64,000 nt of DNA, from the IMG/VR virus record IMGVR_UViG_3300047095_000666, positions 1 through 64,000 of that record. The stretch is one strand, 5' to 3'. The DNA comes from a virus. The notes beneath the pieces were generated by a model. It searched no databases and had not been told where the DNA came from. It saw only the letters and a list, made by a program, of their open reading frames with translations. Both the position numbers and the translations under genes were made by a program. This document shows, one piece after another, positions 1-64,000 of this stretch. Position 1 is the stretch's first letter. Each line of letters opens with the position of its first letter.

Positions 1-2
1 TC

Positions 3-521
3 CGCGACGACCTGACGGCATCGGTGTTGGGCAGGATGAAAGACTGCCCTACGATGACGTGGGAGGAAGCTAGGAAGACTCCTCCTAAAGAGGTCGGAAT
101 CGATCTCCACAGACAACGAGAATCCTTGCAGCCGCCGCCGACTAAGTGCCATTGGGTGTCGTTAAAGCAAGAGTGGACGATGTACGGGGAGAAGTCGAAG
201 CCATACTACTACGCCGTCAACATTGCAGTCCAGCAACCGTCCAACAGGCCGATGGTCATGGAGAACCGGTTCCTACTGGACGTCATGAAGGTGGTGGTGG
301 ACGGAGAACCCTTCCCGAAGGACATGGACGTGGGGGAGCGGCGCAGGCTGCTCTACCTGCTGGACGAGTCGTTCGAGGAGGACCCGATGTACTTCAACCA
401 GTTCATGGTAGAGATCCACAACTACGAGCCACTTCTGAGGGAGATAGAAACGGTGGAGTTGTCCCTGTCGAAGACCCTGAACGCGATGCGTAAGGAGGCT
501 CTGAGGAGGAAGAAATCATGA
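3..521 (+). CDS. Hypothetical protein, 5' end probably outside the window
   Basis: The reading frame is open from the left edge to a TGA at 519-521. The first possible starts inside the window (GTG 24, ATG 36, ATG 52) lack a convincing ribosome site, so the gene probably begins upstream. The visible product is about 165-172 residues, with an acidic central part and a Lys/Arg-rich tail ending in RRKKS. I do not recognise a family. The stop overlaps the next start (ATGA), so it belongs to an operon with the two genes that follow. Function unknown; coding status is well supported by length and the overlap. Confidence 0.75.
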   Translation, partial: RDDLTASVLGRMKDCPTMTWEEARKTPPKEVGIDLHRQRESLQPPPTKCHWVSLKQEWTMYGEKSKPYYYAVNIAVQQPSNRPMVMENRFLLDVMKVVVDGEPFPKDMDVGERRRLLYLLDESFEEDPMYFNQFMVEIHNYEPLLREIETVELSLSKTLNAMRKEALRRKKS

Positions 522-712
522 ACGAAGACGATACGATAACCGACGCCGACCGTCTACTGTGGGCGATGACGTGCATGTGCGACCACAACTACCGGGAGTT
601 CTCGTCCCACGTACTCAGGGTGGGAGGGACCGGAGACCTGGACGACTGCAGGACGTTCGTCGATGGGAAGATACGAGAGTCGAGGCTGAAGAATGCCAAG
701 GCAGTGGTCTAG
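518..712 (+). CDS. Small hypothetical protein (64 aa)
   Basis: A 64-residue acidic protein starting with MNEDD; its ATG overlaps the upstream stop by 4 bases, and a GAGGAGGAAG ribosome site lies just before. It has two Cys residues in a TCMCDHNY segment, too few for a recognisable zinc site. The gene end overlaps the next gene by 20 bases. No family recognised. Translational coupling with both neighbours is the main support. Confidence 0.7.
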   Translation: MNEDDTITDADRLLWAMTCMCDHNYREFSSHVLRVGGTGDLDDCRTFVDGKIRESRLKNAKAVV

Positions 713-1076
713 GTTCTCCGACAACGGCTACGAGGTGTCCTCCAAGGGGGACACCCGGTTCAGCGCCCTGTACGCCAGACTCAGGGACGGCAGGACGATC
801 GAGCAGGCTTACCAGCTGGACGTGAAGGGCTACCGAGTCTGCACCGACGACTGGCGTCACGCCAAGGGGAAGCCGCCGCTGAGGGAGGGAGTCGATCTCT
901 GGGCGGAGTACAGGGGACTGTGGGAGCAGTGGGCGTCGGAGAACCCGAGGAAGATGGAAGTCCTCCGGAGGCTGTCGAGAGGGAAGACACTGACAGACAT
1001 GTTCGCCACCACAGACGTATCCCAAGCTAGGGCCTTGGCGGAGATCCTCGACGAAACGGAGGAAGAGGAGACCTGA
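693..1076 (+). CDS. Hypothetical protein (127 aa)
   Basis: Starts at ATG 693 inside the end of the previous gene and ends at TGA 1074-1076, twelve bases before a strong hairpin. The product is basic in its first half (MPRQWSRF...) and ends in an acidic stretch of Glu residues (DETEEEET). It is last in the small leftmost operon. No known domain recognised; a later GTG at 703 is an alternative start. Confidence 0.7.
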   Translation: MPRQWSRFSDNGYEVSSKGDTRFSALYARLRDGRTIEQAYQLDVKGYRVCTDDWRHAKGKPPLREGVDLWAEYRGLWEQWASENPRKMEVLRRLSRGKTLTDMFATTDVSQARALAEILDETEEEET

Positions 1077-1087
1077 CACGGTCCAGG

Positions 1088-1125
1088 AAGAATATATCGG
1101 CTTCTCGTCGATATATTCTTTTTTT
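1088..1125 (+). terminator. Intrinsic terminator, also carrying the phage AT-rich promoter-like box
   Basis: A perfect 12-bp inverted repeat (AAGAATATATCG / CGATATATTCTT) with a 9-base loop is followed by five more T residues. This is a good rho-independent terminator for the leftmost operon. The right arm, GATATATTCTT, also resembles the AT-rich box found before many operons in this window (for example on the minus strand at 58690-58703), so it may in addition drive the gene at 1154. Confidence 0.75.
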
Positions 1126-1153
1126 GATGGAATTTCATACGAAGGGGAAGAGA

Positions 1154-1837
1154 ATGAACCTACAAGAGGTCATGGACGCATCCAGACTTGATATACCACC
1201 AGCTAGGACGCAGATGGCGATGAGGGACGGCACCGAGGTGCTGGTCGTCCACTACCCTCTGCGGTCGTACGCCATGACCGCGAAGCCCTACGTCCACCAC
1301 GCCAACGCTCTGAGACAGTTCCTCCAGAAGAGGATCACCGAGGAGTGGATGAAGCTGGGTCTCGTCGACTCGGTAGTTGGAGCGACTGACGACGCAGATC
1401 ATCCGGCAGAGTCGAAGTGGGTACGCTTCCAAGCAAACAATTTCGGAGTGACCGGGGTAATCAGTCGGGATGGCCTCGGCAATTTCACTGGTAAGATCGG
1501 CGTGGAAGTGAGCGTATGGCTCAGAGCGCCTTGGCTCCACCGGATGATGCTCGATTTCCCGCTGTTCTCCGACATGCTGATGATCTCGGCGACCGGGGAC
1601 GAGTTCCCGGAGGGGACCAAGGAGGAAGACCGCAAGCCCATGCTGACGCTGGTCGCCAGTGAGCTCCTCGAAGACATCTCTTACATGGAAGAGTTCTGCA
1701 TCGACTTCTTCCACGAGTACAGCCTGTTCAGGCAGGCGACCAATGGGGCCGAGAAGGCCATCCAGTGGCACATCAACAAACTCATCAAGGAAAGGATGAA
1801 ACAATGTCATCGTACAAAGAGATCGTCAAGGCGCTAG
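1154..1837 (+). CDS. Hypothetical protein (227 aa)
   Basis: The frame opens at 1124, but ATG 1154 is preferred because GAAGGGGAAGAG lies directly upstream and 1124 sits next to the terminator T-run. The product is 227 residues with mixed alpha/beta composition. Its Lys/Arg-rich end (HRTKRSSRR) overlaps the next gene by 34 bases. No domain recognised. First gene of an operon running to about 4305. Confidence 0.75.
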   Translation: MNLQEVMDASRLDIPPARTQMAMRDGTEVLVVHYPLRSYAMTAKPYVHHANALRQFLQKRITEEWMKLGLVDSVVGATDDADHPAESKWVRFQANNFGVTGVISRDGLGNFTGKIGVEVSVWLRAPWLHRMMLDFPLFSDMLMISATGDEFPEGTKEEDRKPMLTLVASELLEDISYMEEFCIDFFHEYSLFRQATNGAEKAIQWHINKLIKERMKQCHRTKRSSRR

Positions 1838-2502
1838 GCTCCGACCCCAGCCTAGCGAATGCCGTGATGAACGCGATCCACATGCGCAGCGGCGGGACTT
1901 CTCCGACGATCAAGTTCAACTGCGACGTCGACGACATGAAGTACATCATGCTAGGCGACGACTTCCTAGTGGACAAGCAGCGGCTCTCCGAGCTGATTGA
2001 CCAGGGCCGGATCAAGGTCTTCGTGGAGGACGCCGTCTCCATGATCCTAGAGCAGCTGGAGGGAGAGAAGACCCTCCAGCCGGGGTACGTCTTCCCCCAC
2101 TACGACGACCCGGAGAACGACGAGCGTTCCGACATCGAGACCCAGAGTCCCTACGTCGTGGTCACCAGCGAGGTGTGGTACCCGCCCCCGGCACCGAGGC
2201 AGGCGGAGGTCCGCTGGGAGCACAAGTGCTTCTTCGACATCGACGACGACGCGTTCAAGAGGAACCGCTTTCTTCTCGAAGCGGTGGCCTGCTGCGTGGG
2301 GATGGACTTCTGCCCGGACAACTCGTGGGAGGACCGCCAGAGGATCCTGACCCTCTACGGCGGCGCGTTCAAGACTTCGAGGCTGACCGTCCTCGGTAGG
2401 GTGCTGGTCTCGTTCGAGCCCTTCAGGAGGGCGTTCGAGGCGATCAACCCCACGGTCAACAAGATCCTTGAAGAGATCAAGGAAAAGAAACTTTCTTACT
2501 GA
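1804..2502 (+). CDS. Hypothetical protein (232 aa)
   Basis: ATG 1804 follows AAGGAAAGGATGAAACA, a strong ribosome site; the upstream ATG at 1765 has none and would lie deep inside the preceding gene. The 232-residue product is acidic, with several DD pairs and two adjacent Cys (ACCVGMDFC), and ends EEIKEKKLSY. General composition resembles the preceding protein, and a distant relationship is possible but not demonstrable by eye. Function unknown. Confidence 0.85.
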   Translation: MSSYKEIVKALGSDPSLANAVMNAIHMRSGGTSPTIKFNCDVDDMKYIMLGDDFLVDKQRLSELIDQGRIKVFVEDAVSMILEQLEGEKTLQPGYVFPHYDDPENDERSDIETQSPYVVVTSEVWYPPPAPRQAEVRWEHKCFFDIDDDAFKRNRFLLEAVACCVGMDFCPDNSWEDRQRILTLYGGAFKTSRLTVLGRVLVSFEPFRRAFEAINPTVNKILEEIKEKKLSY

Positions 2503-2513
2503 GAGGAACCATA

Positions 2514-3890
2514 ATGAGCAAGAAGAACTTCACGGCAGTGCGCGAGGGCAACTCCCTCAAGGTCATGTGCGACGGTGTAGAGATCCTAGACACGACGTGC
2601 GACCGCTTCGGGATCGAGCTCAACACCTACGACATCGCGCTGATGACGACCAAAGTGGACCTCTCCCCGAAGGACGTCGCCGAGATGCTGAAGGTCATCA
2701 AGAACGTCTATGATCCGGGTAAGAAGGAGATCCCTCCTTACAAGGCATCGCTCTTCCGCAACGGGGAGCACGTCACTCACGTCAAGTCCGGAGACGTCTA
2801 CGTCGTAGTCGGCACTCCCTCCGACGGCTACATCATCGAGGAGACTCTGGAGCACGCCTACTGCTACAAGAAGCTCAAGCCAAAGAACATCGCCGAGATG
2901 AATCGCAAGTGGATCCGCTCCCAGACGAAGATGGAGGACGGTCGCTTCGTCTCCGGGTCCACCGAGAAGGCGCAAGAGGGCGTGTTGCAGGGCAACCCCT
3001 GTGGAGAAGTACTGATCCCGGCTTCTTCAGACCACCGGCTCATGAGCACGTCACCGATGGGCGTCGGAACTTACTCTCAGGAGCAGATCGACTCTCACAA
3101 TGCGTTAATGAAAAATTTACAGGAAAAAGCAATGAAAAGCGTTTGCGATACATCTTCGTTATCAGATCTGAAAAAGTTTCTCGATGATCACCTGACTGAA
3201 GCGATGTGCTTCGACCCGTTAATGATCTCTTCCGGCTATCCGGCTATCGAAGACTTCAACGAAGCTCTCATCCGTTCCAAGCTCGAAGATTTCTACCGGG
3301 TGGAGGGGGCGAAGCGGTTCGAAGTGAAAGAAATCTCATTCAACAACTTCGAGTATGACCGTTTGCAGAACCGAGTCCGCTTCCGCATCGTCATGTCTGT
3401 CCAGGGATTCGAGGACTTTTACTGCGACTTCGTGGTGAACAATCTACCTTCGAAGAAGAGCACTGGCGGCTCCACATTCGACGGAGTCCTGACCTCCAAC
3501 GAGATCGAGAGGGCCGCAGACAAGGCGATCGAGATGGGCTACGACGGCAAGGACCGGGAGATCGTCTTCAAGGCGGCGCACGCAGTCGGTCTGGGGAGCC
3601 TGATCCCCTCTCTGCTCAACGAGATGGGGAACGCCGTCCCGAACGTGGTCAGCATCCAGAGAGCAGCGGACCGGAAGCTGGAGGAGAAGAAGACTGCGCA
3701 GGTTTCCGGGGTTAGCGCCGCAGCCACCTCATCCGGCGACGGCGGGTCCATCTTCGGAGAAGTGCTGGAAGCCGTGGGCGACGTAGCGATGGGTGCGCTC
3801 GACTCGGTGGGCGACGTCTGCTCCGGGATCGGGGAGTGCGCCGGGGAGGTGGTGGGAGGCATCCTTTCCGGGATAGGCGACGGTCTTTGA
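2514..3890 (+). CDS. Large hypothetical protein with Gly/Ala-rich hydrophobic tail (458 aa)
   Basis: 458 residues, start ATG 2514 after GAGGAACCATA. Residues 1-390 are soluble-looking with a long charged middle. The last ~55 residues are small and glycine-rich (GSIFGEVLEAVGDVAMGALD and repeated GD.V/G.G steps) and could form a membrane-interacting or self-associating helix. The stretch at 3098-3190 is markedly AT-richer and uses TTA/AAA codons unlike its surroundings, suggesting a mosaic joint inside the gene. Product family not recognised. Confidence 0.85.
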   Translation: MSKKNFTAVREGNSLKVMCDGVEILDTTCDRFGIELNTYDIALMTTKVDLSPKDVAEMLKVIKNVYDPGKKEIPPYKASLFRNGEHVTHVKSGDVYVVVGTPSDGYIIEETLEHAYCYKKLKPKNIAEMNRKWIRSQTKMEDGRFVSGSTEKAQEGVLQGNPCGEVLIPASSDHRLMSTSPMGVGTYSQEQIDSHNALMKNLQEKAMKSVCDTSSLSDLKKFLDDHLTEAMCFDPLMISSGYPAIEDFNEALIRSKLEDFYRVEGAKRFEVKEISFNNFEYDRLQNRVRFRIVMSVQGFEDFYCDFVVNNLPSKKSTGGSTFDGVLTSNEIERAADKAIEMGYDGKDREIVFKAAHAVGLGSLIPSLLNEMGNAVPNVVSIQRAADRKLEEKKTAQVSGVSAAATSSGDGGSIFGEVLEAVGDVAMGALDSVGDVCSGIGECAGEVVGGILSGIGDGL

Positions 3891-3901
3891 AGGAGACAGG
3901 T

Positions 3902-4093
3902 ATGGTAGACATGGGACAGGCCGACTCCGGCCTATACAGGAAGCCAGTATCGGAGCAGCATGTTATGTGCTGGACTAGGGCCTTGGGGCTTGCCGCCAAG
4001 GAGATGGGGTACGGATCCTACATGGATGTACCGGAGAGAGATGTCGATGCCCTGAAGGAGAGGGCTAGGGACATCCAGAGGGGTAAACAATGA
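3902..4093 (+). CDS. Small hypothetical protein (63 aa)
   Basis: ATG 3902 lies 11 bases after the previous stop and follows GAAGGAGACAGGT. The longer frame from 3836 would overlap the preceding gene without a ribosome site. The 63-residue product contains a Cys/Trp centre (MCWTRALG) and a charged C-terminal helix (DALKERARDIQRGKQ). The stop overlaps the next ATG (ATGA). Function unknown. Confidence 0.75.
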   Translation: MVDMGQADSGLYRKPVSEQHVMCWTRALGLAAKEMGYGSYMDVPERDVDALKERARDIQRGKQ

Positions 4094-4305
4094 GCTACGA
4101 GAAGCACACCGTCTGCCACACTGCCGAGGACCTGTTCGAGGCACTGAAGGAGATCCCTCAGGGGTACAGAGAGAAGATGGAGCTGCAGTTCGTGCCAGAC
4201 GAGGACGTTCCGGACGGAGAGGTACACGTCAACGCGTACTTCGTGGCTTCCTCCGAGACGGACACCGGGTACGAGTCCGGCCTGCAGATCTGCTCCAACT
4301 GCTGA
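4090..4305 (+). CDS. Small hypothetical acidic protein (71 aa)
   Basis: 71 residues, coupled to the previous gene by ATGA overlap. Acidic (VPDEDVPDGE), with two Cys near the C-terminus (QICSNC). The last gene before a large inverted repeat. No domain recognised. Confidence 0.75.
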   Translation: MSYEKHTVCHTAEDLFEALKEIPQGYREKMELQFVPDEDVPDGEVHVNAYFVASSETDTGYESGLQICSNC

Positions 4306-4309
4306 AGTG

Positions 4310-4364
4310 AGAATCCTAGGAGGGACGAAAAGGTGCCAAAACCAATTTTTCCCTCCAGGATTCT
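4310..4364 (+). terminator. Long inverted repeat after the operon (possible terminator or RNA element)
   Basis: AGAATCCTAGGAGGGA pairs with TCCCTCCAGGATTCT, a ~15-bp stem with a single bulge and a 24-base loop, beginning five bases after the stop at 4305. No classical T-run follows (AGTTTAAAAAG). The unusually long loop with AAAACC/AAAAGG runs separates it from the tight terminators elsewhere in the window. A second small hairpin (GCCCC/GGGGC, 4425-4439) sits directly before the next ribosome site. Either transcript processing or termination is possible. Confidence 0.55.
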
Positions 4365-4453
4365 AGTTTAAAAAGTACCAAAATCGCCCTCACGGTTGCG
4401 GATCGCGCCTGCGAGCATACGATGGCCCCTTCTCGGGGCAGAAAGGAACTATC

Positions 4454-5206
4454 ATGGCATCAATCAAGGATTTACTGAAACGTAGGAAGCAGGAGCAGGC
4501 GCTGTCTGACGACGAGAAGCCGGAGTTCGACATAATGAACTACGACATCCGGGACCAGCTGTTCGACAGGATGGACGCGGTGCTGAAAGTCTCCCAGAAG
4601 TTGCTGATGCCGTACGCCAACGAAGAGATCCGATCTCTGGTGACGCGGTACGGCGCTGACATCCGGGACCAGAAGCCCATATTCACGGTCGAGGGGGACG
4701 CCCACGAGGGCGACCTCACCTCCGTGTACCCGAAGGCCCGTGACGCCCTGTCCAAGAGGATCTGGGCTGGTGCCTACGCCGTCCAACAGTACTCGCACAT
4801 CTCGGAGTTCCTCAAGACTGCGAAGCAGGCGTTCGAGCTGAAGTGCGGCCTACCCGTTCGCGGCTCTCTGGACCGGGTGGAGTTCTACATGGATGAAGAG
4901 GACCGCGACCACGAACCCGCGATCCCCGAGACGCTGGTCGTTCGTTACGAGGTCTTCTATCCCGAGGAGTTCGACATCCAGTGCCACGCCGTCATGAGCG
5001 AGCTGGACCTGTGCGCCAAGGAAGCCGGTTACTTGGTGGTCGGCTCCACAGACCACATGCAGACGCAGTACGGCACTCGGTACAAGCATCCTGACCATCC
5101 CGAAGAGGAGCTTGCGATAGAGCTGTTCTGCGGAGACGAATTCGACCCGAACGACCCGATACGGGTTAACGCGATCTGGGTCTCGTTCGAGATCGAGAAC
5201 GAATGA
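4454..5206 (+). CDS. Hypothetical protein (250 aa)
   Basis: 250 residues, ATG 4454 preceded by AGAAAGGAACTATC. The N-terminus is basic (IKDLLKRRKQEQ) and the rest acidic with evenly spread aromatic residues, typical of a folded globular protein. It heads an operon of at least four genes with successive ATGA overlaps (4454-6616). A small GCCCC/GGGGC hairpin lies at its leader. No family recognised. Confidence 0.85.
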   Translation: MASIKDLLKRRKQEQALSDDEKPEFDIMNYDIRDQLFDRMDAVLKVSQKLLMPYANEEIRSLVTRYGADIRDQKPIFTVEGDAHEGDLTSVYPKARDALSKRIWAGAYAVQQYSHISEFLKTAKQAFELKCGLPVRGSLDRVEFYMDEEDRDHEPAIPETLVVRYEVFYPEEFDIQCHAVMSELDLCAKEAGYLVVGSTDHMQTQYGTRYKHPDHPEEELAIELFCGDEFDPNDPIRVNAIWVSFEIENE

Positions 5207-5925
5207 GTCTGGCGCACGACATCGGCACCCCGGCATACATGGCTGTGGTGCTGTTCGACGACGATTACACCACCAACCTGAAGGATCCGTTCGAGGACCA
5301 CTCCCACCCCGACTGGAGGGGGAGCAACGTCGACACCCTCATGGGGATCATCGACCGTGGACTGAAGAACGACCGGATGAAGAAGATGGGCACCAACCCC
5401 GACCCGTTCATGGGAGGTGCCGACTCGGTGGTCGCGGACGTCTTCGGCAGGTCAGAGGACTACGTCGATCCGGGATGGAGCATGGACGTCTTCATCACTA
5501 CCGAAGAGGTGCCGGAGATCCACCAGTTCAAGAAGCGTTACTGCTTCGAGTCCTGGACCGAGATACAGTGCTGGATTGCTCTGGAGCGAATCGGTGAGCT
5601 GGCGCTGTCTATGGGGATGGAGCTGGTGACCGACGAGCGGAAGCCTGCCGAGAACCCCAAGGGAGAAGCGATCACTCGCGAGTACCGCGACGAGGCGCTC
5701 GGAGTCACCGCTGCGGTCGTCCTGAAGCTGGACGAGTACAGGGTCAGCGGGTGGCTGAGACAGTTCGACGTAGACAGCGAATCGGTACAGAACGAGATCG
5801 AGATCTACTGGAGGATCTCGATCGGCAGCGACTTCGGATTTTGCAAGCCGGTGCCGGAGGTTCTGAAGTCCAAGAAGATCAAAAACAAGCTGGCGCAAGC
5901 CCGATTAGAAAGGAAGAAAGTATGA
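5203..5925 (+). CDS. Hypothetical protein (240 aa)
   Basis: 240 residues; ATG overlaps the previous stop. Rich in Asp in the first 40 residues (VLFDDDYTTN) and Lys-rich at the C-terminus (KKIKNKLAQARLERKKV). Ends with ATGA overlap to the next gene. Size and composition resemble the preceding 250-residue protein, so the pair may be distant paralogues, but no alignment was possible. Function unknown. Confidence 0.85.
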   Translation: MSLAHDIGTPAYMAVVLFDDDYTTNLKDPFEDHSHPDWRGSNVDTLMGIIDRGLKNDRMKKMGTNPDPFMGGADSVVADVFGRSEDYVDPGWSMDVFITTEEVPEIHQFKKRYCFESWTEIQCWIALERIGELALSMGMELVTDERKPAENPKGEAITREYRDEALGVTAAVVLKLDEYRVSGWLRQFDVDSESVQNEIEIYWRISIGSDFGFCKPVPEVLKSKKIKNKLAQARLERKKV

Positions 5926-6263
5926 GCTCTGATGACGGAAGGATCCCGCTGTTCGAGCGGGAAGGTTTCATAATCTGTTTCGAGGCTCTGGACGAGATGG
6001 ACTCCGTCCGAGACCACTTCAAGCGGACCGGGATGGAAAAGAAGCAGATCGACTCCCTCCAGCGGAAGCTCGGGAGCGGGAAGGCCGTCTGGTTCCAAGC
6101 GATCGTCTCCGCTTGGAAGGACGGGAGGCAGCTCGGAGAGGCTTCTCTGGGCGGGTGCTTCTACAGCTCCTTCGAGGAGTTCTACAAGACAGAGGGAGAC
6201 TACTTCGACGACCTCGCGAACCAAGCAATCGCAGAAGCAAAGGAGAAAGCATGTACAAAGTGA
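5922..6263 (+). CDS. Hypothetical protein (113 aa)
   Basis: Start ATG 5922 sits in an ATGA overlap and follows AAAGGAAGAAAGT. The frame extends further upstream, but only as a shadow of the previous gene. The 113-residue product has an aromatic core (WFQAIVSAWK, GCFYSSFEEFY) and an alanine/lysine helix at the end. No domain recognised. Its end overlaps the next gene by 13 bases. Confidence 0.8.
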   Translation: MSSDDGRIPLFEREGFIICFEALDEMDSVRDHFKRTGMEKKQIDSLQRKLGSGKAVWFQAIVSAWKDGRQLGEASLGGCFYSSFEEFYKTEGDYFDDLANQAIAEAKEKACTK

Positions 6264-6616
6264 CGATTGAGCAGCTGGCGAACGCCAAATTCCAAGAACC
6301 CCGCGACCTGTGGACGATCTGGGCCGGAGAGGGTAACGGAGTCCATGTGGCGTCGATGCACCCTTCCATGAAGACGCAGGAGCGCCGCGAGATGAGCAAG
6401 AAGGTGACCGACCTGATGAACGGGACGATCCAGCCGGTAGAAGGAGAGGTGTGGGCTTGGGTCTCCAACCACGCGCTGTCCCTGAACGGCGTCAAGAAGA
6501 TCGTGGTATCCACCCACCTCCCCTTGGACGTCCGAGACTGGCTGGTCAAGGAAATGCTCCGGAGGATGAACGCCAGCGTCAAGCAACTCTGCGGGCAGAT
6601 CCCTCCTGCTCTGTGA
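6251..6616 (+). CDS. Hypothetical protein (121 aa)
   Basis: ATG 6251 follows AAAGGAGAAAGC within the end of the previous gene. The product (MYKVTIEQLANAKFQ...) has 121 residues, is basic and contains several Trp. Last gene of the 4454-6616 operon. No family recognised. Upstream in-frame ATG 6113 is rejected because it lies within the coding part of the preceding gene and lacks a ribosome site. Confidence 0.8.
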   Translation: MYKVTIEQLANAKFQEPRDLWTIWAGEGNGVHVASMHPSMKTQERREMSKKVTDLMNGTIQPVEGEVWAWVSNHALSLNGVKKIVVSTHLPLDVRDWLVKEMLRRMNASVKQLCGQIPPAL

Positions 6617-6655
6617 TGTGTAAGCAGCCTAAGTAACTATGAAAGGAAACTGATC

Positions 6656-7042
6656 ATGGATGCACTACGCATCGAATTTCAACCAAAAGAAGGCCAAGCT
6701 GATATTCTATACCGTGGGAAGAACGGGTGGTCTAGCTGCAGAGGACTGGAAATCTGGGACTTCCAACACGACGCTTCCCAAGTGACCATCACTCCAATGA
6801 ACTCTCGCGGCATTACTGCTAGCTGTGAGATCAATCTTCCAAAGGATCCAACGATCCTGACTCAAATCGGGAATCATTTCCTTGCACTTGCTTCGGAGTC
6901 GTTGTCCGATGCAAGTCCTAAGTACAATCCAGTCGAACTTGGCGTCATACGGGGGTATCGTTCCTACACAAAGGACTACGAGTGCTCTGACGACGAAGCT
7001 CTGAAACGCTGCATTGAACTTCTGAATCAACAAAACGCATGA
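6656..7042 (+). CDS. Hypothetical protein with AT-richer composition (128 aa)
   Basis: 128 residues, ATG 6656 after GAAAGGAAACTGATC. Codon use is clearly AT-richer than the genes on either side, which suggests a different history. The sequence is mixed alpha/beta and ends in a helix (ALKRCIELLNQQNA). Stop overlaps the following ATG (ATGA), so it is translated with the next gene. Function unknown. Confidence 0.8.
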   Translation: MDALRIEFQPKEGQADILYRGKNGWSSCRGLEIWDFQHDASQVTITPMNSRGITASCEINLPKDPTILTQIGNHFLALASESLSDASPKYNPVELGVIRGYRSYTKDYECSDDEALKRCIELLNQQNA

Positions 7043-7596
7043 CACCCATCCAAAAAGAGATCTTCGACTCCATCGGAAGGTTCATCGCCGAGACCGGAGC
7101 TACCTCCTGCAACGCGGCAGACTACACCTCGATTCCGGGCTTCGTCTGCTGCGCGTGGATGGACCTGCACGACGACATCGACTACGGTGTCACGAAGGAA
7201 AAGCCCCACTTCCATCTGAAGCCAGTTTGGTGGGACGAGGACGCACGTCTGCTTCACCAGTACAGGAGGAAGTGGCTCTCGACGCCGCTGTCGCCCGAGG
7301 TGGTCAGAATCAACGCCGCTAGAGCGCATGGCCTAGCGCCCAGCAAGATCGCCGACGAACTGGTCAGGTTGAACCACCCGAACTTTCCGGAGTTCAGAGA
7401 GTGGGAAGATCAAGCGACCTTCCGTGGGAGATCCTGGGACTCGGGAGATCCGATCAGGATCGTCTGGCTTTGGAACGACGTGAAGAAGGGAGAATTCTAC
7501 TCCAACGACAGCAGGTCTCCTCGCTTCAAGGACGAATCGGAAATTCTCAAATACATCAGAAAGGAGTTCAAGTGGCACATGGAACAATCGAGCTAG
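7039..7596 (+). CDS. Hypothetical protein (185 aa)
   Basis: 185 residues, coupled to the previous gene by ATGA. Trp-rich (several WMD, VWWDED, WLSTP segments) and with a helical middle (INAARAHGLAPSKIADELV) that has the look of a small helical DNA-binding segment, though this is only an impression. The next gene starts inside its last codons. No family recognised. Confidence 0.8.
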   Translation: MTPIQKEIFDSIGRFIAETGATSCNAADYTSIPGFVCCAWMDLHDDIDYGVTKEKPHFHLKPVWWDEDARLLHQYRRKWLSTPLSPEVVRINAARAHGLAPSKIADELVRLNHPNFPEFREWEDQATFRGRSWDSGDPIRIVWLWNDVKKGEFYSNDSRSPRFKDESEILKYIRKEFKWHMEQSS

Positions 7597-7817
7597 AATA
7601 CGAAGATCTGAAGAAGATAATCCAAGGTAAGGTAGTATTTCGCCGTTGTCCGGACTGCGATGGAACCGGCGTATTCTTCTACACCGAAGAGAGCGATGAA
7701 CCCGTATCTCAGAAGAAATACGAAGAAGCCGGTGGGGACAGCAACGTCGAGAACAGCACCGAGTGTTGCAACACCTGTAATGGACTCTGCTACGTTACCA
7801 ATGATATTAGGATTTAA
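7572..7817 (+). CDS. Small DnaJ-type zinc-finger protein (81 aa)
   Basis: GTG 7572 is chosen as start because AAGGAG lies eight bases upstream; the frame before it is a shadow of the preceding gene. The 81-residue product contains CPDCDGTG and, about 40 residues later, CNTCNGLC. These are two CxxCxG modules like those of the cysteine-rich zinc-binding domain of DnaJ co-chaperones, without a J domain. It could bind unfolded protein or simply form a structural zinc site. Last gene before a terminator. Confidence 0.75.
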   Translation: MAHGTIELEYEDLKKIIQGKVVFRRCPDCDGTGVFFYTEESDEPVSQKKYEEAGGDSNVENSTECCNTCNGLCYVTNDIRI

Positions 7818-7846
7818 GATCAAAAGATAAAGCAAGATGGTTTTAT

Positions 7847-7883
7847 GAAGAAGGGAGTTTGTTCTCTCTCTTCTTTTTTTTTT
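7847..7883 (+). terminator. Rho-independent terminator
   Basis: An inverted repeat (GAAGAAGGGAG with CTCTCTTCTT, one G-U pair) is followed by a run of ten T residues. It closes the operon ending with the zinc-finger gene. Confidence 0.8.
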
Positions 7884-7904
7884 CGGATCTGCTTCTTTAA
7901 TCGA

Positions 7905-7914
7905 CATATATAAT
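7905..7914 (+). promoter_or_regulatory. AT-rich promoter box CATATATAAT
   Basis: CATATATAAT lies 39 bases before the start of the next gene and directly after a terminator. The near-identical GATATATAAT is at 11237-11246 in the same setting, and related boxes precede other operons. No convincing -35 element of the bacterial housekeeping type is visible. Confidence 0.6.
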
Positions 7915-7952
7915 TAGAATGTGTACAACCAGTTCCATTGAAAGGAAAGCAG

Positions 7953-8528
7953 ATGAGCAGCCAAGGAATCCAGAACCTCCTCAAACTGAAGGAGATGCAG
8001 CAGCTCGAACCGGCCTATGAAAAGCTGGAAGGAGCTTGGATCATCGCCGATGTAGACGGTGCCCTTGAGATCCAGCGACTTGACGAGCTGGACTCTTCGT
8101 CCGGGAAGAAACACGTAGACCGTCAGGCTTTCGACAAGTGCTTCTTCAGCGATTGGGAGGCCGTCGGGTACGTCTTCCTCCGCGCACTGGCGGGAGACGA
8201 GACGTGCCGAGATGCGATCGAGAAGTGCTACGGCACCTTGGTGCCAAACGCAAACAAGGTTGCCGAGAGCGCCGAGGGAGACCTGATCGTCGGAACTCCG
8301 GATAGCGACAGCTTCCACTTCCGGAAGAGCGAGATCTCCGAAAAGATCTTCTTGGGCAAGGTCCTGACCTTCGAGGAGTACGTCGAGGTCGCCAACCTTC
8401 TGGCTTCCAACCTCGAATGCGCCGTCGATGGCCCGGAGGGATTCGTCGAGATCGACAAGAGGAATTTCAACGACTCGTTCCACGACATGATCGAAGATCT
8501 GCGTGAAGATTATATTGGAGAGAAATAA
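7953..8528 (+). CDS. Hypothetical acidic protein (191 aa)
   Basis: ATG 7953 follows GAAAGGAAAGCAG; the in-frame ATG at 7938 has no ribosome site. 191 residues, acidic, probably helical at the N-terminus (IQNLLKLKEMQQLEPAYEKL). First gene after the promoter box; its TAA overlaps the next ATG by one base (TAATG). No known domain recognised. Confidence 0.85.
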   Translation: MSSQGIQNLLKLKEMQQLEPAYEKLEGAWIIADVDGALEIQRLDELDSSSGKKHVDRQAFDKCFFSDWEAVGYVFLRALAGDETCRDAIEKCYGTLVPNANKVAESAEGDLIVGTPDSDSFHFRKSEISEKIFLGKVLTFEEYVEVANLLASNLECAVDGPEGFVEIDKRNFNDSFHDMIEDLREDYIGEK

Positions 8529-9691
8529 TGGATATTTACATCCCAACTACACTCGACGTTGATGGAGAAAAGATTTACCACTATGGCGCGTACGACAACG
8601 GAAACCTGTTGTCGGAGCACATGGTCGTCGACAAGGATAGGATAATCAAGCGACGTCTAAAAATGGGAGCTATAGGTCGCAAAGAAGCCGAAGCTCAGCA
8701 CAGTAAAGCAGTATATCGTATGAACAAGGCAACAAAATTCCTTATCAACCCAGAGGTGCTCTCATTTGTAGAGATGAATGCCGAGCATGACGCTATCAAA
8801 AAGATGTGTAGCATGTTCAGCGGAATGAATGTCAAAGGACTAAAGATGCCAAATCAAGAGGCCATCGGTTCGTTTCTAAGCAGTCAAATCCAGCTAATTG
8901 TCTCCGGAGCAGTTAAGGATACCTTTACCAAGAACTACATCAGATACTCTGATTTTCTCCAGTTGCCGTTTGATTCAGTTTTCTTTGAGAACCAAAACGT
9001 CGGATGCTTAATAGAAAAACACGAGACTAAACCAAACCTCTGGAAGGTATGGAGCTATCATCGACTCATCACTCCCAAGCAGTATTTTCTGATAGACCCC
9101 AAAACGGTTTTCAGAATGATTGGAAGTACAATCGAGCTAGAGAATCTTTCGATGTGTACTGCTCGTGACGATAAGGTGGTTATGTCTGTGACTGACGGGC
9201 ACGCCGTAGTCTACAAAAAGCCCTCTGTAACCTCTAGGCTTGCAGTAGATCCGAAGCATAGCGTGATAAAGAGAGAAGCGTTGGACGGTGAATTCATGAT
9301 GCGTGCTCAGATCAACGACGTCTGCAAACTACTAGTTGCAATCTTCCCATTGATCATGTTCGCCAACATGCATAATGTGTCGATTCACCGATATCAAATG
9401 AAACGAGGCGAGATCTCCAAAGCAATTCCAAACCCGATGCTTTCAAAATACGAGTATCGAGTGATCGACCTCTTCAGGGAGAAAACTGGGTTCGATAGTC
9501 TTGGTGAGATCAAGGAGTTCTTCCAGAATGCAAATAGGACGCTCGTTGATCGGAGAGCTCACATTGTTCGAGGACATTTCAAAGAAATTCGAGGAAAACT
9601 GTACTGGTGGAATTCGTTCATGCGAAACCACCACAACAGGGACACTCTTGGGTTCGTTGACAAGGGTTATGACATATCTGAAATCAAGTGA
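8528..9691 (+). CDS. Hypothetical AT-rich gene with an RGH...WW C-terminal motif (387 aa)
   Basis: 387 residues, coupled by TAATG to the gene before. Base composition is far AT-richer than its surroundings, a sign of separate origin. A hydrophobic segment (LLVAIFPLIMFANM) lies near residue 280. The C-terminus carries HIVRGHFK, then YWWNSFMR and a final glycine-containing KGYDI. This recalls the RGH(F/W)...W...RG ending that recurs in unrelated phage and actinobacterial proteins of unknown function. I cannot assign a role. Confidence 0.8.
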   Translation: MDIYIPTTLDVDGEKIYHYGAYDNGNLLSEHMVVDKDRIIKRRLKMGAIGRKEAEAQHSKAVYRMNKATKFLINPEVLSFVEMNAEHDAIKKMCSMFSGMNVKGLKMPNQEAIGSFLSSQIQLIVSGAVKDTFTKNYIRYSDFLQLPFDSVFFENQNVGCLIEKHETKPNLWKVWSYHRLITPKQYFLIDPKTVFRMIGSTIELENLSMCTARDDKVVMSVTDGHAVVYKKPSVTSRLAVDPKHSVIKREALDGEFMMRAQINDVCKLLVAIFPLIMFANMHNVSIHRYQMKRGEISKAIPNPMLSKYEYRVIDLFREKTGFDSLGEIKEFFQNANRTLVDRRAHIVRGHFKEIRGKLYWWNSFMRNHHNRDTLGFVDKGYDISEIK

Positions 9692-9701
9692 GGAAATCCA
9701 A

Positions 9702-9968
9702 ATGACCATGAAAGAGAGACTCAAGACACTGGCGGTGACCTCCCAGTTCACCGTCAAGGACATCTACGTGCCGAGCAAGCACAGCGTCATGATGGCGACG
9801 ATTGTCATCGGCGGTCGAGAGATCCGCAACGTGGGGATCCCGTTCCCCAACCACCTGCCCGGAGAGTTCTCGATGGTGGGCTTTCCGGGTTTCTTTTCCG
9901 ACTGCTTCCGCCTGAATATCGTCAAGGCGGTCCAAGAAGCGATCGACAACCTAAAGGAAGACGAATGA
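9702..9968 (+). CDS. Small hypothetical protein (88 aa)
   Basis: ATG 9702, preceded by GTGAGGAAATCCA; the frame upstream is a shadow of the previous gene. 88 residues with a beta-rich middle (ATIVIGGREIRNVG) and a final helix. Stop overlaps the next start (ATGA). Function unknown. Confidence 0.8.
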   Translation: MTMKERLKTLAVTSQFTVKDIYVPSKHSVMMATIVIGGREIRNVGIPFPNHLPGEFSMVGFPGFFSDCFRLNIVKAVQEAIDNLKEDE

Positions 9969-10204
9969 AGAACCGTCCAAAGATCACCACCGTCGAGCAG
10001 ATCCGCCAGCAAGTACAGCGGATCGAGCCGGACCTGCCCCCGTTTGCCCTGAACTCCAAGGCCCTTGACGATCTGTATAAGCACGTCACCCGGACCGGGG
10101 ATCCCAAGGCGCTGATGCACCTGCGCCAGCAAGCGTGTCTCGCCAACGCGATGCAGGCCCTCCACGAGGGCTGGGACCTCGACTACCTCTACGAACTGAA
10201 CTGA
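9965..10204 (+). CDS. Small hypothetical helical protein (79 aa)
   Basis: 79 residues, ATGA-coupled to the previous gene. Mostly helical by composition, with repeated Gln/Arg (EQIRQQVQRIEP, HLRQQACLANAMQAL). No family recognised. Confidence 0.8.
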   Translation: MKNRPKITTVEQIRQQVQRIEPDLPPFALNSKALDDLYKHVTRTGDPKALMHLRQQACLANAMQALHEGWDLDYLYELN

Positions 10205-10215
10205 AAGGAAGAAGC

Positions 10216-10608
10216 ATGAGCGAACAAGAAAAGACCTTCTCGGTCACGACCACCATCGAATCCCAGCGAATCGCCGACCTCGTGACCACTGCCTTCGAGG
10301 GAGGGAGCAACTACTGGATCGAGACCGTGTCAATCCTGAAGGTGCCTCCGAAGCCGGAGGGCGAGGACCACAGCTACCCGTGGTACTCGTTCAAGAACGT
10401 CTACGAGGACCCCGACTTCCAAGTCAAGATCAACGTGGAAGATGACGACCCGGTAATCTTCGATCACGCGTCCATCCAGCGCGGTCTGGACTACCTCTCC
10501 AAGAATTATCCTCGTCACATCAACGACATCCTGCAAGAGAACGATGACGCCGAGACCGCCGACGCGTTCCTGCAAGCATGCCTGTTCGGCGACATCGTCT
10601 ACGGCTGA
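10216..10608 (+). CDS. Hypothetical protein (130 aa)
   Basis: ATG 10216 follows CTGAAAGGAAGAAGC; the longer frame to 10135 overlaps the previous gene without a ribosome site. The 130-residue product is acidic, with a beta-strand-rich start (TFSVTTTIESQRIADLV) and acidic helices at the end. No domain recognised. Confidence 0.8.
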   Translation: MSEQEKTFSVTTTIESQRIADLVTTAFEGGSNYWIETVSILKVPPKPEGEDHSYPWYSFKNVYEDPDFQVKINVEDDDPVIFDHASIQRGLDYLSKNYPRHINDILQENDDAETADAFLQACLFGDIVYG

Positions 10609-10619
10609 AAGGAGCCAAA

Positions 10620-11165
10620 GTGAAAGACATCCGAAACAAGTACGTCTCCGTGGTGAACAACGGGAATCTGACTCTCTGGACCGGCCCGAACCCGACCAAA
10701 GACGATGAAGCCATCGGCACTGCCTTGGCAACGGCGAACGCAATCAAGGAAGCATCGCCTGAAGCCACCGCATATCCGGTGATGGTAGTCCAGATCCTCC
10801 CCGGAGACGATCTGGCGAAGCTGCACGGCATCCACAAGAAGACCGGATACGTGGTCTGCGGATCGACCGGCTGCACCTGCTGCAAGAGCGAGAACTTCGT
10901 TGACGGTCTGTACGACGACGTCTCGGCGGCGATCGACAGCGCGTCCAGTCACAGCAAGCGCGGCACTGTCCGATCGCAGTACTCGAAAACCGGCATCTAC
11001 ACGGTGCGGGAGATCGTGTACGAGCAACTTCCGGATGGCCGGGTGATTGTCGGGAGCAGGGTCTTCGAGAGCTCTAGCTTCTGGGAGTCCGGCGAGGATG
11101 TCTACGACGCGTTCGCCTACGAGGGCAAGGAGGTCGGGAAGGAAGGCAGCTACTCCGAGCGGTGA
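10620..11165 (+). CDS. Hypothetical protein with CxCC cluster (181 aa)
   Basis: GTG 10620 is the best start: AAAGGAG lies six bases upstream, whereas ATG 10578 is inside the previous gene. 181 residues. A Cys cluster (VCGSTGCTCCK, residues ~80-90) could hold a metal or a disulphide. Last gene of the 7953-11165 operon, followed by a perfect terminator. Function unknown. Confidence 0.75.
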   Translation: MKDIRNKYVSVVNNGNLTLWTGPNPTKDDEAIGTALATANAIKEASPEATAYPVMVVQILPGDDLAKLHGIHKKTGYVVCGSTGCTCCKSENFVDGLYDDVSAAIDSASSHSKRGTVRSQYSKTGIYTVREIVYEQLPDGRVIVGSRVFESSSFWESGEDVYDAFAYEGKEVGKEGSYSER

Positions 11166-11177
11166 TCCACCTTGATT

Positions 11178-11211
11178 AAAAGACGTTATCGAAAGGTAAC
11201 GTCTTTTTTTT
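11178..11211 (+). terminator. Rho-independent terminator
   Basis: AAAAGACGTTA and TAACGTCTTTT form an 11-bp stem around an 8-base loop, ending in an eight-T run. Located 12 bases after the operon end. Confidence 0.9.
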
Positions 11212-11236
11212 CTTGATTACTGATGACAAAGTTCCA

Positions 11237-11246
11237 GATATATAAT
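11237..11246 (+). promoter_or_regulatory. AT-rich promoter box GATATATAAT
   Basis: GATATATAAT sits between a terminator and the next gene, 50 bases before its start. It matches the box at 7905-7914 at nine of ten positions, and the spacing after a terminator is the same. Confidence 0.6.
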
Positions 11247-11295
11247 GGGATTGATCGAAATACACGATTCACTGTCTCATTCTGAGGAGGGTAGT

Positions 11296-12561
11296 ATGGA
11301 AACGCAGCGATCAATCGAGACGGCAGTACTCCGTCAGATGTTCAACGAACAGCTGAATTTCAAGATGCATCACGCAGGGATAAGCGCAAGCAGCATCCTG
11401 CACGACAAGGAGGCCAGCGCCTTCCACAAGATCGTCGGCCTCCACGACACGATCTGGAACCACCTGAAGTCTTCCGACAGCAACGTCAAGGACCTGTTTT
11501 CTATGATCCTGATGCTGGCGGAGACCGACCTGACCCCGGCAGAAGTCGAGTACTACATCCGTCAGCTCTGCGGGCGTGGCGTGAACAGCGTGAACTCGGT
11601 GGCCGGTGCTTACCTGATTCTGGACTATGTGGGTCACGGGCTAGAGATGCCTGACGCTGCCAGATCGCTCGCAAAATCGCGGCGGTTCATGAATCCGGAA
11701 GAGTACACCGTAACTCTTCCGCCGTGTGCAAAGTCGTGTTTGACCTTCTTCACTTCTAACGTCCGGAACTCCGTCACGAAGCTGGTGAACAAGAAGGGCA
11801 AGTCCAAACTCGACGAGGTCCTGCTCATGTCGGACTCCGACTTCACTGGATGGAGAGAAAGTGCATGCAACAAAATCCTGGAGCATTCTTCTTTTGAAGA
11901 GTTGAAACAGATCTTCTCTAGCCCTGCGGTCTCTGTAAAGAAAAAGACCGCTCTCGCCAGAAAATTCATGCCATCGATAAACGGCGGGACAATCCAAATT
12001 CGCAGCTACGAACTCCCGGAGCAGTCCGTTCTGGAATTGATGTGGGACTGCTGCGCGATGAACTCTAAAAAGTCGGTGGCGCTGGCCGATACTGCTGTCA
12101 AGGTCTTAGACCACCGGCTGCAATACTACACTAGCCCGAAGGAGTTCATGCGAGTCCACAACAACTGGGGGTTCAAGAATGCCAGCAACTTCGACCCTCC
12201 CGTTCCGATCAAGCGCCAAGCACTTCAGGATTTCTTCATCTCGAAAGACAAATTCCTGGAGGCAATCTGTTACGCAGTCGAGTACGCATCCACCGAAAAG
12301 AAGACTCGGAACGGAGCTGCCGATCTGGCAAACATGCTGGAGAGCTTCGCAAGGGTTCACGATGAATGCAAGGTGAAAACCCGGAAGTGGCTGAGTCTCG
12401 AAGATGCAGAAAACTTCAGCAATGTACTCGTTGATGTCTTCGAATACAGACCGTGGAACAAGAACAATCACAACGGGAAAGCGAAGCCCGAGAAGCTGGA
12501 CTTCGTCGCCCGCTATCTTCCGGAAGACGACGCCAAGCGTCTGATTCTCATGTTTGGCTAA
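11296..12561 (+). CDS. Hypothetical protein, paralogue of the gene at 13839 (421 aa)
   Basis: ATG 11296 follows GAGGAGGGTAGT; the ATG at 11245 lies in the promoter box. The 421-residue protein shares layout and scattered identities with the 397-residue product at 13839-15032. In order these are an SSFEELKQ / TPLEELRE segment, the LP..(s)..L.LxWD..(t/m) segment near residue 250, and a nearly matching last ten residues (DDAKRLILMFG / DDRKKVKLIFG). Predominantly helical. No known domain recognised. The two genes were probably separated by insertion of the three small genes now between them. Confidence 0.85.
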   Translation: METQRSIETAVLRQMFNEQLNFKMHHAGISASSILHDKEASAFHKIVGLHDTIWNHLKSSDSNVKDLFSMILMLAETDLTPAEVEYYIRQLCGRGVNSVNSVAGAYLILDYVGHGLEMPDAARSLAKSRRFMNPEEYTVTLPPCAKSCLTFFTSNVRNSVTKLVNKKGKSKLDEVLLMSDSDFTGWRESACNKILEHSSFEELKQIFSSPAVSVKKKTALARKFMPSINGGTIQIRSYELPEQSVLELMWDCCAMNSKKSVALADTAVKVLDHRLQYYTSPKEFMRVHNNWGFKNASNFDPPVPIKRQALQDFFISKDKFLEAICYAVEYASTEKKTRNGAADLANMLESFARVHDECKVKTRKWLSLEDAENFSNVLVDVFEYRPWNKNNHNGKAKPEKLDFVARYLPEDDAKRLILMFG

Positions 12562-12575
12562 CTATAGGAAATGAA

Positions 12576-13028
12576 ATGGATAATTACTTAATTGCGTATC
12601 TCATTGTCGGATTGGCTCTTGGGGTCTGTCTGCTGTTGTGGGGTTACATCGATGAGTGGATCGTCCGGTACTACGAGCGTTTTCACATGCCGAAGTACTA
12701 CTACGAGAACGGGGAGTGGCGTACTCGTCCGGCGAGCGGAAAGAAGATACCGGTCTGGGTCTGGATGCGCTACAACTCTCCAGAGCGAGGAAAGCTCTGG
12801 GTTGTGTGGGTCTTCGCCGGTGCGGTAGCGATCCCAGTCGTGAACGTCATCGTCGGCGTATGGTTTCTGATCGGAGCAATCAAGGAGAAGCTGGCGCAGT
12901 GGGAACACGAGTCTCTCGAACGAGAGAAGAGAGAACGGCATGCCATGTGCAGACGGCTAGTCGAGGAGTACGAGCGTTCTCCGGCGGCAAGGAAAGCTTC
13001 TACCTCCAACGGGAGAAACTCGGTATGA
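12576..13028 (+). CDS. Membrane protein with two transmembrane segments (150 aa)
   Basis: ATG 12576 (ATAGGAAATGAA upstream). 150 residues. Hydrophobic segments at about residues 3-25 (NYLIAYLIVGLALGVCLLLW) and 68-98 (VFAGAVAIPVVNVIVGVWFL) are separated by an aromatic, basic loop; the C-terminal third is a charged, probably coiled helix (EKLAQWEHESLEREKRERH). Likely in the host inner membrane. ATGA overlap couples it to the macro-domain gene. Specific function unknown. Confidence 0.8.
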   Translation: MDNYLIAYLIVGLALGVCLLLWGYIDEWIVRYYERFHMPKYYYENGEWRTRPASGKKIPVWVWMRYNSPERGKLWVVWVFAGAVAIPVVNVIVGVWFLIGAIKEKLAQWEHESLEREKRERHAMCRRLVEEYERSPAARKASTSNGRNSV

Positions 13029-13477
13029 AGTATAACAAAGGGGATTTGCTATCTGTGACGAGCGGAGGAATCATTCACGGCTGTAACGCGCAAGGCGTGA
13101 TGAACTCCGGAGTCGCCAAAGATATCAGACAGAAGTGGGCGGTAGTTTACCAAGATTACAAAGCGGCTGAGGAGTGCCGTGGTCTGATCTTGGGAACTGC
13201 AGCCAGCTTCACTAACGTTGCCAAAGACCTGTGGGTCGTCAACTGCATCACGCAGAAGTACTACGGTTACGATAGAAAGAAGTACGCATCGTACGACGCT
13301 ATAGACAGCTCAGTCCGGGAAGCGGTACGCTTCCTAAGAGATAATCATTCGATCTCTGAGTTCCACGTCCCGAAGATCGGGGCTGGGAGAGGCGGTCTCG
13401 ACTGGAGAGTAGTCGAGACGGTCTTGAAGGTGATCGAGGAAGAAGAGCAAGTCACAATAGACGTCTGGTGGAAATAG
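13025..13477 (+). CDS. Macro-domain protein (ADP-ribose binding/hydrolase type, 150 aa)
   Basis: 150 residues, start ATG 13025 in an ATGA overlap. The macro-domain signatures are visible: GGIIHGCNAQGVMNSGVA near residues 14-31 (Asn of CN plus the glycine loop binding ADP-ribose) and KIGAGRGGLDW near residue 119 (phosphate-binding loop). The family binds or hydrolyses ADP-ribose, ADP-ribose-1''-phosphate or ADP-ribosyl groups on protein or nucleic acid. The form resembles single-domain Appr-1''-p processing or TARG1/ALC1-like enzymes. In a phage it could reverse host defensive ADP-ribosylation (for example DarT-type modification) or salvage NAD products; the sequence alone does not decide. Confidence 0.88.
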   Translation: MKYNKGDLLSVTSGGIIHGCNAQGVMNSGVAKDIRQKWAVVYQDYKAAEECRGLILGTAASFTNVAKDLWVVNCITQKYYGYDRKKYASYDAIDSSVREAVRFLRDNHSISEFHVPKIGAGRGGLDWRVVETVLKVIEEEEQVTIDVWWK

Positions 13478-13562
13478 CCCCAAGCAGACACCTACAACTA
13501 ATAGCAAAGTCTCACCAAGACAGCGGGCGCAACAAGCTAGCCATCAACTGCTGAGGTGAATC

Positions 13563-13790
13563 ATGCTTAAAAAGAGATACGAGTACGTCGTAGAAGACGT
13601 CAGAGGGAATGCCTTTCGGGCGGTTCTCCGAGACAGATTTGGAATCGTTTTCGTTGTGGACGAGACGCTCGTCGACCACGGGTACATGAAGAATCGCTGC
13701 GACATGGCTGGCCTGACCAAGTTCCTGAACGAGGTTGGCATTTTGCCAGAGCACTACTCGATAAAGACGGTGGACATTCCACCAGCATAG
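13563..13790 (+). CDS. Small hypothetical protein (75 aa)
   Basis: ATG 13563 with CTGAGGTGAATC upstream. 75 residues, beta-rich N-terminal half (YEYVVEDVRGNAFRAVLRD). Stands alone between an 85-base gap and a terminator eight bases after its stop. No family recognised. Confidence 0.75.
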   Translation: MLKKRYEYVVEDVRGNAFRAVLRDRFGIVFVVDETLVDHGYMKNRCDMAGLTKFLNEVGILPEHYSIKTVDIPPA

Positions 13791-13797
13791 TTAAACC

Positions 13798-13825
13798 AAA
13801 AAGGCCGGGAGTTCCCGGCCTTTTT
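13798..13825 (+). terminator. Rho-independent terminator
   Basis: Near-perfect palindrome AAAAAGGCCGGGA / TCCCGGCCTTTTT with a 2-base centre, T-run at right and A-run at left. It ends only a few bases before the ribosome site of the next gene, so that gene must be read through or have its promoter within the hairpin region. Confidence 0.9.
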
Positions 13826-13838
13826 CAAGGAGGTCGAT

Positions 13839-15032
13839 ATGGACCAACGTAGCATGGACAGAACTGTCGTATACGCCCTGATGAGGAACGAAGGCGGGGG
13901 CGTTACGCTTTACTACGACTCTGGCGAGCAAGAGATCTCAGAAGTAGACATGCGCGAGGTCGTCGACGATGAAACGATCTCGGAAGTGAACAAGGCCATC
14001 TTCTTCGGTACCCAGTTCCCGGACCTTATCCGGAAGAACACCAAGCTCCGAGACGAAGACTTCGAGTATGTCATGCGGAAGGTGTACAGAATATTCGAAG
14101 GACTCGGATTCGATGAGCACCGCCTCGAAAACGTCCTAGAGAAATTCTTCTACCGATTGTCGTACGGAGTGTCAAGCGAAAACTTCACCCCCTTCGTGGC
14201 ACTAAGGATGCTCCACGACGATCTTGGGAGACCGGAGTTAGCCAAGAAAATAGCCAGAGACAGATCGAACTTCACTCAGCCTCACACGTACAATGGCGTT
14301 GACGAAGCTCGTAAGGAAGTTATTCGCTCAGCGATGCACGTCTTCGATGCAAAGGCTCAGACCATCATAACGGAGTACATCGGTGGAAGGACGACCTTGA
14401 CCCTGATGGAGTACATGGTTTTGAAGAAGCCAACCGAGATTTTCTGGAGTAGTGAGTTGACCGGGATAATTTCTCATACGCCGTTAGAAGAGCTACGGGA
14501 AGTACTTCTGAGCTTGAAGGTGACAGCGCAGAAGAAGATCAAGTTTCTTGAAACCTTCGACTTCGATAACAGCTTCAATGCGGTAGGGAAGCTCCCGGCA
14601 AAGGATAAACTGAAGCTGCTGTGGGACATGGGAACGTCTGGTAGATCAGTATCACTTCTCCATGACTGTATGTCGAAGTTTCACAAGATCTTGCTGCAAG
14701 ACGGTGACCATCGTCGCCATTTCACCCAGTTCCTCAATGACAAAGAGAACTTCTTCCATCTGCTGCGATCCCTGCATCGCATCATCGGCAACAAGAAATT
14801 GGAAGACTTCGGGCAGTCAATCTGGGTTGCAGTCAAGAGCTATATTCCGATTAGCTGGAAATGGGAGGGAGGAAAGTCCCTTTCCAATTTCAGCCTGAAG
14901 ATCGACATCGACGAGTACACTGAGTTCAGGAGCATCCTGCAGTATGTCGAGAGCTACGACAAAGAAGACGAAGTCCTGTCGGTTATCATGAGCGAAGATG
15001 ACCGCAAGAAAGTAAAACTGATTTTTGGTTGA
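13839..15032 (+). CDS. Hypothetical protein, paralogue of the gene at 11296 (397 aa)
   Basis: 397 residues, ATG 13839 directly after AAGGAGGTCGAT. Mostly helical, acidic N-terminus. Shared landmarks with the 421-residue product at 11296 include the LP....LKLLWD segment, LEELRE..., and the DDRKKVKLIFG end. The pair defines a phage-specific family with no domain I recognise. It is followed by the acyl-carrier-like gene after a 20-base gap. Confidence 0.85.
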   Translation: MDQRSMDRTVVYALMRNEGGGVTLYYDSGEQEISEVDMREVVDDETISEVNKAIFFGTQFPDLIRKNTKLRDEDFEYVMRKVYRIFEGLGFDEHRLENVLEKFFYRLSYGVSSENFTPFVALRMLHDDLGRPELAKKIARDRSNFTQPHTYNGVDEARKEVIRSAMHVFDAKAQTIITEYIGGRTTLTLMEYMVLKKPTEIFWSSELTGIISHTPLEELREVLLSLKVTAQKKIKFLETFDFDNSFNAVGKLPAKDKLKLLWDMGTSGRSVSLLHDCMSKFHKILLQDGDHRRHFTQFLNDKENFFHLLRSLHRIIGNKKLEDFGQSIWVAVKSYIPISWKWEGGKSLSNFSLKIDIDEYTEFRSILQYVESYDKEDEVLSVIMSEDDRKKVKLIFG

Positions 15033-15052
15033 ACCACTGAAAGGAAAGAAGA

Positions 15053-15547
15053 ATGAAGAAGCAAGAGATCATCGACCGCGTGAAGAACGTGACCGCCCAC
15101 ATGCTGGGCTTCAACGCCAGCGACATCAACGAGGAAGATTCCTTCGTCGACAAGCTCGGTGCTGATTCTCTCGACCAGATCGAGATGGTCATGGCGATCG
15201 AGGAAGAGTTCGAGATCGAGATCGACGACGAGACTGCTGAGAAGTTCGAGACCGTTTCCGACGTCGTGAAGTACATCACCGTCCGGCTGAACGGGGCCGA
15301 CGAGATCCCTGACGTGGTGCGCTTCCAGCTCGTGGTGGACGTCGAATACGATCCCAACGGCGTTGACCCCGACGTCCTGCAGCACAACCTGACCCACATG
15401 GTTGACACCGCAGTCGGCAACGGCGCTCTGACCGGAGAAACTGCAGCAACCGTCGAGAACTGGCACTACAACGTCAGCCGCGTGGTCATCAACGACGCGA
15501 CCCTTGCCGCCGCCAAGGTCGAGGTCGCAGCAGAGGAGCACTTCTGA
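15053..15547 (+). CDS. Acyl carrier protein domain fused to a C-terminal domain of unknown function (164 aa)
   Basis: Residues 1-82 are a textbook acyl carrier protein: acidic helices and the phosphopantetheine site GADSLDQ, with Ser39 as the predicted attachment residue, then EMVMAIEEEFEIEI. Residues 83-164 form an extra beta-strand-rich segment (VVRFQLVVDVEYDP...) not found in ordinary ACPs of 75-80 residues. If a host or phage phosphopantetheinyl transferase modifies Ser39, the protein could carry acyl groups or compete for host ACP partners. Start ATG 15053 follows GAAAGGAAAGAAG; TGATGA overlap with the next gene. Assignment of the ACP part is firm; the biological role is unknown. Confidence 0.9.
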   Translation: MKKQEIIDRVKNVTAHMLGFNASDINEEDSFVDKLGADSLDQIEMVMAIEEEFEIEIDDETAEKFETVSDVVKYITVRLNGADEIPDVVRFQLVVDVEYDPNGVDPDVLQHNLTHMVDTAVGNGALTGETAATVENWHYNVSRVVINDATLAAAKVEVAAEEHF

Positions 15548-15885
15548 TGAACGCTCCTCTGAATCCCTCCACTATGGAGTCTACCGAGGAAGAGGAGCAA
15601 GCCTTCAAGGAGCTCGAAAAAAAGTGCTCGGTCTCGAAGTCTGACGACGATGACACCAGTCGAGTCCAGATGGTCGGGAACTTGATGATCGGTGGGGGCG
15701 AGATCCCGCTGTGCATGATCCGGGTGGGCGGTACCAAGTATTACCTTCCGGACACCGAACAGATGGTGTTCTACACCGGGAAACCCCACGGCGAGAACGG
15801 CAACGTCCACGTCTGCGCTCTCGGCACCGGCCAGACTTTCTACGTGGCGCACACGCGCCTCCGCAACGTCATCTCCCTGAAATGA
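15547..15885 (+). CDS. Hypothetical protein coupled to the ACP fusion (112 aa)
   Basis: 112 residues; its ATG overlaps the ACP-fusion stop, so the two products are likely made in proportion and may work together. The first 40 residues are acidic and disordered-looking, the rest beta-rich (GEIPLCMIRVGGTKYYLP). No family recognised. Followed by a terminator after seven bases. Confidence 0.8.
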   Translation: MNAPLNPSTMESTEEEEQAFKELEKKCSVSKSDDDDTSRVQMVGNLMIGGGEIPLCMIRVGGTKYYLPDTEQMVFYTGKPHGENGNVHVCALGTGQTFYVAHTRLRNVISLK

Positions 15886-15891
15886 CGAAGA

Positions 15892-15930
15892 AGATCCATA
15901 CCCGTTCTGGGTATGGATCTTTTTTTTTTT
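15892..15930 (+). terminator. Rho-independent terminator between convergent genes
   Basis: AGATCCATACCC / GGGTATGGATCT, a perfect 12-bp stem with a 5-base loop and ten T residues on the plus strand. It terminates the plus-strand operon just at the end of the minus-strand CheW-like gene. Confidence 0.9.
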
Positions 15931-16318
15931 ACTTGCAGAACATCCGTAGGAAATCCTCCGGCATCCTGAGCAGTACGGTGCTTCTTTCTGAGGTGTCAGC
16001 GTAAACCAACTCCTGCCCGAGCATCTTGGTTGTTGTCTGGTGGACTCTAAGTATCTTCTCAAGCCCGAGGACGTCTTCAGCGACCACGCCAAGGCGCGTA
16101 TTGCCGGAGCCGATTATGACGATGTACTGACCCTTTTTCGGGTCTTTGGCGATGACGTTGAGCATACCTCGCTCAGTACTCAACAATCCAAGATGGCCGG
16201 GAGGAGACCCCGGAATCGCAGTGATGTGGGCTGAATTGAAGCTGATGACGCGCTCCACTCCAAGATCCTCAACACCGTAGACGATTCCGTCTATGACAAA
16301 AGTTAGGAGTCTCATCAC
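15929..16318 (-). CDS. CheW-like domain protein (129 aa)
   Basis: The 129-residue product has the layout of a single CheW domain. It opens with LLTFVIDGIVYGVED (the F..(G)..YG(I/V) strand pair), then an AIPGSPPGHLGLLSTERGML segment matching the conserved IP..P..(I)GV.N.RG.(V/I)LPV core, then IVIIGSGNTRLGVVAEDVLG matching the (G)LVVD.V final strands. CheW proteins couple chemoreceptors to the CheA kinase. A phage copy may bind host chemoreceptor arrays or be a scaffold. Start is GTG 16318 or ATG 16315, both downstream of TAGGAGGAACC. It lies beside genes for secreted enzymes, not chemotaxis genes. Domain call moderate to good; role unknown. Confidence 0.72.
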   Translation of the reverse strand: MMRLLTFVIDGIVYGVEDLGVERVISFNSAHITAIPGSPPGHLGLLSTERGMLNVIAKDPKKGQYIVIIGSGNTRLGVVAEDVLGLEKILRVHQTTTKMLGQELVYADTSERSTVLLRMPEDFLRMFCK

Positions 16319-16333
16319 GGGCGAAGGTTCCTC

Positions 16334-16825
16334 CTAGTTACACCAGCTGGCCCGTTGGCCCTTGCCGTCGTATGGGTGGGCATACCCCTTGTTTATCAGG
16401 ATCTCAGCCACGTTGAACTTCGTCCCAGTCGGCGAAATGATGATCAGATTGCCTAAGATTCGACCGCCGTACTTGTCCCACTTCGGGTTGGCGATGGTGA
16501 TCGTCTTGACCCCGGCGAGCATCTTCTCCAGTGCGTCTCTTGCCTCGTCGGCCTTGGCCGCTTCGGACGGGCAAGAAGCCTTGGTCCCGCGCTCAGGGGT
16601 GTCAATGCCAATGATGCGAAGACGCATCTTGTTGAGGGGTGCGGGAAGGATGTCGTACCGGATGTCCACCGTGTCTCCGTCGTAGACGCCTACCAGAGCG
16701 ACCTCGATCGAGTTGACTGCTTTGGTCGTCGCGGCATGCGCGGGGTGGCAGCTAGAGAGGGTGACCATCAGCAGGATCAGGAAGAAATACATCAAGCCGT
16801 CCAGTCGGCTGTATCTTTGGTGCAT
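16334..16825 (-). CDS. Secreted thermonuclease-like (SNase fold) nuclease, probable lipoprotein (163 aa)
   Basis: Residues ~10-33 form a signal peptide (LMYFFLILLMVTLSSCHPAHA). LSSC fits a lipobox, and AHA-A would also suit signal peptidase I. Then comes the staphylococcal-nuclease-like domain: VYDGDTVDIRY (metal-binding Asp), RIIGIDTPERG (catalytic Arg/Glu region), DKYGGRILGNL and NKGYAHPY. These enzymes degrade DNA or RNA with calcium. ATG 16825 is preferred over 16855 because CCGGAGCATCCAA precedes it. An envelope-located phage nuclease could destroy extracellular or incoming competitor DNA. Confidence 0.88.
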   Translation of the reverse strand: MHQRYSRLDGLMYFFLILLMVTLSSCHPAHAATTKAVNSIEVALVGVYDGDTVDIRYDILPAPLNKMRLRIIGIDTPERGTKASCPSEAAKADEARDALEKMLAGVKTITIANPKWDKYGGRILGNLIIISPTGTKFNVAEILINKGYAHPYDGKGQRASWCN

Positions 16826-16938
16826 TTGGATGCTCCGGTTGGTTGAACTACCCATTTGTTACTTGACGACTTTTTGCCGTCACGAGACGGAGCATCGGGA
16901 ACAGTAAGGTAGTCAATTCCACTTTTGGATCATAGAAA

Positions 16939-17655
16939 ATGATTGCCGAACTCGTGAACAACATCAAGGCGCGTCTTGGCGCGTCGCACCGAAATCTAGA
17001 GCTAGACGACCGGGACATCGTCAACCTCCTACAGAATGAGACGCTGAAGACGGCCTCGATCTACAACCCCTTCTTCCTCGAATACCTGCTCGACCCGGAG
17101 ACCGAGCGGGTCGAAGGGATGGGCAACGTCTTCAACGTCCCGATGGAGATCGCCGGGTTCGAGACGATGGGCGTCGAGAAAGTCTTTGCCGCCCAGAACA
17201 CCGCGTCAATGTACGGATTCGTTCCATACGGGATCCTCGGCGGGGACATCGGGACCATCATGGGGAACTACCTCAATATGAAGCTGGCGAACGGGATCAC
17301 CGGCTTGATGCTCCCGCCCGACACTTTCCAGTACGTCCATCCGGGGATGCTGCGCATCTTCAACACGTACACCCAGAACAAGTACTTCGTCGTGCTTCGG
17401 ACCACTCACAAGAAGGACTTCAGCACCTTCCCCTACGGCCTCCGCGAGACGATCATGAAGCTGGCGCTGGCCGACGTCGCCAACGACCTGCTCGGCATCA
17501 GAACCTTCTTCCAGAACCTCGGCAGCACCTTTGCCGAGATCAACCTTAATACCGACATGCTCAACAACTGGGCTGACAAACGCGACGATCTCATTGAGAA
17601 CATGCGTAAAAACCAGTTGAAGAACGCCGGTGTCCGTAAAATCTACGTGGCATAA
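16939..17655 (+). CDS. Putative virion structural protein (238 aa)
   Basis: 238 residues, ATG 16939 with TTTTGGATCATAGAAA upstream, a leader like those of fibre and spike genes elsewhere in the window. Composition is typical of head-tail connector or neck-type proteins: Asn/Leu-rich helices (KLALADVANDLLG, FFQNLGSTFAEINLN) and no enzymatic motif. It is the only plus-strand gene among minus-strand ones here. The structural role is an inference from sequence character; I cannot name the family. Confidence 0.72.
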   Translation: MIAELVNNIKARLGASHRNLELDDRDIVNLLQNETLKTASIYNPFFLEYLLDPETERVEGMGNVFNVPMEIAGFETMGVEKVFAAQNTASMYGFVPYGILGGDIGTIMGNYLNMKLANGITGLMLPPDTFQYVHPGMLRIFNTYTQNKYFVVLRTTHKKDFSTFPYGLRETIMKLALADVANDLLGIRTFFQNLGSTFAEINLNTDMLNNWADKRDDLIENMRKNQLKNAGVRKIYVA

Positions 17656-17848
17656 CTACGCCCCCTAACATAAGTGTAGTAGTCGCGTTGCAGCGCCTCT
17701 GTGCTGTCCGATCGTTGAGCTGGCGAGTGTTTCTTCCTTTCTGCAGCCTACCGTCTCCGGTCCGACACGCCCATGCCATAGCCTCCGCTTCATTCTCCTC
17801 CCTGAAGCCGACGCAGATGGATGCGCGTAACCCGCACGACAATGGAAT
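17656..17848. other. Gene-free stretch with no recognised content
   Basis: About 190 bases between the structural gene and the next terminator. Checked by eye on both strands for tRNA arms, small ORFs with ribosome sites and promoter boxes; none is convincing. A minus-strand frame of about 83 codons crosses it (17591-17842), but it runs into the structural gene and lacks a ribosome site. Confidence 0.5.
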
Positions 17849-17884
17849 CCCCCTACGGCCTTTTAGGTCGTAGGGGGCTTTTCC
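17849..17884 (+). terminator. Rho-independent terminator
   Basis: CCCCCTACGGCC / GGTCGTAGGGGG (one G-U pair), 5-base loop, then CTTTTCC. Ends plus-strand transcription right at the stop of the minus-strand peptidase gene. Confidence 0.8.
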
Positions 17885-18301
17885 TTACTGTCGTCTGCTC
17901 AGAACGGCGTATAGTGAGTTTGGTGAGAACCTCCAAGCGTCTTTATATCCTAATGCGTAGGCTACTGCCTCGGAACAAAAGTACTTGGAGCGGTCTTCTG
18001 GAAGTGGACTGAGAACGAAACCAAACAGACCGGCAAAGTCGTATTTGGCTCCATCGTGATTAACAAACCACTCGGCGGCAGCTGACTCGTCGTAGCCCTT
18101 AAGCTCTATGATGTCCCAATGTTCTGGGTCTAACTCTATTTCTTTTGTCCTGACGCCTCCATCGCGAGGAGAAGACGACGCACAGATTGTTTTCCCATCT
18201 TGATCAAACACTAATTCAAGATGGGAATATGACCCTTTAGTCCACCAAGAAATGGCGGCGTCAAGGAAGTGGGTTCTATCCTTGTAAAATGCAACTTTCA
18301 T
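17885..18301 (-). CDS. YiiX/YebB-like permuted papain-fold (NlpC/P60-related) hydrolase (138 aa)
   Basis: 138 residues. The arrangement matches permuted NlpC/P60 enzymes: KGSYSHLELVF (catalytic His in SH-L-E), ASSSPRDGGVRTK, a middle WD.IEL strand, and KYFCSEAVAYAL with the nucleophilic Cys in CSE. Such proteins are predicted amidases or peptidases acting on cell-wall peptides or lipoprotein-like substrates and are common in large phages. ATG 18301 follows AAAGGATTCTCCT. A related truncated gene lies at the right edge (63741-64000). Confidence 0.82.
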   Translation of the reverse strand: MKVAFYKDRTHFLDAAISWWTKGSYSHLELVFDQDGKTICASSSPRDGGVRTKEIELDPEHWDIIELKGYDESAAAEWFVNHDGAKYDFAGLFGFVLSPLPEDRSKYFCSEAVAYALGYKDAWRFSPNSLYAVLSRRQ

Positions 18302-18341
18302 AGGAGAATCCTTTGAAAACTATCTAACTTTCTGTTCTCGC

Positions 18342-18381
18342 AAAAAAAAAATCTCCATGTGTCGAAAGGCACATGGAGATT
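18342..18381 (-). terminator. Rho-independent terminator for the minus strand
   Basis: AATCTCCATGTG / CACATGGAGATT with a TCGAAAGG-type loop; nine A residues precede it on the plus strand, giving a T-run on the minus transcript. Downstream of the transglycosylase gene. Confidence 0.88.
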
Positions 18382-18393
18382 GTTTCCGGCAGC

Positions 18394-19053
18394 TTAGATT
18401 CCGTAAAGTCGCGCAGCCTTGTCTACTTCAGCAAGATACTTAGCATTGCGCTTCCCGGACCTATACCAACCCTCGCCGAGATTGAAGGCCATGATGGCGG
18501 CTCTCCGACTCTTGAGGCTTGAGTGTAGCTCTTTCAGGTACTCCACGCCTGCCCGGATGTTCTCCTCGGGGTTATAGAAGTCCTTTGGTGTACGGACCTT
18601 GTCCCGGTGGTAGAAACGGTTCATCTGCATGAGTCCCAAGCAGTTGACGTTCCTTGCCTTCGGGTCGAACCTCGATTCGATGGCGATGATCCCTATGATG
18701 TCCCTGTACTTCGGGAACACCGGATCCTCGTACTTCCGAGCTAACGCGACGATCTTCCACGCCGTCGTCTCAGGCACGTCGAGGGAATTGGCGATGTTAC
18801 TTGCCGCCCTCTGGGTTGACTGGATGTCGTCCTCCCCTCCTTGCTCTTCCGGCAGAGAGGTCTCCGCAGCTGCGACTGCCGCAACGGCAATCGGGGCTGA
18901 GGCTCTCTTCAGGATTTGCTTCTTGGGTTGGGCCTTCACATGCACCTTCTTAGGCGGCGCATGGCGGTGGTGCTTGGGAGCGGCTTCTGCTGCTCCGACG
19001 CACACCATAGAGGCTAGGACAACGGCGATAATGAAGATGATTTTTTGCTTCAT
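18394..19053 (-). CDS. Secreted lytic transglycosylase (SLT fold, 219 aa)
   Basis: ATG 19053 (after AAGGAGACCCCT) gives a clean signal peptide, KQKIIFIIAVVLASMVCVG...AEAA; the ATG at 19098 would bury it. A basic, His/Lys/Pro-rich linker (residues ~26-60) follows. The transglycosylase domain starts near residue 95: IIGIIAIESRFDP with catalytic Glu126, then NCLGLMQMN, PEENIRAGVEYL and MAFNLGEG. It cleaves peptidoglycan glycan strands. A signal peptide argues for export to the periplasm during infection, consistent with lysis or envelope remodelling rather than a virion-only enzyme. Confidence 0.92.
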   Translation of the reverse strand: MKQKIIFIIAVVLASMVCVGAAEAAPKHHRHAPPKKVHVKAQPKKQILKRASAPIAVAAVAAAETSLPEEQGGEDDIQSTQRAASNIANSLDVPETTAWKIVALARKYEDPVFPKYRDIIGIIAIESRFDPKARNVNCLGLMQMNRFYHRDKVRTPKDFYNPEENIRAGVEYLKELHSSLKSRRAAIMAFNLGEGWYRSGKRNAKYLAEVDKAARLYGI

Positions 19054-19134
19054 AGGGGTCTCCTTATTGAGGCCGTCCAGTGATTCAGACGGACTCATTC
19101 ATGAGATCTCTACTTGTGCGACATGAAAGAATTA

Positions 19135-19890
19135 TCAATGCACAGAGATCGTTGGAGGGACTTCGTCGATTTCCTGATCTTGCAGGATGGCGACTGTTGC
19201 GTCCCGAGATGCTTTCTCCTTGAAAGCGAGGGTTAAAATTCTCTCGGATTCGTCTTCTTCGAAATTCTCTTGGAAGAACTTTCCGAGTTCCCGGTCGTAA
19301 GACAGCTCTTCTTTCACCTTCTCGAATGCGTCCGAGCGAGGATCCAGCAGCGCGGCGTAAGGGTATTTGTCACCCTTCGTTTTAGCCGTCATCTGGTGCT
19401 CGAATTCGGTGAGGTAATCACGCATGATCGAGTTGTAGGTCAAGAAGTAGATGCCGTACTCGTTACCGTCGATCGTCATTCGGAATTTATCCTTTCCAAC
19501 GACCGACACGTTTTCGATCTTTCTTTCTCCAGTGTTCAGCACAGCTGACGAGACTTTCTCCCTGAACTCATCGGCACTTTCGCCGGACTCAGTAGCAGGA
19601 TAGAAGATCGCAGCATTCACGCTCACCATCAGCTGAGCCTGTACGTGGTGGGCGAGCATCCCGAGGAGCGGGATTTCGTCGCAGATGTCAACCAGCAGTT
19701 TTACAAAGAAGAGCGGCACGTCGGTGCGAGACACGACGACCACGTCGGAGTTGTTCTTCTCCGAAAACTTCGTGGCGATTCGATTGACCATATCGTCAAA
19801 ATCGACGGCTTCCACCATGAAGTCGGATCTGTCTACTAGGCCAAACACTTTGTCCGGTATCGAGCTTTGCTTTGCTCGGCGTCTGAACAT
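19135..19890 (-). CDS. Hypothetical protein (251 aa)
   Basis: 251 residues, ATG 19890 after AGAAGGGGAATCT. A basic N-terminus (MFRRRAKQSS) leads into a mixed alpha/beta body with a DVVVVSRTDVPLFFVKLLVD segment and a long charged helical C-terminal third. No domain recognised. It stands alone between the transglycosylase gene and the ligase operon. Confidence 0.8.
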   Translation of the reverse strand: MFRRRAKQSSIPDKVFGLVDRSDFMVEAVDFDDMVNRIATKFSEKNNSDVVVVSRTDVPLFFVKLLVDICDEIPLLGMLAHHVQAQLMVSVNAAIFYPATESGESADEFREKVSSAVLNTGERKIENVSVVGKDKFRMTIDGNEYGIYFLTYNSIMRDYLTEFEHQMTAKTKGDKYPYAALLDPRSDAFEKVKEELSYDRELGKFFQENFEEDESERILTLAFKEKASRDATVAILQDQEIDEVPPTISVH

Positions 19891-19924
19891 AGATTCCCCT
19901 TCTAGTTGATTCTACAGAAATGTT

Positions 19925-19960
19925 CCCTTTCCCCATGATTTGACTGGGGAAAGGGTTTTT
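19925..19960 (-). terminator. Inverted repeat after the ligase gene
   Basis: CCCTTTCCCCA / TGGGGAAAGGG, an 11-bp perfect stem with a 9-base loop just after the ligase stop. The T-run (GTTTTTG) is on the plus strand, opposite to the flanking genes, so on the minus strand it is a stem without T-tail. It may stop antisense transcription or act by stem alone. Confidence 0.55.
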
Positions 19961-19961
19961 G

Positions 19962-22016
19962 TTAGTACTCGAATGCTTCGTCGATGTCGCCCTTCTTCCG
20001 GGCGCTGTCGTTGATGCCGAGGATCTTGACCGCTTCTTCCTCGTTGATGATCTTGACTCCGAGGTCCAGCGCCTTCTTGTTCTTGACGGTTCCGGAGGAG
20101 GTATCGTTGGTGATGAGGAAGTCGGTCTTGCTGCTGATCGAAGAAGCCATCTTATGACCCCTCAGCTCGATGGCCGCTTTGAAGTCCTCCCGGCTGTACC
20201 CTTTCAGGTTGCCGGTGACGACGACGCTGTACTTCTGGCCCGATACTTGGTTCGCTTGGACTTGCTCGGAGAAGCTGACGACTTTCACGCCGCTCTCCTT
20301 GAAGGCTTTGAACACTCCTTCAGCCCGTTCCCGGCTCTTCAGGATAGTCTCGACAAGAGCCTTACCGACGCCATTGATCGCGACCAGCTTCTGCTCCAGC
20401 CGGTTGGGCTTCTCGCCGAACAGGGTCTCGATGCCAACGTGGCGGAGGATCATCTTGGCTCGGTCGCGGCTCAGGAACTCGATGTTCAGAGAACCCAGCA
20501 GCTCGTAGTCGTAGATGCCCTTGTCGGAGTAGATCCGGTCGTTCACGGCCTTGCAGATCTGCTTGGCGGAAGTCTTACCGAAGCCCTCCGTGCGGGCGAT
20601 GACTGCTTCTTTGGTGGAATCGAAGTCTAGGTAGTCCTCGATTCCTTCGATGATCCCGACGTCATACAGAGCCTTGATCGTGTTCCGCTTGATGCCCTTC
20701 ACGTTGAGCTTTTCGAGGAACTGCTGTAGGTGGCCGATCTTGACGAGATCGCACTCCTCGTTGACGCAGTACAGGAACACGCCGTCGTTGTGGAGTTTCG
20801 ACCCGCAGCAGGTGCATTCCGTCGGAGGGAGGAAACGCTTTGCAACGTTCGTCGGCTGACCGGGGATCTTGTCGACGTACCCGAGCACGTCGTTGTTCAG
20901 CGAGAAGAGCATCCTGTCGCCGTAGTGCAGCTTCAGGTCCATGAACCGACGATAGTTAGCCAGGGACACTTTTTGGTAGGTAGCACCGTTCATGATGACA
21001 GGCTCCAGCACAGCCACGGGGGTGTACGTTGCAGTGTTGCCATCCGTGTACCACTCCATGTCCAGCAGCTTCGTTTCCTTCTCCATGTAAGGGAGCTTGA
21101 AGGCGATAGCGAAGTTGGGACGGTTGTCGGTGTACCCCAGCTCCTCTCTGAGCTCTTGATCGGAAGTCTCGACCACGATGCCGTCGATCATGTAGTCTAG
21201 TTCGAGGCGAGTCTCGGCGATAGTCTTGTACATCTCTGCCAGCTCGTCTACCGACTCGACTGTCATGATCTCCATCTCGTCGAAACACTTGATCTTCCCG
21301 TTCAGGGAGGAAAGAGCTTCGAGCTCAACGAAGCGGGTGACGTGGCCTGCGGTGATTGCTCGGTACTTGAGCGGGATCAAGGTCAGGTACTTTGCCATCG
21401 GGACGCCGTCTTCCTTGATGATGCCGCCGATCGCCGAACGAGGGTTCTTGTAGGATGTCCCGAACTCCTCGTTCAGTTTTACGAGGTTCTTCCACGAGAT
21501 CACTGCCTCGAAGCCGAGAGCGAAATCTTCGATCTTCTCGTCGTCCACGTCCGGCATCTCGATCGGCTTGATGAACGAGCAGTCCCAAGCCTTCTTGAAG
21601 TACCCGGTGAGGTCCTTGCCCACGCCGTCTTGGCCGCGAGTCAGAGCCTTCTTCATCTTGTTCTTGACGAACTCGAAGTTGATCGAGTGACCGTCATACT
21701 TCAGCGAGACGAACAGCGGATTCTTCGCGCTGACCTTGATCCCCTTGGACTTGAGCCAAGCTTTGAACTCGTCGAGGGTGTTCACCTTGTCGAGTGTGCC
21801 CGCGAGGTTGTCGTAGCTATGGGATAGCGTCACGGTGCTGGAAACGTTCGGAGCCGCACCGATCTCGAATCGCTTTCCGGCGACCTTTTCCCAGGCATCC
21901 TTGAGGCTGTCAAAGTCCTCGTCGGACATGACCTTCGTCTCCGTGTTGTAGTACGCCAGAGAAGCTTCGCGGAGCTTCTTCTCGACTTCCTTCAGATTCT
22001 TCTTCGTCACTTCCAT
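19962..22016 (-). CDS. ligA: NAD-dependent DNA ligase (684 aa)
   Basis: Full-length LigA architecture. The N-terminal Ia-like region is followed by adenylation site SLKYDGHS with catalytic Lys106, then RGDG-like TRGQDGVGKD and the adenylation-domain motifs down to AFKLPYM. The OB fold is followed by a four-Cys zinc finger (CTCCGS...CVNEEC), helix-hairpin-helix repeats (KLNVKGIKRN, GINGVGKAL-type) and a C-terminal BRCT domain (VVTGNLKGYSREDF). It seals DNA nicks using NAD+. Length is close to bacterial enzymes (~670). Start ATG 22016 follows TGAGGAGGCACT. Last gene of an operon with the (p)ppGpp-hydrolase-like gene. Confidence 0.96.
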   Translation of the reverse strand: MEVTKKNLKEVEKKLREASLAYYNTETKVMSDEDFDSLKDAWEKVAGKRFEIGAAPNVSSTVTLSHSYDNLAGTLDKVNTLDEFKAWLKSKGIKVSAKNPLFVSLKYDGHSINFEFVKNKMKKALTRGQDGVGKDLTGYFKKAWDCSFIKPIEMPDVDDEKIEDFALGFEAVISWKNLVKLNEEFGTSYKNPRSAIGGIIKEDGVPMAKYLTLIPLKYRAITAGHVTRFVELEALSSLNGKIKCFDEMEIMTVESVDELAEMYKTIAETRLELDYMIDGIVVETSDQELREELGYTDNRPNFAIAFKLPYMEKETKLLDMEWYTDGNTATYTPVAVLEPVIMNGATYQKVSLANYRRFMDLKLHYGDRMLFSLNNDVLGYVDKIPGQPTNVAKRFLPPTECTCCGSKLHNDGVFLYCVNEECDLVKIGHLQQFLEKLNVKGIKRNTIKALYDVGIIEGIEDYLDFDSTKEAVIARTEGFGKTSAKQICKAVNDRIYSDKGIYDYELLGSLNIEFLSRDRAKMILRHVGIETLFGEKPNRLEQKLVAINGVGKALVETILKSRERAEGVFKAFKESGVKVVSFSEQVQANQVSGQKYSVVVTGNLKGYSREDFKAAIELRGHKMASSISSKTDFLITNDTSSGTVKNKKALDLGVKIINEEEAVKILGINDSARKKGDIDEAFEY

Positions 22017-22025
22017 AGTGCCTCC

Positions 22026-22205
22026 TCAGAGTTTGGCTTTGTTGCTGAACCAGTTGGAGATGCGAGTGGTCAGATCCCCGGCATGCTTGTTGGCATTGTC
22101 GTTCGGGAATTGCTGGACTATCTCCCAGAATGCTTGAGCGTCCTGCTCGGTTTCGAGGGTCAGCGTGATGGGGCTGAATTTCGGTTTCGTTTGTTTGATA
22201 TCCAT
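22026..22205 (-). CDS. Small hypothetical protein (59-60 aa)
   Basis: Two adjacent ATG codons (22208 and 22205) follow AGGAGGC. The second gives better spacing; the first overlaps the upstream stop as ATGA. The product is 59 residues with an acidic helix (ETEQDAQAFWEIVQQF). Lies between the HD-hydrolase gene and the ligase, nine bases before the latter. Function unknown. Confidence 0.75.
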   Translation of the reverse strand: MDIKQTKPKFSPITLTLETEQDAQAFWEIVQQFPNDNANKHAGDLTTRISNWFSNKAKL

Positions 22206-22774
22206 CATGCCTCCTGGAGTTGGATGTTGTACATTGCGGAGTGCCGCCTGAGCTGCGCGGTAGCGAGCTCGTGCAGAGTCCGGTTGCCACGACCGAGGAC
22301 TAGCAGGAGCATAGACTTCTCCATCAAGTACGTCGGAGCGAATTTGGGATCCTTCTCAGCGATGTCCTCGCCGTTGTCGATAAGATCGGCAAGCTTGATA
22401 GTCTGACCGTCGTCGGACGCTTCTGCAAGGTGCAGCCGGTCGATTTCCTTCCGGCGCTCTCGGTTCCCGTCTTGAGGGGTTGACACGTCCGAGACTTCGT
22501 CCACCAGATTGGCGATCCTCGTCCCGAAGTGTCTCGCGATGTCTTTCTTAGTTCGCTTCGTGTCTTCGATGACGTCGTGCATGAGAGTCGCGGCATGCAC
22601 TTCAGGATCGTCGTTCACGGTCTGGACAATCCTGAGAACTCTGATTGGGTGGATGATGTACGGCTCTCCGGAGTACTTTCGGACTTGGCCGATCTCGGCA
22701 TGAGCTTCGGAGGCGTAGAGCAGTGCTCTGCTGACGACTCCTAAGTCTGATTGCAGTGATAACAAAATCGTCAT
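22205..22774 (-). CDS. Mesh1/SpoT-like HD-domain (p)ppGpp hydrolase (189 aa)
   Basis: Stand-alone hydrolase domain without a synthetase or TGS region. Visible motifs: ASEAHAEIGQVRKYSGEPYI, IHPIRVL with metal-binding His42, LMHDVIEDT with His66-Asp67 and Glu70-Asp71, GTRIANLVDEVSDVS, and IKLADLIDN near residue 125. Family members remove pyrophosphate from (p)ppGpp with Mn2+. Mesh1 enzymes are ~180 residues, as here. In a phage it would relieve the stringent response or cancel (p)ppGpp-like signals in defence. The alternative substrate NADPH, known for some Mesh1 proteins, is not excluded. Confidence 0.88.
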   Translation of the reverse strand: MTILLSLQSDLGVVSRALLYASEAHAEIGQVRKYSGEPYIIHPIRVLRIVQTVNDDPEVHAATLMHDVIEDTKRTKKDIARHFGTRIANLVDEVSDVSTPQDGNRERRKEIDRLHLAEASDDGQTIKLADLIDNGEDIAEKDPKFAPTYLMEKSMLLLVLGRGNRTLHELATAQLRRHSAMYNIQLQEA

Positions 22775-22800
22775 GAGTTGTTCCTGTTATTAGGCACGAC

Positions 22801-22813
22801 AATAATATATTTA
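22801..22813 (-). promoter_or_regulatory. AT-rich promoter box for the ligase operon
   Basis: On the minus strand GTAAATATATTATT lies about 30 bases before ATG 22774. It fits the ATATAT(T/A)AT box seen before other operons. It also marks the boundary with the ter-type module upstream. Confidence 0.55.
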
Positions 22814-22824
22814 CGTCTGGCAGC

Positions 22825-22995
22825 TTAGCGGTGACGCAGGATTGACAAGATCTGAGGGTTCACCTGCACGGACGAACCCCGGCGCGGAGACAGGGGTCTG
22901 CGAGACGCAGAGGCTTGAGGACCGCACTGTTTCCAAGCGGCTCCTCCGGGAACGTTCCAGAGGTTTATCGGTGGCAGTTTCAGTTCAGGCCACAT
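22825..22995 (-). CDS. Possible small Pro/Arg-rich protein (56 aa)
   Basis: ATG 22995 follows ATGGAGTCATT; the frame also extends to 23043 through a terminator, which is unlikely to be coding. The predicted peptide starts MWPELKLPPINLWNVPGG and has a Ser/Pro/Arg-rich second half. It lies between a strong minus-strand terminator (23007-23036) and the ligase-operon promoter box, so its transcription would need read-through. Weakly supported. Confidence 0.4.
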   Translation of the reverse strand: MWPELKLPPINLWNVPGGAAWKQCGPQASASRRPLSPRRGSSVQVNPQILSILRHR

Positions 22996-23006
22996 AATGA
23001 CTCCAT

Positions 23007-23036
23007 AAAAAAAAAAAGAGGGGGCATAACCCCCTC
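23007..23036 (-). terminator. Rho-independent terminator ending the ter-type module
   Basis: GAGGGGG / CCCCCTC with a 5-base loop, preceded on the plus strand by eleven A residues (T-run in the minus transcript). Lies three bases after the last stop of the ter-type operon. Confidence 0.88.
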
Positions 23037-23039
23037 GTT

Positions 23040-23705
23040 TCACATGTACACTTGGACGCCTCGTTGCATTCGCTCCACGCTCTCTATGCTCTCTTCGACA
23101 GCTTTGATTTGCTGCTTGGTGAGTTCAAGAGACGTGTGGCAGTGGTCGCAGTATCGCATCCTGTCGGAAAGATCTCTGTTCGACTTGCCGGACTTGAATA
23201 GGACTTCCAGAGTGGTTGACAGGTCGCGCATGGTCTTGCTCAGTCTTTCGACCATAGAGCGGAGAGTTTCGATCTGCTTCTTGATCGAGGCTACCTCGGC
23301 AGTACCAGCTTGAACACCGAAGCGCCACCCAGAGATTGCCGCGTCCATTTTATTCTTGATTGCGGGGATCCACATCAAGAAGGACAGCCTCTTCCGCCAC
23401 TGCACCAATCGCAAGTGCTGCTCGATGGCTTCTTTGACTGGGAGCCCGGAAAGCTTTACCGAGAGCTCGTTCACGTTGCGGTCATACCTCTTCCAGTCAT
23501 CGATGCCTTCGTCGCAAACCTTGTTCAGGTCTATTTTTCCGGCGAAGTGCGCGGAGATGTAAGGAGTGACCCTCACATTATCCTCCGAGCTCATCTTCTC
23601 AAGAACGACCAGAACTTCGATCGGAATCGGGGAACGTCGCTCGCCGAGAACCCCCTGTTTGGGAGTCCTCGGCGCAGCCCCTTTGTCGAAGAGGGGCTTG
23701 ACCAC
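23040..23705 (-). CDS. Hypothetical protein of the ter-type module, helical with CDHC motif (221 aa)
   Basis: GTG 23705 is preferred: GAGGAAGACTAAC precedes it and it starts one base after the TerD-like stop. The frame upstream to 23801 is a shadow. The product is 221 residues, basic, with a long predicted helix or coiled coil from ~residue 130 (SIKKQIETLRSMVERLSKTM) and a single YCDHCH motif near the C-terminus that could share a metal. No domain recognised. Its place at the end of a TelA/TerD operon suggests a partner of those proteins. Confidence 0.75.
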   Translation of the reverse strand: MVKPLFDKGAAPRTPKQGVLGERRSPIPIEVLVVLEKMSSEDNVRVTPYISAHFAGKIDLNKVCDEGIDDWKRYDRNVNELSVKLSGLPVKEAIEQHLRLVQWRKRLSFLMWIPAIKNKMDAAISGWRFGVQAGTAEVASIKKQIETLRSMVERLSKTMRDLSTTLEVLFKSGKSNRDLSDRMRYCDHCHTSLELTKQQIKAVEESIESVERMQRGVQVYM

Positions 23706-23706
23706 G

Positions 23707-24303
23707 TTAGTCTTCCTCGACTTCGCCGCCGTACTGAACCACGAAGTCGCCCAGACCGAGGTTGTACCCGGCACCGACCGCCTTGAAGTTCCAGCCGCCA
23801 TCCTTCAGGTACAGACTGCCGAACTGCACGGCGGTCTCCAGCGAGAAGTTCTCCTCCAAATCGTAGGAGGCGATCAGCTCGTTGGTCTCGTCGTCGAAGA
23901 GCTTGATGTCGCTCTTCGGTACCTGACCGAAGTTCTGACGGCGAACATCGGCGTCGTGGATCGTCACGATGAACGAGATCTCCACTGCGACCGGGTTCAT
24001 CTTCGGCAGGTCGATGAAGACGATCTCGTCCGGGCCAGGACCGTCGCCGGTCTTGTTGTCGCCCTTGTGGGTGACTGCGCCTTCCGGGGAAGTCTTGTTA
24101 CCGTAGAACACCATGTACTCGTCGGCGATGAGCTGGTTGTTCGGTTCACCTGCTTTCAGGATGAACACGCTGACGTCCAGATCGAACTTGGAGCCGGTGT
24201 TGGTCTTGTTGGGTTCCCACGACAGTTCTGCGCGGATGCGCTTCAGAGTCGGAGCTTCCTTGGCCAGATTGATACGGCCACCTTTCTTCAGGCTGATTGC
24301 CAT
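23707..24303 (-). CDS. TerD-family protein, copy 1 (198 aa)
   Basis: Begins with the TerD signature AISLKKGGRINLAKEAP and continues with LDVSVFIL, HKGDNKTGDGPGPDE (the acidic calcium-binding loop) and INFIV-type strands, then IASYDLEENFSLETAVQFG and a WNFKAVGAGYN end. TerD-family proteins are calcium-binding beta-sandwich domains in the ter stress and tellurite modules. Length (~190) is normal. The VSFILxxAG region is preserved, so it should fold. ATG 24303 follows GAAAGGATAAAGAA; five bases separate it from the TelA-like gene. Confidence 0.92.
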   Translation of the reverse strand: MAISLKKGGRINLAKEAPTLKRIRAELSWEPNKTNTGSKFDLDVSVFILKAGEPNNQLIADEYMVFYGNKTSPEGAVTHKGDNKTGDGPGPDEIVFIDLPKMNPVAVEISFIVTIHDADVRRQNFGQVPKSDIKLFDDETNELIASYDLEENFSLETAVQFGSLYLKDGGWNFKAVGAGYNLGLGDFVVQYGGEVEED

Positions 24304-24307
24304 TTCT

Positions 24308-25372
24308 TTATCCTTTCAGTTTCTGAACGAGTTCTTCGCGGAGTTCACCAGCACGTTTGAAGGTCTGGCTCCGCTTCTGGATTGCGTCGTTGACGACGTT
24401 GTTGACATCGGTGATCGCGCCGATGAGTTCGTTCTGGGCGAATTCAAGGGTCTCGATCTCGACCACTTGGCGGTTTGCCACCCGAGCCACGTCTCCGGCG
24501 TTCTGGCGCAGCATGGATGCGTTTCGCTTGACCATCTCGTTGGTTGCGTCGTGTACCGTGTCAGCAACCTTGACTGCGGTCTGCTGCTCCATGTGCAGGA
24601 TCTGCAGTGAGAACTGCTTTTCCCACGCCGGGATGGTGACGTCAACCACGTCCCGGAAGGTGCCGATCATCTGGCGGGCCGACTCCTGCATCAGACGGAT
24701 CTGAGGTGCAGTCTGGAAGGCCATCGTCCGGTTGAGCTCGAAGTTGACGATCTTCTTCTCAAGGCGGTTGATCTCGGCCCGCTTGTCGGCGATTCGCTGA
24801 CCGTGGAACTCGTCGGTTGCTTCTTCCGCGACCAGAGCGTCGAGCTCAGCCTTGAGATCTTCCAGAGCAGCCTTGCACTGCTCCATCAGATCACCGAATG
24901 TCTGATAGTCCTGCTCGTTAGCCGCGTACATGGCATCCAGAGTCTTGATCTGGTCGTCCATCTTCTTGGCCTGACCTCGGACTTCCTCGACGACCTTCCC
25001 GATCTGCTCCTTGACGGTGCGGTGCTTGGCGAAGAATTGCTCCTTCTTGAGCTTGGCATTCGTCCAGAGCTTGCTCAGGAAGCCGCCTTCTTTCAGGTCC
25101 TTGGGATCGAGCTGCTTCGAGATCACGATGATCTCGGTGAGCCGCCCGCCAAGTTCCTGCAGCGAGGAAGTTTTAGTCATCTCCAGCAGGGAGTTGTTGA
25201 CGGAGGAAGTGCGCGTCACGACGTCCCGACCGAACCCGTCGATGTCGGACAGCACCGGATGCCGAGCGGCCTTCGGCTTGACGATCACAGCGTTTGCTTC
25301 GGCGTGAGGGTAGCTTGTCACGCGCTGCAGGGTTTTCTTCTTCTCGGCGAAGAGAGGCTTTGGTCCATTCAT
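24308..25372 (-). CDS. TelA/KlaA-like toxic-anion-resistance family protein (354 aa)
   Basis: ATG 25372 lies in an ATGA overlap with the preceding TerD-like gene; the frame to 25432 is a shadow. The 354-residue helical product has the TelA arrangement: an N-terminal region ending in LGGRLTEI, a long central coiled region (QAKKMDDQIKTLDAMYAANEQ, EINRLEKKIVNFELNR), then RLMQESARQMIGTF and IPAWEKQFSLQI, and a tail with ANRQVVEIETLE. TelA proteins accompany TerD/TerC proteins in stress and defence modules; their biochemical activity is not established. Confidence 0.88.
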   Translation of the reverse strand: MNGPKPLFAEKKKTLQRVTSYPHAEANAVIVKPKAARHPVLSDIDGFGRDVVTRTSSVNNSLLEMTKTSSLQELGGRLTEIIVISKQLDPKDLKEGGFLSKLWTNAKLKKEQFFAKHRTVKEQIGKVVEEVRGQAKKMDDQIKTLDAMYAANEQDYQTFGDLMEQCKAALEDLKAELDALVAEEATDEFHGQRIADKRAEINRLEKKIVNFELNRTMAFQTAPQIRLMQESARQMIGTFRDVVDVTIPAWEKQFSLQILHMEQQTAVKVADTVHDATNEMVKRNASMLRQNAGDVARVANRQVVEIETLEFAQNELIGAITDVNNVVNDAIQKRSQTFKRAGELREELVQKLKG

Positions 25373-25941
25373 CCCACCAGCTCCTTGAAGGTGCGACCGT
25401 TCTTGTACTCGCCGACAGCTTCGAACTCCCACACGTTACCAGTGCGAGTCACGGTTCCAACGACGATGCCGGTCTTGTCTACGCCACCGGCCATGTCGAA
25501 CTCTGCCAGAATCGCGCCACTCTCGTCGCGGATGTGGCAATATGCGGTCTGGATCTTGGAGAAGGTCTGACCACGGAAGCTGCTGATCGTGAAGGTCAGC
25601 TGGTCCACCGAGTCAGGCAGCTTCGTCAGATCGACCACGATGGTCTCGTCGTCGCCGTCTCCTTCCCCGGTCAGGTTATCGCCGGAGTGCTGGATGGCAC
25701 CGCCGAAGGCACGGAGGTTGCCGAAGTAGACTGCGTTGTTCTGGAAGCTGCCGTTCTGGCGGATCACGCAAGAAGCGTCGAGGTCAACTGCTTCCATGGA
25801 GGTGGACTTGAACATCCCGAAGATGCCGCCGGATTCTTTCTTGATCGGATCCCACGCAAGGCCGATCTTGACGACGCGTAGCCCGTTGCCGTCGCCCTTG
25901 GCAAGACTAATCTTGCCACCCTTTTTGAGTTTGATAGCCAT
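25369..25941 (-). CDS. TerD-family protein, copy 2 (TerZ-like, 190 aa)
   Basis: 190 residues starting AIKLKKGGKISLAKGDG. The family motifs are intact: VDLDASCVI, the calcium loop HSGDNLTGEGDGDDE, INF-type DQLTFTISSF and a TGNVWEFEAVGE end. More similar to TerZ/TerD of bacterial ter operons than its neighbour copy 1, because the DLDASC strand is canonical. ATG 25941 follows AGGAGAAAGAAA. Paired with copy 1 it may form hetero-oligomers; that is inference from operon structure. Confidence 0.93.
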   Translation of the reverse strand: MAIKLKKGGKISLAKGDGNGLRVVKIGLAWDPIKKESGGIFGMFKSTSMEAVDLDASCVIRQNGSFQNNAVYFGNLRAFGGAIQHSGDNLTGEGDGDDETIVVDLTKLPDSVDQLTFTISSFRGQTFSKIQTAYCHIRDESGAILAEFDMAGGVDKTGIVVGTVTRTGNVWEFEAVGEYKNGRTFKELVG

Positions 25942-25964
25942 TTTCTTTCTCCTGAAGAAACGAA

Positions 25965-25980
25965 GAGGGCCGAAGCCCTC
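25965..25980 (-). terminator. Short hairpin after the TerC-like gene
   Basis: GAGGGC / GCCCTC around a CGAA tetraloop, followed on the minus strand by TTCGTTTCTTC. Small stem, probably an attenuating terminator between TerC-like and TerD-like genes; read-through would supply the downstream ter genes, for which no separate promoter box is visible. Confidence 0.55.
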
Positions 25981-25992
25981 CTTGGTTGATGA

Positions 25993-26691
25993 TTAAGCCG
26001 CTTCGCGCTTCGGCATGTGACGAGCAGCGAGAACGGCGAAGACGACGGCAGCGAAGCCGACGATCTTGTAGGACAGATGAGTCCAGTCGCCGGTCACATG
26101 ATGGACGCGAGCCATGTAGTCTGCCAGCAGCGGATCGGAGATCATCATCTCCGCACCGACCCAGCCGAGCAGCCCTGCACCGACCCAGATGATGATCGGG
26201 AACTTGTCCATCAGCTTCATGATGCCTTGAGCGCCGAACACGATGATCGGGATCGAGAGCACGATGCCAGCGATGGCGTAGGCGTTGCTGTGGGTACCGG
26301 CTGACTGCGCTGCACCTGCCACGGCGAGTACGTTGTCGAGAGACATCATGAAGTCAGCGATGATGATCGTCTTGACAGCACCCCAGATGTGCTGGGAGGA
26401 TGCGACCTCGTGCTCGTCGTCGTTCTCAGACAGGAGCTTGTAGCCGATCCAGAGCAGGTAGCCACCTGCAACCAGCTTGACTGCCGTGATGTCCATGAGA
26501 TAGGATGCGAAGACCAGCAGCACGGCTCGGAGGATCACAGCACCGGCGGTGCCGTAGATCACGGCGCGACTGCGAAGAGCAGCGGGGAGGGAGGCGCAGG
26601 CCAGAGCGATCACTACGGCGTTGTCAACGCCGAGCATGATGTCGATGCCGACGATCTTCAGGATCGCAGAAAAATCGATGGTGAAGTCCAT
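25993..26691 (-). CDS. TerC-family integral membrane protein (232 aa)
   Basis: 232 residues with about six or seven membrane segments. The TerC hallmarks are two acidic-Asn motifs in helices: IDIMLGVDNAVVIAL (residues ~16-30) and ADFMMSLDNVLAVAG (~112-126), both with the conserved DN pair predicted to bind metal ions. Related to the YjbE/YceF-type TerC branch by its size. Predicted to export or handle metal ions (manganese in several bacterial members) in the inner membrane, linked to TerD-type proteins. ATG 26691 after GAAAGGTAACACAA. Confidence 0.92.
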   Translation of the reverse strand: MDFTIDFSAILKIVGIDIMLGVDNAVVIALACASLPAALRSRAVIYGTAGAVILRAVLLVFASYLMDITAVKLVAGGYLLWIGYKLLSENDDEHEVASSQHIWGAVKTIIIADFMMSLDNVLAVAGAAQSAGTHSNAYAIAGIVLSIPIIVFGAQGIMKLMDKFPIIIWVGAGLLGWVGAEMMISDPLLADYMARVHHVTGDWTHLSYKIVGFAAVVFAVLAARHMPKREAA

Positions 26692-26724
26692 TTGTGTTAC
26701 CTTTCGTTGCAGATAGAAATGAAA

Positions 26725-26748
26725 CCCCCATGAGAGTTCTCATGGGGG
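26725..26748 (-). terminator. Hairpin terminator before the TerC-like gene
   Basis: CCCCCATGAGA / TCTCATGGGGG, a perfect 11-bp stem with a 2-base loop; the minus transcript continues TTTCATTTC. Separates the 27760-26761 pair from terC. Confidence 0.75.
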
Positions 26749-26760
26749 ATCGTGTTGACC

Positions 26761-27012
26761 TTAGCCTTGCTGGCTGTCGGTCGGGGCGGCAGGCGCTTCA
26801 GCGCCTTGGGGGGCTTCCGGAGCTTCCGGCGCAGCAGCGACGACGAAGGTCACTACGGTCATGGCACCGTTGGGAACGGGCTGAACCTTGGTGGCGACGT
26901 GTTGCACTTGCTGCGGTTGCAGACCGGAGACTTGAGCGTAACGCTCCAGCACCAGTTCAGCGATTTCTGCCTCGGTCAGAGAGAGGCTCTTGGTTTCGTA
27001 GAGTTGCGGCAT
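26761..27012 (-). CDS. Small hypothetical protein with Ala/Pro-rich tail (83 aa)
   Basis: 83 residues. The first 60 form a compact alpha/beta unit (LTEAEIAELVLERYAQVSG, then a VTFVV strand); the last 22 are an Ala/Pro/Glu-rich flexible tail (APEAPEAPQGAEAP). ATG 27012 follows AAGGAAAAGGCA. Situated between a 245-residue unknown and the TerC-like gene; no family recognised. Confidence 0.78.
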   Translation of the reverse strand: MPQLYETKSLSLTEAEIAELVLERYAQVSGLQPQQVQHVATKVQPVPNGAMTVVTFVVAAAPEAPEAPQGAEAPAAPTDSQQG

Positions 27013-27022
27013 TGCCTTTTCC

Positions 27023-27760
27023 TTAGTTGAAGAGTTCGAAACGGCAGCGCATCACACCTTCCGTCCACTTCTGGACGAGGTGGGGATGGATGGGCTTGAC
27101 GTTGTTGTGCTTTGCTACCTTCTTGTTTGCCGGGACAAGTTTGCCCTTTTCACGCTTCGGAGGTTGATGCTTGATGAAGAGATCGTCCAAGTCAATGTCG
27201 AAGCTTTCCTTCATGTACGCGATGACTTCGCGGGACATGTCGTGTCCGTTCTCCAGAACCAGCTTCTTGACCTTCTCGATGCGCTTCTCAAGGAGCTGGT
27301 CGTCGTTACTGAAGATCTCGATGGCCTCGTTGCGGAGCATGATCCGCTTGATCTGAGCCGTGACGTCCTCTTCGGATTCTTCGTTCTTCTCCTGCTTTTT
27401 CTTCTTCGGGGCGGGAGCAGTTTCTTCCTCCTCGTCGGCTTCCCAGAGGAGTTCCTTGATCTGGTGCTCTTCGTTCTGGAGGCTGACCGCGACTGCGCGG
27501 CCTTCCTCCGTGGTGGTCACGGTGATGTGCAGGAATTCGTCCACGAAGTTCTTCTTGAGGAAGTCTTCGTGGACGACGAGCACGGTGCCCTCACTCACCA
27601 AAACGTAGTCGCCGATGGAGACACGCTGCTTGGTATCATTGACCAAATACTCGTCACCTTTGTACTTCTTGCAGAGATTCTTCAGAACCTCATTTTCCTT
27701 CCAAGCGTCGGTGAACTGGTGTGCTTCGAAGGGGGTATTCATTCTCGCAAAGACTTGCAT
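27023..27760 (-). CDS. Hypothetical protein with charged linker (245 aa)
   Basis: 245 residues. The N-terminal ~100 residues are beta-rich (VSIGDYVLVSEGTVLVVHED), followed by an acidic/lysine-rich linker (DEEEETAPAPKKKKQEK) and a basic helical C-terminal half with an HQPPKREKGK segment. ATG 27760 after GAAAGGAAAAGGCA. First gene after the AT-rich box at 27815-27826, so it heads the ter-type transcript. Not a known Ter-associated family that I recognise. Confidence 0.8.
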   Translation of the reverse strand: MQVFARMNTPFEAHQFTDAWKENEVLKNLCKKYKGDEYLVNDTKQRVSIGDYVLVSEGTVLVVHEDFLKKNFVDEFLHITVTTTEEGRAVAVSLQNEEHQIKELLWEADEEEETAPAPKKKKQEKNEESEEDVTAQIKRIMLRNEAIEIFSNDDQLLEKRIEKVKKLVLENGHDMSREVIAYMKESFDIDLDDLFIKHQPPKREKGKLVPANKKVAKHNNVKPIHPHLVQKWTEGVMRCRFELFN

Positions 27761-27814
27761 TGCCTTTTCCTTTCAACAGTGGATTCTACGGCGATATCAA
27801 TGTATCTCCAGTAA

Positions 27815-27826
27815 GATAATATATCG
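27815..27826 (-). promoter_or_regulatory. AT-rich promoter box before the ter-type region
   Basis: On the minus strand CGATATATTATC lies 55 bases upstream of ATG 27760 and just after the terminator at 27847-27878. It is one of the clearest copies of the box. Confidence 0.62.
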
Positions 27827-27846
27827 ACGATTTTCTTGTGGTTTCG

Positions 27847-27878
27847 AAAAAAAAAAGAGGGAAGCTTTCGCCTCCCTC
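27847..27878 (-). terminator. Rho-independent terminator after the repeat protein gene
   Basis: GAGGGAAGC / GCCTCCCTC stem (one mismatch) with a TTTC loop; ten A residues at left on the plus strand make a minus-strand T-run. Confidence 0.85.
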
Positions 27879-27898
27879 CTTCTCACGCTAAGACTCCG

Positions 27899-28633
27899 TC
27901 AGACAGAGAAGATGACTTCCATCGCCTTCTCGTAGACGCCATCAGCGGGGTCGATGATTCCCTCGATCGCCATACCGTTCTGTTCTACTGCCGCAAACTG
28001 TACGGCTTCGGAAGGCTCATTGATGTGCTCGATCGCGAGGCCGTTCTGGCGCACAGCAGTCAGCTGCACGTCTTCCGAGGGATCCTCGATGTGCTCGATC
28101 GCGAGACCATTCTGAGCGACAGCGGCGAGCTTCATTGCCTCGGAGGGATCCTCGATGTGCTCGATCGCTTCCCCGTCAGAGGTCAGAGCCAGCATGATGA
28201 GTTCCTCGCTCATGTGCTCTTCAGGAACGTGCTCGATCGCGAGGCCGTCAGTGGCGACGGCCAGCTGCGCCAGCTCGGCGTCCAAATCCTCCGAGTAGAG
28301 GTGCTGGATGACCGAAGGATCAGCCTTGATCGCGACCTCCAGAGCAGCGCGGGAGCGATTCTCTGCCACCTGAGTGATGCTGTAGGGGTTCTGCTCGGCG
28401 GCTGCGATCTGCACTGCCTCCGAAGGATCCTCGATGTACGAGATGGCGATGCCGTCCTTCCGGACAGCAGTCAGCTGCACGTCTTCCGAGGGATCCTCGA
28501 TGTGGAGGATTGCCTTCGGATCCTGCTCCACGGCAGCGAGCTGCACTGCCTCCGAAGGGTCTTCGATGAAGCGAATCGCGTTGCCGTTCTTTTTCACGGC
28601 TGCGAGCTTCTGCTTCTCTGTGATTTTGGCCAT
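27899..28633 (-). CDS. Tandem-repeat protein, ten ~22-24-residue units (DUF4116-like, 244 aa)
   Basis: Nearly the whole protein is made of ten units with the pattern QLAAV.(Q/K)(N/D)G.AI.(H/Y)I(E/D)DPSE(A/D)V. Units 4-6 are the most divergent. The A..(N/D)..(AL/AI) spacing recalls DUF4116 repeats, which form stacked helical hairpins. The even spacing suggests a solenoid for binding a partner. ATG 28633 after GAAAGGAAATCGA; fourteen bases downstream of the topoisomerase A gene, so co-transcribed. Role unknown. Confidence 0.85.
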   Translation of the reverse strand: MAKITEKQKLAAVKKNGNAIRFIEDPSEAVQLAAVEQDPKAILHIEDPSEDVQLTAVRKDGIAISYIEDPSEAVQIAAAEQNPYSITQVAENRSRAALEVAIKADPSVIQHLYSEDLDAELAQLAVATDGLAIEHVPEEHMSEELIMLALTSDGEAIEHIEDPSEAMKLAAVAQNGLAIEHIEDPSEDVQLTAVRQNGLAIEHINEPSEAVQFAAVEQNGMAIEGIIDPADGVYEKAMEVIFSV

Positions 28634-28646
28634 TCGATTTCCTTTC

Positions 28647-31094
28647 TCAAATGTTGACCACGGTGATTGAGGAGATCTCGTCGTCCTCGTTCAGCTTCAT
28701 GATAGTCGAACCCTTGGCCTGACGACCGAGGGTTGCGACCTGCTCCGAGACGATCTTGATCGTCTTGTTGCTCTTGGCGGTGATGATCACCTGCTCGTTG
28801 GCACGGATTCCGACCGTCTTGCAGAGCTTGTCCTCGGGGTACAGCTTGATCGCGAGGAACGAAGCGCCTTGACCGGACTCCGTCTTCTTGTAGAGCAGAT
28901 CGGAGATCTTCACCATCTTGCCCTTGCCCTTGGTCGTGATGAACAGCACGAAGGAGCTGTCTTCTTCCGACACAGAGCTCGGGACTGCTGCCACGCAGCG
29001 TTCGCCCTTCTCCTTCAGGCGAATCATCTTCCGCCCCATCGAGGGACGGCGCTGCAGCGGAAGCTTAGACACGAGGATCTTGGACGCGTATCCCCGAGAA
29101 GTCGTCAGCACCACCACGTCGTTCTCTGGATCCTTTGCATGGACCACGGACACCAGCGTCTCGTCTCCTTCGAGAGCTACAACCAGAAGACCGTCTGCGG
29201 GCATGCGCTGCGGACGGCACTCTTCCAGCGGTACACGCTTGGTGAGAGACGAGGAGGTCACGAAGACCAGATCGCCCTTGTCGTCCGGGGTGACCGGGAC
29301 CAGCGAGGCGATGCGCTTGGAGCCGAGACCGTCGATCACGTTGCTCAGATGGACGTTGTTCACGTTCAGCTGGAAAGCGTGCGCGACGAAGAGCTTACCG
29401 TCCTCGGTGAACACGAAGAGCTTGTCGTGACTGTTGAGCACGACGGACTTCTCGACCACCTTGTTCCGCTTGCTGTCGATCAGTAGCTGGCCCTTGTTCC
29501 CCTTGTTGCCGTCCTTCAGCTCGTGGACAGGAGTCGAGAAGACGTAGCCGTCCGTGGTGATCGCCACCAGCAGGTCTTCTTCTTCGATCAGGTCGGTGAC
29601 CTCCATCTTGCCGACGTTCAGCAGCTTGGTCTTTCGCTTGACGTCGTGCTTCTTGACGAGGGTCTCCAGTTCGTCCTTGATGATCGCGTCGATCATCTCG
29701 GCATCCTTGAGGACTTCCTCGTAGTTGGAAGCTTCTTCCTGCTTCTCCTTCAGCTCCTTCTGGAGCTTGTCGATCTCCAGCCCGGAGAGCTTGTAGAGCT
29801 GCTGCTCGACGATGTAGGTGGCCTCCTTCTCGGCGAAGGCGTACTTCTTCATCAGAGCTTGCTTGGCACCTTCTTTGTCGCTGGACTTCTTGATCAGCGC
29901 GATGATTGCGTCGATGTCTTTGTTGGCCTTGATGAGTGCCTTCAGGATCGTGATGCGTTCGAGAGTCTTGCCGATCAGGTAGATGTACAGGCGGCGCACG
30001 GTGCGGCGGCGGTAGTCGATCCAGCCTTGGACGATGAAGTCGAGCGGGGCGTTCGAGGTGAACTTCCCGTCGGCCAGCACGTTCATCATGTACTTGTGGG
30101 AGTACGTCATGCTGGTGTTCTCGAAGATCAGGTTCTTCAGCACCGGCAAGGAGACGCCGCGCTTCGGGTACACCACGATCTCGACGTCCTTCTTCGCGGA
30201 GAAGTCCTTGATGTCGGAAACCTTGTCCTGCAACAGACCGGGCACCTTCTTCTTGCCCTCTTCCTTCTCCCGGCAGAGAGCGGTGATCTCTTCGACGATC
30301 TTGCCGGTGGTGAGCTTCGGAGGGATCTCCTTGATGATCAGGACTTCCTTGCCTTCGCGCTTGCCTTCCTCGATCACGCCACGGACCCGGATGACCCCGT
30401 TGCCCGCCTCGTAGATCTTCGGAAGGTCGGCGGCGTTGATGATCTCGCCACCGGTCGGGAAGTCAGGACCCTTCAGCACCTTGGCAAGAGCCTTGCTGTC
30501 CAGACTCGGATCGTCGATCTTGGCGATCGCGGTGCGGCAGATGTCGCTGACGGCGTGGATCGGGATGTCGGTGGCGTAGGCGGAGCCGATGCCCATCATC
30601 CCGGAGTTCAGGATCACAGGGAACTTCGAGGGCAGGGTGACGGCGATCTTCGCCGACTTGTCGTAGTTGTCTTCGTAGTCGACGATTTCCTTCTCGATGT
30701 TGTCGAACAGGGCGTCCTTCGAGAAGCTGGACAGTTTCAGTTCGAGGTACCGCTGGGCGGCGTAGGGCTTGCCCTGCAGGGTGCCGTTGTTGCCCTGAGC
30801 CTCGATGAAGTTGACTTGGTTCTTCCACCACTGGGACAGACCGACCATCGAGTCGTACAGAGACAGGTCGCCGTGAGGGTGGTACATGGACACCGTGACG
30901 CCGGTGTAGTACGCCGCCTTCTTGAAGCCGCTGATGTTCTCCTTGTGGAAGGTGTACAGGATGCGGCGGTTGACAGGGGTCAGCCCGTCTTCGAGAGAAG
31001 GGATTGCGCGGGAGATGAGGACCGATGCGCCATAGATGGAGTAGGCTTCCGAGAAAGCTTCTTCGATCGGACGGTCGATGATGACTTCAGCCAT
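28647..31094 (-). CDS. Type IIA DNA topoisomerase subunit A (GyrA/ParC-like, 815 aa)
   Basis: Starts with the winged-helix breakage-reunion region: DGLTPVNRRILYTF (residues 37-50), YHPHGDLSLYDSM, QGNNGT, and AAQRYLELKLS with the DNA-linking Tyr116 preceded by Arg115. A coiled-coil tower (KLQKELKEKQEEASNYEEV) and a C-terminal beta-pinwheel with TDGYVF-, TEDGKLF-, TTSRGYAS-type strands follow. With the B subunit at 32270 it would cut and rejoin both strands to relax or unlink DNA. Whether it is gyrase or topoisomerase IV is undecided: I do not see a clear GyrA-box. Confidence 0.95.
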   Translation of the reverse strand: MAEVIIDRPIEEAFSEAYSIYGASVLISRAIPSLEDGLTPVNRRILYTFHKENISGFKKAAYYTGVTVSMYHPHGDLSLYDSMVGLSQWWKNQVNFIEAQGNNGTLQGKPYAAQRYLELKLSSFSKDALFDNIEKEIVDYEDNYDKSAKIAVTLPSKFPVILNSGMMGIGSAYATDIPIHAVSDICRTAIAKIDDPSLDSKALAKVLKGPDFPTGGEIINAADLPKIYEAGNGVIRVRGVIEEGKREGKEVLIIKEIPPKLTTGKIVEEITALCREKEEGKKKVPGLLQDKVSDIKDFSAKKDVEIVVYPKRGVSLPVLKNLIFENTSMTYSHKYMMNVLADGKFTSNAPLDFIVQGWIDYRRRTVRRLYIYLIGKTLERITILKALIKANKDIDAIIALIKKSSDKEGAKQALMKKYAFAEKEATYIVEQQLYKLSGLEIDKLQKELKEKQEEASNYEEVLKDAEMIDAIIKDELETLVKKHDVKRKTKLLNVGKMEVTDLIEEEDLLVAITTDGYVFSTPVHELKDGNKGNKGQLLIDSKRNKVVEKSVVLNSHDKLFVFTEDGKLFVAHAFQLNVNNVHLSNVIDGLGSKRIASLVPVTPDDKGDLVFVTSSSLTKRVPLEECRPQRMPADGLLVVALEGDETLVSVVHAKDPENDVVVLTTSRGYASKILVSKLPLQRRPSMGRKMIRLKEKGERCVAAVPSSVSEEDSSFVLFITTKGKGKMVKISDLLYKKTESGQGASFLAIKLYPEDKLCKTVGIRANEQVIITAKSNKTIKIVSEQVATLGRQAKGSTIMKLNEDDEISSITVVNI

Positions 31095-31203
31095 GTTTGC
31101 CTTTCGTTTTGAAATTGGTGTCGCCCTTAGGGCTTTTTGTGAATTAGCCGTTGCAGACTAGATTGCTGTTCGGCCATGACTAAGATGGAATTTTTGCACG
31201 TTC

Positions 31204-31314
31204 TTAGCGTGAATCGGCACCACCGGCTCGTGACCGGGTAGGCAGATTTCCCTTACGCAATCGGCGGCGGTCGTCGTCGTTCGCGTCGTCTTCGGATTCT
31301 GTGTGACTCTTCAT
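31204..31314 (-). CDS. Very small basic/acidic peptide (36 aa) in front of the topoisomerase A gene
   Basis: ATG 31314 is preceded by TTAGGAGAGTTCC, a strong ribosome site, and by an AT-rich promoter box 27 bases further up. The frame runs 36 codons to TAA 31204-31206. The peptide is highly charged (MKSHTESEDDANDDDRRRLR...). It is the first cistron after the promoter and could be a real small protein or a leader peptide controlling the topoisomerase gene 110 bases downstream. Confidence 0.6.
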   Translation of the reverse strand: MKSHTESEDDANDDDRRRLRKGNLPTRSRAGGADSR

Positions 31315-31340
31315 GGAACTCTCCTAATGAGGACACCAGC

Positions 31341-31353
31341 ATAATATATTCAT
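31341..31353 (-). promoter_or_regulatory. AT-rich promoter box, minus strand (topoisomerase A operon)
   Basis: Minus-strand GAATATATTATGC, 27-40 bases upstream of ATG 31314. Faces away from the plus-strand box 30 bases to the right, making a divergent promoter pair. Confidence 0.62.
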
Positions 31354-31381
31354 AAACACAAGGATGAAAAAAGACCGAAAC

Positions 31382-31391
31382 TAATATATAA
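31382..31391 (+). promoter_or_regulatory. AT-rich promoter box, plus strand (Nudix gene)
   Basis: TAATATATAACT, 22 bases before ATG 31413. Divergent partner of the box at 31341-31353. The short leader leaves space for only a weak ribosome site (TTCGGGTGCTATC). Confidence 0.58.
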
Positions 31392-31412
31392 CTAAACCAT
31401 TCGGGTGCTATC

Positions 31413-31889
31413 ATGCCTGTGTTTCTTACCGAAAGAGAAAGAAGAGAGAAGAGCAAGCCGGTCAGACACCGGATAGAGGTTCTGGTGATGAAGGGCGGGA
31501 AAGTGCTCGTCGCCAAGTACCTCCGCCGAACCACCGGAGACGAGTTCTACTCTCTCCCCGGAGGAGGGATCGAGCACGGAGAGACCGAAGAGCAGGCAAT
31601 CCGAAGAGAGCTGTTGGAGGAGATCGGCGTCAAGGTCAGATCCATCAGGGATCTCAACGTGATGACCACATCCCCTCCACCGTACTTCATCCCCAACTAC
31701 AGATACAGTAAGGTCGTGACGTCGTGGTTCAGCGCAATCTACGACGGAGAAGACCTGTCCCGCTTCAACACGGCCAACGACGGGAGCACTGAGCGCCTGT
31801 GGCTCGACAAGAAGGACGCACTCCTCTATGTCAATGACAGTCTCTACGCCGAGGGCGCGATACGCGCAATCAACCGAGCGATGCAATGA
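31413..31889 (+). CDS. Nudix hydrolase (158 aa)
   Basis: The Nudix box at residues 51-73 is complete: G-GIEHG-E-TEEQAIR-RELLEEIGV, with the metal-binding REUxEExGU core. A basic N-terminal 20 residues precede the beta-sheet (RIEVLVMKGGKVLVAKYL). Nudix enzymes hydrolyse nucleoside diphosphates linked to another group (oxidised dNTPs, ADP-ribose, dinucleotide polyphosphates, capped RNA). The substrate cannot be read from the motif. Single-gene plus-strand transcript among minus-strand operons, bounded by its own promoter box and a shared terminator. Confidence 0.93.
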   Translation: MPVFLTERERREKSKPVRHRIEVLVMKGGKVLVAKYLRRTTGDEFYSLPGGGIEHGETEEQAIRRELLEEIGVKVRSIRDLNVMTTSPPPYFIPNYRYSKVVTSWFSAIYDGEDLSRFNTANDGSTERLWLDKKDALLYVNDSLYAEGAIRAINRAMQ

Positions 31890-31930
31890 AAAAAAAAAGA
31901 GGTCGTATGGGAAATCCCCATACGACCTCT
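31888..31930. terminator. Bidirectional terminator between convergent genes
   Basis: AGAGGTCGTATGGG / CCCATACGACCTCT, a 14-bp stem with a short loop. Eleven A residues on the left give a T-run for the minus transcript (DUF2325-like gene); the plus transcript from the Nudix gene meets the same stem. Confidence 0.88.
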
Positions 31931-31939
31931 TCATGCCGC

Positions 31940-32236
31940 TCAGAGCGCGGCAAGCTCTTGTCTCAACGAACTTATACCTCCGTGGACGTACCTGAGCGTG
32001 ACTCCGTCGCTCATGTACTCCTTGAGGGTCTCTTGCGAGTTGTGAGAGATCCACTTCGTCATCAGAACGATGACGTCAGAGATCTTCGCCACCTTCTGTA
32101 GGCGGGCTGACCTGCAATCGCTCGACTCTACGTTCAATTCGAGCTTCTCACCGAACTCCTTCTCTATCATCTGTGCGTCCCGACCCTTACACAAGCCGAT
32201 GATCGAGACGCGGGGTTTGCGGACGGGCTTTTCCAT
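31940..32236 (-). CDS. DUF2325-like small protein (98 aa)
   Basis: 98 residues. The layout fits DUF2325: SIIGLCKGRD at the start, a central SSDCRSARLQKVAK (matching the HR.G-R motif position), KISDVIVLMTKWISHNSQE (matching the AD.VV...(D/K).(V/I)SH pattern) and a GGISSLRQELAAL end, where the family has GVSSL..AL. A Rossmann-like fold is likely; the biochemical role of the family is unknown. ATG 32236. Downstream of the topoisomerase B gene and probably co-transcribed. Confidence 0.75.
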   Translation of the reverse strand: MEKPVRKPRVSIIGLCKGRDAQMIEKEFGEKLELNVESSDCRSARLQKVAKISDVIVLMTKWISHNSQETLKEYMSDGVTLRYVHGGISSLRQELAAL

Positions 32237-32269
32237 GAGGGTTGGCCGAGTTGCCCCGGCCAGTATCCA

Positions 32270-34654
32270 TCAGTAGCTCAGCTCTTCACGATCGAGACCG
32301 TCGAAGATCTCGTTCATGAATTCCTTGCGGAAGTCGACGCGGTTAGATGACATGAAGTTCGTTACGACAGTCTTTGCATCGGCCAGATCGTCCACTCCGA
32401 TGCGGACCAGCTCGCGGTTGTCGGGGCTGAGGGTGGTGTCCCAGAGTTCTTGAGAGTTCGCCTCGCCGAGTCCCTTGAAGCGAAGCACGGAGTACTGCTT
32501 GTTGAGCTGGCTGTTGATAGCCGCCATCCGACCGTAGATCGTGCTGGACGCAATATCCTTGCCGTCAACGCGGTGGATCTCGACTGTCGTGGCCAGATCG
32601 ACGTAGCTGCCCTCGTGCAGCCCGACGAGACTGCCGTAGAACTCTTCGGCGTTCTCGTTCACCACGGCGAGGAAGGTCTCCTCTGCGGTGTCGGAGTCTC
32701 GGTGGAAGCCGACGATGGAGATCTTGTCGTCGTCCACGTCCATCTTCACCTTCTTCTTGTCAAAGCCGAATTCGTAGGTCTCGTTGTCGAAGTTCTTCAG
32801 GAACGCCAGCTCGTAGATGTGCGGGTCCACACGGTACTTGCCAGCCGCCTGCTCCACCTCACGGCAGTACTGGCGGAGCCGACCGAACAGCTTGCGCTTC
32901 ACCTTAGAGGAGGTCACTTCCTTCCCGTCCACGAAGAACTTGAACGTCTTCTCGGCCTCTGCGAGGAAGAAGGCGTCGAGGTCGGCGGTGGTCTTCAGGT
33001 AGATCGGCTTCCGTCCGGCTGCGGTGACGCGGTAGAGCGGCGCTTGAGCGAAGTAGAGCTTCCCAGCTTGTACCAGCGGCTCGAAGAGCTCCAGATAGTT
33101 AGTCAGCATCAGGAGCTTGATGTGGTGTCCGTCGTCGTCGGCGTCGGCGGCGATGATCACCTTGTCGAACTTGCACTTCTCAGAGTCGATGGCTTCCTTG
33201 ACGCCGCAACGCATCACGGAGATCAGGTCTGCCAGCTCCTTATTCTTGTAGATCTTCTCAATGTCAAGACCGAGCGAGTTCAGGGGTTTGCCCTTCAGCT
33301 CGTACACGGCCTGGAAGTTCTTGTCACGACCGTCACAGATGGTGCCTGCTGCAGACGAACCCTCGACGATCCACAGCTCTGCCACGGACGGGTCATCCTT
33401 CAGGCAGTCGGAGAACTTGCTGATGCTGTTCAGGGAACTCAGGAAACCACCGGCTTCCTTCTTCACCGTGTCGAGCGCCCGCTTCGAGGCGATGCGAGCC
33501 TTGGCGGTCAGAGCAAAACGCTCCGCCAGACGCTTCATCTCCTTGGCGTTCTTATCCAGCCACTCGCGGATACCCTTGGAAGCCACGGCGAACACGCATC
33601 CGTTGACCTCGTTGTTGGTCAGCTTCTGCTTGGTCTGGGTGGCGTACTTCGGGTTCAGGACGAACACGGATACGATGGCCGAGAGGCCGTTGTACATGTC
33701 GTCGTTCTCGATGGCCTCCTTGCAGAGCTTGTTGGTCTTGACGTAGTCCGTGAAGTACTGGCTCACGGTGCGCTTGAAGCCGGTGACGTGGACACCACCC
33801 TCGCTAGTGCGGATCGTGTTGGTGAAGGAGTGGATGTCCTCGTCGCGGAAGTCGGTCGTCCAAGTGAAGGAGATCTCCACCTTGACATCCTTGTCGATGC
33901 CGCTGATCGTGATGGGCTTGACGATCTGCTTCTTCGGGTCTACGAACTCCTTGATGAACTCCTCGGTGCCGTGCTCGAACTTCCAGCGGTGGAGCTCGGA
34001 CGATGCCGCCAGCGACTCCTTGTAGGTGATCTCCAGACCGTTGTTGAGGTAGGCGGTCTCGCGGAGGAGCTTGATCACCTCGTCGTTGGCGACGTAGGAC
34101 TCGAACAGCGTCTCATCCAGAGCGAAGTTCACGCTGGTCCCGGACTTGTAACCCTTGACCGGCTTGGCGTTGTTGTCCACCTTGACAGTCTTCTTCAGGC
34201 CCTCGTTGAACTCGATGCGGCCCTCGGACTTATCACGTCGGGAGGTGACGATGAACTTGCTGGAGACGGCATTCACGCAGGACGCACCAACGCCATTCAG
34301 GCCGGTGGTGTACTCGGTCTTGTTCGCGTCGAAGTTGCGACCAGAGTGTAGCTCACCGAAGATCACCTCAAGAGCGTTCTTGCCAGATTCGTGGCGCTGA
34401 AAGGGAACACCGCGACCGTTGTCGGCGACGATGAACTCGTTTTCAGACACCCGAACTACGTTGATCATAGTGCAGTAACCGCGAAGGAACTCGTCCACAG
34501 AATTGTTGACGATCTCGCGGAGGCAGGTCAGGGAGCCGTACTCATCCAGATTCGACAAGTAAATTTGAGGCCGTTTCCGGACGCACTCTGGAAACGGTAA
34601 TTGTTTAATCGAGTCTGCATCATACGTCTCGTTCTTTTTGACTTTCGCGTTCAT
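32270..34654 (-). CDS. Type IIA DNA topoisomerase subunit B (GyrB/ParE-like, 794 aa)
   Basis: The N-terminal GHKL ATPase shows LREIVNNSVDEFL (Asn/Glu site), VADNGRGVPF and TGLNGVGASCVNAVS loops. The transducer region follows. The TOPRIM domain has LWIVEGSSAAGTI (Glu), YELKGKPLNS and IIAADADDDGHHIKLL (acidic triad). The tail near residue 740 carries RFKGLGEANSQELWDT, as in GyrB/ParE. Partner of subunit A at 28647. Its ATG at 34654 overlaps the preceding homing-endonuclease-like gene, whose last codons contain the ribosome site. Confidence 0.96.
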   Translation of the reverse strand: MNAKVKKNETYDADSIKQLPFPECVRKRPQIYLSNLDEYGSLTCLREIVNNSVDEFLRGYCTMINVVRVSENEFIVADNGRGVPFQRHESGKNALEVIFGELHSGRNFDANKTEYTTGLNGVGASCVNAVSSKFIVTSRRDKSEGRIEFNEGLKKTVKVDNNAKPVKGYKSGTSVNFALDETLFESYVANDEVIKLLRETAYLNNGLEITYKESLAASSELHRWKFEHGTEEFIKEFVDPKKQIVKPITISGIDKDVKVEISFTWTTDFRDEDIHSFTNTIRTSEGGVHVTGFKRTVSQYFTDYVKTNKLCKEAIENDDMYNGLSAIVSVFVLNPKYATQTKQKLTNNEVNGCVFAVASKGIREWLDKNAKEMKRLAERFALTAKARIASKRALDTVKKEAGGFLSSLNSISKFSDCLKDDPSVAELWIVEGSSAAGTICDGRDKNFQAVYELKGKPLNSLGLDIEKIYKNKELADLISVMRCGVKEAIDSEKCKFDKVIIAADADDDGHHIKLLMLTNYLELFEPLVQAGKLYFAQAPLYRVTAAGRKPIYLKTTADLDAFFLAEAEKTFKFFVDGKEVTSSKVKRKLFGRLRQYCREVEQAAGKYRVDPHIYELAFLKNFDNETYEFGFDKKKVKMDVDDDKISIVGFHRDSDTAEETFLAVVNENAEEFYGSLVGLHEGSYVDLATTVEIHRVDGKDIASSTIYGRMAAINSQLNKQYSVLRFKGLGEANSQELWDTTLSPDNRELVRIGVDDLADAKTVVTNFMSSNRVDFRKEFMNEIFDGLDREELSY

Positions 34655-35604
34655 TTTCTTCCTTTCACAAATTGGTCGATTACTTCTCGGATCCTTGTCA
34701 TGTGATCCTCAGTGTAGTCTATCCGGATTAACGTTATGCCGTTTTCTTGGCAAAACGCGTTCTTGATGGAATCTCTTTTAAGCTGGTCTTGCTGAGACTC
34801 TCTCCAGACAGAATTATTGGAAGCAAATTTCATTGGATCATGTTGACTCCCGTCATACTCAACTAAAATGAATTCATTGCCACCGGTATGTATTCCGAAA
34901 TCGAATGCTAATGGTTTTTTATTTCTACATTCATCAAATTTCACTTCTTCTTCAAAGTGTATTCCTTCCTTCAATAGAAAGTCTTTAATTTGAAGATGAG
35001 CTTTGGAGTGTTTTCGCAAAGAATTGCATTTAGGACAACGATCACCACATATGAATCGCATTGGTTTTACGTTGTACTCATGACTTTTACAGGTCTCACT
35101 GTTATGACGGATCAGTATTGGAGTAGCGTTGTTGACGTACTCACCAAGTACTTCGTACTCTCCGCCAGTCATGTTGCTGACTTCTTTAGCAAACACAAAG
35201 GTTGTTTTCTTTTGCCTCTTTGAGCAGATGGGACAAGTTCTTCCTGCGAGTATCTTTACCGGAGCAACTAGGTATGTGTGGCTGGAACCGTTTTCGTCCG
35301 TGTGTTCGACTTCAACTTTTTCTTTGTTATTCACATACCTTCCTATTACCCTGTAAGACTCTCCATGTAGATCTGAAACTTGCTGTACGAAATCCGAGTG
35401 TGTCTTCTTTGGAGTGCCAAAGCATTTAGGACAACGGTCTCCTCTCAGAAATCGTTTAAACGATGTACTAAAGACGTTTCCGCACACCGGATGAAACACT
35501 GAAAGTGTATCCACCGCACGGATATACTCTGAGCTTTTCAACTCATAGCCTTCCTGTGCTATGTAAATTCGCACTTCATCTAAAGTGTGCGGTTTCTTCC
35601 CCAT
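34651..35604 (-). CDS. Free-standing homing-endonuclease-like gene (zinc ribbons plus Vsr/EDxHD-type nuclease, 317 aa)
   Basis: 317 residues, strikingly AT-rich against its neighbours. Three repeated units each hold a CPxC pair (GDRCPKC, GRTCPICSK, GDRCPKCNS) separated by ~65 residues and resembling zinc-ribbon DNA-recognition modules. The C-terminal ~110 residues look like the Vsr-related nuclease fold of I-Bth0305I-type homing enzymes: LAFDFGI, FILVEYDGSQHD (acid-acid-x-x-x-His) and GITLIRIDYTEDH. The gene sits exactly between a small phage gene and the topoisomerase B start, flanked by a 14-bp direct repeat containing the ribosome site. A mobile, cutting enzyme is the best reading; a non-homing nuclease remains possible. 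Confidence 0.8.
   Translation of the reverse strand: MGKKPHTLDEVRIYIAQEGYELKSSEYIRAVDTLSVFHPVCGNVFSTSFKRFLRGDRCPKCFGTPKKTHSDFVQQVSDLHGESYRVIGRYVNNKEKVEVEHTDENGSSHTYLVAPVKILAGRTCPICSKRQKKTTFVFAKEVSNMTGGEYEVLGEYVNNATPILIRHNSETCKSHEYNVKPMRFICGDRCPKCNSLRKHSKAHLQIKDFLLKEGIHFEEEVKFDECRNKKPLAFDFGIHTGGNEFILVEYDGSQHDPMKFASNNSVWRESQQDQLKRDSIKNAFCQENGITLIRIDYTEDHMTRIREVIDQFVKGRK
34655..34668. repeat. 14-bp direct repeat, right of topoisomerase B start (copy 1)
   Basis: TTTCTTCCTTTCAC on the plus strand (GTGAAAGGAAGAAA on the coding strand), identical to 35604-35617. Contains the ribosome site of the topoisomerase B gene and codes for the last residues (VKGRK) of the inserted gene. Confidence 0.8.
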
Positions 35605-35617
35605 TTCTTCCTTTCAC
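35604..35617. repeat. 14-bp direct repeat, left boundary of the inserted gene (copy 2)
   Basis: Exact second copy of TTTCTTCCTTTCAC, providing the ribosome site of the homing-endonuclease-like gene and overlapping the stop of the gene before it. The pair brackets the inserted gene almost to the base. Confidence 0.8.
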
Positions 35618-35940
35618 TTGCAAAGCAATTTCTTGCGGTGGTCGTCGATGTCTCGGGAGAACCACTTGACGATCGACAGCATTTCCTTGAACGTGTTCTC
35701 CGACACCTCCTTGAAGGAGCTGCACTGCACCGATGGACTAGACCCATCACAGTAGAACACGTCATCCTCTTGGACGGTCCTGTGACCGTACCACTTAGAT
35801 AATATATCGTCGATCACCGTTTGGAGGAATTCCTCCGCCTCCTCCGTCTCGCAGGAGATCCGGACGATGATCGTGACGTTGCTGCTCGACTCGCCGTGAC
35901 CTTCGATGAGGGAGACGGCGTAGTGCTTGCGGATCTTCAT
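35614..35940 (-). CDS. Small protein, tandem paralogue of the next gene (108 aa)
   Basis: 108 residues. Shared landmarks with the gene at 35937: (H/R)YAV/YFAV near the start, a HG(E/D) turn, ..(C)E...AE.FL...IDD/IDG, (S)DWYG / SKWYG, FK..(L)EN/EST F, and a final D(I/D)DD.RK. Acidic, no cysteine motif. ATGA coupling to its paralogue. Function unknown; the two likely arose by tandem duplication. Confidence 0.8.
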   Translation of the reverse strand: MKIRKHYAVSLIEGHGESSSNVTIIVRISCETEEAEEFLQTVIDDILSKWYGHRTVQEDDVFYCDGSSPSVQCSSFKEVSENTFKEMLSIVKWFSRDIDDHRKKLLCK

Positions 35941-36263
35941 TCCATTAGCCTCGCTTTCCTCACCTCGTCGATGTCGTATATCTCAGTGTACATGAAACCC
36001 TTGAGGTCGTCGAACGTACTCTCCAGAATCTCCTTCTTGTTTTTCAGGTACACGAAGTAGGAGTCGTCGGACTTGCAGAACGAGTCTCCGTCCCGGTAGG
36101 TGCCGTCGCCGTACCAGTCTGACATGGTTCCATCGATCATCTCGTCGAGGAACTGTTCGGCCTCGAAGTCCTCGCAGGTCAGGTGGAAGAGCCGGAAGAG
36201 GCTCTCCTCGATGTCTCCGTGCGCCTCGGTGAACTTCACCGCGAAGTAGCGATCACGTTTCAT
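35937..36263 (-). CDS. Small protein, tandem paralogue of the previous entry (108 aa)
   Basis: ATG 36263 (MKRDRYFAVKF) is preferred over 36287 because it aligns with the start of its paralogue and overlaps the end of the upstream gene by 11 bases. 108 residues; it carries the shared AEQFLDEMIDG and SDWYGDGT segments. Acidic, Asp-rich. Function unknown. Confidence 0.8.
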   Translation of the reverse strand: MKRDRYFAVKFTEAHGDIEESLFRLFHLTCEDFEAEQFLDEMIDGTMSDWYGDGTYRDGDSFCKSDDSYFVYLKNKKEILESTFDDLKGFMYTEIYDIDEVRKARLME

Positions 36264-36672
36264 TTGGGTGCTCCCAGAGAGGGACAAAGAGCTTCTTACC
36301 TTCCAGCGGAGTTATCGCGTTCAGCATCTTGAACGTGAACTCGGCGTAGAAGAATGGGTGGAAGTGGCCAAGACGCAGCATGACATCTGGGTCCGTACAT
36401 CGCCCGACTTGGATGCTGGCGTCCAAGACGAGACGCTTGTTCTTCAGCGTGATCAGCTCGGTGCTGATCTTGTGGAGCATAGAAGCCGTCTCCATCTTGC
36501 TGGTCGTCAGCCCGTTCATCTGCTCGAATATGATCTTCCCGATCAGCTTGGCATAGATGAAGTCGATGTCCTCCTCGTGGACACGGTTTTTGTTGACGCG
36601 TATGATTTTGACGTAGTTCTCCAACACGGCTGTCAAGTCGCACAGCGGTGGACTGAAGTTAGGTCTCTCCAT
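36253..36672 (-). CDS. Hypothetical protein (139 aa)
   Basis: ATG 36672 follows GAAAGGAAACGAA; the frame to 36774 crosses the AT-rich promoter and is not coding. 139 residues, helical middle (IYAKLIGKIIFEQMNGL), a His/Phe-rich segment (LGHFHPFFYAEF) near residue 110. First gene of the operon leading to topoisomerase B. No family recognised. Confidence 0.8.
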   Translation of the reverse strand: MERPNFSPPLCDLTAVLENYVKIIRVNKNRVHEEDIDFIYAKLIGKIIFEQMNGLTTSKMETASMLHKISTELITLKNKRLVLDASIQVGRCTDPDVMLRLGHFHPFFYAEFTFKMLNAITPLEGKKLFVPLWEHPNET

Positions 36673-36736
36673 TTCGTTTCCTTTCGTGAACTTTCTTACT
36701 GCTGTTGAGTTAGCCCCCTCGCGCGAATAATACTTA

Positions 36737-36760
36737 TATTCTTTTATATTATATATAAGG
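36737..36760 (-). promoter_or_regulatory. AT-rich promoter region of the topoisomerase B operon
   Basis: The minus strand holds CTTATATATAATATAAAAG, with a second TATAAG-like element next to it; 24 of 28 bases are A/T. It lies 70-90 bases before ATG 36672 and 20 bases after the terminator of the preceding operon. Confidence 0.65.
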
Positions 36761-36779
36761 GAACTTCGTTTCACCCTTA

Positions 36780-36816
36780 CAAAAAAAGTGAGGGATCATG
36801 TAGAACGATCCCTCAC
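36780..36816 (-). terminator. Rho-independent terminator
   Basis: GTGAGGGATC / GATCCCTCAC, a 10-bp perfect stem, with eight A residues at left on the plus strand (T-run in the minus transcript). Ends the MoxR-VWA operon. Confidence 0.9.
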
Positions 36817-36821
36817 GCGAA

Positions 36822-37229
36822 TCACAAGGACTCGCAGTACTTCGGAAGAGCGATGCCGTAAAGATCTTCAGCCATCGTGATGATGAGGTTGAGCTTCAAC
36901 CAACTCACTCTGCCTCCCTGGATGAGCTTGTCATCCTTGATCACAGACTCCATGAAAGCAGTCATACCGTGAAGTTCCTCCAGAGCCTTGTACGCCTGAT
37001 CCGGGTCTCGACAGGTCTTCTCCTCCATCTCTCGCTCGATCATGGAGTAGAAGTTGTCTAGGACGTCGTACTGGCTCTCAAGCTCGGAAAGAACCATGTC
37101 GAGGTTCTTTCGGTTGTTCCCAACCATCAAGTCGAGACTACCGAAGCCCATCTTGCCGACGATCCCTCTCTGGCTCTTCAGCGCATCCACGTACTTTTGG
37201 ATGTCCTGATCTAGCTTCTGGAGATGCAT
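36822..37229 (-). CDS. Helical protein, last gene of the MoxR-VWA operon (135 aa)
   Basis: ATG 37229 overlaps the VWA-gene stop (TGATG); the long frame reaching 37796 is a shadow of that gene. 135 residues, helical by composition (LDQDIQKYVDALKSQRG, MVLSELESQYDVLDNFYSMI) and acidic. Tight coupling suggests a subunit or adaptor of the VWA protein. No domain recognised. Confidence 0.78.
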   Translation of the reverse strand: MHLQKLDQDIQKYVDALKSQRGIVGKMGFGSLDLMVGNNRKNLDMVLSELESQYDVLDNFYSMIEREMEEKTCRDPDQAYKALEELHGMTAFMESVIKDDKLIQGGRVSWLKLNLIITMAEDLYGIALPKYCESL

Positions 37230-38485
37230 CACTTGTCCTCCGGGATGTAAACCACCACGTCTCCAAACGGGAACTTCTCCGGGTCGAGACAACCCTTCGG
37301 AGTCACCCAGATCACGTCGAAGTCCGGAGGCACTTCGGGGAATGCTCCCCATCCATCCGTGCAGTACACCATCACCTTGACGTCCGGCTTGTTCTCCTGT
37401 ACCCACCGGATTGCCGGGATGAACGAGGTGCCTCCGCCTCCGGTACCCTTCGGGATGTTGTCTTGGAAGGACTCGCCAAAGGAGTAGTTGTACACGGCAT
37501 CCACGTTGCAGTCGGCCTCGATCAGGGTGAGGTCGTAGCTGTCGAAAGCCTCGAAGATGTGTTGCAGTTCTCCGTAGATTTCCGGGAGGTAGCTGAGCAT
37601 GGACCCGGAGGTGTCCACCGCTAGGGCGACGTCGATGTGCTCTCCTTGAACCGACGGCATGACCATGTTCAGGTGGAAGAACCGCTTGTTCGGCGGGTTC
37701 AGCTGGTACACCGACTTGTACATGTTCATGACGTAGTTGTTGAGCGTCTCGCGCCAATCGACTTTTTCCTCGGTGCTGATCAGCGATTCGAGACACTTTA
37801 CCGCGCCGGAGATGTCGCCGCGCTGCTTCGCAGAGATGATCTCTTTTTCAAGTCGGTTCTTCCACTGACCTTCAAGGTTCTTGGCTTCGGCATCTCCGAC
37901 CATCGTCTTCAGCAGTTCGCCGGGGATGTGGTCATCGACGAGAGTCTTGCCTCCGGGGATCATCGGCATGGAGCCAGCGCCGCTGCCTCCGGGGATTGGA
38001 ACCTGTTGCCAGTTCTTGCTCTCTTGGGCCAGCTCGGAGTATACGACCTCGACCGTCTTGCCGAAGTACTTGGCGTCGTACAGGGCCTGTTTCGGCATCC
38101 GCATGAAGCACTTCTTGCTAGCTTTCGCCGCCTCGTCGATCACCGCTTGGATCAGGTAGTTCACCACGTAGTCGCAGGCGACATTCCACAGGGTGATCCG
38201 GTTGCCCATAGAATCGACGACGATGATGTTGCGGCCACCCTGACGGTACGGGTTAGCGTGGCCGAGAGCTGCATGGAGCACCTCGTGAGCGACGATGAAG
38301 GTCAGCTCTTCCTCTGGGAGAGTCTTGACGAACTCGTCGTTGTAGTACATTTTCTTGGCGTCAGTCGCCATCGTCGGAATCGTCTTGGACTCGACTCGCT
38401 GGAGGGAGCAAGCGAGGTTGCCGAACATCCGGTAGCTGAACAGCATCCGGAAGATCGACTTCTTGATCATTTCATCTGATTTCAT
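37229..38485 (-). CDS. Metallopeptidase-like plus VWA-domain protein (DUF2201-like, 418 aa)
   Basis: Residues ~1-110 carry a zincin-type motif HEVLHAALGH (His67, Glu68, His71, His76). Residues ~283-418 form a VWA-like domain with MIDAS DTSGSM at 291-296 and later T/D positions (GGGGTSFIP, YCTDGWG). This two-part architecture is that of DUF2201-type predicted metallopeptidases, which occur beside MoxR-type AAA+ ATPases. A chaperone-like assembly or maturation role together with the ATPase at 39873 is the usual inference. ATG 38485 in an ATGA overlap. Confidence 0.9.
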   Translation of the reverse strand: MKSDEMIKKSIFRMLFSYRMFGNLACSLQRVESKTIPTMATDAKKMYYNDEFVKTLPEEELTFIVAHEVLHAALGHANPYRQGGRNIIVVDSMGNRITLWNVACDYVVNYLIQAVIDEAAKASKKCFMRMPKQALYDAKYFGKTVEVVYSELAQESKNWQQVPIPGGSGAGSMPMIPGGKTLVDDHIPGELLKTMVGDAEAKNLEGQWKNRLEKEIISAKQRGDISGAVKCLESLISTEEKVDWRETLNNYVMNMYKSVYQLNPPNKRFFHLNMVMPSVQGEHIDVALAVDTSGSMLSYLPEIYGELQHIFEAFDSYDLTLIEADCNVDAVYNYSFGESFQDNIPKGTGGGGTSFIPAIRWVQENKPDVKVMVYCTDGWGAFPEVPPDFDVIWVTPKGCLDPEKFPFGDVVVYIPEDK

Positions 38486-39816
38486 AGCTTACTCCTCAAT
38501 AGGTAGTGGTGGGTGTTGAGCAGCCTGAGAACGGCATCGCCGTGTACTGCGTCGAATTTCGTGGAGTATGACCTGATTGCGAATTGGAACCTTGCAGCAA
38601 TGCACTCGTCCAGTTTCCGCACCAGTCTGTCTCTCTCGGTCCAGTCTCCGGCGAGCGCCTTTTTGACTATCTCCTCCAACTTTTCCTTCATCGAGCTGGT
38701 CGCGTTGTACGAAGGAGACTCAGTGGAGCAGACGTCTAGGACGTACTGAATCGGGTCTGAGCTGATCTCGGCGATCAGCAGCTGGAGCATCTCTCTCACC
38801 GAGGAAAGACAAGTATTGTGCGAGACCTTCGGTCCGATAGCCATGATCTGCTCCTTGGCGTATGAGTCCAGCTCCGCCTTCTTGGAGAGGTACTTTAGCG
38901 CACTCGTGAGCATCTTGGTCGTGCCAGATTCGTCTCCGCTGAAGGAGTACGGAGTCGCGCTCCCCCACCAGATCGTGTTCTGGAGGATCTTCTGGATGAT
39001 TCGGGCGACTGTCGACGTCATGTGCCGAATGTGACTCGGGTCGTTTCCAAGGACGCTTATCGAGTGAGTAAGGATCTTGTTTGCCACCTGACGGAGCGTG
39101 ATGTCTCTGACATCGATGTCATTCGGGTTCTGACCGAAGTACTTGCCATCGATGTATGATAGAGTCCACTCCGCAATCCTCTCGATAGTGCCTGCCCTCT
39201 GGATGTTGCCGAGCGCAATCCCGAAGAAGAAAGAGTACGACGGGTCATGACGCTGGAAGGTCTTGACAGCTTTCACCTTGCTGCGCTTACGCTGTTTGGT
39301 GAAGTACGAGTGGTACTCAAAGGAGCAACCGATAGAATCCTCCGTGGAGTACTCCGAGCAGAGTTTTAGAAGATGAATTCGAGTCTCGTCTTCTATGTCG
39401 AACCGGATCCTCTGGATGAAGTTCCTGTTGTCGATGTCGCTTGTCTCGTGCCACAGCACCGTACTCATGGTGCTCTCGTAGAACTCGGACAGCATCCCCG
39501 GAGCGGTGATGTACTTGACGCTGTACTTGCTCTTGTCGAGATCCCCGACGTCGACATTGCCGACGCGTAGGAGCAGGTTGCTTACCAGCAGGTTCTCCTT
39601 GTAAAAGTTGAGATCGACCGGCTTGCTGGCTGAGTTCTTGATCGGGTTCTGGAGGAATCCGATCTTGTTGATCGAGCGCAGCACGTTGTTCACGGTCAGC
39701 CTCTCTCCGTGCATGCGCTTGAGCAGCGTATAGATCTTGTTGAAATCGTTGCTGAGAGTGAAGTCCAGATCCTGGAGCATAGAAATTCTCGCAACGTCTT
39801 CGATGATTCCTTCCAT
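38482..39816 (-). CDS. Hypothetical protein within the MoxR-VWA operon (444 aa)
   Basis: 444 residues, ATG 39816 after AAGGATGAAAA; its stop overlaps the VWA gene start (ATGA). Mostly helical, basic in the middle (FTKQRKRSKVKAVKTF) and with a predicted long helical C-terminal part. No catalytic motif recognised. It lies between the ATPase gene, after a terminator, and the VWA gene, so it is a likely third component or substrate-recognition partner. Confidence 0.82.
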   Translation of the reverse strand: MEGIIEDVARISMLQDLDFTLSNDFNKIYTLLKRMHGERLTVNNVLRSINKIGFLQNPIKNSASKPVDLNFYKENLLVSNLLLRVGNVDVGDLDKSKYSVKYITAPGMLSEFYESTMSTVLWHETSDIDNRNFIQRIRFDIEDETRIHLLKLCSEYSTEDSIGCSFEYHSYFTKQRKRSKVKAVKTFQRHDPSYSFFFGIALGNIQRAGTIERIAEWTLSYIDGKYFGQNPNDIDVRDITLRQVANKILTHSISVLGNDPSHIRHMTSTVARIIQKILQNTIWWGSATPYSFSGDESGTTKMLTSALKYLSKKAELDSYAKEQIMAIGPKVSHNTCLSSVREMLQLLIAEISSDPIQYVLDVCSTESPSYNATSSMKEKLEEIVKKALAGDWTERDRLVRKLDECIAARFQFAIRSYSTKFDAVHGDAVLRLLNTHHYLLRSKL

Positions 39817-39828
39817 TTTTCATCCTTC

Positions 39829-39862
39829 AAAAAAAGTCGAGAACGCCGCTAGGACGCTCTCG
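39829..39862 (-). terminator. Terminator/attenuator after the MoxR-like gene
   Basis: CGAGAACGCC / GGACGCTCTCG imperfect stem, with seven A residues at left on the plus strand. Partial termination could set a high ATPase to VWA-protein ratio, since no separate promoter box precedes the downstream genes. Confidence 0.7.
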
Positions 39863-39872
39863 GTTCGTTACA

Positions 39873-40961
39873 TCAGCTTGCCAGAGGGATCAGGTGCTTG
39901 ACGCGGTCGTAGAAGACCTCGAAACGCTTCTTCACCTTCTCGGACTTGCTGCCGATGATGGGCAGCTTGTTGCCGGTGAACTCCTTGAACGCGGCGACGC
40001 GCAGCTCGTCTTGCGGGATCTTCTCCAGATAGCGGTACACTGCGAGGAGCATGTCCTCGGTCGGCGGCTTCTTGAGACTCTGGAAGTGATACACCAGAGC
40101 TGTGTTGATGCCGTAGATGGCCGAAGTGTCTTCCGGCAGGTCGTAGTTCTTGTTCATGTCGAGGACGGTGGCGGTGTCCACGACACCGTTCAGCAGCTCC
40201 ATGTAAGCCCAGAAGTCCAGACCGGCACCCTCGCCTACGGTGCCGAAGATCGTCTCGCGCTTCTCTGCGTCGGGCAGGTTGAAGTCGAGGATCTTAGACA
40301 CGTACTCCCAGGTCCGGGGGCTCGGGAAAGCCTTGGACTTGGAAGCGGGGTCGAACTTGTGCAGCAGGTCTTCGCGGAAGCCGAGGAAGCCGAGGATGGA
40401 TTTGTCCATCTTGTTCTCGTAAGCCCACGGCTTCCACTTCTCGAAGGAGACCTCCAGTTCAAGGTGGATCATCCGGTTGGCGAGCGGAGCCGCCATCTTA
40501 AAGACAATGCCTTTGTCGTTCTCACGGTTACCAGCACCGATGATCGAAGCACCTTCCGGGAGGACGTAGTCGCCGATGCGGCGGTCGAGGATGAGCTGGT
40601 AAGCAGCAGCTTGGATCAGCGGAGGAGCAGAGGACAGCTCGTCGAGCATGATCACGCCCATCCAGTCCGGATCGGTCGGCAGCATCGCCGGGGTCAGCCA
40701 GACCGCTTGTTGGGTCTTCGGATTCGGGTACAGGATGCCGCGCAGGTCGCTCGGCTCCAGCTGGGACAGTCGGATGTCGATGTGCTCGAACTTCTGACCT
40801 TCGTAGTCTTCGCCCAGCTCCTTCTTGATATCTTCTGTCATCTCGTCGGCGATCTGACGCACGATCGAGCTCTTGCCAGCGCCAGCCGGACCCCACACCA
40901 TCACGGGAAGCTTGTTCAGGATGATCTCTTTCAGGGTCGTCTTGAGGCTATCAACAAACAT
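39873..40961 (-). CDS. MoxR-type AAA+ ATPase (362 aa)
   Basis: Walker A GPAGAGKSS at residues 24-32, a central MoxR-like region with DIRLSQLEPSDLRG, Walker B VIMLDELSSA, sensor 1 GAGNREND (Asn) and NRMIHLEL. These proteins hydrolyse ATP to remodel or load metal into partner proteins and typically pair with a VWA-domain protein, here at 37229. Length is normal for the family. ATG 40961 follows GAAAGGTGAACGAAT. First gene of the operon after the AT-rich region at 41015-41030. Confidence 0.93.
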   Translation of the reverse strand: MFVDSLKTTLKEIILNKLPVMVWGPAGAGKSSIVRQIADEMTEDIKKELGEDYEGQKFEHIDIRLSQLEPSDLRGILYPNPKTQQAVWLTPAMLPTDPDWMGVIMLDELSSAPPLIQAAAYQLILDRRIGDYVLPEGASIIGAGNRENDKGIVFKMAAPLANRMIHLELEVSFEKWKPWAYENKMDKSILGFLGFREDLLHKFDPASKSKAFPSPRTWEYVSKILDFNLPDAEKRETIFGTVGEGAGLDFWAYMELLNGVVDTATVLDMNKNYDLPEDTSAIYGINTALVYHFQSLKKPPTEDMLLAVYRYLEKIPQDELRVAAFKEFTGNKLPIIGSKSEKVKKRFEVFYDRVKHLIPLAS

Positions 40962-41014
40962 ATTCGTTCACCTTTCATTGTCGAGTTTACGATGACAGAC
41001 GGATGTCTTCATCA

Positions 41015-41030
41015 ATTATATCATATATTT
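41015..41030 (-). promoter_or_regulatory. AT-rich promoter region of the MoxR-VWA operon
   Basis: Minus strand AAATATATGATATAAT, about 55-70 bases before ATG 40961. The element is close to palindromic, and the plus-strand fibre gene cluster begins 70 bases to the right, so direction cannot be fixed from sequence alone. Confidence 0.55.
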
Positions 41031-41099
41031 GCGACCTTCGCTTTGGAATTTTTGGCCAGCCCAGCCCCAACAGCTAATTAATTTCTTTAGTCTTTCCGG

Positions 41100-41564
41100 A
41101 TGACGATACAAATGGGAAAGTTTTATCACACTGTATCTCAATCGTCGACGGGTAGCACAGCAACCGGGACGAACACAGCGGACCCGATCATCGAACTCAA
41201 TGGCGACGTGCTCGGCTACGGCCCAGCATCAGAGGTGTTGACATCGATTGCTCCCACTGGAGTTGTACCCGGCATCTATTCTGCCGTCGAGGTAAATGAG
41301 AAAGGACAAGTCGTAAAGGGGTACACGGCGGAGGTCAACATGGGCCTTGCCATACGGAAATTCAATTTCGTCTACCCCGCTCAGAGATGGAGAGTTGTTC
41401 ACAACCTGGGAACGACAGATTTCACAGAATCCATCAAAAACAGCGAAGGGCTGAAGCTTTTCGCAAACATCAGAATAGTTGATAGCAACGAATTCTGGGT
41501 CGAACTAACGGAACCGGAAGTCGGATCGGTTGTTGTGACATTCGACTTGTCGTCTGCGGCATGA
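41100..41564 (+). CDS. Putative fibre-associated structural protein (154 aa)
   Basis: 154 residues. Ser/Thr-rich N-terminus (SQSSTGSTATGTNT). The C-terminal ~50 residues (VVHNLGTTDF... then a .VV.FDL strand ending) share spacing with segments in the two large fibre proteins that follow (VINHGLNSEHLLF and VNHGLNSEDIWYQ). No strong ribosome site is visible before ATG 41100 or ATG 41112, so the start is uncertain. First gene of the plus-strand structural block. Confidence 0.72.
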   Translation: MTIQMGKFYHTVSQSSTGSTATGTNTADPIIELNGDVLGYGPASEVLTSIAPTGVVPGIYSAVEVNEKGQVVKGYTAEVNMGLAIRKFNFVYPAQRWRVVHNLGTTDFTESIKNSEGLKLFANIRIVDSNEFWVELTEPEVGSVVVTFDLSSAA

Positions 41565-41607
41565 TCGCAGCTGTCAATGACGTTCCCTAACCTAAAAAGG
41601 ATCCATC

Positions 41608-43416
41608 ATGGCATTTCCGAAGTTTCATGGCATTACCCTTGCCAATAACAGCTGGATCGAGAATGCTCACTTTGAGCGCCTCGCAGCTGACCCCGTGCCT
41701 GCCGCTGCTGGCCGTGTCTGGTTCAACACTACCGAGAAGAAGCTGAAGTTCTCCAGCCTCGACGCCTCCGGCGCCGTGGTTACTTATGCCTTCACGAACA
41801 CTGTTGAGCTGGCCGCTGCTCTGGCAGAAGCCAAGGCTTACTCCGACCAGATCAAGCAAGAACTGCTCGGCGGTATCCCGCCCGAGACGCTGGACACGAT
41901 CACTGAGATCGCAGGTGCTCTCCAAAACAATCCCGACATCGTCAACGTCCTGAAGCAATTCTCGACGGATGCCGTTGAAGCCGCCAAGCAAGCCATCCGT
42001 GGCGAAGTTTCCGGTGCCTTCGACACTCTGGAAGAGATCGAAGTTGCGCTGAACCGCATCGATGGTGCTGACACCGTCGAAGGTTCCTTCCGCAAGGCCG
42101 TTCTGGACGAAGCGAATGCTCGCTCCTCCGGCGACCAGAACCTTCAGAACCAGATCGGCGCACCGGTCTCCCTGACCACCGACGCCAAGGGCAACCTCGT
42201 TGCCGCGATCAACGAACTCGACGCTCACGTCGATGCTGAAGTTGCTCGTGCTACCGCTGCTGAAACCGCTCTGGATGACCGTGTTACCACGGTCGAAGGT
42301 CAAGTCAACGGCAAGATCGGCGACCTGACCACCCTGCACACCGACGAGAAGGGCACCATCGTTGGCGCTCTGAACGAAGTGCAGGACGAGCTGGACGCTG
42401 AAGTCGCTGCCCGCACTTCCGCTGTCGCTGCCGAGAAGACTCGCGCTGAAGCTGCTGAAGCTCAGCTGACCACCGATCTGGCTGCTGAAGTTGCTCGTGC
42501 TACCGCTGCCGAGCAACAACTGACCTCCGATCTGGCCACTGAAGTCGCTGCCCGCACTTCCGCTGTCGCTGCCGAGAAGACTCGCGCTGAAGCTGCTGAA
42601 GCTCAGCTGACCACCGATCTGGCTGCTGAAGTTGCTCGTGCTACCGCTGCCGAGCAGGCCGAAGCTGCTCGTGCCCAGTCCGCTGAGCAAACCCTGACCA
42701 CCAACCTCGCCGCCGAGGTTTCCCGTGCTCAGGCTGCGGAACAGACCCTCACGACCAATCTGGCCGCTGAAGTCTCCCGCGCACAAGCTGCCGAGCAGGC
42801 CGAAGCCACCCGCGCTCAGTCTGCCGAAGCTCAGCTGACCACCGATCTGGCTGCTGAAGTCTCCAACCGTATCGCCGCTGTCGCTGCCGAGAAGACCCGC
42901 GCTGAAACCGCCGAGTCCGCTCTGCAAGCTGCCATCACCGCCGAAGCCAACCGTGCTCAAGGCGTCGAAGGCTCCCTGACCGCGCTGACCACGACTGCGA
43001 AGACCTCTCTGGTCGAGGCAATCAACGAGCTGGATTCCGATCTGGCGGCTGAAGTCTCTGCTCGCACCGCTGCGGTGGCCGCTGAGAAGACTCGTGCTGA
43101 AGCTGCTGAAGCTCAGCTCACGTCCGATCTGTCTGCCGAAGCTGCTGCTCGCGCTGCTGCCGACTCCGCTCTGAAGTCCGCGATCAACGGCCAGCACTTC
43201 ACCTTCACCTCGCCGACTGCTGCTCTGTCGCACGTCATCAACCACGGCCTGAACTCCGAACACCTGCTGTTCTCCGTTCTCGTGGAAGGTGCCGACGGCA
43301 AGTTCCGCAACGACATCGTGCCGGTGGAAGAGATCGACTACAACAACTTCCGTATCGATCTGGCTGAAGCTCGCCGCGTCAAGGTCTCCGTCAAGTCCAT
43401 GACTGCACTGGCCTGA
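41608..43416 (+). CDS. Alanine-rich coiled-coil fibre protein (602 aa)
   Basis: 602 residues, ATG 41608 after AAAAAGGATCCATC. The N-terminal ~60 residues form an attachment-like region (AFPKFHGITLANNSW, then a short beta section). Residues ~200-530 consist of Ala/Glu/Arg repeats such as AEVARATAAE and AAVAAEKTRAEAAEAQL. These give a long trimeric coiled-coil shaft, and a 118-bp exact direct repeat is found in the DNA. The last ~70 residues form the shared VINHGLNSE domain. Fits a tail fibre or whisker-like shaft. Confidence 0.88.
   Translation: MAFPKFHGITLANNSWIENAHFERLAADPVPAAAGRVWFNTTEKKLKFSSLDASGAVVTYAFTNTVELAAALAEAKAYSDQIKQELLGGIPPETLDTITEIAGALQNNPDIVNVLKQFSTDAVEAAKQAIRGEVSGAFDTLEEIEVALNRIDGADTVEGSFRKAVLDEANARSSGDQNLQNQIGAPVSLTTDAKGNLVAAINELDAHVDAEVARATAAETALDDRVTTVEGQVNGKIGDLTTLHTDEKGTIVGALNEVQDELDAEVAARTSAVAAEKTRAEAAEAQLTTDLAAEVARATAAEQQLTSDLATEVAARTSAVAAEKTRAEAAEAQLTTDLAAEVARATAAEQAEAARAQSAEQTLTTNLAAEVSRAQAAEQTLTTNLAAEVSRAQAAEQAEATRAQSAEAQLTTDLAAEVSNRIAAVAAEKTRAETAESALQAAITAEANRAQGVEGSLTALTTTAKTSLVEAINELDSDLAAEVSARTAAVAAEKTRAEAAEAQLTSDLSAEAAARAAADSALKSAINGQHFTFTSPTAALSHVINHGLNSEHLLFSVLVEGADGKFRNDIVPVEEIDYNNFRIDLAEARRVKVSVKSMTALA
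42398..42515 (+). repeat. 118-bp exact direct repeat in the fibre gene, copy 1
   Basis: Identical to 42539-42656 (offset 141 bases = 47 codons, in frame). Codes for the coiled-coil shaft repeat. Identity at third codon positions shows a recent duplication or ongoing recombination. Confidence 0.9.
42539..42656 (+). repeat. 118-bp exact direct repeat in the fibre gene, copy 2
   Basis: Second copy of the in-frame 118-bp repeat. Unequal exchange between the two would lengthen or shorten the fibre shaft by 47 residues. Confidence 0.9.
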
Positions 43417-43425
43417 TGAATGAAA

Positions 43426-43454
43426 GGAGGATGGATCGCAAAGATCCATCCTCC
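43426..43454 (+). terminator. Terminator after the coiled-coil fibre gene
   Basis: GGAGGATGGATC / GATCCATCCTCC, a 12-bp perfect stem with a 5-base loop, followed by CTTTCT. T-run is short. Confidence 0.75.
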
Positions 43455-43543
43455 CTTTCTGATTGAGCGCATACGCTGTTCGTGCCTAGAGCGTTATCGG
43501 TTCTCTAGAACTCTTTTATAGAGTATTTCACAGGACCGAGCAA

Positions 43544-43840
43544 ATGCAAGATAACTATCTTGTGGTCTCAAACAAAGACCCGATGATGATCGAGTCGTTC
43601 GAGCAAGTCATTGCGGAGATCGAGGGGAGCCTCTTCAACATGAGGTTTCTTTCGTCCGAGACGAATTTCGACGACCCAGATCAGAAAAAACGCTTCAAGG
43701 ACAACGTAGTTCACCTGAAAAGGTTCTACGAGCGAGCAGAAAGGTTAGCACTCAATGAGCAGACGAATACACCCGGCACAAATGGAAGCCTGGATGCGAA
43801 AGCTCCAAAAAAGAATGTCAAAGTTCTTAAGAAACGCTAA
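43544..43840 (+). CDS. Small hypothetical protein (98 aa)
   Basis: 98 residues, ATG 43544 with CACAGGACCGAGCAA upstream. Acidic helical first two-thirds (MIESFEQVIAEIEGSLF) and a Lys-rich end (APKKNVKVLKKR). Overlaps the next frame by 86 bases, in the +1 frame. Position between two fibre genes suggests a fibre chaperone or tail-related function, unproven. Confidence 0.75.
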   Translation: MQDNYLVVSNKDPMMIESFEQVIAEIEGSLFNMRFLSSETNFDDPDQKKRFKDNVVHLKRFYERAERLALNEQTNTPGTNGSLDAKAPKKNVKVLKKR

Positions 43841-43970
43841 TGCCTCCAACGAGGAAAAGCTGGAGTTCATCCGGCTTCAGTACGGCCTTCTAGATATCGT
43901 CGTCAAGGCTCTCGACGGAAAGGTGTATTTCGTTGGATGCTCTCAGCCATCGCATCACGACGACAACTGA
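43755..43970 (+). CDS. Small overlapping hypothetical protein (71 aa)
   Basis: 71 residues (MSRRIHPAQMEAW...), overlapping the previous gene by 86 bases. The unique part after 43840 has a helical, acidic-basic mix (NEEKLEFIRLQYGLLDIVVKAL) that looks coding. Start choice among ATG 43755, 43782, 43794 and 43815 is open because none has a strong ribosome site. Might instead be reached from the previous frame by frameshifting. Confidence 0.55.
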   Translation: MSRRIHPAQMEAWMRKLQKRMSKFLRNANASNEEKLEFIRLQYGLLDIVVKALDGKVYFVGCSQPSHHDDN

Positions 43971-43985
43971 CTTTAGGATCCAATC

Positions 43986-46748
43986 ATGGCAGAAATTTCC
44001 ATTCTCAGTAATGCGAGAATCGTAGGTGCCTTGCAGTTCGATAAGGACTTCTCCGAGTTCCCCTCGAACCCCAAGGTGGGCACCCTTGTCATCAAGAACA
44101 AGTGTCTCTACGGTTACATCAAGATCGGCGACCTCGAAACGTGGTATCCGTTTGCGTCTCGCACCAATCACTACATCCACGCCCAAGGCGCGGCCTCCGT
44201 CACTTGGACCGTCAACCACGGTCTGAACTCAGAAGACATCTGGTATCAGGTGAAGGACGCATCCGGAATGATCGTGTCCCCCGCTGGCTTCCAAGTCATC
44301 GACGGTAACACTTTGCAGTTCACCTTCACCGAAGCGATCACCGGCACGGTTCTTGTCGTGTCTACCTCTTCGATGGACGTCCCGAGCCTGCGCACTTCCC
44401 TGCTGGAAATCGGCTCCGACGTGCGCATCGACACTGGCGGAATGACGATCTCTGGCGAGCGCGTGCTGACTCGTGCCACTATGACGATCGGCGATGGTTC
44501 TATCGCTCGCTTCACGGTGAACGACCTCCAGCGCCTGAACCTCGTTTCCGGCGTTGGCGTTAGCCTCGACTTCAATGCTGAGGCCAAGTCGATCACCTTC
44601 AACGCGCCGGGTCTTAGCGTCACTCCTGAGTACGTCGCGAACGAGATCTCCGGCGTCAAGGGCGGCGTCAACACTAGCCTGAACACTCTGGCGAAGATTG
44701 CTGCTGCGATCAACAACGATGCCAGCTTCGGCGCTAACGTCGAAGCCGAGATCGCGACGAAGCTGAACGCTTCCGAGGTGGTCAGCAGCGTCCTGCCCAG
44801 CAAGGTCTTGCGCCTCGACGCCACCGGCAAGTTGCCTGCCGACATCACCGGCAACGCGGCGTCTGCAACTTCCGTCAACTGGTCGGGCGTACAGAATCGT
44901 CCGACGACTCTTGGCGGTTACGGTATCACTGACGCCTTCCCCGCCGCCGGTCTGCAATCCGGAACGGTCAACGTTGGAACCATCGTTGTCAATGGTGCGA
45001 TTCTCCCGAATCCCACTAGCTCCATCGACATTGGTTCCCCGACCGCTCGTTTCAAGACGATCTTCGTCGACGAAGCCAAGCTGAGCACGAACACCCTGTA
45101 CATCGGTGACACTCCGATTCTGGGCACGTCTCAGGACACCATCAACATCAAGGCCGACCCCGGTCAGTCGATCAACATGCAGACTCGCGGCACCGGCTCC
45201 ACGCTGGTGACCTCCGAGAAGGGCGTGACTGTTTCGACCAGCGGTATGAACGCCGACGTCGTGATCCAAGCCACCGGCAGCGGATCCAAGGTTCGCTTCG
45301 GCGCTCCTCAGACGATCGACTTCACCGCACCCGAGGTAGTGACTTATGGCAACAGCACCGTCAGCGGAAACCATACCGTTGGCGGCACCCTGACCGTTAC
45401 CGGCAACCTCGTGGTGAACGGTGCTCAGACCACCATCAACGCTACCACCGTCACGACGAAGGACAACATCATCGTCGTGAACTCTGGTGAACTCGGCACC
45501 GGCGTCACTTCCGGTAAGGCGGGTATCCAAGTTGACCGTGGCGACGAAGCTGATTACCAGATCATCTTCGACGAGACTGACGACATGTTCAAGGTCGGCA
45601 TGGTCGGCCAGCTGGAAGTCATTGCGTCTCGTCCTTGGGCGAACAGCACCTTCTCGGCTCTCGGCCACGGACACGTTGACGCCAACGGCTCCAGCTCCGG
45701 CTTCATGAGCGCAGCCAACTTCACGAAGCTGGCTGGCATTGAGAACAACGCAAACTACTACGTTCATCCGACTGGCGACGGCAACCTGCACGTACCGGCG
45801 ACTGGCACCACCAACAACGGTAAGGTGCTGAAGTCCGGCATGACTGCTGGTTCCGCTGCTTGGGCGTTCGTAGACTGGTCCGAGATCACCTCGAAGCCGT
45901 CCACTTTTGCGCCTTCTGCCCACCAGCATGGGGATGCAGACATCACCGACGTAGCGTGGACGAAGGTCACCGGCAAGCCCACGACTCTGGCGGGCTACGG
46001 CATCACCGATGCTGTGAACGTGTCGGAAGTTGTCACGGCAGCTACGCCCAACAAGATCCTCAAGCTGAACTCGGTCGGCAAGCTCGGCACCGGCATCACT
46101 GGTGATGCTGACGGCAACGCCGGGACCGCAACGAAGCTACTGAACGCTCGTACCATTTCCGTCTCCGGAGATGCTACTGGCTCGGCGTCTTTCGACGGCT
46201 CTGCTAACAGCAACATCGCAATCGCTCTGGCGAACGTCGTCACGGCTGGTACTGGTACGAAGGTCACCTACAACGCCAAGGGTCTTGTCACTGGTTCGAC
46301 TTCTCTCGCAGCATCCGACATCCCGTCTCTGGACTGGACGAAGATTACTACCGGCAAGCCGACCACTCTGGCAGGCTACGGCATCACCGACGCGCTGAAC
46401 ACCTCCAGCAATTCCGTGCTGCCTTTGGCGAACGCAGACATTACGAGCGCGTCCCTGACGACCTCCACCACGACTGCTAACCAAGTCGTTGACAGCTTCA
46501 GCTCTACTGCCTACCGTACCGCAAAGTACCTGATTCAGGCCACTTCCGGTACTTCCTACCACGCCTGCGAGGCTCTGGTCATCCACAACGGGACCACCGC
46601 TTCTCTGGTCGTGTACGGCGACGTCATGACTGGCTCCAGTCTGATGACCGTCGATGCCGACGTTTCTGGCGGCAACGTGCGTCTTCTCGCCACTCCGGCG
46701 AACGCGGCAACCACGATCAAGGTCGTGCGTACGTCCATCGACGCGTAA
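43986..46748 (+). CDS. Large tail fibre protein with TLAGYGITDA repeats (920 aa)
   Basis: 920 residues, ATG 43986 after CTTTAGGATCCAATC. Order: N-terminal attachment region, the shared VNHGLNSEDIWYQ domain at residues ~77-130, then beta-rich shaft segments. The classic phage fibre repeat (Phage_fiber_2 type) (P)TTL.GYGITDA occurs at four positions (e.g. near 315, 665 and 800). A Thr/Ser-rich trimeric tip ends the protein. Gly, Asn, Thr and Ala dominate. Very likely a long receptor-contact or shaft fibre. Confidence 0.92.
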   Translation: MAEISILSNARIVGALQFDKDFSEFPSNPKVGTLVIKNKCLYGYIKIGDLETWYPFASRTNHYIHAQGAASVTWTVNHGLNSEDIWYQVKDASGMIVSPAGFQVIDGNTLQFTFTEAITGTVLVVSTSSMDVPSLRTSLLEIGSDVRIDTGGMTISGERVLTRATMTIGDGSIARFTVNDLQRLNLVSGVGVSLDFNAEAKSITFNAPGLSVTPEYVANEISGVKGGVNTSLNTLAKIAAAINNDASFGANVEAEIATKLNASEVVSSVLPSKVLRLDATGKLPADITGNAASATSVNWSGVQNRPTTLGGYGITDAFPAAGLQSGTVNVGTIVVNGAILPNPTSSIDIGSPTARFKTIFVDEAKLSTNTLYIGDTPILGTSQDTINIKADPGQSINMQTRGTGSTLVTSEKGVTVSTSGMNADVVIQATGSGSKVRFGAPQTIDFTAPEVVTYGNSTVSGNHTVGGTLTVTGNLVVNGAQTTINATTVTTKDNIIVVNSGELGTGVTSGKAGIQVDRGDEADYQIIFDETDDMFKVGMVGQLEVIASRPWANSTFSALGHGHVDANGSSSGFMSAANFTKLAGIENNANYYVHPTGDGNLHVPATGTTNNGKVLKSGMTAGSAAWAFVDWSEITSKPSTFAPSAHQHGDADITDVAWTKVTGKPTTLAGYGITDAVNVSEVVTAATPNKILKLNSVGKLGTGITGDADGNAGTATKLLNARTISVSGDATGSASFDGSANSNIAIALANVVTAGTGTKVTYNAKGLVTGSTSLAASDIPSLDWTKITTGKPTTLAGYGITDALNTSSNSVLPLANADITSASLTTSTTTANQVVDSFSSTAYRTAKYLIQATSGTSYHACEALVIHNGTTASLVVYGDVMTGSSLMTVDADVSGGNVRLLATPANAATTIKVVRTSIDA

Positions 46749-46756
46749 AACTGAGC

Positions 46757-46784
46757 GGGCGGAATCTTCGGGTTCCGCCCCTCT
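46757..46784 (+). terminator. Terminator after the large fibre gene
   Basis: GGGCGGAA / TTCCGCCC with an 8-base loop containing CTTCGG, then CTCTTTC. Confidence 0.8.
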
Positions 46785-46818
46785 TTCATTTCTGTAACTG
46801 CCTAGAGGATAGTGAATC

Positions 46819-48567
46819 ATGGCGACTCAAACCCGTTTCGTGGCCAAGAACGGCCTCGACAACAACAGCAAGACGATCACGAGCGTGGCCGATCCGGTCA
46901 ACGCCCAAGACGCGTCCACCAAGAATTTCTCCAGTAACGCCGACAACCTGACTGCAGGCACCGTTGCTGCCGCCCGCATGCCCGCCTTTACCGGCGATGC
47001 TACTTCTTCCGCTGGTTCCACCGCCCTGACCCTCGCCAACGTGGTCACTGCCGGTACCGGCATAAAGATCACCTTCAACGCCAAGGGTCTGGTGACTGGC
47101 TCCGCGTCTCTTGCTGCTGCGGACATCCCGTCTCTGGACTGGAGTAAGATCACCTCCGGCAAGCCGACCACACTCTCCGGCTACGGCATCACCGATGCTC
47201 AAACTCTGATCGCTGCAGGCACCACCGCTCAGTACTATCGTGGCGACAAGTCGTGGGCAACTCTCGACAAAGCTGCTGTCGGTTTGGGTAACGTCGAGAA
47301 CACCGCCCTCTCCACTTGGGCTGGCTCCTCCAACCTGACCACTGCTGGTAACTTGACTGCGGCTTCGCTGTCTGTCACCGGCAACCTGACCGTCAATGGT
47401 ACGACCACGACCGTCAACAGCACGACCGTCACCCTCGACGATCCAGTCATCACCCTCGGCGGCGACACCGCTCCGACGACTGACGACAACAAAGATCGCG
47501 GCGTTGAGTTCCGTTGGCACAACGGCAGTGCTGCAAAGGTAGGCTTCTTCGGCTTCGACGACTCCACCGGCAAGCTGACGTTCATCCCGGACGCCACTAA
47601 CACCAACGAAGTCTTCAGCGGCTCCAAGGGTACCATCGATGCGTACATCGCGTGGTCTGATGTCACCAGCAAGCCAACGACTCGTGATGGTTATGGGATC
47701 ACCGACGTTCCCAAGACTGACGGCACAGGTGCTTCTGGATCGTGGAATATCAGTGTCACCGGCACGGCAAGTTCTACGCCGCAGCACACTGTCGTTGACC
47801 GCGATCGTACTCTGGCTGCTACTTTGCCGAACTCCTTCGGCCAATCGGTTCGGTTCGACTTTGCGAATGCGTCTGCGACTGGCACTGGAGGCAATTACTC
47901 CGGCGTGATGACTTTTGCTCCTTACACCGGAACTACCGCATCTACTGGTGACGCTTCGTATCAGATTGCGTTCGGCAGTACCGCCGTGAACGGAGGCGGC
48001 AATCCGCAGCTCCGTATCCGGAAGGGCATTGACACAACGTGGAACGGTTGGGTTGACGTACTGACGAGTGTCAATTACAATAGCTACTCCCCGACTCTGA
48101 CTGGCACTGGCGCTTCTGGCAGCTGGGGCATCAACGTCACTGGCACTGCCGGTGGTCTATCTGGCGGTGATTCCACGTTCTACGGTCTGCTGTACAATAC
48201 CTCAACTGCCGATCTCAATACTTTCAATGCTCCCGGTATTGTCAGCGCCGAGTACACTGGCTCCACCAACCGTCCTGTGGCCTCCACGGGTCACATGTTC
48301 CAGATTTCTGATGCTGGCGGCACTGACGTCAAAACTCAGTGGTACTTTGAAAGCACTGGTGTCACTCCCTACGTGCGTCTGCAATGGGGCAATGGGACGT
48401 GGAAACCTTGGCAGGCCGTCCTTACCAGCAGCAACTTCTCCACGTATGCGACTCCGGCAGCACACGCTGGCGACGCCAACATCCACATCACCGCAGCTCA
48501 GAACACGTTCCTTGACGCGTTTGTCACAGGCGGCGATGTGATCCTTGACGCAAACGCTACGTTCTGA
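46819..48567 (+). CDS. Tail fibre protein, partly duplicated from its neighbour (582 aa)
   Basis: 582 residues, ATG 46819 with TAGAGGATAGTGAATC upstream. Residues ~65-125 match the upstream fibre's last repeat block almost line by line (VTAGTG...AKGLVTGS...IPSLDW...GKPTTL.GYGITDA). The C-terminal half has fibre-tip segments with WNGWVDVLTS and WKPWQAVLTS turns and GTGASGSWGINVTGTA repeats, which are widespread in tail fibre tips (pyocin-knob-like). A receptor-contact role is likely. Confidence 0.9.
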   Translation: MATQTRFVAKNGLDNNSKTITSVADPVNAQDASTKNFSSNADNLTAGTVAAARMPAFTGDATSSAGSTALTLANVVTAGTGIKITFNAKGLVTGSASLAAADIPSLDWSKITSGKPTTLSGYGITDAQTLIAAGTTAQYYRGDKSWATLDKAAVGLGNVENTALSTWAGSSNLTTAGNLTAASLSVTGNLTVNGTTTTVNSTTVTLDDPVITLGGDTAPTTDDNKDRGVEFRWHNGSAAKVGFFGFDDSTGKLTFIPDATNTNEVFSGSKGTIDAYIAWSDVTSKPTTRDGYGITDVPKTDGTGASGSWNISVTGTASSTPQHTVVDRDRTLAATLPNSFGQSVRFDFANASATGTGGNYSGVMTFAPYTGTTASTGDASYQIAFGSTAVNGGGNPQLRIRKGIDTTWNGWVDVLTSVNYNSYSPTLTGTGASGSWGINVTGTAGGLSGGDSTFYGLLYNTSTADLNTFNAPGIVSAEYTGSTNRPVASTGHMFQISDAGGTDVKTQWYFESTGVTPYVRLQWGNGTWKPWQAVLTSSNFSTYATPAAHAGDANIHITAAQNTFLDAFVTGGDVILDANATF

Positions 48568-48666
48568 TGAAGAACCACGCTAGCTTTATCGTGTAACAAT
48601 GGTTTAGTTAGCGTGTCTCTCAACAGTGATTGGCACGAATCCTTTTTCTCATTAAGGAAGAAACAA

Positions 48667-49815
48667 ATGGCAAGAATCATCATGAAACCCTTGCAGCTCA
48701 ACGGGCTGAGCGATGCTCAATCCCGTCTGCAAGATGGTGAGATCGGCTTTGACACCCGTTTCGGTACTTTCTTCGGCAAGTACAACGGAACTGTGGTGAG
48801 CTCGGCTGCCGGTCCCTCCAACTGGAAGCCTCTTTCTACTCCGGTACGCGTATATGGCGCAGAAGTCATCGGAGCTCCTTTTGCGGACTATAACAACGGT
48901 CGTAGCAACATCGGCCCGAACGCGGTTGATACGAACCCCGTTGTATGGAGCAACGAGTTCGGTTGTTACATCCCGGCCTCGTCCATCAATAAGAACCCGT
49001 TCAAGGCGTACGGCGCAAAGAACGAGTTCATCTACAAAGAATACTCTCTGCACGAGACCGTAGTCGGAGCTGCCGGTTTCGCACTCGGATCCGCGTTCGC
49101 TCCGGTGAAACGTCGTCGCGACACCAAGACGTCGCTGTCGTTCCAGAACAATGCATCCGGCACTCCGGTGACCGACTACTATCGTTGCTACTACGACATT
49201 CCGATCGAGAATTTCTTCTGCAACGGGCCTAGCCGAGATCTCAATGCAAGTCATACGACTGCAAACGCAACCGCATACCTGATCATGACCGGTTCGGTCT
49301 GCGGCGGTCCCGACCAGTATTCCCGCACTTTTGCCACGGTTGGGCATGGCGCAAACGGTAGTCACTCCGGCTACTACAACTACAATCGAATCCTTGCTCC
49401 GGACGTCAACGGCGGTCAACCGGACTATCCTGACGGCACCAACACCACGCAGTACAACTTCACTCAACGCCGCATGTACAACGGTGCGAACACGTACTAC
49501 TGCGGCGATCCTGAAGTCGGTGACGCTCAGTACACTACCGGCCTGTGCGCGATCCAGGGTCAAGACTACAGCTCCGGTGGCAATGGAATGTACAGCAGCT
49601 ACCGCAATGACTTCCCTGATGGCTACCCGGCTGTCGGAACCGACCCGGTTCCGCGGCAGAATGCAGGGTTCAACTCGTACAAGGCTTCGTGGATCATCCC
49701 CATCGGATACATCGGTGGTAGCATGAACACACTGCGTCTCTACAACTGGGGCTTTGCTGACCTCATCATCGAAGGCTATGGCATCGCTTACATGTCCAAG
49801 CCCCGTCTGGCATAA
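48667..49815 (+). CDS. Fibre tip / receptor-binding-like protein, paralogue of 50204 (382 aa)
   Basis: ATG 48667 follows AAGGAAGAAACAA; the frame from 48613 has no ribosome site. 382 residues. Paired with 50204-51304: both start M(A/S)RI..KPL, share VR(V/I)YGAEVIGAPF near residue 60 and INKNPFKAYGA near 100, and end YNWGFADLIIEGYGI.YM.KP. The middles differ strongly. Beta-rich, Tyr/Asn/Gly-rich. Probably an adsorption protein whose ends are fixed and whose middle varies. Confidence 0.85.
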   Translation: MARIIMKPLQLNGLSDAQSRLQDGEIGFDTRFGTFFGKYNGTVVSSAAGPSNWKPLSTPVRVYGAEVIGAPFADYNNGRSNIGPNAVDTNPVVWSNEFGCYIPASSINKNPFKAYGAKNEFIYKEYSLHETVVGAAGFALGSAFAPVKRRRDTKTSLSFQNNASGTPVTDYYRCYYDIPIENFFCNGPSRDLNASHTTANATAYLIMTGSVCGGPDQYSRTFATVGHGANGSHSGYYNYNRILAPDVNGGQPDYPDGTNTTQYNFTQRRMYNGANTYYCGDPEVGDAQYTTGLCAIQGQDYSSGGNGMYSSYRNDFPDGYPAVGTDPVPRQNAGFNSYKASWIIPIGYIGGSMNTLRLYNWGFADLIIEGYGIAYMSKPRLA

Positions 49816-49829
49816 GAAGGAGTAAACAA

Positions 49830-50132
49830 ATGTACGTCACTCGTAATGATACCGGCGAAGAAATCTTCCGTGGCAGTCTGACCGACGCCAAGCGCATCTT
49901 CGGCACCGGCTCTACTCTGATGGACCACGTTTCCGACCCGGAAACCGGCGAAGTTCTGCAAGCTGGCAAGGTAGTCGAAATGTCGGTAGTGTATGAGCTT
50001 ACCGCCGAAGAACAGCGTGCATACCTCGCCGATACCGACTGGTATATCACCCGTCAGCAAGAAACTGGTCGCGAAGTCCCGCAAGCCGTTCTCGACAAGC
50101 GAGCCGCTGCCCGAGCTTTCCTGAATCAGTGA
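49830..50132 (+). CDS. Probable tail fibre assembly chaperone (100 aa)
   Basis: 100 residues, ATG 49830 after AAGGAGTAAACAA. The C-terminus (TDWYITRQQETGREVP, then ..R.AAR.FL) matches the end typical of tail fibre assembly proteins, where a DWYV.R..ETG.P.P...R pattern recurs. It lies between the two paralogous tip genes, as expected for a chaperone of one or both. Confidence 0.8.
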   Translation: MYVTRNDTGEEIFRGSLTDAKRIFGTGSTLMDHVSDPETGEVLQAGKVVEMSVVYELTAEEQRAYLADTDWYITRQQETGREVPQAVLDKRAAARAFLNQ

Positions 50133-50149
50133 TAACTCGGTGAGATCAG

Positions 50150-50175
50150 GGTAAGACGGATGCCCGTCTTACCCT
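50150..50175 (+). terminator. Terminator after the fibre assembly gene
   Basis: GGGTAAGACGG / CCGTCTTACCC with a 4-base loop, followed by TTCTCG. Confidence 0.78.
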
Positions 50176-50203
50176 TCTCGTAGCCGCACCCAAAGGAAAT
50201 CAA

Positions 50204-51304
50204 ATGTCAAGAATCGCTTTCAAACCTCTTAGAATCGAAGGATCGACGTCTTTTGCAGACGGCGAGTTCGGCTTCGAAAGCCGTTTTGGTAATTACGGCA
50301 TCAAAAAGAACGGTGTCATCTCTGTTAAGGGTCGTGGCCCGTCTACTTGGAAGAACTTGGATGCGCCGGTTCGCATCTACGGCGCTGAGGTCATTGGCGC
50401 TCCCTTTCATGATGACGGTTCCACTGCCAGTTCCACTGCCGGTCTTGCTGCCAACCCGGTTGCGTATGATCGCACCTTCGGGATGTATATTCCGGCACCT
50501 TCCATCAATAAGAATCCGTTCAAGGCATACGGTGCCAATGACGAATTCATCTACAACAACTACTCGTCTCATGAGACTGTCGCTGGCGCTGCAGGCACCG
50601 GCGTAGGCTCGGCATACGCTCCTGTGAAACGTAATCGAGCCTCCAAGGCGGTGCTTACTTTCCAGAACACCGATGCCCAGGGTGCCGCGTTCACGGATTA
50701 CTACCGCTGCTACTATGACATCGGTATCGAGAACTTCTTCACGGATTCTCCATACCGTGACATGGACGCATCGTACGCCACCGCGTATTCTACGGCGTAC
50801 CTCATTCTCACTGGTTCTGTCGTCGGCGGTCCTGCCGGTCAGCGGACTTTTGTGAATGTGGGTCGCAACTCCAACGGCGCGTACTGGGGTCTCCACAACT
50901 ACTCTCGCGTCGATACGAACAACGACGGTATCGCCGACACCACGGCTGTGAACTTCGCTCAACGTTATCTCGCAGGCGTTGGTTATGCCGGATTCCCGGA
51001 ATCCGGCAGTGCTCAATACACATCCGGTCTGGTCGCAGCAGAGGGCGTTGGATATTCTGGATCTTCATCGAATCTGCAATACCAGATGTACAAGAACATG
51101 TACCTTGACGACGCTAGCCTCGGGAGTGGAGTCGCTCCGATTCCGAGACGCGAAGCTTTTGTCAACCAGTACAAGGCGTCTTGGCTGGTTCCGGTTTCAA
51201 GCGTTGGCGGGAACAACAACACATTCCGCATCTACAACTGGGGCTTTGCTGACCTCATCATTGAAGGCTTTGGCATCGTCTACATGAACAAGCCGAATCT
51301 GTAA
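50204..51304 (+). CDS. Fibre tip / receptor-binding-like protein, paralogue of 48667 (366 aa)
   Basis: 366 residues, ATG 50204 after AAAGGAAATCAA. Shares the conserved N-terminal (SRIAFKPL, VRIYGAEVIGAPF, INKNPFKAYGA) and C-terminal (YNWGFADLIIEGFGIVYM) blocks with the 382-residue protein upstream, while central segments diverge. Tyr-, Asn- and Gly-rich beta structure. Likely an alternative or additional receptor-binding protein. Confidence 0.85.
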   Translation: MSRIAFKPLRIEGSTSFADGEFGFESRFGNYGIKKNGVISVKGRGPSTWKNLDAPVRIYGAEVIGAPFHDDGSTASSTAGLAANPVAYDRTFGMYIPAPSINKNPFKAYGANDEFIYNNYSSHETVAGAAGTGVGSAYAPVKRNRASKAVLTFQNTDAQGAAFTDYYRCYYDIGIENFFTDSPYRDMDASYATAYSTAYLILTGSVVGGPAGQRTFVNVGRNSNGAYWGLHNYSRVDTNNDGIADTTAVNFAQRYLAGVGYAGFPESGSAQYTSGLVAAEGVGYSGSSSNLQYQMYKNMYLDDASLGSGVAPIPRREAFVNQYKASWLVPVSSVGGNNNTFRIYNWGFADLIIEGFGIVYMNKPNL

Positions 51305-51309
51305 CAAAA

Positions 51310-51343
51310 TTGAATGGTCTATGGTCCGCCATAGACCATTCAA
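51310..51343 (+). terminator. Perfect 15-bp hairpin after the second tip gene
   Basis: TTGAATGGTCTATGG / CCATAGACCATTCAA with a TCCG loop, ending just before a TACAGCC stretch without T-run. Could be a terminator lacking a T-tail or an RNA-stability hairpin. Confidence 0.65.
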
Positions 51344-51419
51344 TACAGCCTATTCGCTTCATATGGGAAACTGCTAGAACAAGCAATTAGTAGTCTCCTA
51401 TCATCCTGGAAGGATTGAA

Positions 51420-53228
51420 ATGTCAACCTCTGTTTTCAATGTTAACGGGAAGCTCTACAAGGAAGTAATCCAAAATGGAAAACTGACCTTGGTTGAGACT
51501 TCCCAGACCGAAGTAGACGCCATTCGGAAGGTTCCACTTTCTACGATGGGTCAACTCGTTGAAGAAAAAATCTCCGGTTTCGAGAGCCGCGTAGACTCCA
51601 TCACCGAAGAAGTGACCGCGTCAGTCGCCCCGAAACTTGCAAACCTTTCAGCTCAGAGCGAAACCGTCGAGCTTCACGACGCAAGCGTGTTCGAGTACGA
51701 AGCTGAGAAGTGGCGCTGGATGGGGCAGTCCGGCCTGATCGGCACCCGTCAGTACACTTACGGCGGCACCAAGGCATACCATCGTCCATTCGACATTGCG
51801 TATGCTCCGATGAACATCCATACCCACGCAGACTTTATGGGTCTGCAGGGCATGGCCGAGATCGTCTTGTCGATGAACGGGTACTACATCCGCACCCGTC
51901 ATAACGATTACCGCGATTACCGCCCTCACAGTACGTCTAGTGCGTATCAGGCGACTGAGCGCCTGCCGCGCCCGAGCCTGCCGCCTTTGTCCGGCGACGC
52001 TGCAGCGCAACGGACTACGATGCAGGATTTCTACACCCGTCTGTACAATACCCTCCAAGAGAACGCCGGTACCAAACTGACTACCGCCGAGAAGCAGCTT
52101 GTTCGTTGGGACATGGCCTATGCGGAGTGCTGGTGGGAAGAAATCTCCAACGGCGCAGTGGACGATCCGGGTAACAATACTCGCCACAAGAATGCGTCGG
52201 ACGACGTTCGCACCATGATTCGTGACGCACAGTATTACAACTACGGCGGCCACAAGGACAATCTGGAGAACACCAGCTACTGGGTGGCAGCAGTCAAAGA
52301 GGTCAACAACGACGGCACTCCCTCGTTCGCGATGCTGAAGTTCCGCATCTTGATGATGCCTGTCGCTACCCTCGCGGACTACACTCCAAGTCAGCTCTTC
52401 GACGGTGTGAAAGACTACAGAAGTCTGATGCGCTTCGGGTACTCTGACTTCACCGCCCTCCAGAACTCCCTCCACGGTCGCTTCCGTGTCAAGGAAACGA
52501 GAGACAACTACGGTCTACTCGACACTCTGGTAAACAAGATCCCCGGTCTAGACGGCGGTGCTGCGAGCATTACCGAGGCATACACTCAGTATGGCTCGAC
52601 TGAGACTATCTTCAACATGACCAACAGCGCAGTCAACAACGCTGCACGTTACTTCCGTTACGCATACATCAATACTGATGCTTCCGGTCGTAATTCCGAA
52701 CGTCGCGGGTTCAATGACCCGTATTTGTTCGTGGCCATGAACACTCAAGAGAAGTGTAAGAAGTATGACATTAATGGTCGTTCGTATCGCTTCTCTTACA
52801 TGATTCCGCTTGAGATGGTGCTTCGTCATCCTCTCGAATCGTGGAACCCCTACAGCATCCCGGAAGTCACCAGCGTGACCGGCAGCGGTACCGCCGCCGA
52901 TCCTTTCTCCGGTAACACCGAGAACCTCCATTGGTATCGCACTCCTGCGTCGTTCTTCGATGCTCGGCAGATCTCTGACGCTGCGGATACCGTGAAGACT
53001 GGTCGCTTCTACAAGGGTGGGGATGGAAACGCCTACGCTACCGCTGCGTCTGGCACGTACATCTTCCTTCCGGCCATCAAGAACTCTGCTGGCACCGTCC
53101 TTGTTCCCGAAGGCGGGATCCGGATGCGTTGGCCGATTTACCCGTGTTTCCACGAGGGATCTTATGCCTTCGGCGAAGTCCAGGCTCTGCGCGACTACAT
53201 CGCTGCAGGGAAGACCGTGACCGCTTGA
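51420..53228 (+). CDS. Probable adsorption or virion structural protein (602 aa)
   Basis: 602 residues, ATG 51420 after GGAAGGATTGAA. N-terminal ~90 residues helical (MGQLVEEKISGFESRVDSITE, a coiled-coil start typical of fibre attachments), the rest beta-rich with repeated Trp/Tyr/Asn patches (WRWMGQSGLIG, YYIRTRHNDYRDYR). No enzymatic motif seen. Its place after two tip genes supports a tail adsorption role; no family recognised. Confidence 0.8.
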   Translation: MSTSVFNVNGKLYKEVIQNGKLTLVETSQTEVDAIRKVPLSTMGQLVEEKISGFESRVDSITEEVTASVAPKLANLSAQSETVELHDASVFEYEAEKWRWMGQSGLIGTRQYTYGGTKAYHRPFDIAYAPMNIHTHADFMGLQGMAEIVLSMNGYYIRTRHNDYRDYRPHSTSSAYQATERLPRPSLPPLSGDAAAQRTTMQDFYTRLYNTLQENAGTKLTTAEKQLVRWDMAYAECWWEEISNGAVDDPGNNTRHKNASDDVRTMIRDAQYYNYGGHKDNLENTSYWVAAVKEVNNDGTPSFAMLKFRILMMPVATLADYTPSQLFDGVKDYRSLMRFGYSDFTALQNSLHGRFRVKETRDNYGLLDTLVNKIPGLDGGAASITEAYTQYGSTETIFNMTNSAVNNAARYFRYAYINTDASGRNSERRGFNDPYLFVAMNTQEKCKKYDINGRSYRFSYMIPLEMVLRHPLESWNPYSIPEVTSVTGSGTAADPFSGNTENLHWYRTPASFFDARQISDAADTVKTGRFYKGGDGNAYATAASGTYIFLPAIKNSAGTVLVPEGGIRMRWPIYPCFHEGSYAFGEVQALRDYIAAGKTVTA

Positions 53229-53241
53229 TAGGAGTGTTTCC

Positions 53242-53538
53242 ATGAAGTTCATCAATGTGGTGAAGTTCGTGGAGAAAGTGATCCCCTACGATAAGGCACT
53301 GCACTTCATCGTAGGGGACCTTACTTTCGTCCCGATCATTTTTCTGATGAAGCTGTTCCACATGAACACCTTCCAGATTACCATCTACGGGCTGGCGATC
53401 ATCACCGGCCTTGCGGTGGCGAAAGAGGTCTACGACAAGGAGTCCCACAAAGGAACTCCTGACGCCAACGACATCGTGTACACGCTTCTCGGCGCTATTT
53501 CTACGCTCATAGCGTATCTGATAGGAGCCGTAATGTGA
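53242..53538 (+). CDS. Small membrane protein with a DK..H / KE..D / D..D pattern (98 aa)
   Basis: 98 residues with three hydrophobic segments (LTFVPIIFLM, ITIYGLAIITGLAVA, YTLLGAISTLIAYLIG). Polar residues fall in a set pattern: YDKALHF, KEVYDKESH and DANDIVY. This recalls the small YfiM/VanZ-like membrane proteins. ATG 53242 after AGGAGTGTTTCC. Its stop overlaps the next GTG. A holin-like or envelope function is possible because a metalloprotease-like gene follows. Confidence 0.78.
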   Translation: MKFINVVKFVEKVIPYDKALHFIVGDLTFVPIIFLMKLFHMNTFQITIYGLAIITGLAVAKEVYDKESHKGTPDANDIVYTLLGAISTLIAYLIGAVM

Positions 53539-53867
53539 GCAGATACGAACTCAGCGTCCTACAGCTCCAAGTCAACATGTGGAAGATCGAGACTTGGATG
53601 CAAGAAAGAATCTCCCACTGTCAGATGAGTTTCTTCATCATCGGATGCGTACTCTCCTTCACCTGCCTTTTCATCCTGAAGATGATTGGACTAGGCACGG
53701 TGGAGTGTGCTCTTGCTACCCTAGCTGTGGTTGTCGTCATGACGATCCTGGCAGGGGTGATGCGTCAGAAGAAATCCGTCATCATCTACATACACGGCGA
53801 GTCGATCGTGAGCTTCATCGGAGCGATCCTCTGCGTACTCGCCTTCCTCATGGGAGCGATCAAGTGA
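53535..53867 (+). CDS. Membrane protein with three predicted segments (110 aa)
   Basis: GTG 53535 in a GTGA overlap, with AGGAGCCGTAAT upstream. Hydrophobic segments: SFFIIGCVLSFTCLFIL, TLAVVVVMTILAGVM and FIGAILCVLAFLMGA, separated by short charged stretches. The N-terminal ~30 residues are amphipathic. Together with the genes before and after, it resembles a small envelope or lysis cassette. No family recognised. Confidence 0.78.
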   Translation: MSRYELSVLQLQVNMWKIETWMQERISHCQMSFFIIGCVLSFTCLFILKMIGLGTVECALATLAVVVVMTILAGVMRQKKSVIIYIHGESIVSFIGAILCVLAFLMGAIK

Positions 53868-54280
53868 AGAACGTAGAATTCCGGAAGATTTTCGGATTTA
53901 TCCCAGTCCCAATATTCTGGACTGAAAAGACGCTTAAAGACTGGCAGGGTGGCTACTCTGTGGGCTTTTTCTGCGTCATCAGACCGAAATACCGGGATCG
54001 CGGCGACGAGGGGATCGTGCAGCACGAGCTGACCCACTGCAAGCAGTTCTACAAGCGGTTCCCGCTTCATGGTCTGCTGTACCGCTTCAACGACACGTAC
54101 CGGCTGAATGCCGAGTGCGAGGCGTACGCGGTGCAACTGAAGAGCTACCCCGACCGGGCGGCTAACTTCGGCTGGATGGTGGATGCTATGGCTACGAAGT
54201 ACAACCTCAAGTTCAGCAGAGACTTCATTGAGATCGAGTTCCGTCGGCATTGCTCCGACGTCGGCATCGATGTGGTCTAA
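53864..54280 (+). CDS. HExxH metalloprotease-like protein (138 aa)
   Basis: GTG 53864 in a GTGA overlap. The GIVQHELTHCKQF motif supplies the HExxH zinc site, and an ECEAYA segment about 40 residues later supplies the expected third glutamate (gluzincin-like). A short basic region follows. The N-terminus is hydrophobic-aromatic (FRKIFGFIPVPIFW). Small phage proteins of this type are predicted zinc peptidases with unknown targets. Coupled to two membrane-protein genes, so it may act at the envelope. Confidence 0.8.
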   Translation: MKNVEFRKIFGFIPVPIFWTEKTLKDWQGGYSVGFFCVIRPKYRDRGDEGIVQHELTHCKQFYKRFPLHGLLYRFNDTYRLNAECEAYAVQLKSYPDRAANFGWMVDAMATKYNLKFSRDFIEIEFRRHCSDVGIDVV

Positions 54281-54285
54281 AAAAA

Positions 54286-54318
54286 AATCACCCTATGGCG
54301 CTTTGCCATAGGGTGATT
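54286..54318. terminator. Bidirectional terminator between convergent operons
   Basis: AATCACCCTATGGC / GCCATAGGGTGATT, a 14-bp stem; an A-run at left (54279-54287) provides the minus-strand T-tail. Serves the plus-strand block and the minus-strand small gene after it. Confidence 0.88.
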
Positions 54319-54319
54319 T

Positions 54320-54457
54320 CTATTTCTTCTCAATCAGGTCTCGAAGGAGCTTTATCTGCTCTTCGTTTTTCTTTGTATTTTTCTTGGCGAAGTAGACATG
54401 CATCGCTCCCAAGAAGACGAAGAACCCGATGTGGATCCAGAGCGAATACTCCGTCAT
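54320..54457 (-). CDS. Very small single-pass membrane protein (45 aa)
   Basis: ATG 54457 follows GAAAGGAGTCTGAC and sits one base after the previous stop. The frame is 45 codons long, below many gene-finder limits. A hydrophobic segment (LWIHIGFFVFLGAMHVYF, residues ~6-23) is followed by a basic, helical cytoplasmic-type tail (KKNTKKNEEQIKLLRDLIEKK). Good candidate for a small lysis or envelope protein. Confidence 0.7.
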   Translation of the reverse strand: MTEYSLWIHIGFFVFLGAMHVYFAKKNTKKNEEQIKLLRDLIEKK

Positions 54458-54458
54458 G

Positions 54459-55046
54459 TCAGACTCCTTTCAGTCTTGCCTTGAGCTGAGACTCTAGCTT
54501 TCCGGTGACTTCCTGCAGTTTGGCAATTCCGGGCGTATGGTCGAATCGAACCTCGATGCCGTATCTTGCGGTTTTCGTCTCCCCCGAATCCAGAGTGGCA
54601 ACCACGTCGAAGTACTTCTTGACGTTGCCGGGGACTGGCGGGTGGTACTCAAACAACCCCTTCACTGACGGCAGCTCAGTTTCAATCGTCTCCCACGACT
54701 TGTACTCTTTGATGGTTCCATCCCACATGTTGACCTTCATCGTGAGCTTGCCGTCAAAGAATCCGAAGAGATTGGGAGCCGAGACAATTGCGCTGGCAGG
54801 TGACCCTTGGAAGATCACCTGCTGCGGGAACTCGTCCGAAAAGACGAATGAGTATCCTATGACAGTCGGGAGAGTGGCCCCTCCGGCTGCGGCGTCCGGA
54901 GAGTCCGGCGTGGATCCGCCTACAGATCCACCGTCGCTCTCGTCCGGAGTGTAGATTATTGATGTCGCGGAAAGAGGTTGGTTCTCAAACTGAGCGACTA
55001 TGATCCCCTCCGGCAGTGACGCCGGATCGGGGCTCCATGTTCCCAT
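54459..55046 (-). CDS. Hypothetical protein with Gly/Ser linker (195 aa)
   Basis: 195 residues, ATG 55046 after AAAAGGAAAACCGC. A flexible Gly/Ser/Asp/Pro linker (DESDGGSVGGSTPDSPDA) joins a short N-terminal region to a beta-rich domain, and the protein ends in a helix (LQEVTGKLESQLKARLKG). The look is that of a virion or tail decoration protein. Neighbours are a helicase gene and a small membrane-protein gene, so the role is open. Confidence 0.78.
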   Translation of the reverse strand: MGTWSPDPASLPEGIIVAQFENQPLSATSIIYTPDESDGGSVGGSTPDSPDAAAGGATLPTVIGYSFVFSDEFPQQVIFQGSPASAIVSAPNLFGFFDGKLTMKVNMWDGTIKEYKSWETIETELPSVKGLFEYHPPVPGNVKKYFDVVATLDSGETKTARYGIEVRFDHTPGIAKLQEVTGKLESQLKARLKGV

Positions 55047-55059
55047 GCGGTTTTCCTTT

Positions 55060-56241
55060 TCAGTACCAGCCGTCCGGATCTCGGACGACGATCAATTTCT
55101 CCTCAGCGCGAGTGACAGCGGTGTACAGCCAGCGGCGATGGAAGATCTTGTCTCCAAAGCACTCCTCGATGACGATCGGCTTACGGTATGACGAACCTTG
55201 GCTCTTGTGGCAAGTGATGGAGTAGGCAAAATCCATCTTGACGAAGCCACCCTTCTTGAGGAAGAACCTCTCCTCGTTGACGGTCTCGAAGTTCTTGGCC
55301 CCGTCGAAGTAGGGCTTGACGATCGTCGGGTACTTGTGACCGGGTTGGGTGTCGATCTCTCGGAGGAATCGATGCGACACGCCAAGGCAATCGGAGAGGC
55401 TCTTGTCGTTGTTGTCCTCGTCGCTGGTGATCACCAGTCCGTTGAACAACCCGAGTTCCTTGTAGTTCTCAAGGATGATCATCGGCTCGCCGGGTGCCGG
55501 GAAGTTGCCCGGAGCATACCCCTTGAGCTTCCGAAGCTTGCGGTTGTAAGCCTTCCGAGTATTGTTCTTCCCGACGATTAGCTGGTCAGATTGAAGCAGA
55601 AGCTTGTCCGTCAGCTCGTCGTCCTCGATCACCCAGACGCCGTCGCCGTACTTCCCGAATCCGAACTTTCGTCCCATCCGTATGTCCATCGACAGTCGGA
55701 TGATCGGAGAGTCTTTCGCCTGACGGTGGACCTCGGTCAGAGCAGACTCCGCCTCGGCCATGAACTTACCGCTCTTGTCTACTGGATCGTTCCCGATCGG
55801 GGGAAGCTGGGCCTCGTCTCCGACGAACAGGATCGGGATGCCGAAGCTCAGCAGGTCTTCTCTCATGGCCTTTGAGACCATACTTGCTTCGTCAACGATC
55901 AAGAAGGAGTACAGAGACTTCATCTCCTCCTTGGACCGGCGAGTGAAGATCAGGTCGCCGTTCGGCATCTCTTCGACCTTGTAGGCGAGACTGTGGATCG
56001 TCTTGGCGTCGGGGATGCCCTTCTTGCGGAGCACAGAAGCTGCCTTGTGGGTGAATGCAATCACCCCGATCTGCTTGTTGGTCCGGAAGTCGTCGCACTG
56101 AAGGATGAACTTCATCAAAGACGTCTTGCCAGTGCCAGCGTAGCCCTTCAGTCGCCAGAAGGGCTGCATCTTGTCGACGAACCACGTTCGAATCTCGAAG
56201 AGGGCTCTCGTCTGCTCATCGGTTAGGATGATTTCGCTCAT
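55060..56241 (-). CDS. SF1 DNA helicase, Dda/RecD-like (393 aa)
   Basis: 393 residues. Motif I GYAGTGKTS (33-41), motif Ia IAFTHKAAS, motif II FLIVDEASM, motif III FVGDEAQLPPIG, motif IV region, motif V TCHKSQGSSY and motif VI YTAVTRAEEK, all in the usual order. Length and motif set match T4 Dda and compact RecD2-type 5'-3' helicases. Likely acts in replication start, recombination or displacement of proteins from DNA. ATG 56241 after GGAGAAACA; ATGA overlap with the gene before it. Confidence 0.95.
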   Translation of the reverse strand: MSEIILTDEQTRALFEIRTWFVDKMQPFWRLKGYAGTGKTSLMKFILQCDDFRTNKQIGVIAFTHKAASVLRKKGIPDAKTIHSLAYKVEEMPNGDLIFTRRSKEEMKSLYSFLIVDEASMVSKAMREDLLSFGIPILFVGDEAQLPPIGNDPVDKSGKFMAEAESALTEVHRQAKDSPIIRLSMDIRMGRKFGFGKYGDGVWVIEDDELTDKLLLQSDQLIVGKNNTRKAYNRKLRKLKGYAPGNFPAPGEPMIILENYKELGLFNGLVITSDEDNNDKSLSDCLGVSHRFLREIDTQPGHKYPTIVKPYFDGAKNFETVNEERFFLKKGGFVKMDFAYSITCHKSQGSSYRKPIVIEECFGDKIFHRRWLYTAVTRAEEKLIVVRDPDGWY

Positions 56242-56528
56242 TGTTTCTCCTGTGAAGAAGGCGGAAGGCCGTCAAAGGACACCTCCAGCCGCATTGGGTT
56301 TTCCTGAGATGGACTAATGTCGTACAGTCCAAATCTCCATAGGTTTTCAAGACAGAATTCGACTACAAAAGAGAACTGCTCGTCACACTCGATGACCACG
56401 ATGTCTCTCTCGTTGTCGTAGAACACCGATATCTGAGTAGTGTTCCTTCCCGGATGTTTAGGACACTCGGCAACCAAGAAAGAATTCAGCCAGAGGATCC
56501 ATTCGATGGCCTCTTCGAATCGGCTCAT
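56238..56528 (-). CDS. Small acidic protein (96 aa)
   Basis: ATG 56528 is taken rather than 56567, which lies deep in the upstream gene; the ribosome site is weak in both. 96 residues. A FSFVVEFCLENLWRFGLYDI segment resembles FLKEEFELNLWHLGIDEIT in the product of the upstream gene, suggesting a shared small domain. ATGA overlap with the helicase gene. Function unknown. Confidence 0.72.
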   Translation of the reverse strand: MSRFEEAIEWILWLNSFLVAECPKHPGRNTTQISVFYDNERDIVVIECDEQFSFVVEFCLENLWRFGLYDISPSQENPMRLEVSFDGLPPSSQEKQ

Positions 56529-56887
56529 AAGAACTTCACTAGGAACCCGGACACTCCTTGGAAGCAAGGTTCCGGGTCATCTGTAATCTCGTCAATTCCG
56601 AGGTGCCAGAGATTGAGTTCGAATTCTTCCTTCAAGAAGTCCACGACTGCTTTGGAGTTGACATCGTTTCCGTAGCTGCGGATATCTGGGAAGATCCTCA
56701 CCAGCAAGTCGTTGGATATCTTCTTCCTCTTGATCTTGACGTACTTCTCCAGATTCCACCGGCTGAGCGTCCAGTTGTCTTTGAAACCTTTTGACTTGAT
56801 CAGTTCTGTAATCTTTTCGTAGATGTAATCTTCTACTTGCTTCTTCTTGAGGAGCGTCTCGTGCTTCCGCAGAGATCCCTTGGACAT
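56525..56887 (-). CDS. Basic protein with the same C-terminal segment as its neighbour (120 aa)
   Basis: 120 residues, ATG 56887 after GAAAGGAGAAATCCG. N-terminal 75 residues basic and helical (RKHETLLKKKQVEDYIYEKI), possibly nucleic-acid binding. The C-terminal part (EFELNLWHLGIDEIT) parallels the following gene. Heads the helicase operon behind a double AT-rich box. Confidence 0.75.
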   Translation of the reverse strand: MSKGSLRKHETLLKKKQVEDYIYEKITELIKSKGFKDNWTLSRWNLEKYVKIKRKKISNDLLVRIFPDIRSYGNDVNSKAVVDFLKEEFELNLWHLGIDEITDDPEPCFQGVSGFLVKFL

Positions 56888-56902
56888 CGGATTTCTCCTT
56901 TC

Positions 56903-56929
56903 ATTATATACTCATTTTTATTATATATC
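56903..56929 (-). promoter_or_regulatory. Double AT-rich promoter region of the helicase operon
   Basis: The minus strand contains GATATATAATAAAAATGAG and then GTATATAATG directly before the ribosome site of the gene at 56887. The first copy matches the boxes at 7905 and 11237; the second may be a start-proximal -10-like element. The spike gene on the plus strand starts 64 bases to the right. Confidence 0.62.
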
Positions 56930-56992
56930 ACCGTTTGCCCGTTCTGTATTCGGGGAACTAGAGGATAGCTGAATCAACTTTAGGACACGAAA

Positions 56993-57811
56993 ATGAGTTC
57001 GTCTTTGAAGTCTGTCAATGAGATATCGAGAGAGGGGCTGATGCGAGGAGTCGTCGTCAGCAACGAAGACCCTAGCATGGAGGGACGAGTGGCTTTGAAC
57101 GTGCCGAAGCTCGTCACCAAGCATGACCCGAAGAAGGTGATGCCGATCAAGTCGAAGGAGAGCATCGACACCTCCAACTGCAGGAACGAGGAGATCAAGG
57201 ACGCAATCAGCGCCAGCGTCGAGACCTGCAACTACATCTGGTTCCGTCCGGTGTTCAACAACTGTTTCCTCGTTCCCTATGTCGGACAAGTCGTCTACTG
57301 CTTCCTTGAAGACGGGGACATCCGCAAGGCTTACTACCTGCCGCAGTCGGCCACCCTGAACGGGGAAGTGACGCCGATGGACCGTCTCAAGGCTACCGCC
57401 GACAAGTTCGACGCGGCCACGAAGCCGAAGATCCACGTCATCCAAGAATACCACGACGGGACAATCATCTACCACAACGAGAACGCGCCGAACAAGCGGC
57501 TTGCGATCACGTTCAAGAATAACCACTCGATTTCCATCAACGAGAACCCGGAAGAGAACAGCATCGAGCTGATCACCGAGAGTAAGCACAAGATCGTTCT
57601 CGACCAGCGAAACAAGCAGATTCTCATCAAGACTAGCGGTGGCCATACCATCCTCATGGACGACTTGGCACCGAAGATCCTGCTGAACACCACTGCGGGT
57701 CACAAGATCCTGATGGACGACCAACCGGGTCACATTACGGTCCAAGCTTCATCCGGTGGGGTGATCAAGATGGGCGGCGGATCTGGCGGCGGCACAGTAA
57801 ATATCAACTGA
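56993..57811 (+). CDS. Tail spike / baseplate hub protein, gp5- and gpV-like (272 aa)
   Basis: 272 residues. Residues ~15-95 form an OB-fold-like start (LMRGVVVSNEDPSMEGRVAL), as in gp5/gpV-type spikes. The second half is the regular beta-helix needle: HKIVLDQRNKQILIKTSGG, HTILMDDLAP, HKILMDDQPG and ITVQASSGGVIKM repeat every ~20 residues. The protein ends in a Gly-rich tip (GGGSGGGTVNIN). Trimers of such proteins puncture the outer membrane under a contractile tail. A lysozyme domain, as in T4 gp5, is absent. ATG 56993 follows CTTTAGGACACGAAA. Confidence 0.9.
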   Translation: MSSSLKSVNEISREGLMRGVVVSNEDPSMEGRVALNVPKLVTKHDPKKVMPIKSKESIDTSNCRNEEIKDAISASVETCNYIWFRPVFNNCFLVPYVGQVVYCFLEDGDIRKAYYLPQSATLNGEVTPMDRLKATADKFDAATKPKIHVIQEYHDGTIIYHNENAPNKRLAITFKNNHSISINENPEENSIELITESKHKIVLDQRNKQILIKTSGGHTILMDDLAPKILLNTTAGHKILMDDQPGHITVQASSGGVIKMGGGSGGGTVNIN

Positions 57812-57820
57812 AAAAAAAGA

Positions 57821-57848
57821 AGACCATAGACGCGAACGTCTATGGTCT
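57821..57848. terminator. Terminator between convergent spike gene and the gene at 57860
   Basis: AGACCATAGACG / CGTCTATGGTCT with a CGAA loop; eight A residues at left give the T-run for the minus transcript; the plus side continues CTTACTT. Confidence 0.88.
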
Positions 57849-57859
57849 CTTACTTGCGA

Positions 57860-58621
57860 TTAGGCCGCGAATTTTTCCTTCAGAGCAATCAGCTTGTCAG
57901 CCTGCACGGTCGGCTTGCCGAAGTATTCTTCCGGGAAGTTGACGTACTCAACCTTCTTGAAGGTCGAGAGGATGCCGCGCAGCAGGTCGCTTTCGAGGTT
58001 GCTGCAGAATTGCAGAACAACGTTCTTCGCTTGCAGACCCTCCAGCTCCTTCAGGAACACCCAGTACTTGAACATCGAGAGAGCCTTGCGGCGCTCGACG
58101 TGGGGGATGTCCGCTTTCGGGTCGGTGGCATGGATCACGAACTGCGGCAGGCGGATCTTCTCCTTTTCCGAGAAGACAGAGATCGAGACTGCGTTCTCGA
58201 CTTCCATCGTCGCATGCTTGGCGAAGACATGGATGGTGCCTTGGGCGAGATTGCTCTCGGAGTCCTCCAGCAGCGGCCAACGGGCTGCATCGAAGTTGTG
58301 GTGAACGACATTCATCTCTGGCAGGATCTTGCGGATCTGACCCAGCAGGTAGCTGCCGATCATGCCGCCGTTCTCGATGACGAAGTTCTTGGCGTCGGTG
58401 GCTGCAAGCAGGGACTCGATGCGGATCACAGACTCGTACCATTTGAGGGCACGCTGGATCTGGATCGCAGTGAGTTTGTTTTCACCTTCCTTGGGCGGAA
58501 GGGTAGAAGCAACGAATGCCGGGAGTACGACATTTTCCTTCTTCTTCGGCGCACTGATTACCGCTTGTGCAGCTTCGATGTTTGCGTTGGCGGCGGCTTT
58601 GAAGGTGGCAACAATCTTCAT
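57860..58621 (-). CDS. Hypothetical protein (253 aa)
   Basis: 253 residues, ATG 58621 preceded by AAAGGAAGAACATC. Ala/Lys-rich N-terminus (AAANANIEAAQAVISAPKKK), then a mixed alpha/beta body with regularly spaced VH/HH residues (NVVHHNFDAARW). No domain recognised. Single-gene minus-strand transcript with its own AT-rich box. Confidence 0.8.
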   Translation of the reverse strand: MKIVATFKAAANANIEAAQAVISAPKKKENVVLPAFVASTLPPKEGENKLTAIQIQRALKWYESVIRIESLLAATDAKNFVIENGGMIGSYLLGQIRKILPEMNVVHHNFDAARWPLLEDSESNLAQGTIHVFAKHATMEVENAVSISVFSEKEKIRLPQFVIHATDPKADIPHVERRKALSMFKYWVFLKELEGLQAKNVVLQFCSNLESDLLRGILSTFKKVEYVNFPEEYFGKPTVQADKLIALKEKFAA

Positions 58622-58689
58622 GATGTTCTTCCTTTTCTTAAGGCTAGGTTTCTGAGGTTACGACCCCTCTAGCTAATTCTAGCAGGGAT

Positions 58690-58703
58690 CAATTAAAGAA
58701 TAT
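58690..58703 (-). promoter_or_regulatory. AT-rich promoter box before the gene at 58621
   Basis: Minus-strand GATATATTCTTTAAT, 70-80 bases upstream of ATG 58621. It matches the right arm of the hairpin at 1088-1125 (GATATATTCTT) exactly over eleven bases. Confidence 0.55.
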
Positions 58704-58789
58704 ATCAGCAAATATCTCGTTGCAACGGTACCTGCCATGGAGGATACCTCCATAACTGGTATATAGCTGATCAATTATTTGTTACTGTC

Positions 58790-59524
58790 ATGGCAAAGAA
58801 AAGCAAAACCAAACCAGAGACGATCGACATGGAGACGAGCGAAGCCGCTCCTCCTTGGGAGGACGGTTCCGAACAACCTCCAAGCTCCGTCGAGCTCGAA
58901 GTAGAGAATATCGAAGCGCCCGATGACAATCTAGAGATCATCGGCAAGAACCAAGAGTACTCTCTCACGATGTACCTGGACCCGAACACGGATCCCAAGG
59001 TATTCATCCGATTCATCAAGAAAGTAGAGCGACTGGTCAGGGGAAATCCGGACTACAAAGACTACATCGAGAATCTGAGAGACGAGGAAGGGCTAGACAC
59101 ATGTGCGTACTTTGGGAAGGTGGACGTCAACAAGGCTGAGATTCACCTGCACCATTGCATCAGCAACCTCTACACGATCTGCATCACCGTGTGCAGCCGC
59201 CTGATGGCGGAGGGGAAGCGGGTGTCGTCCTTCATTCTGGCCGACGAGGTCGTCAAGCTCCATCTGAGCAACAAAATCGGTCTGGTGCCGCTCACGGCTA
59301 CCATGCACGAGCTTGCTCACGCCGGAAAGATCAAGATCCCGAGATCCGTCGTCTTCGGAGACTACGAGGCTTACTACGAGCAGCACAAGGAGTACATGGA
59401 CGAGTACGAGCTAAAGCTCTACGAGGATCTGAAGACCTTCGAGCACATCCAGCGCAACGACTTACCGCTACTCACCAACCAGACTGCGACTCCCAAGAAG
59501 GAGATCGAGGAGGAAGAGGAATGA
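58790..59524 (+). CDS. Phage protein of a two-copy family with a TMH.(L/M)AH motif, copy 1 (244 aa)
   Basis: 244 residues. N-terminal ~50 residues acidic and disordered-looking. Residues ~110-200 share a core with the product at 59814: (EIH)HH.....LYTI / LYDIT, then (A)DEVVKLHL / ANEVMNLHY, GLVPLTATMHELAHAGKI / GLVPLTLTMHQMAHTGNI, VFGDYE / VFGDYK. The repeated His positions suggest a metal-binding fold, but no known enzyme family is recognised. No strong ribosome site precedes ATG 58790. ATGA overlap with the following gene. Confidence 0.82.
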   Translation: MAKKSKTKPETIDMETSEAAPPWEDGSEQPPSSVELEVENIEAPDDNLEIIGKNQEYSLTMYLDPNTDPKVFIRFIKKVERLVRGNPDYKDYIENLRDEEGLDTCAYFGKVDVNKAEIHLHHCISNLYTICITVCSRLMAEGKRVSSFILADEVVKLHLSNKIGLVPLTATMHELAHAGKIKIPRSVVFGDYEAYYEQHKEYMDEYELKLYEDLKTFEHIQRNDLPLLTNQTATPKKEIEEEEE

Positions 59525-59817
59525 AATCCGTACAAGATTACATGCTGCACTTTCTCGACGAGAAGGCATCCGAGTTCAAGACCCTCAAGAAGTACCAAAA
59601 GCCCCTCACCGACGAGGAGCACAAGAAGGTCATGGACGCCGAGGCCGTGTGGCACAATGGCATAGGCGGGAAGACCGTCCCTGCGGTGTGGAAGTCGGTT
59701 CACCCGGAATCCGGGAAGGCGACCTACGTCTGTAACACCCACCGTGCCTACAACACCGCTCCGACGGTCGAGGGTGCGATCGGTCGTTTCCACAAGTTCA
59801 TCAAGGGGACGGCATGA
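59521..59817 (+). CDS. Small basic protein between the paralogues (98 aa)
   Basis: ATG 59521 lies in an ATGA overlap; the frame upstream is a shadow. 98 residues, basic, with a compact Trp/His/Gly centre (AVWHNGIGGKTVPAVWKSVHPESGK) and ending GRFHKFIKGTA. The stop overlaps the next ATG. It may bind nucleic acid, but no family is recognised. Confidence 0.8.
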   Translation: MKSVQDYMLHFLDEKASEFKTLKKYQKPLTDEEHKKVMDAEAVWHNGIGGKTVPAVWKSVHPESGKATYVCNTHRAYNTAPTVEGAIGRFHKFIKGTA

Positions 59818-60509
59818 GATCGTTAGGAAGCAAGCAGAAAGAAGAGAAGCTGCCGAAGAGCAGAGAGACCAATGCGTACTCGCTCTACGGCAAACCGGCC
59901 TTCTACGCAATCTTCAACCTCGAAGAGAACGAGAAGAACAAGACGAAGTTCATCCAGACGGTCGAGGGGATGGTCAGGACGTCTCACGAGTACAGGAACT
60001 TCCTCAACTACCTGAAGCAGGAGGCGCAGCTGACCTACTGTTCCATCCTGAACGGGCTGAAGGACGAGGATCTGAAGGACATCTCGCTGGAGATCCATCA
60101 CTACCCGTACACTCTGTACGACATCACGGAAGCGGTCATCAACCGCCACCTGATGAACCAGTTAGACTTCACCCGGCTGAGCATCGCCAATGAGGTCATG
60201 AATCTTCACTACATGCTCCAAGTTGGACTCGTGCCGCTGACGCTGACGATGCACCAAATGGCCCACACCGGGAACATCCTCATCGACATGGAGCACGTCT
60301 TCGGAGACTACAAGCAGTTCTCCAAGGACTACGATCTGTATCTGTCCGAGGACGCCAAAGGCCGGTACATGCACTACTTCACGAGGAACAAGAACAAGGA
60401 ACTCATCAAACAATACAACATGGACAAGCTGACGATCAACCCGAAGCTGTTCCAGCTCGAAGACAGGACAGAAGAGGAGCCGAACGATGAGCTTGAAGAA
60501 GATTTTTGA
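59814..60509 (+). CDS. Phage protein of a two-copy family with a TMH.MAH motif, copy 2 (231 aa)
   Basis: 231 residues, ATG in ATGA overlap. Shares with the gene at 58790 the HHYPYTLYDIT, SIANEVMNLHY, GLVPLTLTMHQMAHTG and VFGDYK block; the order and spacing are the same, the flanks differ. Acidic tail (EEEPNDELEEDF). A duplicated phage gene pair, probably subunits of one complex. Function unknown. Confidence 0.82.
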   Translation: MRSLGSKQKEEKLPKSRETNAYSLYGKPAFYAIFNLEENEKNKTKFIQTVEGMVRTSHEYRNFLNYLKQEAQLTYCSILNGLKDEDLKDISLEIHHYPYTLYDITEAVINRHLMNQLDFTRLSIANEVMNLHYMLQVGLVPLTLTMHQMAHTGNILIDMEHVFGDYKQFSKDYDLYLSEDAKGRYMHYFTRNKNKELIKQYNMDKLTINPKLFQLEDRTEEEPNDELEEDF

Positions 60510-60852
60510 CGCCATTTTCTCTGTGTTCCGGAGAAAGCCAGCACCCCCGCCGTCGCTGATTGCAGTGAACTTCGAAAAGGACATGGAATGTCTGTTTTCG
60601 ATCATTTCCACCTACATCGAGAACGAGCGGTTTAAGATCACCATCTCGCAGAAAAAGGTGCTGTCCGACAGCGACCTTCTGGAGGTGTGCAACTCGGTGA
60701 CTGCCAAGACCGTGACCGTGATCTCCGACGACTACAAGCGAGTCCTCGCCAAGTACTTCCGTGAGGAAGAAATGATCGAGTTCATATCGGAGATCGTTGT
60801 CCGCAACGTCGTCCAGCTCGGCCTTGAGATCAACAGGAAGACTCTTTCCTAA
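60487..60852 (+). CDS. Hypothetical protein (121 aa)
   Basis: 121 residues, overlapping the previous gene by 23 bases with AGAAGAGGAGCCGAACG as ribosome site. Basic, Pro-containing N-terminal segment (RRKPAPPPS) after a short amphipathic helix, then a helical domain (DYKRVLAKYFREEEMIEFI, RNVVQLGLEINRKTL). Last gene of the operon before a terminator. No family recognised. Confidence 0.82.
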   Translation: MSLKKIFDAIFSVFRRKPAPPPSLIAVNFEKDMECLFSIISTYIENERFKITISQKKVLSDSDLLEVCNSVTAKTVTVISDDYKRVLAKYFREEEMIEFISEIVVRNVVQLGLEINRKTLS

Positions 60853-60856
60853 AAAA

Positions 60857-60888
60857 AAGAACCCATACCCGCAAAGGTATGGGTTCTT
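60857..60888. terminator. Bidirectional terminator between convergent genes
   Basis: AAGAACCCATACC / GGTATGGGTTCTT, a 13-bp perfect stem with a 6-base loop; an A-run on the left gives the T-tail for the minus transcript, while the plus side has TTTC. Confidence 0.9.
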
Positions 60889-60893
60889 TCATG

Positions 60894-61388
60894 TCACTTG
60901 ATGAGCTCTATGCTAATCAGTTCTTCGGTGACAGGGTCAAAGGTGAATTTGACGTTCGGCTTACCGGCTCCCCCGAAATTGATGGAGTGACCGTTCTTGT
61001 AGTTGACCTCAGAAAGCTGAATGCATCTGTTCAACACAATGTCCGGTGTCTTCGGAGGTTTGAAGTAGTTAACCATCCGACCACCGGCAGTGTCGGTGAG
61101 CACCTTCAGGTCGCCACGCCAGAAACGCATGGACTTCTCTTTCTGGAGGAGTTCGTGGAGCTCGTTCGGGATCCGAACTCCGATCGGTTTGTCACGCAGA
61201 GGGCGACTGTACTCGTCCGGAACCTCGCCTTTCGGCTGACGATCCCAATACTCCTTGACATACTTCGTGCATTCCTCTTCAGAGACGTGGATCGAGGTGC
61301 CGTCAGGTCGAGATCCCCAGCCTCTTTCCGACTCTTCCCAATCCAAGAGGTACGCGATGTGAACTTTGTCGTCAAAAGTGATGCTCAT
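60894..61388 (-). CDS. Hypothetical protein (164 aa)
   Basis: 164 residues, ATG 61388 after GGAGAAATC. Basic middle (EYSRPLRDKPIGVRIPNELHE) and a beta-rich C-terminal part (INFGGAGKPNVKFTF). Lies 13 bases downstream of the 256-residue gene and is probably co-transcribed with it. No family recognised. Confidence 0.8.
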   Translation of the reverse strand: MSITFDDKVHIAYLLDWEESERGWGSRPDGTSIHVSEEECTKYVKEYWDRQPKGEVPDEYSRPLRDKPIGVRIPNELHELLQKEKSMRFWRGDLKVLTDTAGGRMVNYFKPPKTPDIVLNRCIQLSEVNYKNGHSINFGGAGKPNVKFTFDPVTEELISIELIK

Positions 61389-61401
61389 GATTTCTCCTTT
61401 A

Positions 61402-62172
61402 TCAAAGCATGATCTTCATCATCGGCATGATGATGTGTTGGTAGTTGCTCTCGATGTGCAGCTCGTCGATCATGTCGTCGTTTACCACATCGAGATAAAC
61501 ATGGTGGCCCATCATTTCCTTCTGAAGCTTATAGGAATTGACAGCGTTGAGCTCTCGGTAGTACGTGTGAGACAGCTCCCTAGTCACGTACGCTTGTCTC
61601 AGATCCCGGAGGTACTCGAAGATGAAGCGTTTCGGCTTGTACTCGCCGAACTCCATCAACTTTCTTATCTCCTCGATCAGGGTGTCCCGAATGTCGATCT
61701 CCGAGTCGAGACCCTTGAACCAGAATCTTCCGGTCTTCGAGTTCAGGAAGAATTCCTTCTTCTCAAGGAGCATGTACGACGTGGCCTCTTCTCGCAGAGT
61801 GAACTCGACGTGTTCGCCGAACCTCGTCTGCTCGATCGGGCTGTTGTAGAGGGTGATCGAGTCCTTCTTCACGCTCAGAACCTTGTCGTCCTCGACTAGA
61901 TTCTCTTCCCGGAACATCGTCACGTACTTCCGGAAACCCTCGAAGAGCTCCTTGGTGAACTCTTTGTGCTCTCCTGCGTACTTGCCGATCTCGATGTGTC
62001 GGCGCTTCTTGTCCAGGGTCTTTAGATATCTTAAGAATTTCGTCGGCAGCAGGCCCTCGTTACGAGAGATCGAGTACCCGCCTTCAACGATATCGTACTC
62101 GCAGATCCTTTTGTTCCGCAGGTACAAAACGTCCTCGTTGAGGTACGTCAGATCGCCTAGTTTCTTTGCCAT
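61402..62172 (-). CDS. Hypothetical protein (256 aa)
   Basis: 256 residues, ATG 62172. Basic and helical, with long Arg/Lys-Glu alternation (KTLDKKRRHIEIGKYAGEHK) and a C-terminal segment rich in His, Met and Tyr (KEMMGHHVYLDVV, HIIMPMMKIML). Situated divergently from the RNA polymerase gene. It might be a nucleic-acid or polymerase-associated factor, but no domain supports this. Confidence 0.8.
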   Translation of the reverse strand: MAKKLGDLTYLNEDVLYLRNKRICEYDIVEGGYSISRNEGLLPTKFLRYLKTLDKKRRHIEIGKYAGEHKEFTKELFEGFRKYVTMFREENLVEDDKVLSVKKDSITLYNSPIEQTRFGEHVEFTLREEATSYMLLEKKEFFLNSKTGRFWFKGLDSEIDIRDTLIEEIRKLMEFGEYKPKRFIFEYLRDLRQAYVTRELSHTYYRELNAVNSYKLQKEMMGHHVYLDVVNDDMIDELHIESNYQHIIMPMMKIML

Positions 62173-62335
62173 CGTCGCTTTCGCCGATATATGATTTTCG
62201 TGTTATAATACGCTGTATCGCGTACTATCATCAGGTTCATGATATATGCTTCATCGAACCGTCGAAACGCCGATACAGAGAATGGGGTAACAGCATGTTA
62301 TACGCGGCTCTTTTGAACGACAAGAAAGGAAAGAA
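62173..62335. promoter_or_regulatory. Divergent promoter region between the 256-aa gene and the polymerase gene
   Basis: Contains several AT-rich elements: CCGATATATGATTTT and GTTATAATACG around 62191-62212, and CATGATATATGCTT around 62236-62249. Minus-strand reading gives TCATATATCGG. Unlike other leaders in the window this one includes TATAAT, the consensus -10 of the host housekeeping sigma factor, so the polymerase gene might be driven by host RNA polymerase. No matching -35 was found. Confidence 0.45.
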
Positions 62336-63694
62336 ATGCTGAAAGTCAGACCACGCGACATCCAGAGTGACTTCAACGAGAAGGCGCTCGTGACCAGTCA
62401 CGAAGCCATCGACAACGACTCTCGCTTCACGCAGAACGGCGTGTTCTCCGAGAAGATCTTCGGTTCCCTCTCCAACGGGATCGACTACGCCTGCGACTGC
62501 GGGAAGTACCAAGGCGCGTTCAACCTCGGCTACAAGTGCGAGTGCTGCGGCTCGAAGGTGGTGTTCAAGGGTCTGCAGCTGGCCAAGGAGGGCTGGATCG
62601 ACCTCCGCCACACCATCATCCATCCTGTGTTTTACCGCTATCTGAAGAAGATCATCGGCGGCACGACGCTTCAGGAGATCCTCAACTACCGGGTCAAGAT
62701 CCACGTCAACGGCACCCCGATCGAGCCTCCGATGGAAGCTCCGTTCAAGGGAATCGGCATGGTCCGGTTCATCGAGAACATGGACGACGTCGTGGACTTC
62801 TTCATCAATCGCAAGAAGGACACGGCAAAGTCGAAGAAGAAGGACTGGCAGTTCTTCCTCGCCAACGCCGACATTGCTTTCATCGACAAGTTCCCGATCA
62901 TCAACAGCCGTCTGCGCCCCGGCAGCGTGATCAACGGCGAGTTCCAGTTCGACGAGATCAACAACCTGTACAACGCGCTGATCCGCAACTCGAACACTCT
63001 GGAGAGCATGACGGAGATCGAGGCCACGGACGCCAACAACCTGCCTCTGATCTACAAGAACCAGATGCTGGCAAACGAGGTCTTCGACACCATCCTCGAA
63101 ACACTATCCAACAAGGAAGGCTTCATCCGGAACAGCCTGATCGGCTCCCGCCTGAACCTCTCTGCGCGGAACGTGATCACGCCGCTCTCCGGCAAGTACA
63201 GCATGGACGACTGCGTCATGCCCTACAAGACGGCGATCGAGCTGATGAAACCGCTGATCATCCGCAAGCTCTGCAAGATCAAGCGGATCACGGTCCATCA
63301 GGCGCTCAAGGTCTGGTTCGACGCCACGCTGAAGTACAACAAGCTCGTCCACACGATCATGCGGGACATCGCCAAGAACGAGAACGTCAAGGTGCTCCTG
63401 AACCGCAACCCGACGATCAACGTCGGATCGATCCTCCTCCTGAACATCGCCGATGTGAAGGAAGACGTCACGGACGTAACGTTCTCCATCTCCAACTTGG
63501 TGCTGCCTTGCCTCGCAGCTGACTACGACGGCGACGTTCTCAACATCGTCCTTATCGTCTCGAAGCGGTTCGTGGACATGTTCGAGCCCTTCCAGCCCAG
63601 CAATCTCGTCATCGATTGCGACAGCGGGGAGTTCAACTCTTCCTTCACGCCGTTCAAGGACATCCAAGTCGGCATTCAGTCTCTGCTGAACTGA
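62336..63694 (+). CDS. RNA polymerase beta-prime subunit, N-terminal half, phage type (452 aa)
   Basis: 452 residues against ~1400 for bacterial beta-prime. Landmarks in order: clamp start with FSEKIFGS; zinc site YACDCGKYQG / KCECCG (Cys53, Cys55, Cys68, Cys71); IIHPVFYRYL; SLIGSRLNLSARNVITPL (matching GKR.(N/D)FS(A/G)R.VI.P); NRNPTINVGS (matching NR(A/P)P(T)LH); and ADYDGDVLN with catalytic Asp396, Asp398, Asp400. The product stops ~50 residues after the catalytic loop, so the rest of beta-prime must be a separate gene, as in phiKZ-like split polymerases. Start ATG 62336 after GAAAGGAAAGAA. Confidence 0.93.
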   Translation: MLKVRPRDIQSDFNEKALVTSHEAIDNDSRFTQNGVFSEKIFGSLSNGIDYACDCGKYQGAFNLGYKCECCGSKVVFKGLQLAKEGWIDLRHTIIHPVFYRYLKKIIGGTTLQEILNYRVKIHVNGTPIEPPMEAPFKGIGMVRFIENMDDVVDFFINRKKDTAKSKKKDWQFFLANADIAFIDKFPIINSRLRPGSVINGEFQFDEINNLYNALIRNSNTLESMTEIEATDANNLPLIYKNQMLANEVFDTILETLSNKEGFIRNSLIGSRLNLSARNVITPLSGKYSMDDCVMPYKTAIELMKPLIIRKLCKIKRITVHQALKVWFDATLKYNKLVHTIMRDIAKNENVKVLLNRNPTINVGSILLLNIADVKEDVTDVTFSISNLVLPCLAADYDGDVLNIVLIVSKRFVDMFEPFQPSNLVIDCDSGEFNSSFTPFKDIQVGIQSLLN

Positions 63695-63704
63695 GACGCA
63701 AAGA

Positions 63705-63741
63705 CCGCTATGGGAATTGATCCCATAGCGGCTTTTTTTTT
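63705..63741 (+). terminator. Rho-independent terminator after the polymerase gene
   Basis: CCGCTATGGGA / TCCCATAGCGG with a 5-base loop and a nine-T run on the plus strand. Lies ten bases after the stop and directly before the end of the converging peptidase gene. Confidence 0.92.
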
Positions 63742-64000
63742 CACTTCCCGATGAAGTTTCTGAGCGATCCACGGAACTCGTACTTCAAGAATCGGTTGCG
63801 CTTGTAGTCGTCGGGAGAGGGGATGAACCCTCTCTTGAAGAGATTTACGTTTGCGAAACTGAAGATCTCGGAGACGAACGTACTGCAGATGTACTCTTTT
63901 TCAGAGTCCTCGTCGTTCGAGAAGACTTTCGTGTTGAAGAGACGGTTCATCGTCACTCGCAAGAGCGTGAGCTTCGAGTAAACGAAAGAGCTCTTGTGCT
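63741..64000 (-). CDS. Papain-fold (NlpC/P60-like) hydrolase, truncated by the window edge
   Basis: The minus-strand frame is open from the right edge to the stop at 63741; the internal TTG/GTG/ATG codons near 63962-63950 have no ribosome site, so the gene begins outside. About 86 residues visible. The YICSTFVSEIF segment, with a Cys before (S/E)-FV, followed by GFIPSPDDY, matches the C-terminal half of YiiX-like permuted NlpC/P60 proteins and parallels FCSEAVAYAL...SPNSLY in the gene at 17885. The catalytic His region would lie outside the window. Confidence 0.65.
   Translation of the reverse strand, partial: HKSSFVYSKLTLLRVTMNRLFNTKVFSNDEDSEKEYICSTFVSEIFSFANVNLFKRGFIPSPDDYKRNRFLKYEFRGSLRNFIGK

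What the first reader, a model, noticed from the sequence alone, without database searches (positions are those of the whole stretch)
22825..27760. Phage-borne ter-type module: two TerD-like, TelA-like, TerC-like and three unknown partners
The order unknown-245aa / unknown-83aa / TerC / TerD / TelA / TerD / unknown-221aa is a compact ter operon. Bacterial ter genes are tied to tellurite tolerance, colicin resistance and inhibition of phage infection. A phage carrying the set with intact calcium and metal motifs suggests superinfection exclusion, neutralisation of a host ter-type defence, or control of metal stress. The three associated unknowns could be new components.
Basis: partly seen in the sequence, partly recalled or inferred. 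Interest (0 to 1): 0.78.

Follow-up and report, generated by a model that had tools for sequence, protein, structure and literature searches.

The report
Ter stress module in jumbo phage
A large bacterial virus carries a small set of genes borrowed from a bacterial metal and membrane stress system; its nearest known relative has thrown most of that set away, so the genes are an optional extra that probably protects the infected cell, and they are not part of the virus's core machinery.

Summary
The genes are real. The fragment belongs to a phage related to jumbo phage phiR1-37. It encodes a YjbE-type TerC, two TerD proteins with intact calcium motifs, TelA and a coiled-coil 221-aa protein. It is not one seven-gene operon. 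Terminator-like hairpins separate 245-83 from TerC, and TerC from the tightly coupled unit TerD-TelA-TerD-221. The closest relative found (topoisomerase 79%) keeps 245, 83 and TerC but has lost the rest through a ~3.9-kb deletion. That deletion left the first 14 codons of TerD fused in frame to DNA ligase, and the relative's TerC has lost predicted metal-site acidic residues and is truncated. So 245 and 83 are backbone genes, and the Ter unit is dispensable cargo. Ter modules in phages, and their proposed role against superinfection, are already published. What differs here: no vWA/TerF, a TerD-TelA-TerD core matching a Photobacterium replicon, a phiR1-37-type phage, and an N-terminal KPLF motif shared by TelA, the 221-aa protein and TelA of several other operons. 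Function is inferred: protection of the infected cell's envelope or metal balance against rivals or stress.

The parts
27023..27760 (-). 245-aa protein: N-terminal alpha/beta part, acidic linker, helical part. Backbone gene next to topoisomerase, probably not a Ter component
   Evidence: ORF; 47% identical homologue at the same place in relative L024, which lacks TerD/TelA; no homologue in the phage records or in phiR1-37; low-confidence fold, pLDDT 55
26761..27012 (-). 83-aa acidic protein, probably co-transcribed with 245 (touching genes, same ribosome-binding site AAGGAAAAGGCA)
   Evidence: 95-aa positional homologue in L024, 26% identical with a conserved N-terminus; ends before a terminator-like hairpin
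26725..26748 (-). terminator-like hairpin CCCCCATGAGA-ACTC-TCTCATGGGGG region plus T-rich tail between 83 and TerC; also present in L024
25993..26691 (-). TerC, YjbE subfamily (TIGR03717), with intact transmembrane acidic residues (D17, D23-N24, D113, D119-N120)
   Evidence: Pfam 7.4e-45; NCBIfam TIGR03717 197 bits, over the cut-off of 134.8; invariant acidic columns against phage TerCs
25963..25982 (-). terminator-like hairpin GGAGGGC-TTCG-GCCCTC between TerC and TerD
   Evidence: matching position in L024
25369..25941 (-). TerD paralogue A, with a Phe-rich insertion loop and intact DxDxS and GDN motifs
   Evidence: Pfam 1.7e-40; 40% to Photobacterium pGJ3-1 second TerD
24308..25372 (-). TelA; N-terminal KPLFAEK motif; start codon overlaps the TerD stop codon
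   Evidence: Pfam 6.2e-60; PHROG 5890 'tellurite resistance' 2.9e-72; 31% to Photobacterium TelA
23707..24303 (-). TerD paralogue B, canonical TerD with intact motifs
   Evidence: Pfam 1.1e-59; PDB 2kxt/2kxv 3e-48; 52% to Photobacterium TerD
23040..23705 (-). 221-aa basic all-helical (coiled-coil) protein, GTG start, N-terminal KPLFDK motif; candidate TelA partner
   Evidence: no homologue found in phages, IMG/VR or GTDB genomes with these searches
23018..23036 (-). strong terminator-like hairpin with T10 tail, end of the Ter unit
22205..22774 (-). HD_4 / SpoT-Mesh1-like hydrolase, a separate gene inside the segment deleted in the relative; link to Ter unproven
   Evidence: Pfam HD_4 2.4e-17; TIGR00691 RelA/SpoT 1.5e-25; absent from L024 between TerC and LigA
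21989..25897 (.). segment corresponding to the ~3.9-kb deletion in relative L024 (from codon 15 of TerD-A to codon 9-10 of ligase)

Best explanation
This is an accessory, dispensable Ter-type module carried by a phiR1-37-like jumbo phage. Shown by sequence: a YjbE-type TerC membrane protein; a coupled unit TerD-A/TelA/TerD-B/221; and loss of that unit with decay of TerC in the closest relative. Inferred: TerC acts at the inner membrane on Mn2+/Zn2+-like ions, the two TerD proteins are calcium-binding sensors, and TelA with the 221-aa coiled-coil protein assembles under the membrane, both using a shared N-terminal KPLF motif to dock on a common partner. The most likely purpose is to keep the infected cell's envelope and metal balance robust while the phage replicates, making the cell harder for rival phages, bacteriocins or stress to take over. 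The 245-83 pair upstream is a separate backbone unit.
For: Families and intact motifs. Hairpins and gene coupling define separate units. In L024 the order is topoA-245-95-TerC-LigA, with the TerD start fused to LigA: 31 of 45 nt, the best of 5575 start-like positions in the window. TerC in L024 is accelerated (31 changes against 10, p=0.0015) while ligase is clock-like (41 against 51), and it lost D17, D23 and D119 plus its C-terminus. Same-type genes recur next to each other in many phages and in plasmids. A terC deletion in Klebsiella pneumoniae raised phage sensitivity modestly and lowered Zn/Mn resistance (PMC12054061). TerC proteins metalate exported enzymes in B. subtilis (PMC10550928). 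A role in superinfection was proposed for jumbo-phage Ter genes (PMC7824862).
Against: No functional test of a phage Ter module was found in the papers I read; authors of phiPsa374 call the function unknown and tellurite resistance unlikely (PMC9796965). Loss in the relative shows it is not needed in every host. The Klebsiella phage effect was small. A standalone intact YjbE TerC beside topoisomerase in another viral contig (L046) shows that TerC can occur without TerD/TelA, so TerC may not be coupled to the others. The docking role of KPLF is inference only.
Confidence: 0.5

Rival explanations
1. Metal homeostasis only: TerC and the TerD/TelA proteins buffer or deliver Mn2+/divalent metal in the infected cell to supply phage or exported host metalloenzymes, with no role against rivals.
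For: TerC is the YjbE subfamily and not the plasmid Alx-type; TerC metalates exoenzymes and has modest Mn efflux activity in B. subtilis (PMC10550928); Zn and Mn induce ter in Klebsiella (PMC12054061); a standalone YjbE TerC occurs in another viral contig.
Against: Does not explain why TelA and two TerDs are kept tightly coupled; no Mn riboswitch (yybP-ykoY) was found near TerC; the relative persists without intact TerC.
Confidence: 0.25
2. Counter-defence: the phage copies poison or decoy a host Ter-type defence complex by swapping in altered subunits.
For: Bacterial ter genes can inhibit phages (Whelan 1995, cited in PMC12054061 and PMC9796965); the phage set is partial, lacking vWA and TerB.
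Against: All binding motifs are intact and do not look dominant-negative; a four-gene coupled unit is more than a decoy needs; the same vWA-less core exists in a bacterial replicon.
Confidence: 0.1
3. Passenger cargo: acquired bacterial genes of no use to the phage, on the way to loss.
For: Lost in the closest relative by a simple deletion.
Against: Every frame in the window is intact with all motifs kept; the scar implies the module was already in the common ancestor of two phages 79% alike in topoisomerase; independent lineages of phages keep equivalent modules; GC of the locus (0.568) is close to that of the window (0.547).
Confidence: 0.1
4. Tellurite resistance gene set of benefit to the host during long infection.
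For: Family names; TerC with TerD plus another TerD-type protein is the minimal tellurite unit in E. coli, as summarised in PMC12054061.
Against: YjbE TerC is a different subfamily from Alx-type TerC; tellurite is rare in nature; phiPsa374 authors judge resistance unlikely (PMC9796965).
Confidence: 0.05

Closest known systems
Abbreviated Ter modules of phages: Otagovirus (phiPsa374, VCM), Caulobacter/Brevundimonas jumbo phages, Rhizobium TM phages, Xanthomonas XaC1, Acinetobacter 313
   Same: TelA or a TelA-like protein, TerC-type membrane protein and TerD in one cluster, small size; TerC 57-62% identical to Otagovirus TerC
   Different: All those examined carry a vWA (TerF-like) gene next to TerC or DUF475; here vWA is absent from the whole 97.9-kb record, there are two TerDs, and the order is TerC-TerD-TelA-TerD-221
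Photobacterium sp. GJ3 replicon pGJ3-1 locus (L049)
   Same: TelA followed by the same two TerD paralogues (52% and 40% identical), no vWA match anywhere on the replicon, and a TelA-like coiled-coil partner next to TelA
   Different: No TerC seen beside it in the stretch read; the partner there is 375 aa and homologous to TelA (HH probability 97), while homology of the 221-aa protein to TelA is not shown (about 2%)
Burkholderiales plasmid ter operons (Caballeronia grimmiae p1/p2, Burkholderia vietnamiensis G4)
   Same: TelA best hits (30-33%) and TerD (47-49%); a further gene follows TerD; KP[LI]F motif at the TelA N-terminus
   Different: TelA-vWA-DUF475-TerD-hypothetical, with vWA and DUF475 in place of TerC
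Plasmid terZABCDEF (R478-type) tellurite/colicin/phage-inhibition operon
   Same: TerD domain and TerC superfamily
   Different: No TerB in the record, only two TerD-domain proteins, YjbE-type and not Alx-type TerC, TelA present

Membership tests
Ter-dependent stress/conflict system (broad) | TerD domain with calcium motifs | tested here: met
   Pfam 1.1e-59 and 1.7e-40; motifs
Ter-dependent stress/conflict system (broad) | TelA | tested here: met
   Pfam 6.2e-60
Ter-dependent stress/conflict system (broad) | TerC-superfamily membrane protein | tested here: met
   Pfam 7.4e-45; TIGR03717
Ter-dependent stress/conflict system (broad) | TerF-like vWA protein | tested here: not met
   none in the 97.9-kb record with PF10138 or with an eight-sequence phage/plasmid vWA model that finds held-out positives; the record is incomplete, so it could lie elsewhere in the genome. 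Not every Ter locus has this gene, so the broad filing stands
Ter-dependent stress/conflict system (broad) | TerB | tested here: not met
   no PF05099 match in the record; also none in phiPsa374 or CcrPW, so phage Ter modules commonly lack it
Ter-dependent stress/conflict system (broad) | phosphoribosyltransferase / HAD signal-synthesis arm | not tested
   no such gene among the ORFs of the locus; whole genome not scanned for it
Phage abbreviated Ter module (Otagovirus/Caulobacter type) | TelA-vWA-TerC(or DUF475)-TerD order | tested here: not met
   order is TerC-TerD-TelA-TerD-221, compared with the order in the phage loci
Superinfection-exclusion system | blocks a second phage | not testable with these tools
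   needs plating or adsorption assays
Tellurite-resistance determinant | raises tellurite MIC | not testable with these tools
   needs MIC assay
TelA family (for the 221-aa protein) | profile homology to TelA | tested here: not met
   phmmer 5 bits and hhalign probability about 2%
phiR1-37-like msRNAP jumbo phage | multisubunit RNAP related to phiR1-37 | tested here: met
   RNAP beta' 44.6% over the full length to phiR1-37, next best 35%; PHROG 2987

The most novel reading that the evidence does not exclude
TelA and its coiled-coil partner in phage and plasmid Ter modules carry a shared N-terminal short motif (KPLF/NLF/SVF type, repeated several times in some partners) that docks both proteins on one common receptor. 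The 221-aa protein would then be a new Ter component recruited by sharing TelA's docking motif, in a vWA-less Ter architecture that phage and bacterium share.
Probability: 0.25. Interest if true: 0.6.

Novelty: new variant of a known kind. Interest (0 to 1): 0.42.

Why it matters
Ter genes are widespread in bacteria, plasmids and phages, but what they do in a phage is unknown. This pair of related phages is a natural experiment, one with the module and one with a clean deletion scar. It separates core from cargo, points to the four-gene unit to express, removes two of the three 'unknown partners' from the list, and offers a concrete docking motif to test. It also puts a Ter module into the phiR1-37-type phage group; the passages of the Iyer et al. 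2021 survey that I read list TerC/TerD/TelA only for groups 2 and 3.

Tried and rejected
Seven-gene operon: rejected because of the hairpins and the relative's synteny. 245 as a ter component: rejected for the same reasons; a resemblance of its N-terminus to a common phage domain was recalled but not supported by PHROG, Pfam or PDB, and its model is poor (fold search gave nothing). The ~84-aa gene beside TelA in Otagovirus is not detectably related to the 83-aa protein. The 221-aa protein as a TelA fragment or as a homologue of the gene after TerD in Caulobacter phages/Caballeronia: not supported; its fold model is low confidence (pLDDT 56) and matches only generic helical bundles. Defence-library hits (LmuB, JetC) are generic coiled-coil matches. 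Rfam found no riboswitch. dN/dS was uninformative because synonymous sites are saturated. Single-protein scans of IMG/VR for TelA, 245, 221 and ligase found no relatives, since their exact-word patterns are strict. MT836648 'Bacteriophage sp.' with close TerDs reads like bacterial chromosome (inferred from its ORFs).
Full report
What is there. The window is the first 64 kb of a 97,885-bp virus record. It encodes a multisubunit RNA polymerase subunit 44.6% identical over its full length to that of Yersinia jumbo phage phiR1-37, a NAD-dependent ligase, type II topoisomerase subunits and homing endonucleases. phiR1-37 has the multisubunit polymerase but no chimallin (PMC10299810), so I do not call this a nucleus-forming phage. 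No phage record matches the 40-64 kb part by megablast.

The Ter genes. Minus strand, in transcription order: 245 aa, 83 aa, TerC, TerD-A, TelA, TerD-B, 221 aa. Pfam scores leave no doubt for the four named genes. TerC belongs to the YjbE subfamily (TIGR03717, 197 bits against a cut-off of 134.8) and not to the Alx-type subfamily. Both TerDs keep the DxDxS and GDNxTGxGxGxDE motifs; TerD-B matches the solved tellurite resistance protein chains 2kxt/2kxv at 3e-48. Only two TerD proteins, one TelA and no vWA-TerF or TerB occur in the record. The vWA model found vWA genes in three held-out records, so the negative is meaningful for the 98 kb held; the genome is incomplete.

Units. TelA's start codon overlaps the stop codon of TerD-A; TerD-B and the 221-aa gene follow within a few bases. 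By contrast, hairpins followed by T-rich tails lie between 83 and TerC, between TerC and TerD-A, and after the 221-aa gene (15 terminator-like sites found in the region against 6.5 expected in shuffles). The 245 and 83 genes share the same ribosome-binding site and touch each other. So there are at least two and perhaps three transcription units. Read-through cannot be excluded.

The relative. A scan with the neighbouring topoisomerase gave one close relative, L024 (94,984-bp contig, 79% amino-acid identity). There the order is topoA, 245 homologue (47%), 95-aa homologue of the 83-aa gene, TerC, LigA. No TerD or TelA is found anywhere on that contig. The ligase of L024 begins MSLKPTKGGKINLA before joining the ligase sequence; the window's TerD-A begins MAIKLKKGGKISLA, while the window's ligase shares none of these residues after the Met. 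At DNA level the relative matches the window from upstream of TerC through the hairpin and the first 45 nt of TerD-A (31 of 45 identical, the best of 5575 start-like positions in the window), then switches to ligase codon 9-10. The simplest account is a ~3.9-kb deletion in the relative's lineage removing TerD-A (after about 14 codons), TelA, TerD-B, 221, the HD_4 gene and the small ORF, and leaving the TerD start to drive the ligase. An insertion in the window's lineage cannot easily explain a TerD start fused to the relative's ligase.

TerC after the loss. The relative's TerC has D17S, D23E and D119S at columns invariant in the intact phage TerCs compared, a premature stop and frameshift near its C-terminus, and falls below the YjbE cut-off (129.6 bits). 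Against Otagovirus TerC as outgroup it changed alone at 31 sites, the window's at 10 (p=0.0015); ligase shows no such imbalance (41 against 51, p=0.35). With the Acinetobacter TerC as outgroup the counts are 19 against 9 (p=0.09). Thus TerC is relaxed or lost once TerD/TelA are gone. This suggests functional coupling, but a standalone intact YjbE TerC sits next to a topoisomerase gene in another viral contig, L046, with no TerD, TelA or vWA in 129.6 kb, so coupling is not universal.

Comparison with other modules. TerC hits 45 phage records, nearly all Otagovirus-type at 57-62%; TerD hits 171 and TelA 258 phage records. In the Otagovirus, Caulobacter, Brevundimonas, Rhizobium, Cygsa01, XaC1 and Acinetobacter loci examined, and in the IMG/VR loci with a TerC and TerD, a vWA gene is present. 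Lysinibacillus phage LysYB2 is an exception, with two TerDs and a TerC-type gene and no vWA detected in the stretch read. The window's TerD/TelA core is closest to bacterial replicons: Photobacterium pGJ3-1 has TelA-TerD-TerD with the same two paralogues (52% and 40%), including the Phe-rich loop of TerD-A, and no vWA match on the whole replicon. Burkholderiales plasmids have TelA-vWA-DUF475-TerD-hypothetical. TerC by contrast is closer to phage TerC (about 60%) than to the plasmid ones (about 48%), so the set may be of mixed origin.

The 221-aa protein. It is basic, predicted helical and without a transmembrane segment. It begins VVKPLFDK; the TelA of the same unit begins MNGPKPLFAEK. The same KP[LIV]F sits at the N-terminus of Photobacterium TelA (KPVFVN), Caballeronia p1 TelA (KPIFGD) and p2 TelA (KPLFDD, just upstream of the annotated start). 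XaC1 TelA has NLFKD and its neighbour XaC1_433 has four NLF copies. Otagovirus TelAs begin MSVFxKAG or similar. A motif written after seeing these gives 16 hits against 2.0 in shuffles, none of 3000 reaching 16. Because the motif was chosen after the fact this is a lead, not proof, and per-operon similarity tests are significant only for XaC1. Caulobacter and IncP kla TelAs lack it.

Function. Published facts: terC, terD and terZ insertions reduce phage inhibition by R478, and a terC deletion in Klebsiella modestly increases phage plaques and lowers Zn/Mn/tellurite resistance (PMC12054061). TerC proteins metalate exported enzymes and have minor Mn efflux activity (PMC10550928). Jumbo-phage Ter genes were proposed to act against superinfection (PMC7824862). 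The function in Otagovirus is unknown and tellurite resistance unlikely (PMC9796965). terD genes are highly transcribed in gut Jug phages (PMC12363816). I infer an accessory envelope/metal-stress module that protects the infected cell; anti-rival action is the more likely benefit, metal homeostasis alone the main rival.

Novelty. Phage Ter modules and the superinfection idea are known. New here are the vWA-less TerD-TelA-TerD-221 variant in a phiR1-37-type phage, the deletion scar, the separation of 245/83 from the module and the KPLF lead.

Noticed in passing
window 22205-22774 (-): HD_4 domain protein resembling the hydrolase half of SpoT/Mesh1, with HDVIEDT and KLADLIDN motifs: a possible phage (p)ppGpp hydrolase just downstream of the Ter unit and inside the segment deleted in L024.
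   Followed up: partly
L024 14343-16409: NAD-dependent DNA ligase whose N-terminus is a fused remnant of a TerD start, a deletion scar that keeps the ribosome-binding site of the lost gene.
   Followed up: yes
L046 6983-7735: Intact YjbE-type TerC alone beside a ParC-like topoisomerase gene in a 129.6-kb viral contig without TerD, TelA or vWA.
   Followed up: partly
L047 around 6998-7040: The annotated start of Caballeronia grimmiae p2 TelA (WP_244797704.1) is probably too far downstream; the KPLFDDEK motif is encoded just before it.
   Followed up: partly
window 27899-28633 (-): DUF4116 repeat protein between topoisomerase and the 245-aa gene; absent at that place in L024.
   Followed up: no
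L022 6327-7331: XaC1_433 (334 aa) next to TelA carries four near-identical YxNLF repeats in its N-terminal region, matching the YGNLF start of its TelA.
   Followed up: partly
L011: GenBank 'Bacteriophage sp.' MT836648 (UNVERIFIED) reads like a bacterial chromosome fragment with a full ter operon (phosphoribosyltransferase-like genes, TelA, three TerDs).
   Followed up: no
window 34651-38485 (-): At least two HNH/homing endonuclease genes near the topoisomerase large subunit gene, suggesting mobile insertions.
   Followed up: no
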